A DNA stretch of 64,000 bases from NCBI GenBank assembly GCA_035079385.1, contig JAVHKY010000067.1, positions 434,001-498,000 of the forward strand, given 5' to 3'. The notes under the pieces were generated by a model, which was given only the letters and a program-made list of their open reading frames with translations, did no database searches and was not told the DNA's origin. Numbering within the stretch: position 1 is the stretch's first letter; each line of letters starts with the position of its first letter. Below, piece after piece: positions 1-64,000 of this stretch. Position numbers and translations under genes: made by a program. The stretch comes from Aspidiotus rigidus. Taxonomy: Eukaryota; Arthropoda; Insecta; Hemiptera; Diaspididae.

Positions 1-455
1 GTAAGTTACTACTGTAATTTGATGACGTCACGAACGAATGACGTAAGGGATGTTGATGACGTCACAAAGAGGTTTAAGCTAGTTGATATCTTTGTACTGT
101 GCTTTTATCTGCCATCGAGAAAATTATTTTATCTTGACTCTTAACTGGGTCGAGCAACTATAAAAAGATATAAAAAATAATCTTTATTCGTTTGACTCCG
201 TCAGAACATTTATTTTTTAACGAAAGGCCCACCTACAACCTCTCTCCTCTATTTATTTTTTTGTTTATCTTTGACTGAGCTTTCTCTGTCGTTCTCTTTT
301 TGTCCTTCGCGCCCGTTTGTCCTTCACCAAACTGTTCACCTTCACCCCTGACCGCTTTCCTGATTTTTTTCGACTTCAACATTCTGTTCTTACGATGACT
401 TTTCTCCCCTCATATACAGCTCAGTGGTCGAAATCGTTTCAAGTCCCCCTCGCAA
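1..455. other. Intergenic leader without a recognised gene
   Basis: No convincing coding frame is visible. The stretch holds two palindromic TGACGTCA sites (23-30 and 57-64) with a TGACGTAA half-like site between them, followed by pyrimidine-rich sequence up to the left end of the inverted-repeat element at 456. The window begins with GTAAGT, which would fit a splice donor of a gene lying to the left, but nothing else supports that. Confidence 0.4.
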
Positions 456-568
456 TATATATGTTACAGTTAAAACCCGAAATCAATAAATTCTAAAATT
501 CACTAGTCAAAACTAGTTGCCACAAATGACTTTAGTCAGAACTAGTTTCGACTAGTTAACTCTAGAAT
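456..568 (+). repeat. Left terminal inverted repeat
   Basis: Matches the reverse complement of 1690-1802 over about 113 bases. Differences are mostly A/G or C/T transitions. It contains paired ACTAGT palindromes. Confidence 0.85.
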
Positions 569-1689
569 TTACCGTGACCCTCAGCGTTGGAGCTAGTTTT
601 AACTTAAATAATTTCAGGTAAAACTAGTTTTTACTAGTGAAAACTAGAATTGACTAGTAAAAAGTGAAATAGAGAAGAAATTATGATTGTCGGGGAACAC
701 TAGTTTTAACTAGTGAAAACAAGAAGGGTGAATCCAATCAGTAAAATGAATTTCTTCCCTAGTACAAATGTAATTGCATTTTTATCAAGGGTGTTGGAGC
801 AATTTTTTTTAGAGGCCTCCGGAACGAATACAGAAAATGACTCTCCGACTCCGGTTGCCTCCAGTGGACACGTTTGGAGGCGTCTTCTGACCTCCAAAGT
901 ATTTCTCTGGAAGTACCTCCAAATGCCTCCAGCGCAATTACTGAGATTGGAGAAAATGCCTCCGGAGGCACTGCCGAAGAAACCGAAGACGTCTTTGGAG
1001 ACGCCTCCAAAGGCACTTGTAACATTGATCAGTGTGACCAGATGTAGCATATTGGCCTACCAGTGTTGCCAGATGACAGATGATACTCAGAAGGTGTATT
1101 TAAAACTTTGGCTTTTCTCCGAACCGAGCAGCGCTAGCATCAAAGTGGCTGAATGAGGTTTCGAGGAATAGAATACTGTTGAAAAAAGTGCCTCCTAAAG
1201 GGTCTTTGGAAGCACCTCCAAGCCTCTAGGTGGAAGCAAGGTATCTCCGGAGGCAAAATGCTCCAGCCTCCAACATCTTGGTTTAAATCCTCACCATCTT
1301 CGCCTGATTGGAGGCGGAGGCAAGGTACCTCCAGAGACAAAGTGCCTCCAGCCTCCAACACCCTTGAATTTTTGTTTTTCACAAAGCTTGTTTGTACTTG
1401 AATGGTGTGCGTCAATTAGTCACTGTTAGGTTTGCTCTTGTAACGTTTATAGACCGACGAATTCGTATGATGTACGGTTTAATGTGTGAATTAAGGAAGA
1501 AAAATTTAGAACTTTTTCGTATATTTTATCCCAGTGTGAGCTACTTATCCTCAAAGTTGAGCAGAACTACCAAATATCTATCAATTTGGCCGAAGTATGT
1601 CTGGAAATACCATCACCTTTTGAACTCGAACAATTTCAATTCATTTCAGTTATAACTAGAATATACTGATGAATTCAAACAATTTTTTT

Positions 1690-1802
1690 ATTCTAGAATT
1701 AACTAGTCAAAACTAGTTCTGACCAAAGTCATTTGTGGCAACTAGTTTTGACTAGTGAATTTTAGAATTTACTGATCTCGGGTTTTAACTGTAACATATA
1801 TA
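1690..1802 (-). repeat. Right terminal inverted repeat
   Basis: Reverse-complement partner of 456-568; see the element entry. Confidence 0.85.
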
Positions 1803-2880
1803 GCTCTAAAGTCACAATTTTCGATGTCCCCGAAGAAGGTCGGCAATTCACCCTCTCGCCCTTTTCATAAATTCCGTGAGTTTCCCTCCCGATGTGTATA
1901 TGTTACAGTCCGACGGACTCACTCTACCAGCATTTCTTAGCTTAGTAAAGGCCTGATATACTGTGTATTGGGCCACACTCCCTGTTTGGCATTGTATGGT
2001 GCAGAATATGACAGTACTATATTCTAAAAAAACAAGAAGAAGGAAGACGATACAAACGACTCTTTCTCCATCCATCCTAGCTAGCATTCGCGGCTTCTGT
2101 AGTATTTGGTATGCTATGCTGCTTATTCTTCTTCTGCTGCTTCTCCTTAACTTGTTCAGTATCTAGTTTACTATACTGTTGTCTTCTAGCTGATGAGCTC
2201 CTTCGTTCGGCTCGTTCCCCTCCCCTCCCAATCAGCATTCCTCGGCCTAGTGTGAACCTGGTGTTACGCTTTCAGCGCAGATAGGCCTAGTATAGAGACT
2301 ATAACTTATAATAAGCTAAGAATATACGTCTCAAGATTCAAGTCCCTCAAGTGGGTCAAGTTCATTGCTGACGTCAATTGATCTCGTCAAAGAGCGTCGT
2401 ACAGATTTCCGCCTGACCCCCAGCCCTTAGACGTATACATGTAAAAAAAATCTATAAGAAGTTTGGTGTTTTGTACCCTCCCGTTCGATCCATTGCAGGT
2501 AGCTACCATTGCGGATGGTCGTCGGGTATGGCTTTCATTTCCTGAAGATTACCAGGAAAACTACTTCGTTCATGTCCCAAATTTTGTGCTGCCGGTTGTA
2601 TTGAGTTAGTTGAAGATTTGCAGAAGCTTACTCATCCTACGCTTTGTGCAAACCTGGGCCAAATTGTTGTGTCGCGCATTCGCTGTCCTGTGAGGGCGAG
2701 TGTATTATAGTCATTTCAATTTCTGAACACTTCGGTTTTAGAGATGATTCGGGCCTGTAGTTTGTCTAGCCACAGTTATATTGCCGAAGTTATTCAGGGA
2801 TGAGTCGGCTGCCCAGTGTCAAAATAGGACCTGGTGTGCTCTCATTAGTACCCCACCTGGCGTGTTCTTGGCCTTTTGTT
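1803..2880. other. Intergenic stretch with a possible decayed coding relic
   Basis: Nothing is clearly recognisable. About 2494-2711 can be read on the plus strand as a protein-like stretch only if one frameshift is allowed near 2585; I cannot name a family. A TGACGTCA site lies near 2370. The remainder is AT-rich with CTT/CTG-rich runs around 2115-2160. Confidence 0.3.
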
Positions 2881-3266
2881 CCCGCTTCCATCTTCCTTCT
2901 TCGTTTGCCCTGATTATAAGAATTTTTGGACTACCTAGACTTTATTCTTCTTATTCTTCCACCCACTCACTTCCAGTGGCGTATCTAGGGGGAAGAAAAT
3001 TTTACAAAACTTCTCCAACGCATTCTTCTTCTCCGTCTACCCTGTTTGAGGACATCTTCGGGTGATCTTGTTCCGTCGTCCCCATTACTTTTCTTTCTTT
3101 TCGTTCTCCTGTTCGGCATCTATCTTAATCAGAAAAATGTTTGGATCGTCTGGTCCTATTCTGCTGGCTCCCCCGCTTCTCCTCTGTCTCATCTTCCTTT
3201 TTCATCTGTAACCTCTTCAAAGACCTCTTGAGATCACACCCTTCCTTCTTCGTCTGTTATCTGTTC
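2880..3266. repeat. Diverged tandem CTTCTTCGTCTG-type repeats (left of copia)
   Basis: Several degenerate units share the pattern cat-CTTCCTTCTTCGTCTG-ccctgtt-gagacc-tcttc. Related units resume at 7899-8160 on the other side of the retrotransposon, so the copia element inserted into this array. Short open frames here are repeat shadows. Confidence 0.5.
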
Positions 3267-3271
3267 AGGAT

Positions 3272-3440
3272 TGTTGGGTTTTGCTCGGTTCAGATAAAGC
3301 ATAAACGAGAGATTACACGCTATAGACGATCATTATGTATTCGGACAACATGCAAGACTATTCACAACGAAAAAAATATACATATTATTTACAGCGTGAT
3401 TTACAGTGAACAGTGGTGCCATTTAAGTAGTAATTCAACA
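3272..3440 (-). repeat. 3' LTR of the copia element
   Basis: 169 bases, TG...CA ends on the plus strand, identical by eye to 7725-7893. Because the element reads leftward this is the 3' LTR. Confidence 0.97.
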
Positions 3441-3451
3441 CCCCCCCACAC
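3441..3451 (-). other. Polypurine tract of the copia element
   Basis: On the minus strand GTGTGGGGGGG lies immediately before the 3' LTR, the expected position for plus-strand DNA priming. Confidence 0.8.
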
Positions 3452-3591
3452 TGTGAACTTCCCTGAAGAAAAAAAATCGTCCTAGTCCTACGGTAGAAAA
3501 AAAACAAAACAACGAATCAAAAAAACAGACAACATTATTTAGCCTAATAAATAGATGGCACAAAAAAACAAAAGAGTAGGCCTAATACATC

Positions 3592-6500
3592 TTAACAAAT
3601 ACTGAGCATCTTTCTTAAAGGAGCGAATTTTGCAAGAACAAGACCCTTCGTGAATAAATCTGCAACTTGATTCTGAGAGTTAACGTAGGTTAATCGAATT
3701 TTTCCCGCAAGGACCATTTCTTTCACGAACTTGAATCGAACATCGATATGTTTAGACCGTTTCGACGTGATAGGATTCTCCGATAGACATATGACAGACT
3801 GATTGTCCTCGTAGATTACAACCGGAAGTTGAACATTGACTGAAAATTCCTTCAGGATCTCTAACATCCAAATCAGCGAATCGTGAATAAAAGATGATAA
3901 CGAAATGTATTCCGATTCAGTAGAACTCAGTGCGATTGAACTTTGTTTCTTCGACGACCAGTAAATCGCGTTTCCGTACAACAAAATAACGCTACCAGAC
4001 ACCGATTTTCGATCGGTCTTATCCGAAGCCCAATCAGCGTCAACATAACATTGCAAAATCTGTTGATTATTCTCAGAGGAAGAATACGTAAGTTTCAGGT
4101 TTCGAGAATGGAACACGTAGACCAGAACTCTTTTTAAATAATTAAAGTGTTCATTTGAGTAAGAATTCATAAAACGCGAGAAATAGTTTACTGCGTACGA
4201 AATATCTGGCCTTGTATTGATAGAGATGTACAAAAGACATCCTACCAGTTGTCGATAAGGCAATTTCGTCTCACTTTTCTCAGCAGCTGACAAATTGAGA
4301 TCTTTTTCGATAGGTGTGTAAACAGGTTTCGAATCTTCAACCCCGAATCGCTCGGCCACCTTACAGATAAAATTCGTTTGACTTATGGTCATTATTTTGT
4401 CAGCTACGTTATGTTCTATTTCCATTCCTAGATAACGTTTAACTTTACCTAGATCAATAATATTAAATCTTTTCGCGATTTCATTCTTAAATGCGCGAAT
4501 AAGTTCATCAGAATTTGAGGCGATCAGTAAATCGTCGACGTGAACTAGAACATAGATAACGTTATCTCCTATTTTCCTCGAATAAAAACAGAAATCTAAG
4601 GAAGATCTGACAAATTTTAACGAATCAATCATGACGGTATTAAAACATTGGTTCCAAATACGTGGAGCTACTTTTAGGCCATAAATTGCCTTTTGAAGCT
4701 TACATACCAGAGTTTTATTTTTACAGAATCCCGGTGGTTGCTCCATGTAAACATCATAATCCAAATCGCCATGTAAAAATGCGCTGGATACGTCCATCTG
4801 ATCAAGACTAAGACCACGTTCTACGGCGAGAGACAACATAACTTTTATCGTAGTCATATTTACAACTGGCGAGAAAAGTTGTTCTGGTACTTCACTCTCA
4901 TCGCATCCGAGCGCGACCAACCGAGCTTTCAGTTTTGTAGGTTTTTCCTGCAGGACCCACTTTGATCTCAAAATTTTCATACCTGGTTTTCTCTGTACCA
5001 GCTTCCATACTTCGTGCTGTTCCATCGTATCGATCTCGTCCTGCTTCGGTTTATGCCATTTCGGATCCATTTCGTTCTCCACAAGAAGAGCTTCAAAGCT
5101 ACAAAATGAAACTTCACTTTCATAATCGCCAAATCTTTCAGGTGGTTTCCTTACCCTTGTGCTTCGGCGTAACTCAGGTTCGTGTTTCTCTAACTCGTTT
5201 TCACTTTCTACGGTCTCATCACCGCTCACTTCGGTTTCGTCGCCGCTTTCAGTTTCAGTTTCCGCAGACCTGACAAAGTGATTATTTTCGTCACACAGAT
5301 CTTTATAAAATTTACCTTCATCGAAAATTACGTTTCGAGCAATACGAATTCTCTTTGTCTTGAGAATATATATTCGGTAACCCATCGGCGCGTATCCGAC
5401 CATTATTCCTTTCCATGTGCGGGAGTCGAATTTCTTACGTTTTTCCTTAGGAATTTGTACGTAGCACACGCATCCAAACGGACGTAACTTTCTGTAATTA
5501 ACTTTATTCTGAAACCATTCAAAAGCAGGTATCTTACCAGTAGAACGAGTAGTACAACGGTTTAGAGTGTAATTGGCGCACAAGATCGCTTCGGACCAAA
5601 AAGTTTTTGGTAACCCAGAATCCGATAGCATTGTTCTAGCCCGATCATCCAATGTTCTGTTCAGTCTCTCGGGCCCACCATTCTGAGCATGATTATAGGC
5701 GACAGTATTGAGTACTCTGATTCCTTTCTCTTTACAGAACTGAAGCAGATCTAAATTTAAAAATTCTCGACCATTATCGGATTGGAAAGAGGCTATTTTA
5801 GTGCTAAATTGAGCAGTTGCCATTGCTTCATACTCACGGAATTTCGAATAGACTTCGCTTTTCTTTTTCAGCAGATAAACAACACTGAAGTGAGTGTGTA
5901 TATCAAGAAAAGCGACAAAATATTTATAACCATCGTAACTCACCACTTCGGCTTCACATACATCCGACGCAACTTTTTCCAACGGACGTTTTGTTTTTAT
6001 TTCTGTTGTTCGATATGGGAGTTGTGTCTGCTTACCGCTAATGCACGGTTCACATAACGACGGAATTTCGCCTCGAAAATTGACCAATCCTTCTGCTCTC
6101 ATCTTTTTAACAGTATTCGAGTTCGCGTGTCCCAATCGGCGATGAATCGTCATGTAATCTAGGTTTGCCTCAGTCATACTGGCCTCTGTAGTGCAAACTG
6201 TAAAATTTATGAAATACAGATCATTTTTTACGAATCCGGAGGCTAGAAAATCTCCGTTCTTCACAATCTCTACAGAATTTTTCCTAAAAACAACGTCATA
6301 ATCTTGGAGGGTGACTCTTCGAATGCTCAACAAATTTCTTCTCAACTTAGGTACAAAAAGAACATCAGTAAATGTAACTCTTCTGCCTAAATTACTAATT
6401 AATTCTACATTACCGACGTGGGTTGCAGTTACGGTACTATCATCTGCGAGAAGGACCAAATTTTCTCCTCCAAGACGTCGAAGAGATGAAAAATACTTTT

Positions 6501-7509
6501 TCTCGTTGACCATGAACCTTGTACATGCCGAGTCCGTGACAAAACTCACGGCCACTTCCATCTCGAGAGCTTGTTCGACGTTCCCTGAGAATGAGGCAGC
6601 TTTCAACTTGGGTTCAGTGAGAAAGGACACATAACGAGGGTGCTTTTCACCATTCTCTTCAACCGTGTTGGCTTCACCGCTGGATTTTTGTTGAGCCCGT
6701 TTTCTTTCGTCGTTCCGTTTCTTGAAACATCGATTTTCAGTATGGTTGTCACGATCACAATAGTCACAGTGGAGTTTCTCCTTCTTACCTCCTTTCGATT
6801 TATTTGACTTGCTGGCCAGTTTTGACGAGGATTGCTTTGAACCAGTAAAATAAGCAGCAGCGTCTGACTCGGTGTTCACGTTTCTTCTCATTTTTCGTTC
6901 ATCCTTGCGCTTGAGATCAAAGTCCAAAAGACTACCTTTGACCGCTTCCATAGTGACTAAAGAGCTTTCATTGATTTCGCCGAGAGAGGTAATGACGGGG
7001 GCGAATTCGGAGGGGAGTGACGCTAGTAAGGTGACTACTGCCTCGATATCCTCGAACTTCCCGATCTTTCCTCCGCTCGATCTTATCTCCGCTATAATGT
7101 CATCAAATTCCTTGAAGAAGATTGACAAGTCACTTCTCCCATCGTACTGTAGATTCGCGAGTTTACGACGCAAGTATGCATGTTGCATGTAGCTGCACCG
7201 ATTAAAAGCTGTTTTAAGTCTTTTCCAGCACTCGTGAGAATTGACATCGACGGGAGCGTAATGCAAAAAAGAATCGGATAAATTTTCTATGATAATTCTT
7301 CTTGCGCGAGCATCAGCTTGACTCCAAGTGAGAGGATTTTTTTCCGTTCCAAAAGTCTTCTTCTTTTGTTCCTCTGTAGGTTTCTTGTCTACCATATCCG
7401 TTAGACCATCGCAAAGCAGTTCCGTATAGACTCGATTTCGCCATGCTAAGTAGTTCGAACCATCGAACCTTTTTATGCGAGAAACATTCATCACAGACGA
7501 CATTGCCAC
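3592..7509 (-). CDS. Copia-type Gag-Pol polyprotein, 1305 residues, intact
   Basis: A single uninterrupted frame encodes the retrotransposon proteins. In order: a Gag (UBN2-like) region from residue 1 to about 240; a CCHC zinc knuckle (C248, C251, H256, C261); an aspartic protease with the variant active site D326-S-A instead of D-S/T-G; an integrase with pre-integrase HHCC zinc region and core motifs FQSDNGREF and GGPERLNRT; a reverse transcriptase with DVSSAFLHGDL and the catalytic VHVDDLL box; and a C-terminal RNase H with YVDADWASDK and SSTESEY. The length is usual for copia. The protein copies the element RNA in virus-like particles and integrates the DNA. No stop or frameshift separates Gag from Pol, so their ratio may be set by splicing or processing, as in Drosophila copia (inference). 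Confidence 0.97.
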   Translation of the reverse strand: MAMSSVMNVSRIKRFDGSNYLAWRNRVYTELLCDGLTDMVDKKPTEEQKKKTFGTEKNPLTWSQADARARRIIIENLSDSFLHYAPVDVNSHECWKRLKTAFNRCSYMQHAYLRRKLANLQYDGRSDLSIFFKEFDDIIAEIRSSGGKIGKFEDIEAVVTLLASLPSEFAPVITSLGEINESSLVTMEAVKGSLLDFDLKRKDERKMRRNVNTESDAAAYFTGSKQSSSKLASKSNKSKGGKKEKLHCDYCDRDNHTENRCFKKRNDERKRAQQKSSGEANTVEENGEKHPRYVSFLTEPKLKAASFSGNVEQALEMEVAVSFVTDSACTRFMVNEKKYFSSLRRLGGENLVLLADDSTVTATHVGNVELISNLGRRVTFTDVLFVPKLRRNLLSIRRVTLQDYDVVFRKNSVEIVKNGDFLASGFVKNDLYFINFTVCTTEASMTEANLDYMTIHRRLGHANSNTVKKMRAEGLVNFRGEIPSLCEPCISGKQTQLPYRTTEIKTKRPLEKVASDVCEAEVVSYDGYKYFVAFLDIHTHFSVVYLLKKKSEVYSKFREYEAMATAQFSTKIASFQSDNGREFLNLDLLQFCKEKGIRVLNTVAYNHAQNGGPERLNRTLDDRARTMLSDSGLPKTFWSEAILCANYTLNRCTTRSTGKIPAFEWFQNKVNYRKLRPFGCVCYVQIPKEKRKKFDSRTWKGIMVGYAPMGYRIYILKTKRIRIARNVIFDEGKFYKDLCDENNHFVRSAETETESGDETEVSGDETVESENELEKHEPELRRSTRVRKPPERFGDYESEVSFCSFEALLVENEMDPKWHKPKQDEIDTMEQHEVWKLVQRKPGMKILRSKWVLQEKPTKLKARLVALGCDESEVPEQLFSPVVNMTTIKVMLSLAVERGLSLDQMDVSSAFLHGDLDYDVYMEQPPGFCKNKTLVCKLQKAIYGLKVAPRIWNQCFNTVMIDSLKFVRSSLDFCFYSRKIGDNVIYVLVHVDDLLIASNSDELIRAFKNEIAKRFNIIDLGKVKRYLGMEIEHNVADKIMTISQTNFICKVAERFGVEDSKPVYTPIEKDLNLSAAEKSETKLPYRQLVGCLLYISINTRPDISYAVNYFSRFMNSYSNEHFNYLKRVLVYVFHSRNLKLTYSSSENNQQILQCYVDADWASDKTDRKSVSGSVILLYGNAIYWSSKKQSSIALSSTESEYISLSSFIHDSLIWMLEILKEFSVNVQLPVVIYEDNQSVICLSENPITSKRSKHIDVRFKFVKEMVLAGKIRLTYVNSQNQVADLFTKGLVLAKFAPLRKMLSIC

Positions 7510-7710
7510 AAATTACGAGTACGTAAAGGATTTGTACGCCAAAAAAGGAATGTTCGAGTAAAAAAAACGTAGCTGTTTAAATTGCGAATAAAACGAATCC
7601 GTAAGAGGAAAAAAAACGGTAAAAGATTTTTCTCACATTTCAACGCTATACCGAAAAAAACGTGTCACATTTTGACCAAGCTAGAAAAGTTCATTCAATA
7701 GGCTTATTGC

Positions 7711-7724
7711 CTGGGCCCATAACC
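7711..7724 (-). other. Primer-binding site matching the initiator tRNA-Met anticodon arm
   Basis: Plus-strand CTGGGCCCATAACC directly abuts the 5' LTR. This string is the anticodon stem-loop of initiator methionine tRNA, so the element is primed by an internal half-tRNA, the classic copia arrangement, and not by the tRNA 3' end. Confidence 0.9.
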
Positions 7725-7893
7725 TGTTGGGTTTTGCTCGGTTCAGATAAAGCATAAACGAGAGATTACACGCTATAGACGATCATTATGTATTCGGACA
7801 ACATGCAAGACTATTCACAACGAAAAAAATATACATATTATTTACAGCGTGATTTACAGTGAACAGTGGTGCCATTTAAGTAGTAATTCAACA
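7725..7893 (-). repeat. 5' LTR of the copia element
   Basis: 169 bases, identical by eye to 3272-3440. It should contain the element promoter; I did not identify a TATA box with confidence. Confidence 0.97.
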
Positions 7894-7898
7894 AGGAT

Positions 7899-8160
7899 TA
7901 TTCTTTCTTTTTCTTCCAACTCCCTCGTCTGTTCTTCCGTGCCCTCCTCTTCTCTCCTGTTGATGATCGATCATGATCAAGGCCTACAGTCTAGCTGTGA
8001 AATTTTACATGATTCCTCCCCAATTTTTTTTTTTTTTTCTTTTGTTGACCAGGAAAATCTTTAAACCACCTGGTCTTGTTTTCTCTTTTCACTCCTCCGC
8101 TTTTTCTCTCTCTCATCATCCTTCTCCGTCTGTTCTGTTTGAAAACCTCGTCTACTAGTT
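7899..8160. repeat. Diverged tandem CTTCTTCGTCTG-type repeats (right of copia)
   Basis: Continuation of the degenerate array seen at 2880-3266, interrupted by the copia insertion. Units such as catccttctccgtctgttc recur. Confidence 0.45.
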
Positions 8161-9558
8161 TTATACCTTCCCTATTTTTGTAATTCCTTTACTGCTTTTC
8201 CTACTCATCTTCCTTCATGTCTCGGTTGGTGGATGAAAGTATTGTTCTTATTTGTCTAAGCATATTTTGATGAGTCATCTTACCTGACGACTCATCATAT
8301 GAAGTGGTAAAATTAGATAGATACTTCAGTTGACTATTTAAAATTTATAGAAATTAATATTTGTAACTTCGTGTGAATAGTACAATTCTATTGCTCCATT
8401 TTCGTTCTTAGCAGGCGTATACTCACTAAGTGACTTAATTGCAACATTCTCATCAAATCGAAAATCATAGACGCAGACTGTTCTCCATGAGAGGTGTACA
8501 GACTACATCAATAAATCTAATTCAAAGTTCGAACCGCAAGAGGGACTGATAATACAATAAAGTGGAGAAAAAGACTTCGTTTATCAATAATAATGTTGTT
8601 TATTTACAATCATCAAGGCCCAAACTACGGAATAGAATTAAAAAAAAGAGAGCGAGAGTAACGTTAAATGTACTCAGATGTTTAGTGATAAACTTGTTGA
8701 CAGAGAACGCTATCACTACCAGCAATACCTATTACACCTTAGGCCTATAACGAAGGTATAGCTTCAGTAGCTGGAGTGATCAACAACCAAGTGTGACGCA
8801 ACCTGGAGAGGCGGAGTACAATGAAAATGTTAGGCTCTGTAATTATCATATTAGCCGGAACCGAAACGCGTGAAGCACATTCTTGAGGTCGAACATGTGA
8901 AATAATGTTTTTTGTGTTAAAAAAAAAAATAATAATAAAAAACGTAAAATGAGTGTTACGATTACATCTATTATGTTCAGTCGTACTTTACGAAAGACTC
9001 GAAAATTCACGGACATTCAGAGTTACAACACGTTTTGTCAATTTACCTCTGATACGAGAATATTATTCGGTTGAATCCGACATTATACTCGTACTTCCTG
9101 ATCTGACGGTTTAGAATAAGTTTACAAATCACACTGTGTGACAGAAAGAAAAGTCTTCGTGCCGACGCGTCGGTCTTCAAATGTGATTAGTCTAATATAA
9201 TGTCCTCTAGAGGCCTCAAGAATGTCAAACGAAAAAATTGAGACGATGAAAAGGGTGAATCATTGAAAGCAGTCGCTAAACAATGCGTAAGAATACATTC
9301 GAAGGTTTTTGTTTTTTTTTCAATTCGAGTAGGTATTTTTGTCTGTCGTCGCGGATACGAACGTGATCTAAACTGAATTTACGTGAAGTTTACTCAGAGA
9401 AGAGGAACTGGAGCCTAGAAAAACGTATGACTAGGAGGTAAAATTATCTACTTTCAAATTTTGACAAACTATTTGGCGGCATTACGAGCACGAACTTCAA
9501 GAATAAAAAGCGGGAATGAACTACGAGACATACGCACAGAAGTATGGAGTCTCCTTTA
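8161..9558. other. Intergenic, no gene recognised
   Basis: AT-rich sequence without a supported gene. A plus-strand frame from 9461 to the start of the MITE at 9564 reads as about 34 protein-like residues but matches no family I know and is cut by the MITE. Confidence 0.4.
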
Positions 9559-9563
9559 CAAAG

Positions 9564-9671
9564 CAGGCGTGGATCTAGACAATCACTTTGGGAGGGGAAT
9601 TTTTTTTTTTTCAACATTTTCTTCGATACTACAGATTTTTTGTTGTTTTCTTTTGTTTGTTTGTTTGTTTG

Positions 9672-9703
<32 letters not shown>

Positions 9704-9738
9704 GATTTCCCCCATCCCCCCCCGTGGATCCGCGCCTG
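9564..9738. mobile_element. Small hAT-like MITE with homopolymer interior
   Basis: The ends are inverted: left CAGGCGTGGATCTAG, right (reverse complement) CAGGCGCGGATCCACG. CAAAG is duplicated on both sides (9559-9563 and 9739-9743). The interior holds long T and G runs, including a (TTTG)n stretch at about 9653-9677 and a run of about 12 G. The 5-base duplication is shorter than the 8 expected of hAT, so the class is tentative. Confidence 0.6.
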
Positions 9739-9743
9739 CAAAG

Positions 9744-10849
9744 TTTATCTAGTAGATGTTGTAGGAGTCCTCTAGGATCCTCACTCCGTTCATAGAGAAT
9801 AAATTCTGTGAGTATAAAGTAATTAAGGGCTAAAGGAAACCTGTTTCATGGGTGACAAACTTCACTAAGACAGCTGAATAATCGAAATTTTTCCAAGTCT
9901 TGATTTTGTATGGCTTAAGCCGCAAAAATTTCGTGAATGTGACCCTGACTTATGAAAGAATTCAATAGATTTCTAATTTTTCTAAGGATCTTAATTCGAG
10001 ACCCTTTGAATCCTTTTTATCATTTCAAACGAGAGCACTTTTTAGAAATGAAACTGTGCAATGCATAAGATGAGATGAAAATTAATCGTATCCAAGTTCC
10101 ACTATCCGCTTGAAAGTCAAAATTTTTCCAAGTCCTACTAACTTATTCATAATATAAATTTTCAAGCTTTTAAACTAGGTGTCACCTCCCTCTTTTCCTG
10201 TTTGAAATTGTAACCTAGTCTTCATATTCGAAGGCTTGGAATCATAAATAATAACAGAGAACCTATTCTCCTTTTTCTGAAATTTGTGCACTCCGGCGTC
10301 TTTTGACCTTGACCTAATTAGGGACTTGAAAAAATTTTCCCGCCTTTCTCCTTCTTTGTCGACACGTTGACCTAAAAACGTGAAAATTTACGAATTTTGA
10401 GTTATGCCGGTGCACGCGTTCTCCCGACCATTTGTGTTGGTAGCGTTGCTTAGAACTCGCAGATAGAATTACCGGTGCTTATCAATCTACTGTTTGTGAG
10501 TAATTAATTGGCGCTTTGTAGAAATGCGTTTTGTCCGCGTTGACCATTTGGGCAAACTACAAAAACGAGAAAATTGATGAGCGGCGCGAGTGACGGGCGG
10601 AAGATTTCCTTAAATTGATCCAAATCAATTTTTTTTAGAAGAGAAGATGGTCTGTAGGAAATTTACGCTTTACAAATATTGTTCTGTTTTTATTCCGCCT
10701 AAATTGCTGTCATTTCGAGATTACCTACTCGCTGAACATTTAAATCGGAAAATTACCTCGCTCCCGTTTTCAATTTTGACGATCTTAACGCTCCTAGTAT
10801 ACTTAGTGAATGGCTGGCCCGAATTTTGGAGTGTGCAAACTAAAACAGT
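9744..10849. other. Intergenic, nothing recognised
   Basis: No supported gene, repeat or RNA. Several short open frames exist, with no family resemblance. Confidence 0.4.
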
Positions 10850-11231
10850 ATACAGAGGTTGAAAGCAAGATGGAAGCTGAAAGTTTAAAGCCGAAAGCGA
10901 GGGAATTTTGACTCTAAAAAGCCAAAAGTTGCATTTTTTTGATAGGAAGCAAAACGTCAAAAGTTTTATTTATTCAGCTTTTTCTTTCACTTTTTGTCTT
11001 CTGCTTCTTTTCCCTCATTCTCTTTTCAACTTCTTTTTTTTTTCTCTGTGTCTGGAGAAGTTGAAAGCTAGCTCAAAGCTGAAAGTTTTAAGCCGAAAGC
11101 CGGAGAATTTTGACAGGAAAAAGCCGAAAGTTGAAAAATGTTTTTTGTTGGGAAGCGAAAAGCCAAAAGTTTTTCAGGTTAAAATTGAAAGCTAAAGTCA
11201 AAAGCTAAAGTTTTATCTTACAGCTTTCAAC
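10850..11231 (+). repeat. AAAGCTGAAAG/AAGCCGAAAG repeat arm (left)
   Basis: Two tandem, diverged copies (about 10855-10975 and 11055-11205) share the order gttgaaagc, aagctgaaagttt, aagccgaaag, gaattttgac, aagccaaaagtt. The complementary sense of the same motifs (GGCTTTTGGCTTTCAGC) appears at 12240-12765, so this looks like one arm of a large inverted repeat split by the hAT-like insertion. Confidence 0.5.
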
Positions 11232-12196
11232 TAGTGATGGGCGGTTATCAGTTAGTAACCGATTAATCGGTTTATTCTTGTGTAAAATTAACCGAAAAAC
11301 CGGTTCATTTGTAATTGACGGTTAACCTGAGAAACCAGTTAATAAGAGCGCATAAACCGATTAACCGCAAAAATTTAAAATTTTTCAAAAATTCCAAATT
11401 CCGATTGATAATTTGACAAATTTGAAGTACCAGGGCTGAAGTTGATTAGAATTACTGAGTTAGATGTAAAGGATTAGGAACTATCATTCAAGATATTTCT
11501 CAATCATTAAGAGTATGCTCTACCTAGTCATTCACACACAGAAAATGCACGTGTATTACACAAAATGGTGTCTTGCGGGTAGTGATTTTTGCCCACATAT
11601 AACATATCGAATAATGTATAAAATGATTAGGAACGTGGTTTAATTTATTTTTGAAGTTGAGGAAAATACGGCTAATTTGTTGACAAATCGCGAAATATTC
11701 TGAATGATCTTCAGGAAACGTTTGAACTTACGTCTGAAGGGGCCATCTTTGAATCGTTGAATTCCAATCAATGAACAAAATTAGTTCGTGTGAACCAATT
11801 AGCCGTATTTTCCTAAGTTTTATCTACATAAATACGAAGTTTCAAGATATTTCATGCTTTATTTAATCAGTTATATCGGGGCAAAAATCGCAACATGTGA
11901 TACATATTTTGTGTGTGTCTACGTGTGAGTGACTAGGTAGAGCATACTCTTAACACGTAAGAGACCTTCCTTCTCTTTTTTTTTTAATTTTCGCAATTTT
12001 GAGAGCAAAAAAGTGGAAGACCTTGGCGCTCCTAGCGGAATTATTTGAGAACTAAAAGCGATCCGAATAATTGTCAGTTAACCGGTTAACCAGTTTATTT
12101 GGGGGTTTATAACCAATTACCCGGTTACAATGATCTCTCTCTATAGTAAACCGTTTAACCGGTATATTGAAATAACCGCCCATCATTACTTTCAAC
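11224..12196. mobile_element. hAT-like non-autonomous element with perfect 8-base target duplication
   Basis: The target duplication CTTTCAAC (11224-11231 and 12189-12196) encloses an element at 11232-12188. The terminal inverted repeats begin TAGTGATGGGCGGTTAT (left) and TAATGATGGGCGGTTAT (right, reverse complement), followed by many AACCGGTTAA palindromes. Eight-base duplications and a YAGKG-type start are typical of the hAT superfamily. No transposase frame is present. Inside lies a second long palindrome (11507-11953). Confidence 0.85.
11507..11953. repeat. Inner palindrome nested in the hAT-like element
   Basis: The left arm TAAGAGTATGCTCTACCTAG and its reverse complement at 11934-11952 mark the ends. 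Further inward the arms keep pairing (GGAAAATACGGCTAAT at about 11661 with ATTAGCCGTATTTTCC at about 11799, and a TTTTTGCCC pair), so nearly the whole 447 bases can fold back on itself. Confidence 0.7.
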
Positions 12197-12780
12197 CTCT
12201 GAGTCTCTGACAGTATAGCCGAGCGGTCGAAAATTTCAACTTCAGCTTTCAGCTCGAACTTACGACCTTGAAACTTTGACTTTTGGAAAAATTTAGCTGG
12301 TTTAATTCGACTAATTTTCGGCTGATGATGAATGATATGAGTCGATCACAAGAATTGGGGGCTGCGGCATTATTATACCTGCGGTAGATACCAATCCTCC
12401 AGTTTGTGTACATCTCTATATTGGATGACTGCACTACAGGCTTCTATACTGAACGGTTGAACAGCTGAACTGAAATTACTGAACCAAAACAAATCTTCAG
12501 CTTTGTTAATTCTTTGGCAAAACCTGTCTGGCCTAGAGAACGGAGCACTTGAACTTAAAATTTGAATTACTCAAGCAGTGCATTTTCCTTTTCACGGGAA
12601 TCGAGAAAGCTAAAAAAAAAAAAAAAGAAGACTGGGAAAAATTTGGCTTACTTTGGCTTTTGGCTTACAAAGATTTAAATGAAGCTGGCTTTTAGCATCT
12701 CTCTTATCAATAAAAATTCAGCTAAATTCGGTTTTTGGCTTTTGGCTTTCAGCTGGCTGCAATATTCTGAACAAAAAGTG
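12197..12780 (-). repeat. CTTTCAGC/GGCTTTTGGC repeat arm (right)
   Basis: Carries the reverse-complement sense of the motifs in 10850-11231, e.g. TTGGCTTTTGGCTTTCAGC near 12740. Probably the opposite arm of the same older foldback. The pairing is degenerate. Confidence 0.4.
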
Positions 12781-14844
12781 TGAAATGTGATGCTTATGAT
12801 TGATATGAAAAGGGTGACATATGCGCTCCAAGGATTGGTAAATGATATGAGCTTAGGTTTTTATTGCCGCATATCATTACACTAGCGTTTAGATGGCTCC
12901 TCCGAGGTGCTAGGAAGGGGCATAAGAACGAGTGCGCACGACGAACCTCTTGTGTCTAATGTGCAAATATTGTATGACGTGGGCTTGGAATATTTTCAAC
13001 TATCTACCAGATTTGGAAAAAAAAACTCGACCTTCATACAATGGGGAACTTATCCCTGAAGCGGATTAGAGCCACCTCTCCTTAGAATTACAGAACCACG
13101 ATTTGCTGAAAGGACAGCGGATGTCTATTCGTATGACCCTTCCCATTAAACAAGTTCTCAGTTGGGACAGAAAATTTTGAGGTGGAAATCATTGGTAGCT
13201 GTACGAAATTTCATGTTGTGAGTATTGGAATGGACTTCAATTGGCCCTCATTACATAATTAGAATACAGCCTCATGAATTGTTTATTCTTTTGTACCTGA
13301 CCTTCAGACTTCGGATTTTATGATGTATGAAAGTAACAGAATCGAAGTAGGTATAAGTTCCAGTTCAAAGACGAGCCTTCCATAATGGACTTGATGTTAT
13401 CAAATTGAGTTGATTCGGCGGCAATTTATATGAACCATGATATTAGTGAGGGCAATCACTTCGATCTATATATAGACGCCATCTCAGAAGGATTGGTCAT
13501 GATTCGAACGGGTCAACAGACTCCCTACAAAAGATTGACGATCCAATTGGTAATGATGACTTCGGATTTTGCGCGTATTAAAAAATGATCAATATCATCA
13601 TCATTGTAGGCAGATTGTAATGCAATAGAGAACTTTACGTTTTTTCACTTTCGTCTTTGTTTTCTAGTCACTGACCTAGACACCAATTAGACATGGGTTT
13701 ATTTGTAAATGCAATTGTTGTCTTCATATTTAAATTAGGCGGAGAACGTTTTGTGACTTATATTTGTGTTGTCTCATTCATTAATATATAAATAGGCTTA
13801 TGTTAGGCTATATCTTTTTTCAATAGGACTCATTTACTGTTGAATCGTTTACTGTCGTTTTGTTCACATACACGACGTACATAAAAAAATTTGATACACT
13901 GTGACGTAACTCGCTGATGTAAACGTAAGTTAGGTATTCCACTGTTGTGATCTGGAACATTTCGTCGTTTTTTTTTTTTTTTTTTTTTTTTCTTAAAATG
14001 ATTCTGACGCTTATGTTTTGGTCGAGTAAGCATTCTTTTTTTTTTCTCAATTTCTTCCGTTTGAGAAAATTACTTTTCAAGCTGTACTACGCAGCAATAA
14101 TCAAGGAAAATTGCGAAGTGAAGCAATATCTGCAATCGATCATCCGAATAGACGATTCGCCGAATCCGTCATCTTGTCTTTTCTGATGGAGATACCAGCG
14201 TCGTTCACTAAGAACGGACACCAGCTGTAGTGCTGTTCATACGAATATTTGCTCCTCAATCGTCAACAATCTTACTTAAATAGAAAACGTTATTTAGCAA
14301 AGATTATTCTTTGCTAAATAAATCAACCGACAGATAGTTGTCTCTTTGAAGTACCTATATGTACTACACGTGTATGCTGATCCAGTTTGAGTTATTACAC
14401 TTTAATCAAAGATCAACGCTTGAAGACTTTATAGTCAGTTGTGTCAGGGTGTTGATAGATGAAGAAGGAGAAGAGCACGAAACTGATTTGAATATTACGA
14501 ACCAACATTTGAGTAGGTCGACTTAAAAAGGACAGAGATGGTCCTCTTAGAAATTATTAAATTGTTAAAAGAAGGAAAAAACTGTGTCTTTCCATCTTAC
14601 ATCCTCATCATTTTTCTTTCCGTCATGATATTAGTTCGCGTTCAAAACTGTGGGGAACGATGCATTTATTTGCCCCATGTTGTACAGGAAAGAGCGTTTC
14701 CATCAGATGTACTATATAGTCTGTGATGAATGAACTATTATGAATAATTTTCCCAAATACTTTTGATCAGATGAGCAGCTTGAAAATGAAAAAATTCGAC
14801 GTTATATTTTACGAATATAAAATGAAAATCTACTTATGTTACAG
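12781..14844. other. Region upstream of the Ly6-type exon; 5' exons not found
   Basis: The earlier exons of the Ly6-like gene should lie here or further left, but I could not identify them. A plus-strand 62-codon frame at 14538-14726 has a hydrophobic segment that could be a signal peptide, yet no good donor in the required phase joins it to the exon at 14845. A perfect 13-base stem with a 6-base loop sits at 14290-14321, and a long T run at about 13970-13992. Confidence 0.35.
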
Positions 14845-15068
14845 CGAACAGCAGAGATCCCAATGAAGTAGTTGTACACCGACAATGCATTTCGGAATGG
14901 GAGAATGGACACGACCCATGTTCGCAGCAAGCATTGAGTTCGTTTTTGAGAGTGGAACACTGCAGCACTTGCGATACAGACCTCTGCAATTCGGCACCGA
15001 CACTGTATACAATCTGCTCACTATTCGGTCCCATCGTGGTACTTCTGAGCAAAATACACTTCATGTAA
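14845..15068 (+). CDS. Last exon of a Ly6/quiver-type three-finger protein (partial)
   Basis: An acceptor (tatgttacAG, ending at 14844) opens a frame running from 14847 to a TAA at 15066-15068. The encoded 73 residues contain the C-terminal half of a Ly6/uPAR (three-finger) domain: HRQCISEWENG, then a Cys, then EHCSTCDTDLCNSA, which ends in the diagnostic CxxDxCN. A short hydrophobic tail (about 20 residues) follows, fitting a GPI-attachment signal. Insect Ly6 proteins of the quiver/boudin type are secreted or GPI-anchored. They act in septate junctions or as ion-channel partners (family knowledge); which member this is cannot be told. The exon begins with the last two bases of a split codon, so the upstream exon must end with one extra base. 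The N-terminal Cys-rich part and signal peptide were not found. Confidence 0.6.
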
Positions 15069-18000
15069 ATTTAAGCCGGAATATAAATTCTGCGCAGGTT
15101 TAACTTACTCGTAAAACAACGTTTGTATAAAACTAACGATTATTTTCAAAAATTTAAAATACCTTATGTGTTAGGTTTTTTTTTTCTTCTCAATTAATAT
15201 TTGTTTTTATTGTCAAGTATCGATATAACTATTTCATTACCGGTATTTATTTTCATTTTACATTTCTCTTGTCGTGTGAAAATTAATTTTATTGAAGTTT
15301 ATCTTTTATAATTTTGTAAATATAATTTTTTATTTGTTACTACTTTTTTAATTTTTTTTCTTTTTTTTCTCATCAATGTTTGAGTGGTTGGCTTTCTTTT
15401 CGTTTTATAATTCCTCTCACCTTTCTAGAGTATCATATATCAGTTTTGAATAAATATAGGAAGTCATCGTTCATCAAAACACTTTCAAAACAAGAGAAAA
15501 GGAAAGAAGAGAAAAGGAAAAATAATGGGAGTCTCCAATTCTTATCTTTTATTCCTTCTTTGAGGAGACTTAATCGGTGATATCAACAGGGATAAAATTA
15601 AAGTTACTTATAGGCACCATTAATTGCATATAGCATCATTTTGTCGCTGATGTTTACGATTAGGTTTGACAATATGAAATTGTAATGTTTTTTATTTATT
15701 TATTTATTTTTCTTCCACCTAGTACCTAATTAAATTTATCATAAATACAGAATAGGTTTATCATCCATGGTAAGATTGTCACAATCAGAGTTCCGTCCTA
15801 ATATTATCTGTTAAGAACACTACCTATTAAAATAAATCATCATAAATTCCTACCTTGATCGTTTTTTTTTTTTCTTTCTTTCTTTCTTTCTATCTTTCTT
15901 TCTTTTGGTAAGGTTATTATGTATTCTAGGCCTATAATACAGTATTATGTCTCTGCAGTACTTATTCTTGGATTTTCAATGGTCTTAATTCAATTTGTTT
16001 GAAGCCCTCGGCTGTCTTCAATCAACAGGCCGGAATGCTAAACTTGGCAATGCCACCCCAAAGGGTTTGTGTTACATAAATTATGCTCTTATGGTAAAAA
16101 CACAAGAAAAACTTGTAATATTGTTGATTTGCGAACATGGTATTCGATTTCAGGGGAAAAGTAAATGAATGAATCGGAAGAGTAGACGATTCTCGATTTT
16201 TTGAGCTCGGTCTCGTTAAAATTCATGAAGTAGAAAGTGGGAAGGGCGTCCCCGTCTCCCTCCTCGAATCTAGACACGTCAATTTACTTCAAAAAAGTAG
16301 CAACTGCATTCGCGTTATGGACTGGGTTATTATTTATTATACAAAAAATGTAATGATGAAGAGTAGGTCTAAGTGGTGTAAGTAACATACGATTTCTTTT
16401 GGTCTGGTCGACGTAATGACAGCTCGATAAGCTAATTTAACTTCAACTGTAAGTTACAGCACAGTATATCGGCCTCTTCTTATTTTCTTTGTCAAATACA
16501 AGACAGCTCGATAAAATTCACTTAATTTTTTTATGTGTAGTGATAGTGTGTAAAGATACCTACTTTTGTACTTTAGTAGGCAAATAAAAATGCATAAAAA
16601 ATTGGGAATATTGTCAGACTTTTATTTCATTATTCAACATACCCAATGCCTCAACTGTGTCACATAACCGGGAATCTACTCCATGGTCTACTGCAAAAGA
16701 TTTCCGCCTTAGGTAGAATTCTTTTACATTAATTTTCAATTTACTAAGATTATTCGTATCCTCAACAAGATAAATTTATCTTCACACTTTGTTATCAACA
16801 GTTCACTAGGTTACATCCTGTTCATGATCACAATACGAACATCGTGTGTTTTTTAGAAATGAATTTTTTTTTTTTTTTTTTTTTTTTTCAAGAATTCAAT
16901 CACGTTTTTTTAAAGGAAATTGTCGAAAATATTACATGAAATCATTAAACATTTTGTTCCGATGAGTACCTAATTCTTTTCAATTCCTTCAAGTTTGAAA
17001 GAAATATATCGTATCTGGTTTCATATTGGTGCGTCGTCGATGCGGTATGTAGTACATAATATAAACTGATGAAAAAAAAAAAATAATAAAAAAAAAAAAA
17101 TATTCTGAATAACATAATTATTAAGATGAAAACTTTGTATTATCGTCACAATTTATTCGAAGTGAAACTGGTACGTGAGTATTGAAATAACAAACTTAGC
17201 TTTATAATAATATAGTTTACTTGGAATAAATTGTGTCGAGAAAATGAATTTTCTCTGGAAATTTTTATCAAGCTCGGCGGATAAGGTAACAATCTTTTTC
17301 TCTCCTGGGCGGGAACTTATGAGGTATGTGTACATGGTAACTATATAATTTTGGTAAAATTTACACCTAAATCCATCTATCGATTTTTGATTTTCTGTTT
17401 TTTTTTTCCCTTGAAATTTTGGGTGTCTCTTGTTTTACAACGCTACCTACCTACTTATTGAAATTTGAAAAATTAAAGAGTAAGGGATATCAACTCTACG
17501 TATTTTCGATAGATATGGCTAAAATGAGGAATATTATTTTTCAACTAGAAAATGCAGTACAATATTAAACGTACAAGTAAAAATCGGCAAAAGTTTGTTT
17601 GCTTTTGATCATAAATAAAAACATGAATTGAGCGAAAAGAAATAATTATGATTTTTATTTTCAAAATCGTTAAATAGGTATATCTAAGTCCAGTTTCTTC
17701 ATGATCCGACAAATTCAATGATTATTTTATATTTATAACTTTTTTCAAGTGTTTTCATTTTCATTATCAACTTTCAACCTAGCGTAGTACCTTAGTTTTT
17801 TCTTGTCTTTTTTTTTTTTTTTTTTTTTTTTGTAGGTACCTAAACAAGAAATATTTTTTTGTAATACAGATTCTTCTCGTCTGTGCGAGTCATGTTAATG
17901 TCAATGGTAAGGTTGCGTACGGGTACGTAACGTAGTAAACCAATTAAAACCGCAAAGGATAAAAGAACACAATAAAACCATAGTAAGAAGTCACAAAATC

Positions 18001-21000
18001 TAAAGTACTTTTATCAAGGGGAAAAAAAAACAGTTTCACTGGAACTTGACCCCCTTTTTGACATTTTTATTTTCATCGTAATAGAAATCAAAACTAACTA
18101 TTTTCAGTTTTTGCATCCAGTTTCTATTTTTCTAACTTTCTTTCACAAATTTTCTTGAATTTCCGTAAAATAGGAGGTACACCTAATTTTGCAATTTTGG
18201 TGCGAGATTCAAACTTTAAATTTGCTCTTCTTTCATTCGTTATTAATCTTTTTTAGAATTTTTCAGCTTGGGACACAACACCTAATATACCTGTAAATTA
18301 AAACGTCGCATTAAAATTCATTTACTAATGTTTGAAATTTTAGTCGAAATCAAAAAAATGCCTGACATCTTCTCATGTTCTTCATTTCTCAAGGCTTTAT
18401 TTGAGGTCATTTTGCTAAAAGATTCCTATACTGTGATGAAAAGACGCTAGGATAATGCCGAGCTTAATTCATTGAAACAGGAAATTCTTCAAAATGAAGA
18501 TTAGGTGTATATTGGAATGCAGTATGGCTATCAACGACTTCAACATTTCGATAAAAAAGAATAGAGGTGCCGAGGAAGACGAGGCCCTTTCCGTATCACG
18601 CCGTGAATATGACTACCATATCTATCTGCAACCCGTATCCTAGGCTTTTAAATGGAAGGTGCCTAATAAGTGTCAAATAAGCCCCTTCTGACAGTAAAAT
18701 ACGACTTTTGTCAAAATTTCACCATGTAGTCTTATGGGTTTGGCCAAAAAATGGCAAAATGTCGAGATACTGCCATAGTGAGTGGCGGACATCTGTCAGC
18801 ATTTTTGCACAACGGATAATTTTTTTCCCGTCTTAGATACCTATCTTACGCTTATAAAAAAACGTATTTGGTCTGTTATTTTTCACCACCACAGATCCCG
18901 CGACCAAATATAGGTATCGATCAATTGCCGTGACATTTGAACTTTTTTACTTCGGTACCTAGTTGGGCACCTGTTGGGAATACTGTGAGATAATTTGACT
19001 CTGGAACGTTGGGTATCAGAAGAATTATAAGTATTATGTACTTTATTTAGCCTACACTTTATTTCTAATTCGAATAAATTCATCGTTTTTGCCTGTAAGT
19101 TCATAACCTCAAATTCATGAGTATTAATTTTCTTAAAGGCAAAATTATTGAATTAGGTTGTATGACAGTCTAGATAAAGTCTAAAAAATTGGTAAAGAAT
19201 TCGTGGTAATTATTGATTACCACAAAGGCATCGAATAATGATCTGTCCTTCATCTAAACCGTATTCAATCCATTGTGGAAATGACTCCTCATCGTCTCTA
19301 TGCAATGACGAACTATTCTCGATGCTGTTGAAAATAAGTCGATTAATCATTTCCGAATTAACTTATTGATTCATGCACTTTGAGTCAATGTTAAATTATT
19401 GTGCTCTTGTTTATTACACTTGTGCATTCACTGTCTTGTCGTGTTCCCTGCGTATTTTCTGAATAATGCATCAATCAAAAGTCAATGCATAAAATAAATT
19501 GCTATCAGCTTTTGAAAATGTGTCGAGCTCCCATTATAGTTGCATCGTATGTATATCTGCAGACTTTTTTTTTCCCCCTTGCTATTGTTTACCATCCTTC
19601 ACTATACCTAGGCTACATGAGAAAAGTTCGCTTGTAAGATTACTTCATAGCTGATAAATTTTCTAGAAGGTATAATTTTCCTCGAGTGAAGGTTAGGTCA
19701 AAATCGATCAAGGTTTTCTAAGGAATTATTTCGCAGTGGTAAGTATGTCGTTCTACAAACGGTCTACTACATAATTAATTCGTAAATTGTGAGCACCAAA
19801 AAAAAAAAAATAAATAAAATAAGGTGTATGACACACTCTCGATTTTGATTCTTACTCATAACGAGCGTCAATATTTAAGTACCTACCTAGTCATTTCGTT
19901 AAGTACCAAGTCGAGTTCTACTCATTTAAGATTAAAATGATGTACCTACTCCACGTATGAGTCATAGTGAGGCGTGACACATGTTTTTCATAAATTTGTT
20001 TCATTGAATAATTGCTCCTCATTGTTGGGGTATGTAAAACGCCGGAAGAAGTTACAAGCACCATCAATGGAAAAAAATCTCTTTCTCTCCAACATTGGTT
20101 TCTGATTGTCTCTTTACATTTTTGTGTTCTTCTTATTCCAAACACTTTGACATTATCGATTCAAATTTGGTCACATGTAACGTGATTACATAAGTGCTCG
20201 TATTTCGAACAACTTATCTAAGAACGCTGCTCTGAATTCCGATGTAAGAATAATGAACGACGCAGTTCCCCCACGAACTCATTTAAACTCGTAGGAAAAA
20301 AAAGCATCATTGTCATGCAAATTAAAAACTATTTTTAGGTCTGCGGTTAAGTCACCCAGCACCAAAAAAAATCTTTGAGTGACACGAGGCGATTCTCCAT
20401 CTACGCATAAATCCTCATCGCTAGTATTTTTTCCGTCTCATCCGATAGAGGAACAACAGAAATAAAATGAGTAAAAACGTTAATTATTATCCGTTTCTTA
20501 TATTGCACATTAGATCATTTAAATTAAGAACAATACGAAATTCACGTTTTTACGATTAAAAAAAGAAAAAAGACACAACTATTTATCTGATCTTATCTTC
20601 TAAAACGTGGTTAAGCAAAGACACTTCGTTATCTAAAAAACAAGTAAAAGGAGACATTACACAGAATTAAAGAGGAACGGGATAATCGCCGACATCTTAC
20701 ATCGTACCTTATAGCGTAATTTATGTACACATATGAGCTCGAATACTTCAAGAAATAAAAAATATGAGGTTTGCAACACACTCGATAACATACAATTCCC
20801 ATTTCATGGGAAGTTTACTTTACAAATAAATGAATCAATTATTTAAAAATCATTATAAATAATCAGGACGGTGAGCGTGCACAGGCTGAATGGCAACTAT
20901 CGACAACGAAATTCGTGTAAAAAATACAAAACCTACAGTTCAGCTGCGTGAAAAGAGGAAAGAAGGAGGGAAGGTGGGTGCTCAACACCAGCAGTTTTGA

Positions 21001-21182
21001 AAATGTTCTTACCATTTGTAAATGCAATAAATTATCAACCCTAATCGACATACAATATTGAGATCTACTAGACAAGATTTCAATAAAACTGTATTAAGTA
21101 TGATCCGTAATTGTGGAATTAATTTTTAAGCGTTTTTCGAAAATATAAAAATTGATTAATGAATTATTCCATCACTCAGAAT
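15069..21182. other. Long gene-poor stretch
   Basis: About 6.1 kb of AT-rich DNA with no supported gene. It holds simple repeats: a (TTTA)n run at about 15690-15710, a (TTTC)n run at 15869-15906, and T runs near 16866-16890 and 17810-17831. One recognisable dispersed repeat lies at 16026-16233. Short open frames here have no family resemblance. Confidence 0.45.
16026..16233 (+). repeat. Fragment of the dispersed element family seen at 28035-28592
   Basis: Shares an ordered series of blocks with the reverse complement of about 28360-28575: CAGGCCGgAAT, GCTCTTATG, GTTGATTTGC, GATTCTCGATTTTTTGA and GGTCTCGTTAAAATT. It lacks the paired arm, so it is a truncated or one-armed copy. Confidence 0.7.
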
Positions 21183-21188
21183 TTTAAT
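21183..21188 (-). terminator. Candidate poly(A) signal of the MAPKAPK2-type gene
   Basis: ATTAAA on the minus strand about 45 bases after the stop codon. This is a common variant signal; its use is inferred from position only. Confidence 0.35.
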
Positions 21189-21232
21189 CAATGCGCAAAA
21201 ATTTTCCTACCCGGGGGATAAATACAAGTCTT

Positions 21233-23998
<2,766 letters not shown>

Positions 23999-24004
23999 TT
24001 TATT
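23999..24004 (-). terminator. Candidate poly(A) signal of the DeSI-PUL gene
   Basis: AATAAA on the minus strand about 320 bases beyond the stop codon at 24324. The assignment rests on position only. Confidence 0.3.
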
Positions 24005-24323
24005 TTTGGTCTTGCCAACTGATAGAAATTTTTACATCGTTGATTTGTTAACTCATGCATGACATTGAATGAAGAGGAAGTTCTCCACACCGCCATATCT
24101 TTGCAGGTAGGTGCAAGCTAATATTTTTGAGCAACCTCTATAATGAGAAAGAATCTCTTAAATTCCACCCTACTAAGATTGATATTCTCCACAATAAAAA
24201 TTTATACCTACGCGATAACAAAAAATATAATGACGTCTTGTTAAATAACAAAATAATAAAACAGAAAAAAAGAAGTTCGTAATATCAGTTATTTCATCGG
24301 GAATATAAAATTAATTATTTCCT

Positions 24324-27300
24324 TTATCTCAATTTTCCCATAATGGTTGTGACGAACGGATCTACGCGTTCAGAGACCCCTTTGAATTTATCAGGTTGAG
24401 GACCAATCATTTGTATGAGTTGAGAAACGTCTTGCTGAGATACCTCAATGAATTTCGCTAAAGCTTTCATGCAACGAAATACATGTTCTTCACTTGGATT
24501 ACTATTGAAAAATTGAAGTATGGCCATAGTTAATTCAACGGCAACATCGTCGAACACCTGCAAAAATAATTATCAATGATGCATTAATTTTTCTACAATT
24601 ATCGGCGTATTATACTTTCCATACCTATTATAATATATTTAAGCGTATGAATTAGGAAGCTGTTTCTACGTCGAACTGGATTTATTGCTTTGGTGCAACT
24701 ATCGAGCTAATTTATTTTATTAATAATTTCGAGTATTGAAAGGTATCTTGGTCATTACACTAATTAGAATCTTATTCCTGTGCTCTGCAAAATATTTCAT
24801 TCAATCCGAAAAATGAAATCTTTGAAAAAGGAGAAATTTCTAAGCAAAATACGGGATTTCAATGTTTCTAGAAAATACGTTGAAAAAAAAATCATATTTA
24901 TTTTTGTCACGAATGAGAAGTTTCGAAAATGTAACTAAATCGTAGTTCGCGAGATAATTCAATTTTTGTAATTTTTTTCCCTTGTACATACAAAAATTAG
25001 GGCTCTTCAAACTGGAAACTCTAATTCAAACTATCTGTTAATGGTGCTCTCATCATGTACAATAATTAGGAGGATCTCAAATAACGATTTTAAGGCTGAC
25101 TATCGTTCTGGGCTAGTTGAAATTCAATTATAACTATTAATTTGTTAGCGCCAAAATAAGTATCAGGAAAATTTTTAAAAACACAGTCGATATTTAATGA
25201 GTATAGCTAAAACATTTTCAAAGCATGAAAGCATACGTACTGTAACATTCCATTAATTGAAAAACTATTTTCTCATCAGAAAAGAAGAGAAAAAGAGCGG
25301 CAATTTAGAATTTTTTGAAATATTAATTTTATGACGGGGTACCATTACAGTTACTTTAAATACCTTTGAAAGACTGCCAACGGGTAAGAATCTACGATAT
25401 TTTTTACCAACATGCAATTTCTGAAAATTAGAAAGAAAAAAGGGGGAAAAACCAAACAAACAAAAACTACATACTTTGTTTGGAAGCAAAAACAAGTTGA
25501 CATAAATATTTACATAAAGTGCTTGTATTTTTGTGTTTTTTTTTTCTTCTAAGTATAACAAGATAGGTCTCTATATTAATATGTTTAAGAAAATATTTTT
25601 CGAGATTAATTGTCCTAAAATTTTCTGATAAAAGTGAATATTCACCACTAGTTTTTGCGTCCAATCAAAATAGGTATTTCAAATTATGTACAATATACTT
25701 GCAATCGCTTTAATACAAACGAACCACATATAGATTGTTGGTGTATTGCACACAGCAGATGAGTGAAACATAAAACGAAGGGGTGAAAATCAAACTTCCG
25801 GAAATTCGTCACACAACTAGGTATTCATGGAGAATAAAATGTAATACAGACCACTGATTTTACCTCCTTGCAGGCCAGATTGTGTACTATGGCGGTACCG
25901 TAATTTTGTAAATCAGCATTTTCGGACAAAAGCGAATTAGCCGCTATTTTTGTGGTTACTCGTATATTGCTGGTATTACCGCCATTCGTTTCCCATTCCG
26001 ATATATACAATAGCCATTCCGAACTACTCGGATTTTCAAATAAATTACAAACCTGGAATGAGAATCGTTAGTTTTTAAATTCTATGAAGAGAAATTTCAC
26101 GTGGCGACGAAGTATTTGAAGACCAAGACGTACAAATAGAGCTAAAGATTTCTGTTCTTCGATAGAGAGTCTATCGAAATTATTGGCGTAATTCATGAAA
26201 ACATGTTCTCTACGATCTTGATGAAGCACTAAAATTACGTCTTCTTTTAGAGCAGCTACGGCTAATAATTTTAGCAGTCGTACTCGAAGTTCTTCTGGAA
26301 ATTTCTGCTGGTCATTCAATAGTTTACCTGTAATTTTTGAGACCGTATTTAATTACGATATTTATAAACTTATGTACATAAGTGAGAATACTACTCTGAA
26401 AATAATAATTTCTGGTTTTGTAAACCATGACTCCATCAGAGGACTAAAAGAGCAAGTGATCGTTGAGAAAGATGAGTACCTACCTATAGTGAAAGAGAGA
26501 AAAAATAATTCGTAACCGATATAGTTTGATCAGGTATACCTAAAAATCAGGAAACTTTTTTGAAGATAGTAAAGATTTGAAAGTTATGGTACTGAAGGCC
26601 AGAGGTTTTTCCCCATTGCCCATTCTATAATTCTTACAATCAAATTCATTTTCGATGATTTCCTCCGAGAAAGTTCGTGGTAATTGGTGTTTCCGTTTGT
26701 CTTTACTCGATCTCATCTAATTGATTACCTATCAATGGAAGGTCATGAAGATGTTTCTCCGTAGGTTCAATAAGTCAAGTAGCTATATTTTCAGCATCTT
26801 TATGAATTGAAGTATTTTCATTAGGTAAGTAGCTCAACCCGATGATACACTCGTATGAAGCTCGATCTGATTCCCTCGTGAAGCCTCTGATGAAGTCCAA
26901 TTGATTCGTCCTCTGCTGACAATAGCTTTAGGGGAAGAACGAGGTAGGTATTCAGATGGGATTCAAGGAAATCAAATCTGACTTGAAGTCGAGGAAACGT
27001 GGGTAGTTTTTCCCGAGTGCTGCAGAAAGGACACACATTGTTTACCGCGGGAATATTTTTTTCTTTCTCTAGTAACAACAGCTTGTACCAATCCGCAATA
27101 CCTCGTACTTCTACAATAGAGCCTAGTTTGACCATAGACTAAAAATATTGAAGTCAAGTAAATTGACGATGTGATGTCAAGTTACCTATAAAGCAGAGAA
27201 AACCATCACCAATAGCCCAAGAACCCTCATCTTCCAGCATATATTGATGGAGTTCTTCGAAAAACTGCATTTCCGCCTGAGGTATATTTCCATCTACTAA

Positions 27301-30300
27301 ACCAATCACTTTATCAAATTCATCTTGCACCTAAAAATGCAAAAATGAGAACGAATATTATTTGAGTAAAAGAACAATGGAATTCAACTAAGTACGAAGT
27401 TCAGTAGAGTCGTGATCAAATGTAAATCTCGTTTTCGTCTAAGTAGACTGGCATAGGTTTAGTTTAAGAAAGAGGGAAATGAAAAGGGGCTCTACGAAGA
27501 TTCAAAAGAAGTTCTCGGTACGGTCACAAATAGGTAATGGATGAGAATGTTGATAACTGAGAGTATTTGGAAGTAGAACAGAGAGTTTTTGAGCAAGAAA
27601 CCAGTATTTTAAAGCCAGAGGGATTAATACAGAGATCGCTAATTATTTCATTCAGGTATTGCTATAGGGCTGGGCACGGATCGGATCGCGGATTACGGAT
27701 CACGGATCAAAAATTGGCGATCCGTGATCCGTATTCGGATAATTTTTTCCCCGCGCTTTATGACCCGCGATTGATCCGGATCATTTTTTCATTTATCGTT
27801 GATTTGATCCAAATCATTTACATTAATCCGCGGATCGCGTTTTTTTTCTTGCTCCAGATTGAAGTGAAAAGCTCTAGAGCCTTATAATTTTTCACGTTGC
27901 AAAACAACCACATTTTCCATGGAGAAAGAGAAAAAAAATTTACCTTCTATTTGAGTAATGATTCGCGGATCACGGATCACTGATTCCCGGATCACGGACC
28001 ACTGATTCCCGGATCACGGATCAAATGTTCTGGCATGGCCGTCTCTAGTTACAGGCCGGAATATTCGAAACTCGACAACATTGGACGGGACCGATATTTG
28101 TACAGTCTCTTATGGGAGAACATCAAAAAACACTATTTGACACAAATACGGTGAAGTTTTTGAAAAAAATGAAGAGAGCGTGATTTGAAGAGCCAACGAT
28201 TCTCGATTTTTTGAGCTAGGTTTCATTAAGATTGATCAGCTAGGAAGCGAGTTATTTACGTTTTTAAAAAAAAAGTCAGACAGAGGGCGAAGCGCGGTAC
28301 ATGTACTGCACTTCGCCCTCTGTCTGCCTTTTTTTTTTTAAACTTGAATAACTCGCTTCGTAGTTGACCAATTTTAACGAGACCTAGTTCAAAAAATCGA
28401 GAATCGTTTACTCTTTCGATGTATTTCTAAACTTTTTCCCTTCGGAATTGAATACTATTTGCAAATCAACGATTAACATGTTTTTCGAAAATTTTGCATA
28501 AGAGCGTGTATGAAACTCGGCCCCCTATTTTTCATCACCGCGACGTTGCCAGCTTTAATATTTCGGCCTGGAACTAGAGACGGTCGGCCATGGTTCTGGC
28601 GATCCGCAGTTGATTGATCCGTCGTATCGCAAAGAAAATAATGTTACTGATCCGTGATCCGGATCGTTTTCAATGAACGATGATTGATCCGCGATCCGAT
28701 CCGTCAAAAGACCGATGATTCGCGATCCGGATCAAAATTTTCGCAATCCGTGCCCACCCCTGCTCTAGGGGTATAGAATTTGATATAGGTACCGTAGCTT
28801 GGTTAATCGAAAGGCTTCGCATATACCTATCTTACTTACATTGATCGAATTCGGGAACACAATTGGTGGTTCTCTGTGTCTTCGCCTCTCTTCTCTATCC
28901 TTTCTTTCTTGTTCTTCCATCTCGGCAGCGATATCGGACGGATTTTTGCTGTTTCCATTTTGAATGACTTCACCTTGTGCGTTTTCCGCCATTTTGTTTC
29001 GTCTAGTCGACTTACTCGGATTTACTGTACTAAAATCAAAAATAGATTATTCATCTTACATGTTTGAAAGAGGAAATAATGATTTTTACACTGAATTATT
29101 TATTACCTTTGCGAATATTCTGGGCTGATCCTCTCTAGATCATTAAAATAATCGTGTTCGCTATTATTTTTGTCGTGTTTTTTCTTTTTTTTTCGCCTGC
29201 GTTCTAATCTTTCTACTTTCTCTTTGATTTTATTTCTCTTTTGATCCAATACAGCTGACCTTTGTCTGCAAATATAAGTAAGCGAGAATATTCTAAGAAC
29301 GTTCGTATCTAGCACAACTGCGAGGGTGACAACTGAAGTTAGCTTTGTAGTAGATATATTAGATATTTTCAATGTTCTTGTTAAGTTTCAACACAAAGGC
29401 ACAGAATCTCGATCGTCTATACCTAGCTATCATTGATGATTGGGAAAAATTTGTCATTAATTAGCCAACGATTGAGAGTAAAATTTTACGATTGGTCGAG
29501 AAAATTGGAGAATGATGGTAATTTCATGCAAACCTTCGCGGAGTCGTGAGGATCCTTAGGAGCTTTAATTTCACAATAGTATTCGGAGTGAATTAATATC
29601 ATAATTCGTATCGAACACAGAAAATTTCGTCTTCTTTATAGGAAAAACGAGGTTTTTACAACGAGAAATGATTAATTGTTATCGACCTGTTTCAGGAAGG
29701 GGTCATCGAATCAAAATTTCAACATGAAAATGAATTAGTGCAAACTCAAACAGAAAAAAAAAAAAATAAATACGTCTTGTTATTGGTTTCTAACCATCTA
29801 ATTCGTAAACACAATAGTCTGAACCATTCGACCATAGAAACACACGAATTTAAACATAGAAATTTATTTTGTAAAATGTGTCATCAAACAAATAACGATC
29901 AATGATCTCTAACTTTGGAAGTTATCTTTCTTCAACAATTCGAGTTTTCTCGATTCAGCTTAATACACATAGTGTCAACATTGAAAATTATCCGTTAGTT
30001 GCTCGCTAAAAATACAGAACATAGCCATTAGACGAACTGCGGAAATTCGTGATTCGTCTTCGAATTTTCAATTAGAAATACTTAATTAAACGTAAATAGA
30101 TCTTAGACTTTAATTTGTCATGGGGAGATATACTTCAAGAAACTTGTGATAACGATATTTTCTTCCAATAAATAAAAATAATTTGAATGTGTTTTTTTTT
30201 TTTTTTTGTAAAATCTGTAGTAAAAAATATTAGCTCCAAACGTACAAAATGATAAAAACTCGCGATGTCGATTGTATAAAATATCCGCAGCAGCGGATGA

Positions 30301-33300
30301 TACGATAAGTGATATTATTTGTACGATATTTTAAATAATAAGTAGGCCAATTTGACATGTATAAGAAATATAAAATTATTTGATTGCATGCACTGGCGTG
30401 GAATCAAAAAATGTATTTCTGCTGTGAAATATAAAAACGATAACAAAAACTGAACAGGACAAAAGAACAAACCATTAATTTACGAACATGCAAAAAGGAA
30501 TTCGTAAATATCTGAGAAAATAGTATTTGGTATTGAGTCAAAAACTTACTTGCTTGAGAAAGGCAAATGAGATTTTTGGTTCAGAATTAAGCGCACTTCG
30601 AGACAATTTTAATTAAACTCATCGTATGAGAACTAGACAATTTTAATTCAAAAATGAGAAGAATATTATGATCAACACTCTAACTCTTTTTCCTAGTCGT
30701 ATCATCTTCATAAAACGTAATATCTTTATGTCTCTTTGTAATTACTGGTACTTCAATATTAAAATATCAATAAATTCTAATTCAATCTCAGATTGTTCAA
30801 AAATACAAGCGGTTAAATACATCACTTTTAGTAAAGTAAAATGTTATTACTTTAATAATTAAAAACGACTGAAATTTTTAAATCGAAAATTCGACAAGTT
30901 TTCAAAATAATAAAAAAGAAAAATTCAGTGGAGCTAAAAGTTGTTGGAAGTTTCTCACTTTTGTTATCCTTCTAGTCGAGTGTCAAGACAAGATAATCTG
31001 AGGCATTTCGTTGTGCAAAATAGAAATTATGAGGCTTGATTTCCAACTAATGAAAATACAAAATCAATTTCGTTAATTTAGTTTCACCTAAAACAGATAA
31101 GATACATAAAATATGCCTTCTATAATTATCATGATATATGAATAAAACAGTCGATAGTCTCGTAATTTCCACCATTCATAGAGTTCTGATTGAATGGTAT
31201 TTTCTTACTGATTTTTTATCCTATTTCTTTAAACTCTAGTATAACGATATCATTAAAGAACTACGTCTTATACGAGGAATGGAATATTTATAAGAAACAA
31301 AAGATTGAAGTTCGTATTCGAACAGCAAATTGATTCCGTATTTTGTGATGCGGATAAGAGCTTCGTTTTACTCGCGTTTCACAAGATTTCAACGATCATT
31401 ACAAAACAGAATTTTGGAATAACCTTTCGAAATAAATTATGTAGATCATTCGATGATTTGAGAAGAAATTCAATGAGTTTGAAAATAGAAAAATGGTAAA
31501 ATAACTTTGAAAATAAGAAGCCAAAAATCTATAAAATAAGTTTAGAACGCGTTTCTGTCTCGTGTATCTTTCAGGGAGTTGAGTAACATAAGGCGATTGA
31601 AAACTGTACAGGTTATGAAACTAAATGATATCAATGTTATATAAGTAGGTTTTTACGCCGCAACATCTCCATGCCATTCAAGTATTACGCGAGAAACGAT
31701 AAATAACATGGAACTGAAAAAATCTGATCAACAGTTTCTTGAATAAAAAAATTAATCTCAACAGTACGACTCGGACGAAGGAAGCTAACAAACAGAAATT
31801 ACATCACGAACAACATTAATACCATCACGAGTTTGATGAATCATGAACATCGATACACGAAATGACAAATGAGGATGGTATGCAATTTCTTAGAAAATAG
31901 TTTATCCTCCGCAGGAGTAAATCAATGAGCAGATTTGAAAAATATCTTTGGTACAACACATACGAAGACGAAAACTAAAAATATCATTCTAAAGCTTACT
32001 CATTATGGTACAACCTTAATACACTGTACGAATGTACTAAAACTAAGAATATACACAAATAAATATTACATCACCAACAATCCACATCAATCTTGTTTAG
32101 GTTTTCTGAAAATTGTAACACAAAAACGAGAAAAAAAGAAACAAGTGTTAGTTGCAAAATTAAAGCGATTACGAAGAAAAAAATGGAACACAAAGCGATG
32201 AAATTCGAATCGTGTTCAACGCACTCGGTAAAAACAGAAAAAGGTTCGAAAAAGTCTACGATACCTTATAAAATCTAAAGTTGTTCAAAGACAATCACGA
32301 AAGTTCGCTGGAGCGAAAATGAGGTTACATCCGCGCGAATTGAGACTATGTACCGAATTACACGATGTTCTAGTGTTCGTACAACTATTTGGGCGCATCT
32401 AGTATGAGCAGTTCGGCATATATAGAACTTCATTTTGAATGCGAGCCAGAGAGCATTTTCATCTTAGGCGGGTAATGGGTCGCGCGGGTGGTTTTCGAGA
32501 TTCCGATCAATCCCGCTTTGCATGAACGGAAAACTGCATGTATGATAGTCGAGATTTTCGAACCTTTTTCGTGAATCCGGGACTTTAATTCTAGATTACT
32601 TAGCTGAAATACGTAAATAAAAATAGTATTTACCGTACTGCGTCTATATCATTATTCAAAGTCTCAAAATCCGGTGAAACGTCTCTGAACGAATGAACAT
32701 GGCCGAGCCAAGATGAAGCACTGCAGAAATTACGATACCGATAATTTTTCGAGAAGTTGAGTAAAAATTTTGAATAAACAAGCGACTTACCTTCGAAGAA
32801 TTTCGTCCGGAAGAGATAGAATATCCTGAGGAATACCTTCGCCCGTCAAAAATTGACTTAATTCGTTCGTGAATGTGTTACAGTTGTGTTTAAATAAATC
32901 GTACGTACCGTTACTAGACGGATAAATCGAAGTACAAAAGGTGAATACTTAGGATCGTCGAAAACTTCAATAAAAAATGAAAAACTCACCTGAATCTACT
33001 TTGTTTAAGTCCGTTCAAATATTCCTCGAATAGTTCTTCGCTAACGTGCGTTTCGCCCAGTTTTAATATTTTATGCGGTTTACCGGCGGTGGTACTCCCC
33101 TGTTAACGAATTAAATTCGATTAAAAAGAAAATCACAGAAAAGTAAACAGTTCGAATTACATAATCCGTTGAACGTGCACCGCCTAAAATATTAACAGCG
33201 TATGAAGAAAAACAAAATAGTATTCGTCGAGCGAGAGATCCGGGTGCTCTAAGGGGCTATTAATACGTGCGCATGTAGTATTCCAAAAATAGGTACTATC

Positions 33301-33969
33301 GTTATTAAAAATAATATGGAGAATTTTTTCTGGTGCATGCGTCCACAAATCAAGTGGCGCATGTCCGATTGATTCGATGATACGATTAAGTGATGAGAAT
33401 TTTTGGTTTCAGACTGATGAAGCGCTACAAAGAAACGAGAGAGAGAGGATAATTTGGGCGAAACGTTGACTGACATGAATGTAAATAAACTTTTTTGTTT
33501 ACAGTCGGCTGGTAATGGAACAGAACGCAAAATTGTGCGATGAAGAATAAAATTCGACTCCAAATGTAAAGGAATTGATCATACGAACAACAAACTCGAA
33601 CAGAAAAAAAAGAATTATAGTGAGTTTGTCGGAACAAATTGCCTTGTTATAATGTTAGTGGATGAGTGAGCTTTACAATCGATTGAATCGCGAATATACT
33701 TACTGGCTCACATGCTGACACCCCTGTTTGACCAAAATAAAATTCTTTGCCAAATATGACTATACTTGTGTGCCATATCCCTTCGATATGTTTACCTGGA
33801 GGAAAAAATAAAAAAATAAAAAATCTCGACGACCACAATGAAAGTCTGCAACTATGGGTGGAGTAATGATACACTCACCTAATAGCATACTTGATAATGA
33901 ACTGGCCAGTCCTTTTGACAAATCATAAATGTATAACTGGACAGGTTCCGGCGTCGATAAACCTTCCAT
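24324..33969 (-). CDS. DESI1: DeSI-1-type (PPPDE) peptidase fused to a PUL domain, 11 exons, 548 residues
   Basis: Exons (all GT-AG, phases agree): A 33969-33879, B 33795-33704, C 33099-32990, D 32913-32791, E 32720-32634, F 29265-29107, G 29029-28840, H 27330-27186, J 26327-26101, K 26052-25864, L 24557-24324. Residues 1-140 are a PPPDE domain like desumoylating isopeptidase 1: [13 protein letters not shown] near the start, catalytic His39 in GIWHTSIV and catalytic Cys109 in [10 protein letters not shown] (human H38/C108). Residues 141-284 form a charged linker with a KKKKK cluster and a Glu/Arg-rich helix. Residues 285-548 read as a PUL (Armadillo-like) domain with NLFENP and [16 protein letters not shown]. 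DeSI-1 removes SUMO from some substrates, and the PUL of PLAA binds p97/Cdc48 (family knowledge). Human DeSI-1 ends after the peptidase, so the fusion is the notable point. The intron between G and H carries nested transposons. Confidence 0.85.
27659..28767. mobile_element. hAT-like foldback element in an intron of the DeSI-PUL gene (outer layer)
   Basis: Inverted ends GGGCTGGGCACGGATCGG (from 27667) and, as reverse complement, GGGTGGGCACGGATTGCG (ending 28759). Both are followed by many GGATC/GATCC blocks on each arm. The flanks TTGCTATA (27659-27666) and CTGCTCTA (28760-28767) match at 6 of 8 bases, which fits a decayed hAT target duplication. It has no coding capacity and is interrupted by a second element at 28035-28592. 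Confidence 0.75.
28027..28600. mobile_element. Palindromic element nested inside the hAT-like foldback (inner layer)
   Basis: A perfect 8-base duplication GTTCTGGC (28027-28034 and 28593-28600) encloses arms that both carry ATGGCC...CGTCTCTAGTT and CAGGCCG. The arms go on pairing inward (GATTCTCGATTTTTTGA near 28200 with its complement near 28390) to a near-perfect central hairpin at about 28268-28345 with stems AGACAGAGGGCGAAG. A related one-armed fragment lies at 16026-16233. Confidence 0.85.
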
Positions 33970-35285
33970 GGATTTTGTTTTTCCGACCGGCTCCTACGAC
34001 CAAGACAATAGATTAAGCTGGTAAAATTCATCGCCAGGATTAACAAAAGCACGATTACGAGGCTTCATCATCAGAAATTAGGGCTTTTACATTAACAAAA
34101 TACCTCACTTCATGTACGCATGAGGATAAGATTCGTCGACATCATCTCTCATTCCAGAGTATACAACCAAACTATTCGAATAACCGCGAATAAAACCACT
34201 AATACCATGATAAAGAATAGGGCAGTGCATAAAGTACGTAATGTGTACCCCATTCTGATGTGAATTTTGAGCGAAAATATGAGAAAAAAAGTATGTGATG
34301 TACGAAAGTGAAAGGATGCTCTACATATACGCGGGAAAAGAACGTAAGTCGTACAGGCGAACGTGGAGCGATAGTTTTGGTTTCTATTAATATCATACTA
34401 AGACTAATGTTCTTCGTCTTCGAATGAACTCAGGACCAAAAACGCAGTATAACATACAGAAATATGCCAAAATTTCGATATTACCGTAATGACTTTTGGA
34501 GTACGGTAATATTTTCCTATCACAACCGCCGATGTATATTAAAATTAATAAATTGGATCGAGGCCACGCTTTCGCTGTCGAAGTGTTAACTGAGGATCAC
34601 TCATTTTAGGAAGTACGTGAGAAATCTTGATAGGTTATGACATATGAGACTCAATGGGGGTTGTAATTCACAGGTGAGGAATAATCCGGCATTTAAAAGA
34701 TAAATGTCAACTTATGGACGAAACCGAAGAAAAATAAATTTATATAGGGTTAGAATTTCACAATATAATACGCGTTACCCGCTCTGTATCATTCTGTATA
34801 TGAATTTCGAGGCTTAAAGTGAAGAATATTTGTATTAATACACACTGCTGAAGAAGGAACATCTTTGCAACGAGATCCATCGACTAGAAGGTAACTTACG
34901 CAGCGTATCACTAGGGAAGCTGTAATCTTGAAAGATCTCTAGAATATTGAAGGATTCCATCGAGGAAGATATTTATTAATGAAAAGCCCTATCACCTTAG
35001 CGATCGATGATTAAACCATTATCGCACCCTCAGCAATCAATGAAAATATAATCGGCGAGTTTATCTTTGTAACCTACAGTTCGGGTCTAATTTATTTCTC
35101 TCGGTAATAATAATTAATTTGAATTGGAAATTTAGGTCGTTAAACTTACGTATTTTCGAAGTGGCTCACCAAGAGAATGGATGATAAAATTTTTTGGTTC
35201 TTCGCAGGAATCACGTAGACTCGGTAGATTGAATTCGGCGTTTATTGTGAAACTATGCAAAATTACAGCGGTCACGTTTTCGGAG
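33970..35285 (-). other. Upstream region of the DeSI-PUL gene with a possible extra exon (35285-35150)
   Basis: A good acceptor (cgtAG ending at 33994) lies 24 bases before the ATG at 33969, and the frame is open back to it. Further up, 35285-35150 is flanked by a plausible acceptor (tttcctAG) and a textbook donor (AAATAC|GTAAGT). It reads 45 codons in the same phase, ending HSLGEPLRKY. Either it is a 5' untranslated exon that happens to be open, or the protein has an N-terminal extension. No domain is recognised in it. Confidence 0.35.
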
Positions 35286-35849
35286 CTAGGAAATCGAATA
35301 GTAAATTTTGGTTCGTTTGAAACTTCTTATCTAGAACATGCTCGAACTCTCTGAAGTCTCCTAGGGTGATTGTTTTGAAAAAAAATATGACTTGCGCTTC
35401 AAAATAATCAGTGTTGCCCACAAAGGAAATCAGCAGAATAAAAGCGTATCTACGTGTAGGCTGCACTGCTGCAGACTGTGTGACGTACAAATTATTGTAG
35501 AATGAAGTGGATACAAAGATAATATTATTTTTAAAAAGATGGACTATAATGACGGATTTATGGATGGGTGATTATCCCCTAGATTCAAAATAATGTTTTT
35601 TTGTAGTTACTTAATCCAGATCAATCATGATTCTATCGATATAATAAATTAATAATGATATCAATTGGGTATACTAAGCTGCTTCCACGCTTGTTTTGTA
35701 TACTAGGGACATATTCTCAGTCTATTTTAGTATTGTCTAGGATACTGTATGTTGAGCCAATTAGCTTTTGGGGACTCTTTTGCTTCGCTCGATCATTCTT
35801 CCTCATTCTTGGTCTATCATAATAAGAATTGACTTGCTTTTCAATCTTT
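35286..35849. other. Intergenic, nothing recognised
   Basis: No gene or repeat supported. A 72-codon minus-strand frame at 35272-35490 overlaps the possible exon in another frame and resembles no family. Confidence 0.35.
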
Positions 35850-36085
35850 TTTAGAAACAGAGGTTTTAGGAGTTTCTATAAGTTACTGAAACAGAGATTT
35901 ATGTCTGTACAGATACTGAGGTTTTTAGGCTGTGCAGAAACTAATGTTAATTAAGGCCTCTGTTTATTTACTGTGCGGTCTGTACAAGAAACAAAGGTTT
36001 CAAGTCTGTTCAGAAACAGAGGTTTTATAAGTCTGTACAGAAAGAGAGGTTTTAGGTCTGTTGCAAAAACTGGGTTTCAAGTTCG
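35850..36085. repeat. Minisatellite with unit like GAAACAGAGGTTTTAGGTCTGTACA
   Basis: About seven or eight diverged copies of a ~28-30-base unit (gaaacagaggttt-taggtctgt-cag). One copy near 35968-35978 appears inverted (GGCCTCTGTTT). Short open frames across it are repeat shadows. Confidence 0.7.
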
Positions 36086-37740
36086 ACAAATATACGCAGA
36101 ACTAGGAGTACCTAAGTTATGGAGAAATGAGTTCATACTAAAATCTGCTTGCCATCAGTCAATATTGGCCCATACTTCTACCATTCCTGACAAAATTTGC
36201 TGACTGTTGTTGATTTATTAGTGACAGTTCTATAAATCTAGTAGATAGGATGGTCACAGTCAATGTAGTAGTTTACTTTTAAACGGTTATCGGTCAACGA
36301 ACATTTTTTTCCTTTTGGTCATTGGATATACTTAACAGTTACATAACTGTTATTTTGCAAACCCTAGATTTAAACTATTGTACAGCAAACTTTGAATAGG
36401 TATTCATTTTAATCGACCTAAACAAAATGGTAAAAGAGAAAAAAGTTGCCCTAATTTGATTTGACAACCCATTACATGCTATTTTTGCTCCATTGAAGGC
36501 AATAGTGTTCTGATTTGAAAGTATACGTACCTCTACAATCACCCCACAATTTCACCCATACAGATAGTTTTGCAATGCTCTCTGGAGAAGGACAAAGGTT
36601 CAATCGCTTACACATGAAGCGCTGTGATGTTTCCCATTCACGCATATGTCAAAATCAGTTGTCAGAACTCATTCCCACCACCAATAACAAGGGTAAGTTA
36701 GTACTAATTCCTGCCGCTAGAGCACAGAAATGCAGAAGCGTATAAGCTTATATAGTTTCTTTTTTAGCGCCGAGAAACTCACTTTAAAGAGCCGTTTTTT
36801 CAGTTTTTGATTTTTTTTTTCCGTTAACTAATTTTTTACTCTTTTTTTTTTCCTTTTGAGCCAGAGCTGAAATTTGGTTAGCTTCTGAGCCTACACACGC
36901 GATGGTTCAAATATAGCTACAAGATGTCTCCAAGTTCCTTACACACAAGCTGCGTGGCCATGAAGTCGGTGAGTTTATCTATTTTTTTCTTTCTTCTAAA
37001 CAGCTTCAAGCAGGCTTAACAGAAATATCTCAACAACAAAGAATTTCAAAACTCATCAGGTATTCTGAAAGTGGACTACACTATAATTGCAATAAAAAAG
37101 TTGTTTTCCCTTATCTTTTTAAATGCTGATGGCTAAAGCTAAAAATGATAGAGGTCTCGATATAGCCGCATTTCTTTCAAACCCTTCCCCTCTTCGAGAT
37201 CTACACGTTTTGAATTTCACAAAAAACGAGGGTCATTTTTCAATAAACTATATGGTATACCAAACCAACAGAGATGATTACAAAAAATCTATTTCACTCA
37301 TTACTCAAGAGAGTTGGTGAACACAAAATGATTTCGAGTTCTCATGAACTAAGTTAGGTTATTCGGCCATGTTGGTGTTTTCTTGATCGTGATATGTTTT
37401 TGTAAGGACTGAGAAATACTTGATCAAATATAAAACTCGGAGGTCAAAATTTTTGTAAGTTTTTCACCCCATCCACATAGCTCGGTGTTCAGTATTCTTC
37501 TCAGTCTTTTCCTCGTATATCACTCAATAGTCGAAATTCTTTGGAGTCCACCCCCTTCCCCTATTCCTTGTGTATGAACAGTTTGAGAGTCGATACTCCG
37601 CACCTCATATAGTATACGCAGCCAGACTGTTGAAATGTTCCTAAATCGTCGAAACTTTTCTAAATCCTCCTCCTGATGTAAATTATCATGTATTTAAAAG
37701 GAAACTTTGATAGTCCATCCTCAGCCCATTCTATTTCTTG
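36086..37740. other. Intergenic, nothing recognised
   Basis: No supported gene or structured repeat. Several 65-76-codon frames have no family resemblance. Confidence 0.35.
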
Positions 37741-38240
37741 ACAAGGGTGAGATCCGGAACTCAGATTTGAATCGCATCCTGAGATATCTTTTTGGCAAGA
37801 TCCGGATTCAAAAAAATTTGGATTTTTTTTCTGTGAGATCTGGACCGCAAAAGATCTTGTATTTTTCCTTCTTGAACACAAACAGATGAGAAAAGACCCT
37901 GTATTTTTTCCCTCCATTGAGATTAGGATCCGGATCCTTCATAGATTTTTTGTAGGATCTAGAACAGAGAACATCCAAGTGCTTGAAAATGGAAAAAGGA
38001 TATTCCTAAAAAAGGAAAAAATTCAGGATAGGTAGTATCCTTTCATGTAATTTTATGGGGAATATTCGTTATTTTTCAGGGTAGATCCTGTATTTTTTTT
38101 TCTATCCAGGTCCGAAGAGATCTTTTTCTCGCAGGATTTGATTTGGTTCAGAAAAGATTCTGTATTTTGTTCTGTGAGATCCGGATATGAAAAGATTCTG
38201 AATTTTTTTTTTTGTGATATTTTGATCCGAAGAAATAAGA
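37741..38240. repeat. Minisatellite with unit like GATCCGGA...GAAAAGATYCTGTATTTTTT
   Basis: A degenerate tandem array in which AGATCCGGA/AGGATCYGGA blocks alternate with AAAAGATCCTGTATTTTTT blocks. At least seven units are visible. Open frames on both strands here (85 and 72 codons) are shadows of the repeat. Confidence 0.65.
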
Positions 38241-38829
38241 ATTTACGGGAAAAATGATAAAGGGTGATCATTACGCACTTTTAATGGGAAAACCTGTACT
38301 CTTCAGTACGGGGAAAATGATCAGTAATGAGTTTTTTTGGCCTGAATTGAATAAAAACAATTTTTTTAGAACTATTAGAAGAAAATGTAGCCAACACAAC
38401 GTTCTAAATAGTGATTAAAACGAAATTGAATTTTGTTATAATGTAATGGTGCATGATCACGTTTTCATTATGTACTATGCAGGGCTGCCAATACTTGGAA
38501 CTCTTTTATTCATAATGTATAATAATGATAACAATTGCTTGTATCGTATGGGCAGCCGCCTGTCCTCTATTGTGAAGTGGGTAGCGGCTGCGTTGGCATT
38601 ATAATTTTCTTCTAGAACACCGGTATTGCCTCTTTCGGGTATAACTTCGGTGTTGGAAGAATCTCCTCGGCAAAACCTTCCTTCTTGGCCACCGCGGTGC
38701 CCACAGGCACACAAACGCACATATCAAAAACAAATTAGAAGTAGGTTAATGTTGGAATCTTTTCTCCTTCTGTCGATTCATGTCCCTATGCTTGACCGTA
38801 TCGTCTGTGTGTGAATGGTGCACAGGTGT

Positions 38830-39720
38830 TGGATCTGCATTTGCCTTTTCCATTCCGTGTCCATCTCCTTCTTCGTGACTGTGTGCTAATGCAGATACCT
38901 GGTTTCATGCTTCTTTGGAACTTGGTACGATGGCTCCCAGCTTATTCGGAGCGAGTGCTTATCATCGACCCCAATCTCTTGCAGTGACCTACTAAGCTTG
39001 CCCCTCTCACGCTTTGAATAAGGTGTGCTGGGTGGTCCATCATCCCGTCCTTAATTGCAATACAAACTTTGTTGTTGGTTGGCTTCTCTCCTTTGAAAAC
39101 CACTTCTGTTTCCTCAGCAATTAAGGAGCTCGATTGGTGGTGAACGTGCTAATACACAGAGCCTCCGTCGAGACAGTGCGGCAAGCACGAACACATTTTA
39201 GCGCAACACTCTTTATTGAGTCTTTTCCACCTCTTTCCTTCTGTATGCTATCTTAGTCAGCCTATACTGAGGCTCCATATAGGAGGGTCGACAATGCGAT
39301 GCTCATTATGATCTTCTTTTTGCTTCCCTCGACTTTCCTAGGTATGTCATAATGCAGATTGTGTATGTCATTACCCTGCTCCCCTTTTCCGCTACCATCA
39401 GGAAACGATGCCTGAAGCTCATATTCAAATCAAATTAGATACCCAGATCATTTCTCCCCTTCTTTTTCGTGATTTCGACGCCAGTTGCAAATGAGAGGTG
39501 TGTGGGCTGAGCTTCATTAATATTGTGACCTCCGTCTTTCCTACTGCGAGTTTACGCGTCACTGCCTCTAGGGCCTGGTTTACCCTGCTCTCCACTACAG
39601 CAGTTGTTTTGGTAGTACATACCATCGGTATGTCATGCACATAGAAAATCAGCGCAACTCCGCGCCACATGAGTGGCCCCAGGATACCACAAGTAACTAG
39701 ACGCTTCACTGTACCAGCAA
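38830..39720 (-). pseudogene. Decayed R1-clade non-LTR retrotransposon, reverse transcriptase part
   Basis: Read on the minus strand with several frameshifts and stops, the order of motifs follows R1-like LINE reverse transcriptases. VTCGILGPLMW sits at the place of the usual VPQGSVLGPLLW. YVHDIPMV is the decayed YADD box, so the catalytic aspartates are lost. ALEAVTRKLA and KTEVTIL follow, then LLYGASV. Last, a segment with RTVS.EALCVLA..PPIELL corresponds to the RTVSTDAALVIAGVPPI stretch. It cannot encode a working protein. Neither the 5' part nor the endonuclease is seen. Confidence 0.7.
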
Positions 39721-40470
39721 AAGTCTTTGCTTGGATGTCTCAGCAGCTAAGAGACTATATCTTTTCTTACTCTTAGTTGCCCAACGTAATATAATTGTTT
39801 TGTATCCTTGCGCTCATATATGTAGCTTGATCGTTGGAATTTGAGGAGGGGGGGCTTACTCAGAAGTGACCAAGATATAACTGCTAGAGCAATTAGAGAG
39901 ATTCACTACACCTTTCAAGATTAGTTACTTTTGCGTTCTGATTGGCTAGCAGTGCAGTAATATTACAGCGGAAGGTCAACTGTTGTAGGGTGACGCGGGT
40001 AATCATCGGGATTGCAATTCCAGAGTAACTTTAAAAGATGCATGAGAGAAAAATTCTTCTTCAAGTTCGTCGTGCAGGGAACTGTTTTTCTCTAAAAATG
40101 AATCTGAGGGAGGTGTTAAATTGTATTTGATTGAAGGTGTCGTGCGTGCGTGTAGATGACCTTGGGACTTGGAAAATAGCTCGACCCTTTAGGTCAATTC
40201 CGAAATTCGCGTGTGCATATGACCCCCTCCCCTTTGCGAATGGTTCCTTCTTATACTAGGTCTAAGACTCCATTACACTATAGCTTCATACCACTAGGTC
40301 CAAGTCTTAATAATCCTGTGCACTGTATCCTTCTGCTCCTTCATAATGTCATTAGCCATGACCCCCTCCCACTATAACGTCATCAATGATCTCGAGCCTG
40401 ATTCTGAAATTTGCGAGTTCAATGTACCTCCCCTCATCCCTGTATCTATTAGTGGTTTAATATAAGCTTT
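39721..40470. other. Intergenic, nothing recognised
   Basis: No supported gene or repeat. A G-rich run (aggagggggggc) lies near 39845. Confidence 0.35.
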
Positions 40471-40897
40471 TATAGGGCTTTTCCATGTCGGCGCATTGCA
40501 TACGTATTCTCCTACGTGTTATCGAAATGGTAGTATTTCTAACATTGCTCTTATGGGTGTTACTGGATTGCATACTCATTTTCATAAGGCTTTTCCAGCG
40601 TTCCATATCGCATAATTATCTGCCTGATTCTTATCAATACGGTGGGCTCCCTAACATTGATCTGATGGCAGGTTGACACTGGAATGAAAATGAGTATGCA
40701 ACCTAGCAATACCCATAAGAATAATGTTAGAAAGCCCACCGTATTGATAAGAATGAGGCGAATAAGTATGCAATATGGAACGCTGGAAAAGCCTTATTGT
40801 GGAGTAATTTGCCATAAGAGCAATGTTAGAAATACTACCATTTCGATAACACGTAGGAGAATACGTATGCAATGCGCCGACATGGAAAAGCCCTATA
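40471..40897. repeat. 427-base foldback built from a duplicated unit
   Basis: 40471-40660 and 40690-40897 are inverted copies with few mismatches. The ends TATAGGGCTTTTCCATGTCG and its complement at 40878-40897 match fully. Each arm holds two diverged copies of a ~100-base unit beginning RGGCTTTTCCA, so open frames on both strands look like repeat proteins (for example LHTYSP...YGGLSNIILM on the minus strand, residues repeated twice). I interpret this as a hairpin-forming repeat, not as a gene. Confidence 0.8.
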
Positions 40898-42286
40898 CTA
40901 CTGTACATTATTAGGTTTGTGTTATGCCTGGTTTCATGAAGGCTAATAGTAGGCCTAGTATAGTTAAATGTTGACAACAATTTGGGGACGGTAGAGTGCA
41001 GTGAGTTAAGCAAGACAGCCCAAAATGTAGTGTACCAAGAACGAGTGAGACCTCCTGAGCTAGATAGCTCATCTTACAGTACACCTTCAGGCCTATATTA
41101 GTCCAAGAACGGAGTGTACGCCTCTATGAGAAAAATTTACAAACTAGGTCATGATAGATTCCATCCCAAAAAAGTCGTAATGAGTTGACTTACTGCAAGA
41201 TAATCTTTATTTATTTGGCTCGACCAGAAAATCTTATTTTTTTTTGTACGTGCATAAAATTTACCGCAAACTTATTCATTTGCAAAATGTTTCCCTCCTT
41301 GGGAAAATTATCTTCCTACAGTCTCGATATATCCGAAAAGTGTACATCAATCGTTTGACAGATAAGATGGTATCATATTTAATTAATATCCCTTTTGCTT
41401 CATCGTAGTTGAGCGGAGAAATAGCAGCCGCTTCACTTCTTGTCTATGACTGTACATTTGGAAAAATTTCTAGTCTTTGATTCCAGTGTTTTTCATAAGT
41501 AAAATCTGTCAACAAATTACCTGATACTTCTTATTTTCTCTTTTATGAGGTTATATGCCGTACTATATAACAGTGAAATTAAAAAAAAAATCCACCCGTT
41601 GATTCTTGGAATATTGATTTTGAAATTATTTTGCCCGGAAAAATTGAGTTACGCGATGAATTAACTTCAATTTTGCTAGCTAAAATTTTTCCGGTCACTG
41701 ACCCAATTTGTCGTTCAGTTCACTTTCTGAACCATAGGTAGATAATTCGATAATATCATAAATCGATAGTGCCGCATTTGCGAGAGTAGGGTTCTGCTGA
41801 TTTTCTCCATATCAGCGTTATTCTTTTAGATTAGAGGAAAGTTGTTTTTAGGAAAACTCTCTTTTAATTCTGGCAACAAAATCAGGCACTGCTTTGGAAA
41901 ATTTGTTGTTAATTTTTGATGGAAAACGTAAAATATGTCGAAAGCTATAGTAAGTGTACCTCTTTGTACTCGTTTTATTATCATTACCGGTTATCATCGA
42001 GCTCTCTATTAGTCTTCCTTCGAGTTTTTCAAACGACAATGACAATACACTTTTGAATTGTTATTTGTTACTACTACGGTCTACGAACAACAGAATACAA
42101 ATCATGAACAGAGACGAGCTGTAGGTTGTTATCAATAGTGCAGAGTTTAGTTCAGTGTTTCGCAATAAAATTTTAATAATCTTGTGAAATCGTGTAATTC
42201 GTATCGTATTACGAAATTCACGATTCGTTAGTTTACTTCGTTTGAATTTTCGGGGAAGTATAGAAGTTCATCGGGTATCATTCACG
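40898..42286. other. Region upstream of NPL4
   Basis: No gene supported. It should contain the NPL4 promoter and 5' untranslated leader near its right end. I cannot fix a transcription start. Confidence 0.35.
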
Positions 42287-45200
42287 ATGGTGACTATTTT
42301 TAGATTGATTTATGTCGATAATCATCAAAATAATTCTCGCGATATCTCATTTTTTTCGTTCATCTGCTTCCAGATAATACGAATTCAGTCGCAAGAGGGT
42401 ACTAAGCGTTTGGAAATAGATTCCAATGATTCAACCTCGAATCTTTACGAGAAGGTAAATACGTTCGGAAGATTCTGTAAATTTCAGTCCATCGCTGCTC
42501 TATTCCGCGATATTTCGGATAAAGCTCGACGTGTATTCATACAAGTTTTCTGATGTATCATAGGTGTACGGGCATTTCGCTTTAGCGAGCTACGCGTTTT
42601 GTCTGTTCAGAAGTCGAGGACAGAAAGATGAAATCAGATCCTCCGGCAGTCAGACTGTCTCGTCCATAGGTTTAAAACATGGTGATATGATTTATTTGGA
42701 ACCTCTGAATGGGGAAACAATATTCGATCACTCGACTCAAAGCCCTTTCAACGATGTTTACACGAAAAGCGCTCCGAGTACTTCTCGTAATTCTGCGGGA
42801 CATTCGTATTCGAATGGGCCCTCACACGCTCCAATGAATATCGTGTTTCCTAATAACCAAACCGTTGAAGATGAAATTGATCTACTCTTATGGAAGAGTG
42901 ATGGAAAAATCAAGAGACAGAAAGATCCCAAATTGTAAGTTTATCATTTCACACCCTCTAATTCGATCAACCCGAGTATTGATAAAAATCGTTTGATTGT
43001 AGCTGTCATCACGGAACCAAAGGACAGTGTGTTCACTGTTCGCCTTTAGAACCGTTCGATGATAATCATCTTCGCGAACATAATATTAAGCACATGTCTT
43101 TCCATTCTTATTTAAGAAAATTGACTGCTGGAGTCGATAGGTGAGTGTTGATCAATTTCGTAGATTAGACCATCTCACGTCCCAATGCCTATCAAATTTG
43201 ATTTCCAATTTCAGAGGAAAATTCGTTCTCTTAGAGGACGTAAGCTGCCGTATCAAACCAGGTTGTAAAGATCATCCGCCCTGGCCCAGAGGTATTTGTT
43301 CCAAATGTCAACCCAGTGCGATTACACTCAACCGACAAGTAAGAAAGATAGTAGAAAACTAAAACAAACTTTATTAGTCTGACGTTTTTTGAGTGGATGC
43401 TGGAAAAGCAATCAACTCTAACAACGATGCTGCCAATCGTTCCTCGCCATTATAATCACGTCTATTTCACCGATTTAGATAAATACAGAGGAATGAATTT
43501 TCATACCCACCTGTAAGACTGGTTCAATACTTCATCTTGAAATTCGAATGATTCGATTCCATCGAGAATCAGCAATCGAGTTCCACGAAGAATCATTCAA
43601 TGAATTTGACATTCTGGTGCATTCTTAGAAGAGGCTCAACTTACTGTTTATGTACTCCTGAAAAACTGTTTGTACCTAGGAAAAAGGAGTCATAAGAAAA
43701 ATATTGCTATCGGGGTCGAAAATATTCACTTAATTAGGTTGAAATATTCCTGTTACTGAAAAAGAACAAAAAAGATAGTTCTACTTGAGAATTGTGAAGT
43801 GTTTTCGATCATTCTCTTTTCGATATTCACATTTCCTTTGTGCAGTAAAATATAACATGAAGCGAAAAATTTGCTGGTCATACGTTCACTTCACTCGTCT
43901 CATAAAATTGTGCTCTCGTTAGCGAAATTTCCACTTACTAGTTCTTGATATTTATCTGACCCCATTACCACGTACGATTAATACGAAAAGCAAGAGCTTT
44001 GGTGCTCATAACAACGATTAGTATTTCGTCAATTCAAACGTCAGCTTTTCTGAAATTAATTCGCCGAAAGCGCAGAGATGAATTCTCCCATCAGAATTCT
44101 GATGATATAATTTATCCCTGAATCATGATTTCGTCTGCTTAGTAGATGTGATGCACAACTGTTGAACCGTGAAATAATCGCTAAATTTCGTTTCTCTTCA
44201 CAGACGTACAGACATGTAGATAATGTAATGTTCGAAAATTCGCATTTGGTAGAGAACTTCTTAAATTATTGGAGGTCGACGGGTCATCAGCGTATTGGTT
44301 ATTTGTATGGTAAATACGAAGCTCATACCGATGTACCTCTCGGTATCCGCGCCACTGTGGTCGCAATTTACGAACCTCCTCAGGTAAATTTTTTTTTTTT
44401 TTTTCTGAACTGATTCCAAAGAATACGAGCGTGTACAATGATGAGGTATTCCATGTCGTAGGAGAGCACTCGTGACTTCATAAAATTGTTACCAGACGAG
44501 AAAGAATCTGTGGTTGAAGAAATAGCTCAGAAATTAGGCTTGAAGCGTGTTGGTTGGATCTTTACCGATCTTATCGCGGACGATATTCAGCGTGGAACCG
44601 TAAGTTACCAGTATTTAATGAGCTACGTTTGTTTCTCCGCGAGAATAATGAACATTTGTTCGATAATCGCAGGTCAAGTGCGTCCGAGGAATAGAAAGTC
44701 ATTTCCTCTCCGCGCAAGAATGCATTATGGCGGGACATTTTCAAAATCTCCATCCTAATCCTTGTCGTTTTGCTCCTGGAGGTTCCTTCGGTTCGAAGTT
44801 TGTAACCGTTTGTGTCACTGGTGAGTTGACAATTTGAGACTCCAAACTAATTAAATGTTACGAAATGATCGTGTTTTTGAAAAAAATTTTTCTCGAAAAT
44901 TGTATCAATTGGAATTGATTGAAGTATGCTAATTAAGCCTGATGGACTGCTGGGCGAATGACCTCGCATCAAAATGTAATCAAATATATTCCCATTTCTT
45001 GTCCGTAGGCGATGCTCAAAATCAAGTTCATATGGAAGGTTACAGTGTCTCGAACCAATGTATGGCTCTCGTACGTGATGCGTGCTTGCTTCCCACGTTG
45101 GATGCTCCTGAATTGGGTTTCATACGGGAATCGAGTGATAAGCAGTATGTTCCTGATGTCTTCTACAAGGTAAGAACATAACTCAGTTTACGTTTTCGAT

Positions 45201-48200
45201 CGAAAGATTCGAAGGTTTGGGAAGTTCGTCTTGTCGGTTATTCTTTCGTTCTATAAAATTAATCTAGAGCGAGGCAATGCTGAATGAAGACATAAAATAT
45301 TTTTTTATATTCATAATGCGAAGGTCGTACTACTCGATACGCTACAGCTTCGTTCTTGAATCTCGACTTGGAAAATGACTGTAGAACTTTTAACTAATGA
45401 ATTTAATTATAAACGTGTATCGAAGAATTAAGAATTGAATTTCTGCTCCTCGTTATAAAATTTGAAAATACGACTTCCGTGCGATGGTTGTCAGCCGAAC
45501 CAGTAACAAAGGTCTGTTTGATGAATTGTTGGTCTCTGAATTGTTGTTGAAGATGACGGAAATATGAGAGAAATGGATTCTGTCATGGGATATTTTGTGT
45601 TGCAGTTCTTCCTCTGTTCACGTATCTGTACGAAGAGGGCTATGTTAGCAGACGTTGGTGTAAATTTTGAAAGCTTGACTTATTCGAAAATACTTCACAT
45701 CAGTAACAAAAGAAGAGATCGAATTTGCTCGTTTCGATCGGGTATTTTGATTGAGTCAGAGAAGACTTATTTTTGAGAGGTCAAATTGATGAGTTCCTGA
45801 TAATGACTAACGTAATTAAGTTTACTAATATTCATGCTCTAGATAGTTCTCTGAAATGTGGTGAAAGAAGTTAAGGATGTTAAAAGATACAGGAATTTGA
45901 CGCAATATTATTCAATCTGACTAGGATTGAATTTCGAAAACGAAATAAAGAAAATATATTCGGAAAAGTCGAGAATAAAATTTTTGAGAAAAAATTCACA
46001 AAATTGTCAAGAAACGAGAAAATTCCGAGTCAGCATAATAGACGGCCGGTTTCGACCCACAGTTAGAGATCATCATGTCCAATTTATAATTACATGTTAA
46101 CACATGAAAAAAATTATGAATAAAATTGATCCATCTCTTTTCGGATAATGTAAAAAAAAAATTGCGCAAGCCTTAGTTGTTCTTCTGATTTTTAGCACGT
46201 TAACTCGTTCAACTTGAATATCACAGCTTGATTTTCTGATTGACTTCGATTTTAATCATCGGATAAATTACGCGATTGTTTCTCGTCTCATTATCTCTTC
46301 TCTCGTTTACTGAGTCATTTTTCCCTACTGAGAATGAATTTTCTTCAGTTCTTATTCTTCGATTTTTCCACTTAACGGCTGATCATAGCTACCAATTTCC
46401 CAGTCTGAGATCGTTATAGGATGAAATAGAGATCGATTCAAATTATTTCTTGTCCTGTGTTGATAGAGGAGTTGTTCGTTGGGATTTGGGTGCGACGCTA
46501 TTCAAGTGTTGGAGATTATCCTTTATTTTTGAGAAAACGAATAAATTTAAGATAGTGGATTTCAAAATACTATGGAGTTGAAATTATCTTTCGACTGCCG
46601 TACAAAAAATAATTGACGTATATCGAGGATAAAATTGAGGAAAATAGGATTTTGGGCTTAATAAATTTGTCAGTGTGTGAATCAAATCATACCTTGTATT
46701 TTACAGGTGATAGTCATTAATCAAGTTTTCTAAGAAACAAACATTGTTATTCTGAAACCAACTTCATTACCAAACTGATCATTAAAAATAGTTTCTATAA
46801 TTGATCAATATATCTTTATTTACCCCGCTATTTTCTCAAAGAAGAAACGATTCAAGGTATTTTTATCGTGATCCAAAAAGTGGAAATGCGTCAATTATTC
46901 TTCGTACGGCAGCTGAACGGAGAGGCTTCGTGTACTTCTTATGGGGGTTACGGTCATATAGGCGCGGACGATTAGGCGCCGACGATTAGGCGCGGACGAT
47001 TAGGCGCAACAATCATTCAGACGCCGCATTCATTTGGACGCAGTGACGTATTTTTTGTAACTTGGTTCGCCTAAATGGAGTTTGATAAAAAAAATTCGAA
47101 GCCGTGTTCCCTCCTGCGGAAGTTGGAGCCAGCTTATTTCATTTTGCACAAAATGTATTACGACATGTTAAGGCTAATCGTTTACAGAAGGCTTACCAGA
47201 ATGATGCTCGTATCAATCAACATGTACGCATGATCATTGCATTGGCCTTTGTTCCCCCAGTTGACGTTATCCAAGCTTTTGAAAAGCTCGAAGGATACGT
47301 TGATGCGACACTTGAACCTGTCTTAGAGTACGTAGAAGACTAAACTACATTGGTCGAAGGCAGCGGAGAGGGAGAAAAACGCCTCAGTTTCCAATTACTT
47401 TATGGAATGTGTACAATAGAACACTCAGCCCCGGACGAATAATAGTGCTGAAGCGGGTCATCGACGTTTTCAAGCGGAGCTCAACTTGTCTCATCCATCC
47501 ATTTGGCGTTTCATAGATAACTGCGCACAGCGCAAAAAGCGAGAGATGTTGACTACGATCAACTCAAAGCCGGCTCCGAACCGACGGCTAAGAGACCTAA
47601 ATATATCAAATTAGATAGAAGGTTGAGGAAAATAGTTTTAGATTACAAAAATAGGTCAATTATCGAATATTTACGAGGTATAGCGCATAACGTTTGCCGG
47701 TGAACGTTATGAACATTGTAGCTCAATGAATTTTTAAAAATTGTTTCATTTTAATAAAAAAAATTAATTCGCGCCTAAGTGTTCTTGCGTCTACTTGAAT
47801 GGGCGCCTAATTGATTTTTCAGTTCTTCGCGCCTAATTGTCCGCGCCTAAACGTCGGCGCCTAAATGATACCAACCCCTTATGGATTCCGAAAGCTACTT
47901 CTGAAGTTCTGATCTTGTCTTTGAAATCTCTTGTAGTAAAAGCTCGATTTACTGTATTATCTCAATCAGATTCAGATTTTCTTTTTTCTGCACCTGATCC
48001 ATCATTATGCGTTCTGTCGTGTTTTGTTCATTTGTCAACACCTGCACGTGTTATCAAACGAAAAATGCTCTGAAACACGTTTTGGGCGATGAGTGAATGA
48101 ATCGAGCCTACTTTGATTTGATATTTCAATCCCTGATAAGAACCCTGTTTTCATTTTTATCTGTGTATGAAAAGATGTAGCGTGCTTCAATCAAGCGAAA

Positions 48201-51200
48201 TTCAAGTATTTAAAGTAGAAATCGGAAATGGTTCGTGTTAACAACGTAGTTCTAAATAATATACATCGTGTCTCGAACGTTGGAAATTTTCTCTAGATGG
48301 GATACTCATAATTGAAGAAAATAAAATCGATGTGCAGTTCTTACACTAAACGTTTCATCCTTCGACATCACATCAGTCGATGTTGGTTTGAAATTTCAGA
48401 AAAAAAAAAGTAGGCTAGAAAGTCTTGCCTGAATGGTGAAGTAACATCAAATCTTTGTGTTCACAGATCTTAATTTTAACGTGAACGTTAGTGAACCGAT
48501 TCTGTAGACTTGATAATAACGAAAACACCGATTGAAAGATTTTTTGAAGAAAGGATTAAAACTGCCTGTAGATATTTTCAATTTAATCAATATTCACCCC
48601 TTAAAAGAGCCGTGAGTGGGCTAATAAACAAGAATGTGATAAAATTACAACTTGATTTCCTTTTGAACGACCTTACAGGTGTAGGGTCGTGTTACCGATT
48701 AGGTCCAAGGGACCCGTGCCTCGGGCGCAAATTTTTTGGAAAAAATAACAAAATAAGCCGTGCGAGTAGCGACAAACGGACGCACGAATGATGCAGGAAG
48801 AAAAAAAAAGGAGAAAGTGTGCGACGCGCCCACAAAATCGAAATAGTGAAAGACAAAAGAGAGAAAAATTTACCCCACCCCCGACTATAAGGGCGCATTC
48901 AAGTAAGTGCCTTGGGGCGCGCAGAAGCTCAATCCGGCCCTGTACAGGTGGGTTCTCAGAACTAAACTCCCGCGTTATTCCGTTGGTTCGTGTATTAAAA
49001 TTCATCTTCTTTGTTTGTCTCTTTTTCAAACTAGATGATTTTTTTTTTTCAATCCGGGTACTCTCTTAACTCGAAAATCAATAATAGAATTAAACGCACA
49101 GGCCAGCTATTTTATTTTCTGTATGTTATTACATTAAAACGTAGATAAACTAAATAATATTCATAAATCACGTTAAATAAAAATGTTTATTAAACCCTTT
49201 GTATGTCAATTCAAAATTTTAATAATAATACCGTTTAACTAAAACGCCCACAATATTTTATCATAATAATAATCGTCATTAAGCAGGAATGAGGAAAAAA
49301 AAAGAATATGAAAGGAATTTTTTCTACAACACTAAAGGCAACTGCTTATTTACTAAGTAGGTTGCGTTTTGCTGAAGAAAATTTTCCTCCACTTTTTCTC
49401 GTACGGTTTCGTTCTAGTTTACAGAAAATAAGACGCTGATAGGGTACTAAGAGGATAAAAATAATGAATGAATATTGCATGATGATTACAAACATACGAC
49501 TCGGATTTTCGAATTGGATAGTATAATATTACTAAGTACCATAACATAAAAAATTGAAAAATAAATTCTGATCAAAATTATGGAATCACTTATCCGTACA
49601 ATCGAAAGAAGTAAATGACTATGGTTGAGTTGAAGAACACAATCTTGTTTTATAATGACAATCGGTTAAAATTTTCTTAGTTAAGACCTGAAATTAGAAT
49701 TACCTGAAAACACCAGCGTCTTAATGCGAAAGATAGCAACATTTTCTGTTTAAAAATATAAAAACTGCGCGATTCAACGACGGAAAATAGGTGAAAAACG
49801 CCCAGAATAATTAAACACAACTATTCTTGTTTATAATTCGAATTTTCAAAAACAGAATTCTTGACACGAGAGCGCGCAAATTTAATATTTCTAAGCAGAA
49901 TTTAAAACGATTTAAGATAAGAGGAAAACATTTTTCTTTAAGTATAGCGACGTAAAAATGAAAAAAAAAAGAAATTAAAAAGAAGGTAAAATCGGTGGTA
50001 CAGACGCAATACGATGATCTAATTCTTGTAACGTATAATCGAACGACAAAATGAATTCTTCTATAAATAAAAATGTGCCTTCGTTGAAGTACTTATAAAA
50101 TGGTGAGATATGTAGTACATCGAAATTTTAACGCTTTCTCAAAAAGAATGAAAATGAGAAGTTCGACTTGATTGTACAGCCTTAACTGGTATAAACTTGG
50201 TCGAAAATAATCGAATAAAATAAATTTAAATCGAAGTGAAATCGAGAGCGGAAAATGTGGTAAATAGGAATAACTTTGTATTCGCAATTTCATAATAATA
50301 ATGGCTATTAAATTCTCACATTAAGGAGTGAAAAAAGAAAAAAAAGAAAAAACACCGCGAAAAAGTACGATAATTCCCAACGACAATAATAATTATATCA
50401 TCTATTTAAAAAAAAAAAAAAAAAAAATACGCTAAGACGAATTTTTATTACGCATGGAAAAAAACTATACTTGGTAAAATACATATTACAAGTCACGATT
50501 CACGAACGTTTAAAATTTCCGAGAGAAAAAAAAAATTACCCTTATAACGTAAGGACATTCTTTCTATACAAAATGCGATCGATTTCTAAATTATTCGGAT
50601 ATACGTATTAAGCTTGATTCGGTAATTAGCAATATAGTCGCTGTTTAGTATTCGGATACGTCTGAGATCAATAAAATATTTTATTTTATTAATTATATAT
50701 AATATATCGTACGGATTTGCGATAAAGACGTTTTAAAACACTCACAATAACTAGACAGAGGAAGAAAGAGAAAAATAAAAATAAACGATGAAGAAAATTC
50801 ACAAAGAGAGAGGAAAAAAAAAGAAAAAGCTCAACAGCGATATCATCTAATAACGATAAAAAATTAAAATTATGAATAAGGGGGAAAAAATTCGAACCTA
50901 AGCTCGGCTCCGAAGCACGTTTTATAATTTGCCGCAACTTGCTATAACGATAGTTTTCGTGGGCTTTCCGGCCAAATCACCGAATGTAGCGATTTTTTCG
51001 ATCAAATCCAAACCCTCGACCACATGCCCGAAAATCGCGGTAAAGCCCTTCATCTCCTGCAGAATGACACGAAACTGCGATCCCACCATACCTAGACTGT
51101 CGTGTTTTTTCTGCGTTCGTCGCATACCTACTGCACCCCTAGTGGCTGGAAATTTTGTGTCGTCTGGTATAAAGAACCCTTCTTCGTAAATTGAACGACC

Positions 51201-54200
51201 TCCTCGTCCGTTGTTCAGCTCGAAGTCACCCGTTATGATGGACTCATTTGGCCAGCACTGAAATATCAAACACCCTTTATATCCAAAACCCATCTCACCG
51301 CTAGCCAGGGCCGAGAAATTGCGCACCATCTTTGGCGCCACGTCCGGTCTTGTCTCGATCAATATTCGGCCAAAAGGTGCACCATTCACTTCAATATTGA
51401 AGTAAAATATGACGAACGACGGATTTAAAGTTTGCATTGTGATCGCTGGTTGTGGAGGAAGAGGCTGCATGGCCGGGTTGAACGCCAACAACGTGGTCGC
51501 GCAATTTTCTACTGGACCGTACGGACTGGGTGTGATTGACGGCGATTTCACAGAGACAAATTCGATATTACCGAGACCATTTTGCTGCAAACTTCCTCCC
51601 TGTCTCTGCTGTTGCTGTTGTTTAGAAACCATGTGTCGCGAGTACAGCTGCGACATGCAGTAGTTGGCCAAAAATAAGATCGGATTGTTCAGCTGTGTTC
51701 CATTAGTTTGTTGCGTAAGCTGGGTACTCATGGCTGAATCGGGCGAGTTCAAGTTATCTAAAACGTGGCGAATTAAACTAAAATCGAAGACGACGTTTGC
51801 GTTACGTATTAAAGCATCCATACGGCACTGCATGTACATCTCTTGACACCTTGACTGCAGCTTCTGTTTTTCGACGACGAGATTTGTATACAAAAGCTGC
51901 ACGTCGTTAAGTTCGTCTAAACGCGTCAAGTCCACCTGGGTACGATTCAGTAGGGCGCGGGCCTCGTCCACCTCTGGAATCACGATTGAGCCGCTTTGCA
52001 GATCAGTTTCGATGAATGCTTTCAATGTGATACACGCCTCATGCACCTTCAAAAGAAATTGACGTTGTTGCGATACGAGACGTTGTACTTCATTTACGAG
52101 CTTAGCAATCGCTACAGTTTCTGTTTGTACCTGTGAATAGAGAAACTTTCGTTAATTATGATGAGATTGAGACCGTCGGTATCATTTTGTCGCAAAGAAA
52201 TTGTTTGCAAACGAGAAAGAGAGAAACAATTCACATACTTCGGATACGAGTTTTTCTTTGGCTTCATCTTGGGAAATGATTTGGTGCGTTATGTGCATCT
52301 GCTCTGGCGGTGTAGCGCACAGTCGACATATCGACACAAAACATGTATGACACCATAATTGCAACGGCATACTATGTGCTAGGCAGTTTTCGATCTGTAA
52401 TAATTGATGTAGAAGTATTGATAGTTAGTAATGGCGTCAATTTTACAAAATAATACAATTTTAGTTTTGAGTAAGGACTGCTCGTACACCAAAATTACAT
52501 TCTGAACCTAATTAGGAAATCAATTTTATTTTCTCACTTTAATGGACTTATTTTTTGACCACGTTGGGAAGACCCATGTTGTTTCGCTCATAATTTCAGA
52601 TCTTTTTCCGTCAAATAAATCGATGATCTGCTTTCATGATCTCGAACGTTAGGCTAAACCTCGACCACAAATAAAACCTTTCGACTAATGGCAAACAATT
52701 TCGTTTTACTTTCGATATGACTCTTGATAACTAAGATCTTGATGAGAAGGAAAAGTTAATAAGTGACAAGCCTGTCTGCTCAAACGAGATTCCTATACTT
52801 AATCTGTAATTATTGTACTTGGGATTTTTTTCAGAATTCAATTTTTTTCTTTTTCACTTTGAAAGTCTTTACGAATGAACTTCCATTTTAATTATGTATG
52901 AGTAGTTGCGTGAGAGAAGTTATTGAATGTCGACTGGAATTTACACTATCAGAAATTTAAAATAGCTGTTAAGCACCTGGAGATGATCATAAAAAAATGA
53001 AAAGTAGTGAATTCAGGCCTCAAATTCCAAAATTTCAGCTGCAAGGTTGGCGAAAATGGTATAGTGGGTTCATTGCACCATTTTTTTTTTTTTTTTTTTT
53101 TCTTCATTATTTTGGTATAATGAGCAATAATGACAGTGAAATAAACAAGTTTTCCGAAAGATTAACAAGACAATAGCCACAGACTGAGTTTTTTTCTTCA
53201 GCCGAGTGAAAGAAAAATTGTCCCTCTGATATCAGACAATTTGTGTTCGTGGAAAATAATAATTTCCCCCGCCTTCTCTCGAGCCTTCTATTTTTAGTCT
53301 CTCATTGAACGTGGATTCTGCTTGCAAAAACGCGGGAAAACGTTAAGTCACGATGCAGTTCGAAGAACGCGCAAACGCACGAGGGACGCCAATCTCACTG
53401 AACAATATCCCCCCTGTACTATCGGTATTATAATTTAACCTGCGAAAATTATCATCGTTCTATTTTTGACAAGTGTTTGAGATTGCTTCTTATTGGAAAT
53501 TTTGAACGTGAGATTTTTTATTTCTCGTCGACGATTCTGAATGCGTACCTTTTAAGACTAAAAATAGAATAAAATTTTGAGCGCACGAGAGTTGAGAGCA
53601 ACGTAAGAGAGAGGTAAATTTGTAAGCGTTACAAGTGTCGAGAGGAATATGAAAAAAGAGGAAAAATACTTTAAAATAATAGGAACACACTTTTTTATCC
53701 TTATCCGGTGGTATAGTCTCGTGATTGACAGTAGGAACGTTGTTACCTCCGTTGATGGAATTTTTTATGTTGGATAAGCTAGTTGACAATACCAGGATAG
53801 GATTGTAGGTTGGTAACACTTCCGGATCTTGCTCCTCCAGCTCGGTTCTTTTCCAACAATTAACACAGAACACTTCCATGCCCTTCATCATGGTCGATCT
53901 TATGCACGACAAACAAAAGTAATGCTTGCATGTCAGAAGTTTGGGCACGGAGTCGATGTGATTGAATTTCTGCTTGCACAAATTGCAAATAACTAGTTCT
54001 TCGATGTCCTTTATGTTCGTGAGGTCCATCATCTGTATCATCTGCAAATATGATATTAATTTCAGATTATTAAAACAGCTCGCGGACTTGTTCTTTCCTA
54101 CAAACGTAATTTCTCTATCGTAATCAAAAGCGTGCAAAAATCGTTGAAAATAGTTTTCTTTTTACCTTAGGCAGAGACGTATTTTTACTCTCAAACCAAA

Positions 54201-57200
54201 CCATTGTTACAGGATAGATAGCGATACTCGATTTAATAAATAATAGTAATAATAAACGAATTACGTTAAAATTAAAATTGAATGTTTCTTACGATTTAAA
54301 AGGAAATAAGAAATGAAAAGTAAACTTAGGAAATATTTTTTATAGATATATATTTACACACTAAGGGAACCCACGTGAAATTTGCGAGACGATAACTAAT
54401 TTACGTTGAGAATGAAATTAATATACGGATACTTAGAAGTTACTTTTAAAAAATACGAAAATCTTAATTTATACGTGGAATATTATAGAGAGGAAAAAAT
54501 CACAACGATAATTCGTAGAATGGAAACGCTTAAAATTGTATTTACATTCGATTACGTTAAATTAGAGAGAACGAAAGGAACCGTTTACGTTAATATTTTG
54601 AAATTTGAAGATTTTAGCGAATGAAAACTAGTTATGATACGAATTGATGAAGCCGAGTATTGCAAGATTCACGCTTGATAGAGATGATATTCGTATACCG
54701 TCAGACTTCTTTCAATCACGAATTAAATGCTCGTCTTCAATATTATCACTTAGTTTTCGTCGAGTATTTTCTAGTGACTCGGTTTCGCTGATTAACTTAC
54801 CTGTAAGGTAAACGTTACAAATTAATGTACAGCTGTTGAATTAAAATACTCGCGTAACTAAGTTTTCGCGCGTTTCTGCACTGTAAACAGGAACTAGAGT
54901 AGAGTTGTGGGACACGTATGTTATCTACATACGAGCGATTTCAAACAACGGAAACTTAAGTTCATTGATATCGCATCGAAAGTAATTATGTTCCTCGTGT
55001 GGGATGTTCTCATTTCACTTATCAGTAATATCAGAGTTGGCCTCCTACCGCCATTATCACGCGTTTAGGAACATGAAATTTTTACGCAGTACACGATGTC
55101 AAATGATGGCGGCATTAATCGAATAATGAACTTTGGAAAGAGAAATGATAATATTTGAAATTCGTTAATCCAGAACGTTTGCCCTGGATAAACGAAGATA
55201 AGAATGAGATTACGTCAGAATTAGTTTTTCTTCAACAAAGTTGTCATGTTTCCTTATCGAGCTAGTAGAGATGAGTAAAGGATTGGATATTGATGGAAAG
55301 TTTAGTTAAAGTATTTTCAAGTATGAAAACTTACCTTTTCGAACGTCGTTATAACAGAATTCGGAAACAATGCCTAACAAGTTGCATCGACTCGTGCTTT
55401 GTATTGTGAACGTGAAGTAACATTCTCTACTGAATTCATCGAATGTCGAATATCATCAAATACATTCGATGGTAATTAATAACGAATAACATTTACTTTC
55501 TTACGAGAAAATTCAAATGAATGCATCGAGTAGTGGTGTTACAAAGAGTTTGGTTTCAGTGTTTGAAGGAGTTATTATCGAGATCTGTACGATAGAGCGA
55601 TTGAGCTGTAAGTGGAAACACATTCGAATTCAACGATATTCGCATTTTTACTATTAATTGTAGCTTAAATAATAGTTAAAACAGTAACGTAAACAAAATT
55701 CGTACATCGAGTTGTTAACAGTTACAACTGTTTTCTTTTTCAAACGGTTTATGGCGTATCAGAATTTTACTCAAGGACTCGTGTTGTTGTTGAGACTCTC
55801 TCTTGCTATTCTGCTTTTTATCGTCTGTGAGATGCACAGTGCCCGGTGTTGAGAGAAAATTAGAACTTTTCAAGTTTTGGTTTCTCCTTATACGCGGCGA
55901 ATAATTGAAAATTCTCGGATGTTTTTGATTCGTAACATCGTTAAATTGATATTATTTTTCGTTACAAAAGATATAATTCGAATTTTCCTCTCAAGTAAAT
56001 CGCAATAGAATTGACGTGTATTTACGGAATGGCGAATGGCGACGCTTGATTCGACAATGCCTCGACATTTATTGGCTTTGTTCTATTTCTCGTTCGTGAT
56101 TCGACCAATGGCGTTTCTACGTGCTCTCTGTGTACGTGTGAAGTTGGATAACGTGGTTGCATAAACGTGCTCTCTGCCTTGCGAAGTTGAATTGACGTAA
56201 ATCCAAATCAACGATCAGGCAAACTGTATCTTTCAATCGATTGAGAAAATATAATTTCTTCCTGATCGTTGATTCGGATATACATTAATTCAACGTTGAA
56301 CGGACGTCTTTGTAATGAAGAGCATCGCTACAATGAACACAAACGTGTGAATAGTGAAAGATTGTTCTATTTTAATTTTATCGTACTCGTTGTTCGATAC
56401 GAATATACGATGCGTTGTTAGCTTCGTGTGAGAGCGAATCTTGTAAAGTTTTCATTATTTTAATTAATTAGATGACCCTAGCTCATTGTGAAATTATAAT
56501 AATAAGATTGCCGATGTACGTGCAGTACGGTAGATTGCGAATGACACGGATAATTTGAGCGGGTAAATTCTTCGAAAATTTGAACCGAGTAAAGCTTTCG
56601 AAGTTCCGCGAGTTCCGTCGAATCTGTGGTATGATTTCGTAGGTCGTTTTCTAGCGGTTAGCGCGCTGTTTCTCGAAATCGTATCCATTCCCGGGCTTTC
56701 TTCTTGTTCGTTACTTTAAAATTTTTGAACTTGTCATCAGACTACTGCACCGGCGCCTGTATTGCACTCGTTTTACACATCCACACTCTCTGTTCAATGT
56801 TCAGCAGGTAGTGAGATGGAGAGGAAACGAAAAATTATTCATTCATATATACCTTCTGAAACCTCCTCGTGCGCGTATTAAAATTTTGGTACGCTACTTT
56901 CGTCAAATCAATTTTTTAAGGGGAAGATGAGCTCTCGACAGTGGATTAAGCTTACTGTCGGAATCAAGATGAATGCGATTAATTTTTTCGTCATTATTAA
57001 ATTATGACTCGCCACTTTAGGTTTTCATTTTCCAAATAGTAGGCTACTCTTCGTCGGATCCGGGGATATCTACCTACATGAAAGTCCAAAAGTGGTGCTT
57101 TAAAGTAGAAACGAAATTTTTGGTGTGTCGAATTATCTTCAGGTTTTAGATAGGTAGGTATATGAAGAGAAAGTGGTTGCGAATCAACAGTATCGAAAAA

Positions 57201-60200
57201 TCGTATCATTCTATTTAAATATATCGCATCAAAATTGGAGTCTTATTGGATACAACGAATGGTTTCTATTTTTATTCGTAATGCCCTTTTCAAAAATATT
57301 GGGTTACAATTTTTCTTCCAATAATTCCTCATTTTATCGAAAAAAATTGGAAGTTTGTAAAGAAAGTTTCGAAATTATGAGTTGTGTAATTTTCTTCAGA
57401 TTATCAATTGATAGAAAAAAATCACACTGACACAATGGATAGTGGGAGCTCAAAAGGATAAATATTTTATTTTTCTGTGTCGGCATCAAACTTTTATTCA
57501 TTTTGATGTGAATGATAAATTTGAGCTAATTTTTACGATGTAGGCCTACATAACAAGAATATTCGAAGAATGTACGTTCGTATATATTTAGAAAAAAAAA
57601 AAAAAAAACAAAACTTCATTGTTGAACTTATCGCAGGAAATTGATGAGCAAACGATGATTATATCAATTTATCGTGTTTTAAAGACGATGAGAAAATTCT
57701 TTGAAAACTATGTATATGTGAGGCGATTTAAAAACCATACCTAAAACTCATTTCATTTTTTTTTTCTTGCATTTTCAAATAGAGGATAGTTTTCTGAATC
57801 TACAAAAAATTTTCCACATGGGTTGAAAATTCTCCGAGACATGATCTTTCGAAGTTACAACCTTTAAAAAGTAAATTCTGAGAAAATTGGAAAAAAGTTA
57901 GGTACCTACTGAAAGTTTGTAACTGAAAAGAAATTAGGAGCGAGTTTAGGTATGGTTTCTCAGATCGCCTCACATATTTTGGATGGACCACTATTAAGCA
58001 TAACATTGGTAGCAAATTCAGTCCTGAGAAATGAAGAAAAAAAATATATATAATTGGAAGATAGATTTTATAGTTGGAAGTGAAGTATTGAAATTAGCGT
58101 AGAAATTACTGGAAAGAGTGAATCCATCAGAAAATTCTAAAGAAGGGAGGGAAGGGCTATGTTTAGATTTCTAAATGCAACTTTTCCATGTTGAAGTAAA
58201 TTTTCTAAGAAGTTTCTGTATTCTAGAACAGAATTCCTCTTTCTGTACATTTGCGGTAGCTTTTTTCCTTATCAGGAAATTTCCTCTGTGGGGGTTATTT
58301 TGAAAAATTTGCCGTACGTCGTTCTCCGTCGGGCAAGAACTGACCCAGCCAAAATTTTTTCGAACTCAAACTTCATATAGTCGATGGTCAAATTTTTTTC
58401 AAGTTCAATATATTTAAATAACTCGAAATGTGGATCAGAAGGAGACCTACATATAATTGTTGTACTTCGAGGTAAGGCCCAGTAGCCTATCCTCTTTCCA
58501 TTTTTTTTTTTTTTTTTTTTCCCGTACATAATTATATTTATTTTTTTAGTAATTTTTGGTTAGATGTAATAATAAAAAAAAAAAAAAAAACTATTGTATT
58601 CTTCTGTATGACTCCAGGTAGTTTTTTCTTTTCCATTCAAATATGAAAAATAAAAAAGATTTATTCGCTAAAATAAACTTTTTGCACGCCAAAAATTGGT
58701 TTTAGAATACTGTAAGTATGTTTGCTTTTCATTGAGGACTTTTCGAACAATGGGGGAAAATATTCTTTCCCGTATTCAGTAGTGAACTCTATTATTATAT
58801 GCTGTAGAAGTCATATTTTGTACAGCCAGATAATATGTCACTCTCTGTTCATTCCTTTAAACACATGATGGCTAATTTGAGGTTGTTCAAATATTTTTTG
58901 GGTGTATATCAGCAACTTTGAGATTCCTCAATATGTTGTTGTATTATGGCTTTGAGACTTCTTGAAGCTCTGTGATAAGCTGTAATAATCATTTACAAAA
59001 TATTAACGAGTAACCTGTTGACATGTATGTGTCTTTGGGCTGGTGGTCAGTCAGAAATTTGCGTCACGTTCTATAACGTCATCAGTCACCTTGATCTACT
59101 TTAGGATCGCCTTCATTATAATAAGCCTTACATTTTAGGCTACTATTGTTGGAGTGTAGCTTACCGATTTATCATCTCACAAATATGAAATACCAAAATT
59201 ATACAAAGCTTGATGTAACGCTCACGTGAGAAACTATTGGTCTTAAAGATGATGAAAAATATAAATTTTGCCTTTGCGCGCTGTCTGTATTTCTTCCTGA
59301 AGTAAATTTTATCAACTGACTCATTTTCCTGAAAGTTATAGTAGATTTATAAACCTAATATGCAGCATACTAGACTTCTACTAACTGGACTGCTGCAGTA
59401 ATTTTAGATTTCATTAAGACCTAATGGAATGAAGTTGCTATACATCATATTTGCTTTCAGGAGAAAGATAAATATGGAAATGAGGTATCCAGGTTGGCGA
59501 GACCCCTTCCCGTTGAATATTTACTGGTAGATGTGCCGACGTCAACGCCTCTCACTCCGCAATTCACTTTTCCCATCAATTACAATAATGGAGTACAATT
59601 TCCAGTTGAAAATAGGTAAGTTTCACTTAACTACCAACCTACGGAACGTAATGCATGTGGGTTAATTTGGTTTTCCCATCTTGTAGATTGATCGATGGTC
59701 ACGTCCAAGACTTCAATTCGCTCGCTAATTACTTGATGCAGTTTTCAAACGAGACGTTCCCGGACGCTGTATCGGATTTCCATTTGCTGTTGTACTTGGC
59801 GACAAATACAATCGTGCCTCTGAAAGTGAGCCCTTATATTAGTGTGAAGCAATCTCGGAAGCATGTTATAAACGTGTGTTATTGTTATTTGTTGAAGGAT
59901 CACTTGGATCAGTTGTTGGAAGCGATTCGCACGCGAGATACGGTCACCATAATGGATTGGAAGAAGTCGGAGCAGTGGGCTACGCTCGAACAGCTGATAT
60001 TGGCATCCTATAGTTCATCAAAACGTCGCTCCTCAAATGCGAATAGTAGTGATACGAGTATGTCAGCGTCAAGTACTCCTGGTCGCGAACCTTTCGATTC
60101 GTTTCCTTCGTCTTCGAACGGTCAACCTTGGACTTGTCCGCATTGCACTTTTCTCAACAATCCTGTACTATTCGCCTGTGATATGTGTAACTTACCTCGA

Positions 60201-60206
60201 TCCTAA
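42287..60206 (+). CDS. NPLOC4: NPL4 (nuclear protein localisation 4 homologue), 648 residues with a 14.3-kb intron
   Basis: Cofactor that, with UFD1, recruits p97/Cdc48 to ubiquitinated proteins for unfolding. Coding exons: 42287-42289, 42374-42454, 42564-42934, 43003-43140, 43215-43338, 44204-44383, 44462-44599, 44673-44820, 45009-45169, 59461-59615, 59687-59825 plus 59898-60206; all phases agree. Order: N-terminal ubiquitin-like region ([20 protein letters not shown]), the NPL4 zinc region (C153, C161, C164; later [14 protein letters not shown]), the MPN-like NPL4 core ([42 protein letters not shown]) and a C-terminal NZF finger (C626, C629, C640, C643 with the T-F and M residues used for ubiquitin binding). 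The length matches insect and human NPL4 (human about 608). The start is the least certain part: ATG|GTGACT gives MIIRIQSQ, but the following 84 bases are also open. Intron 9 contains a gene on the other strand. Confidence 0.95.
46041..46078 (-). other. CCGGTTTCGACCC-type motif resembling a hammerhead core
   Basis: The minus strand reads ATGATGATC, a short loop, GGGTCGAAACCGG. This resembles the CUGANGA...GAAAC core found in Penelope-like elements and retrozymes. The first C of CTGATGA is not in place and stem II is weak, so it may be only a relic. Confidence 0.3.
46939..47883 (+). mobile_element. MULE-type DNA transposon remnant inserted with TTATG duplication
   Basis: TTATG occurs at 46939-46943 and 47879-47883. 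Between them, 46944-47878 has inverted ends starting GGGGTTACGG (left) and GGGGTTGGTA (right, reverse complement). Next come subterminal tandem units GGCGCGGACGATTA, three on the left and related CGCGCCTAA units on the right. The interior encodes the C-terminal part of a MULE/FLYWCH-type transposase with frameshifts. MULE duplications are usually 8-10 bases, so the 5-base match is short. Confidence 0.75.
47104..47720 (+). pseudogene. Frameshifted C-terminal fragment of a MULE-type transposase
   Basis: 47104-47343 reads [17 protein letters not shown] and [16 protein letters not shown], typical of the MULE transposase found in many arthropods. After a stop the similarity continues in a second frame (YIGRR...[14 protein letters not shown]) and then a third ([18 protein letters not shown] and [10 protein letters not shown]), ending at a degraded EYLRGIAHN near 47690. 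The catalytic DDE core is missing, so the copy is dead. Confidence 0.8.
48674..48950. mobile_element. hAT-like MITE with perfect 8-base target duplication
   Basis: TACAGGTG is repeated at 48674-48681 and 48943-48950. The 261-base element between begins TAGGGTCG and ends, as reverse complement, CAGGGCCGGATTGAGC, the common hAT terminal pattern in arthropods. No real coding capacity; the overlapping open frames on both strands are shadows. Confidence 0.8.
50680..50690 (-). terminator. Two overlapping poly(A) signals of the RING-cyclophilin gene
   Basis: The minus strand carries AATAAAATAAA about 235 bases past the stop codon at 50922. The position fits 3' end formation; usage is inferred. Confidence 0.45.
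50922..54204 (-). CDS. RING - B-box 2 - coiled coil - cyclophilin-like protein, 584 residues, nested in NPL4 intron 9
   Basis: Exons: 54204-54166, 54041-53691, 52394-52239, 52130-50922; all phase 0. The RING is C3HC4 (C32, C35, C51, H53, C56, C59, C72, C75), as in E3 ubiquitin ligases. The second zinc site is a complete B-box 2 (C134, H137, C145, C148, C153, C156, H164, H167). Residues 183-290 look coiled coil, then a Gln-rich, low-complexity linker. Residues 418-584 are a cyclophilin fold: [37 protein letters not shown] and the end [10 protein letters not shown]. The residues matching human CypA R55, F60, M61, Q63 and F113 read Q, E, S, I and R, and W121/H126 are also absent, so isomerase activity is unlikely. 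The RING+B-box+coiled-coil+cyclophilin order equals primate TRIMCyp. The donor after residue 130 (AAAAAA|GTGTGT) and the short first exon are the weaker parts of the model. Confidence 0.85.
54205..57717. other. Remaining part of NPL4 intron 9 upstream of the nested gene
   Basis: Should include the promoter of the minus-strand RING-cyclophilin gene just right of 54204. I see no coding exon. A miRNA-like hairpin lies at 56186-56294. Confidence 0.4.
56186..56294. ncRNA. Candidate pre-miRNA-like hairpin
   Basis: The arms 56186-56219 and 56261-56294 pair over about 34 bases, with GTTGAATT at the base and a perfect 14-base block (AATCAACGATCAGG) near the loop. One G-U wobble and three mismatches separate them, which is more like a miRNA precursor than a transposon palindrome. 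The loop is about 40 bases. I do not recognise the mature sequence, and expression is unknown. Confidence 0.35.
57718..57973. mobile_element. MITE copy 1 with GTGAGGCGATYTGAGAAACC-type ends
   Basis: Inverted ends GTGAGGCGATTTAAAAACCA and (reverse complement) GTGAGGCGATCTGAGAAACC, continuing ATACCTAAACTCG. The flanks ATAT on both sides (57714-57717 and 57974-57977) could be a target duplication. 256 bases. A second copy is at 62504-63067. The ORF fragment [11 protein letters not shown] in both copies comes from the shared terminal repeat. Confidence 0.8.
57978..59460. other. Last part of NPL4 intron 9
   Basis: No gene supported. Long T and A runs lie near 58499-58520 and 58574-58590. Confidence 0.4.
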
Positions 60207-62208
60207 GAGCAGGACAATGTCGCACGAAAAAAGTACTTTTATGGCTAAATGAAGAATTTTTTTTTTTTTTTTTTTTTTTTCTCTCCAATTTGTGATTCCG
60301 TATTGGTTTTTGGTGTCTTTTTTTCCTCATTATCTTCCTTCATCCTCCTTTCATCATTTTTTCATGCGTCATATGTGATAGAAGAATTATCGTGTAAGAG
60401 TATATTTTTGTATAGGGTTTGAAAAACTTACCCTTAGTCGAAAAGAGTACGATGTGGAATCTCGTAACGGGCATTCCATAGGGGATGTACTTCTTTCGCG
60501 TCGATTTATACAATACATATTATTGTGTAAGTATTCTAATTTTTTCTGAAAAATTACACGCCGACGAAATTTTTATACTACAAATTTTGTAATACTGTGT
60601 TTCCGTGTAAGATACCAGAGAATACGAATGCCTAATGCGCGTTGAAAAAATGTTAAGAAAGTAAAAAAAGTCACAATTACACGAATTACTGTTGTACATT
60701 GTATCATTAAATGAGATTTTTTCACACTCGTTTGGGAAGTGATATTTTTTGTAGCACCGAGAGACTTTTGCAGTTTAGTTTTACACATCGGTGAATCAAT
60801 GAATACATTTTACAAAGATGCACTATCGGATCGGTTTCGTAGCCTAGGCTACAGATTGCGTCAACAACAGCTAAACTAAAACTAATTCATTACGAGAAAG
60901 AGCTTACGAGTTAAGTTATGTCTGCGAGGATGACTCATAAATCTTTAAACGAATACGAGTGGTAAGATTTTGTTAGCTGAAATGTATCTATCAATATTAT
61001 TATTCCGAGAGATCTGAATTTCCTCCAGTTAGCTGTGTACCCTTCCTATTTCACGAGAATGCAGGAGGCTAATTTGTCTGGTAAAGGAATGACTCGTTTT
61101 TACAAGGTGTTCAGAAAAGTGGTATCATTCAGATGCCAGGCGCTCTTGTGTTCTTTGATTGAATATCTTATACGTTTCTTTCCATCCTCAATATTTACTG
61201 AAGGTAGAGGTTTTCTTTATAATTCTACCAAAAGTTTTCCTTTCTATAATTTTGTTTATGTTAATCTGAATTACTTTTAGCGAGCATGTATTTAATCGTA
61301 CACATCTCTTTTTCAAAATTTCTCTTGTACACAAGAATAGTAATAGCTTTGTTTATCACTGCTAGATATGCTGTAAGGATGGAATGGTATTCCATTGATC
61401 TATTGGCATTATATATATCAATGAGAAGATATATTTTAGCAAACAAAATAATATTATCATACAAACCTTAATACTCACATTTGTCGAAAAATTTATGAGT
61501 TATCCTCACGGACATAAACTAGCTCTTAAGCACTTTCTCGTCATGAATTATGTGCACCCCTTGATACTTTTGGAGGTGAAATTTATCGAAGTTCAGTTTG
61601 TAGAAATTTTCAACGTGGAATTCGAAAATACACATGGAAGGACGCTCCGAGGCCGTTTTTTTTTTCTGTAAAATTGAATTTTGAACCAGAATCATAGAAC
61701 TTCTCGACCAATCCAACGGAAGTAAGAACTTCGCTCGAGCTCTAAAATTCATCGTTTCATCAGCGAAAAAAAGATAACATAGACTTTCTAAAGATAGAAA
61801 GATGAAAAGGGTTTTTCAATTGTACAAAATTAATCTATATTTTGTAAAGTTTTGGGAGTTTGTACAATGTGACTCTCAAGAGAGTTCAGGGCTAGTATAG
61901 CTGTACCTCCACAGGCTTGGGAGGGGTTGAAGTAAAAACTCTCAATAACAACTCCGAAACAATCGACTCAACTTTAACTTACTTACGATCTACTGACTTT
62001 TACAACCACGTTTAAAACTATGACACCAAAAAAAAAAAAAAAAAAAAAAAGAACATTTTTGTTTTCCTTTATATTTTTATTTCATCTCAATTCTTTCACA
62101 TGTATTTTGTTTTCAATTTTTCTACTTTATTAAGTACTAAGTTTTTGTAAAAGCAGAACTATCTGCCGAGCAAATAGCCCTTAGCGCAGCTGCATTGCTC
62201 GTAAAAAT

Positions 62209-62239
<31 letters not shown>

Positions 62240-62503
62240 CTACTTTATTAGTTGCTCATACAAGAGTACTTTCGGGTGTTATCCCATCATTAGTTGTGTC
62301 GCAACTGGAGAGCAAGGCCTTAACCATGAGTTCTGGAGAGACAAATCCACTCCTGGTCAGTGACGGTCATTCATCCAACCCCTAATCATAAAATAGGTGC
62401 TCCCCTAAATTAGCGGGAATTGAAGTACATCCATAACTAAGCTATCACGTATTTTGCTAGAAGAGCTCGAAAATGTTCCATTCATAAATTCGACACCAAT
62501 TAA
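60207..62503. other. NPL4 3' flank and intergenic DNA
   Basis: Begins with the NPL4 3' untranslated region; a long T run at 60257-60281 follows the stop closely. No clear AATAAA was found nearby. No further gene is supported. An A-rich repeat tail motif lies at 62166-62232. Confidence 0.4.
62166..62232 (+). repeat. SINE-like tail motif ending in poly(A), copy 1
   Basis: The block AGCAAATAGCCCTTAGCGC followed by AGCTGCATTGCTCGTAAAAA runs into a pure A tract. A diverged second copy is at 63655-63710, also running into an A-rich tract, which suggests a retroposed repeat tail. Confidence 0.45.
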
Positions 62504-63067
62504 GAGGCGATCTAAGAAACCGTATCTAAACTCGCATAGAATTTTTTTTTTTTGTATTTTCGAATGGAGGACAGTTTTTTATTGAGTCCAACAAAAAAAA
62601 TTGTCCAAATCGGTTGAGAATTTACAGAGATGTGATCTTCCGAAGTTAAAACTTCAGATAAGTGGATTCTGAGAAAGTTACAAAAAAAACAACTGATGTT
62701 CGTGACTGAAAATCTTCCTTTATTTATTTTTTGTATGACGTATCATTTTTTCTAGATTTTTCTCAAGTGAATTAATCATGTTTTCTGGATCGATTTTCAA
62801 CGCTGAATATGATACTGTTAGCCGAATTTTTTTTATCGACTTATTTTTCTACAAATCAGCAGAAATAGGTCTCTTTCCTTACTATTAATAAAAAAGAAGT
62901 ACGCCAAAAACGTGGGTGATGAAAATGTCAACTACGATACCTAAAAACACTTTTGTGTTTTGTAACAAAATCGCGAAAATGGATTCATCATCGTATACAT
63001 CATGTTTTTTGCTCTCCTGAAAAATTTTAATTAGCGAGTTTAGGTACGGTTTCTCAGATCGCCTCAC
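62504..63067. mobile_element. MITE copy 2 of the GTGAGGCGATC family
   Basis: Ends (a)GAGGCGATCTAAGAAACC and (reverse complement) GTGAGGCGATCTGAGAAACC, continuing GTACCTAAACTCGC. The left subterminal part matches copy 1 (57718-57973) in order: ATTTTCGAATGGAGGACAG, GTTGAGAATT, GATCTTCCGAAGTT and GGATTCTGAGAAA. The 564-base length comes from a longer, unrelated middle. Confidence 0.75.
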
Positions 63068-64000
63068 CAAATACCTCTTTTTTTCATATAAATCATTCAA
63101 CTCAGGAGCCCAATGATTTTTTTTTTTTTTTTAAATGGAATATTGTAGTATTGTGCTATACATTTTTTTCACTTTGTCATAATTGTATTGAGATGTTTCA
63201 AGTCACATTCATATTATTTTTTCCAATTCCCTCAGATAACGAGATCTCTTATTGAGTTTTGGTTCCATTGCTCGTATTGAAATTTAAATTAAAATTTTCC
63301 TAGGTGTTAGGTATATATTTGGAGTTAAATCTTTTTATTTATTTGAGATTTATATAACTTCACTAAAATTTACACACACGACAAATACTAAAGAAAATTG
63401 TTTATAATATTAATGATTAAATACCAAACTTACCAATCTCTAAAATAACAGAAATCGATATGGATTCTTAATAAATTATATGAGCAACCTCATTTCACAT
63501 TTTTATTATTTATTCCAAATTTTTCTCATTCAGAACTTCTCAATTTTACAACCTCATATAGGTAACTTCTACTTTTAACATTAAACACCCTCAATCACAA
63601 GTTACCATTCATCCTCTGTCTCTTTTCAAGTGGTTGTAATCTAAATTCCATCCAGCAAATAGCCTATAAGAGCAGCTGCAATGCTTGTGAAAGAAAGAAA
63701 AAAAAAACTTCAATTTTTTATATAAAAAAGGAAAGAAAAAAAAAGTACCAAAAATTGAATAATAACTCATCTTGAATTTTTTGAAGCTCTATTTATTCAC
63801 CAAATTCTATCTAAAACTAAAAATCGCAGTCACAATGGAAACCTCACAATTTTCTACTTCCTGAATTGACATCGGCTAGACCTAACGTTAGATTGAAAAT
63901 AACAGAACTCGACACTGATTTGGTATTTGTCCTCATTTCACAATTTAATTTTTTGTATTAAATTCTTTCCCTTCAAAAAATGTGATTTTCTATCTTGTAA
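63068..64000. other. Intergenic end of the window
   Basis: No gene supported. Contains the second tail motif (63655-63710) with an adjacent A-rich stretch. Confidence 0.4.
63655..63710 (+). repeat. SINE-like tail motif, copy 2
   Basis: AGCAAATAGCCTATAAGAGC followed by AGCTGCAATGCTTGTGAAAG, then A-rich. Diverged relative of 62166-62232. Confidence 0.45.

What the first reader, a model, noticed from the sequence alone, without database searches (positions are those of the whole stretch)
50922..54204. TRIMCyp-like gene in an invertebrate: RING, B-box 2, coiled coil and cyclophilin in one protein
All eight zinc ligands of both the RING and the B-box 2 are visible, followed by a coiled-coil-like stretch and a C-terminal cyclophilin fold joined in frame. 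In primates this order arose by retrotransposition of CypA into TRIM5 and makes a restriction factor. Here the last exon encodes coiled coil, linker and cyclophilin together. Some insect genomes may hold related RING-cyclophilin proteins, so novelty must be checked; convergence with TRIMCyp is the attractive idea.
Basis: partly seen in the sequence, partly recalled or inferred. Interest (0 to 1): 0.78.

Follow-up and report, generated by a model that had tools for sequence, protein, structure and literature searches.

The report
Insect-wide TRIM–pseudo-cyclophilin gene in mealybug
This is a mealybug copy of an old insect gene that joins a TRIM-type ubiquitin-ligase front end to a cyclophilin-shaped tail; the combination was already reported in the fruit fly, and the tail has lost its enzyme pocket, so it is probably not a TRIMCyp-style virus blocker.

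Summary
The gene is real: RING, B-box 2, helical region, linker and cyclophilin in one minus-strand frame. The start is probably in exon 2 (568, not 584, residues); exon 1 matches no homolog examined. It is the mealybug member (86% identical to Planococcus citri LOC135845415) of a gene named in ten insect orders in capped hit lists. One locus was found in its genome, on two contigs 99.8% identical. The novelty idea fails: Sardiello et al. 2008 reported tripartite motif plus cyclophilin in fly CG5071 and called it convergence with TRIMCyp; I could not align CG5071 itself. The TRIMCyp analogy is weak: the cyclophilin is the most conserved part, yet its proline/cyclosporin pocket is replaced by other, nearly invariant residues (R55Q, F60E, M61S, Q63I, N102H, F113R, W121E). 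Most likely it is an ancient TRIM protein whose non-catalytic cyclophilin reads a constant cellular partner (inferred). I saw no paper on the lost pocket in nine searches. The gene lies antisense in a 14-kb Npl4 intron.

The parts
   Evidence: open with a GT donor, but residues 1-16 do not align with P. citri, which starts at MMDL; 21 of 26 A1 proteins start near the same point
53691..54041 (-). exon 2: likely start codon (54032), RING C3HC4 (residues 32-75 of the 584-aa model) and linker
   Evidence: AG/GT borders; ligands conserved; 92% identical to P. citri residues 1-120
52239..52394 (-). exon 3: B-box 2 (C134 H137 C145 C148 C153 C156 H164 H167)
50922..52130 (-). exon 4: most of the helical region (about residues 172-291, the first few in exon 3), linker (to about 420), cyclophilin (423-584), stop
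   Evidence: helices in the model of the P. citri ortholog, numbering shifted by 16
50925..51410 (-). cyclophilin domain (residues 423-584) with non-canonical pocket (F472 Q473 W475 E478 S479 I481; K524 H525 D526; R536 E541 M542 T546)
42374..45181 (+). Npl4, 5' exons (UN_NPL4, zf-NPL4, NPL4 profile positions 1-88 and 126-179); approximate outer limits
59425..60206 (+). Npl4, 3' exons (NPL4 profile positions 173-275, RanBP-type zinc finger below its cut-off); the cyclophilin gene lies antisense in the intron before them

Best explanation
It is the mealybug member of an ancient insect TRIM-class gene (RING, B-box 2, helical/coiled-coil region, linker, cyclophilin). Shown: the architecture, its presence in ten named insect orders, a single locus found in this genome, and a cyclophilin fold whose catalytic and cyclosporin-binding residues are mostly replaced by other, nearly invariant ones. 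Inferred: the helical region dimerises it, the RING recruits an E2, and the non-catalytic cyclophilin uses the remodelled pocket face (E60, S61, K/R101, H102, D103, R113, E121 in CypA numbering) to hold a constant cellular partner for ubiquitination or scaffolding. It would then be neither an isomerase nor a fast-evolving capsid sensor.
For: Gene model and domains. Homologs: by my count 84 of the 120 listed rows cover at least 95% of the query; the others are fragments or, in Diptera, rows whose best local piece is mainly the cyclophilin. RING, B-box and cyclophilin motif in this order in 169 of 201 listed proteins. Cyclophilin is the most conserved part: median identity to the window 0.75, minimum 0.72, against 0.57 RING, 0.57 B-box, 0.48 coiled coil, 0.38-0.40 linkers. 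In 120 homologs E60, S61, I63 and R113 are 120 of 120 and Q55 119 with one gap. FQCWxxES[IV]ITGD occurs in 190 of 201, two carry variants, nine lack that part; the canonical motif occurs in 0 of 201 and matches PPIF as control. Mean entropy at 14 pocket positions 0.040 bits against 0.539 for the rest of the domain; 1 of 10000 random position sets is as low. Of six other cyclophilin loci fetched from the same genome, four show FHR...Q.GD; L005 printed only a later piece and L006 nothing. Davis 2010 (passages): Arg55 is called the invariant catalytic arginine, and SDCCAG-10, with Glu at position 121, neither bound cyclosporin nor was active.
Against: RING profiles are below Pfam cut-offs here and seldom found in homologs (at most 7 of 26), and the last Cys pair lacks the C-P-x-C proline common in active RINGs (recalled), so ligase activity may be absent. 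Two pocket-region residues, G72 and Q111, are kept. The full-length model is poor (mean pLDDT 61.8) and the cyclophilin model is under 50 at residues 108-118, part of the pocket. Davis 2010 suggests that inactive cyclophilins may still bind proline peptides. Strong conservation alone does not name a partner, and none is known.
Confidence: 0.6

Rival explanations
1. An insect TRIMCyp: a restriction factor in which the cyclophilin binds capsids of retroelements or viruses and the RING triggers their disposal, independently evolved.
Against: The pocket that TRIMCyp uses is changed and nearly fixed in its new form. The cyclophilin is the slowest part, the opposite of an arms race. One locus found, no expansion.
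Confidence: 0.1
2. The cyclophilin still works as a proline-peptide binder, with or without slow isomerisation, through a reshaped pocket.
For: Davis 2010 reports binding of a standard substrate by some divergent human cyclophilins without detected activity (passages); the fold is kept; Q111 and G72 are kept.
Against: Most residues lining the pocket differ, several to charged ones, and the stretch from GSQF to FG is 13 residues instead of 16 in PPIF.
Confidence: 0.2
3. A mis-joined gene model: separate RING/B-box and cyclophilin transcripts.
For: No RNA-seq was available here.
Against: The P. citri protein joins the same parts with gapless junctions, as do many other listed insect proteins; the exons stand in the same order at both places in this genome.
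Confidence: 0.01

Closest known systems
Drosophila CG5071
   Same: Tripartite motif plus cyclophilin, reported by Sardiello et al. 2008 (passages read)
   Different: Orthology is inferred and not tested: no drosophilid name appeared among the listed hits, although tephritid flies did, so the fly gene may be strongly diverged
Planococcus citri LOC135845415 and other insect entries named uncharacterized, TRIM5, TRIM13, TRIM37 or PPIF
   Same: Same gene; 86% identity to P. citri over 97% of the query
   Different: Only automatic names were seen; no function given
Primate and rodent TRIMCyp (TRIM5-CypA)
   Same: Domain order RING, B-box 2, coiled coil, cyclophilin
   Different: TRIMCyp arose by recent CypA retrotransposition (passages) and its antiviral activity is reversed by cyclosporine (rodent case); here the joining is old, the cyclophilin divergent and the pocket changed
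Zebrafish ftr52 (finTRIM with RanBD/CypA)
   Same: Another independent TRIM plus cyclophilin (passages)
   Different: Vertebrate gene with a RanBP2-like tail
Human SDCCAG-10 (CWC27), PPIL4 and PPIL2
   Same: Cyclophilin domains with changed pocket residues; SDCCAG-10 has Glu at position 121 and no activity, PPIL2 no tetrapeptide activity, PPIL4 (not tested) lacks Arg55 (passages)
   Different: No B-box or TRIM coiled coil; PPIL2 has a U-box (both recalled)

Membership tests
TRIM/RBCC | RING zinc finger with eight ligands | tested here: met
   112-115 of 120 homologs keep each ligand, the rest gaps; but Pfam RING scores are below cut-off here and RING profiles reach E<=0.001 in at most 7 of 26 homologs
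TRIM/RBCC | B-box 2 after the RING | tested here: met
   116-117 of 121 sequences keep each ligand; zf-B_box at E<=0.001 in 26 of 26; below cut-off in the window protein
TRIM/RBCC | coiled coil after the B-box | tested here: inconclusive
   helices 156-211, 218-234, 240-275 in the P. citri model; no dimer or coiled-coil test
TRIM/RBCC | ubiquitin ligase activity | not testable with these tools
   needs assay
Cyclophilin | cyclophilin fold | tested here: met
Cyclophilin (active PPIase) | Arg55 and the other active-site residues | tested here: not met
   activity itself not assayed
TRIMCyp | cyclophilin part is a recent CypA retrocopy | tested here: not met
   32-47% identity to other cyclophilin frames of the genome; shared by many insect orders
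TRIMCyp | CypA-type pocket residues that bind the capsid loop and cyclosporin | tested here: not met
   residues replaced; binding itself not assayed
TRIMCyp | RBCC part derived from TRIM5 | not tested
   no tree of RBCC parts was built
TRIMCyp | antiretroviral activity | not testable with these tools
   needs assay
CG5071 orthologs | one-to-one orthology with the fly gene | not tested
   fly sequence not obtained; domain order agrees with the published description; no drosophilid name among the listed hits

The most novel reading that the evidence does not exclude
Early in insect history a TRIM ligase gained a cyclophilin whose enzyme pocket was then converted into a fixed, non-catalytic recognition surface for a constant partner: a pseudo-cyclophilin reader in a ubiquitin ligase, kept almost unchanged in the insect orders seen here.
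Probability: 0.4. Interest if true: 0.5.

Novelty: new member of a known kind. Interest (0 to 1): 0.3.

Why it matters
It shows that TRIM plus cyclophilin also exists as an old, conserved insect gene and not only as recent antiviral fusions in vertebrates. The nearly invariant, non-canonical pocket gives a testable hypothesis: a cyclophilin fold reused as a binding module in a ligase. It also warns against reading function from domain order alone.

Tried and rejected
Rejected: recent lineage-specific fusion (homologs in ten named orders); gene-model artefact; retrocopy of one of the genome's own cyclophilins (identities). Considered: an intron inside the cyclophilin of midges. Of the nine listed homologs without the pocket stretch, six (P0191, P0192, P0194, P0195, P0196, P0197) end at or soon after ...FGSLCTG inside the cyclophilin, which hints at an intron there; not followed up, so the intron-free cyclophilin in the window does not prove retrotransposition.

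Led nowhere: range outside insects. The three protein searches list only the best 120 of 306, 198 and 155 hits, and only the candidates sharing most words were scored. No non-insect name was among the listed rows, but the unlisted hits and the many unnamed ones were not seen. Fly CG5071: P0152 was the query in the hope that it was a fruit fly; its closest named relative is the midge Polypedilum (71% over 49% of the query), and no drosophilid name appeared in any of the three lists. That counts somewhat against simple orthology with CG5071. PMC2447506 is held with abstract and references only. FBgn0039348, which I recall as fly Npl4, gave no paper. The rows shown for the full-length model cover its cyclophilin only, so similarity of the front part to TRIM structures was not tested. 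In the first position table six RING positions were mis-numbered; one search corrects them. MAFFT and HMMER place residue 121 differently (Gly; Glu by the register, used); neither is Trp, His or Tyr. For 57 further copies no attempt was made to date the fusion by a tree.

Literature: ten searches were allowed, nine used. Passages found by terms were read in PMC2533329, PMC6829134, PMC3166285, PMC3137616, PMC6677749 and PMC2911226, and in PMC2447506 the abstract and references; other papers were seen only as listings. None of these passages mentions the changed pocket of the insect gene; that is no proof of absence.

Full report
What is there. On the minus strand of the window four open stretches with GT-AG borders (54204-54166, 54041-53691, 52394-52239, 52130-50922) read as one 584-residue protein. 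Pfam finds a cyclophilin domain at 425-582 well above its cut-off, and RING and B-box profiles below theirs. In 26 homologs the B-box profile is matched in all 26 at E<=0.001, the commonest RING profile in 7. The eight zinc ligands of each finger are present and conserved. The Planococcus citri protein starts at the equivalent of M17 and 21 of the 26 proteins of alignment A1 start within two residues of that point, so the start codon is most likely at 54032 in exon 2 and the protein has 568 residues. Five of the 26 carry other N-terminal extensions, so exon 1 is unsupported rather than excluded.

Who has it. A search of 5.8 billion proteins gave 306 hits, of which the best 120 were listed. Names among them cover Hemiptera, Orthoptera, Phasmatodea, Hymenoptera, Neuroptera, Coleoptera, Diptera, lice and Odonata; a bagworm moth (Eumeta, Lepidoptera) appeared (assignment of genera to orders is recalled). 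The closest is Planococcus citri LOC135845415, 86% over 97% of the query, so the window is probably from a mealybug near it (inference). Of the 201 different proteins listed show RING, B-box and the cyclophilin motif in this order by regular expression; 12 lack only the RING motif, 9 lack only the cyclophilin motif, 8 have the cyclophilin motif alone, 2 the B-box alone, and 1 lacks only the B-box. In the window's own 441-Mb assembly the exons occur at two places, this contig and a 28-Mb contig, which match over 9.9 kb at 99.8% with one mismatch and four gaps. That looks like an uncollapsed allele, so one locus; a very recent duplication is not excluded.

Already in print. Sardiello et al. [quoted passage not shown] The two other papers found for CG5071 name it only in a table or a supplement legend: as a cyclophilin-family isomerase in a section on single-wall-sensilla-enriched genes and as a fruit-fly RING gene without human ortholog, with a LINE-derived stretch in exon 1. 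I could not align CG5071 itself. Against simple orthology, no drosophilid name appeared among the listed rows, though tephritid, syrphid and mosquito names did. Either the fly gene is strongly diverged, or it was lost in the capped lists, or it is a separate case.

How it probably works. The RING would recruit an E2, the helices would pair two chains, and the cyclophilin would bind something; all three are inferences. Because the cyclophilin is the slowest part of the protein (median identity 0.75 against 0.38-0.57 elsewhere) and its pocket face is nearly fixed, the partner is probably a constant cellular one. A capsid sensor of the TRIMCyp kind uses the CypA pocket and would be expected to evolve fast; neither is seen. 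No experiment on function was found in the passages read.

Surroundings. Npl4 exons lie on the plus strand before (to 45181, NPL4 profile position 179) and after (from 59425, profile position 173), so the gene sits antisense inside one intron of about 14 kb; profile positions 89-125 were not found as an exon among the frames scanned. From memory, not from a call, fly Npl4 has the FlyBase number next to that of CG5071 (FBgn0039347); if so the neighbourhood may be ancient.

Verdict. What is worth keeping is the nearly invariant, apparently non-catalytic pocket of an old insect TRIM-cyclophilin.

Noticed in passing
window 42374-60206 (+): Npl4 (p97 ubiquitin cofactor, function recalled) with the TRIM-cyclophilin gene nested antisense in its 14-kb intron.
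   Followed up: partly
window 3592-7512 (-): 1306-aa open frame of a Ty1/copia-type retrotransposon (gag, integrase, RVT_2); similar peptides at 3129-3485 and 7723-8064 suggest its terminal repeats.
   Followed up: no
window 21233-22339 (-): Intron-free 368-aa protein kinase frame (Pkinase E 3.6e-72), by recall MAPKAPK2-like; gene or retrocopy not decided.
   Followed up: no
G000 C67 434001-498000 (window) and C3 around 28.07 Mb (L001): The locus is present on two contigs, 99.8% identical over 9.9 kb: probably an uncollapsed allele.
   Followed up: partly
window 46801-47343 (+): Short open frames that look, by eye only, like remains of a transposase; two of them gave no Pfam match.
   Followed up: no
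homologs P0191, P0192, P0194-P0197: Six frames end at or soon after ...FGSLCTG inside the cyclophilin, hinting at an intron there.
   Followed up: no
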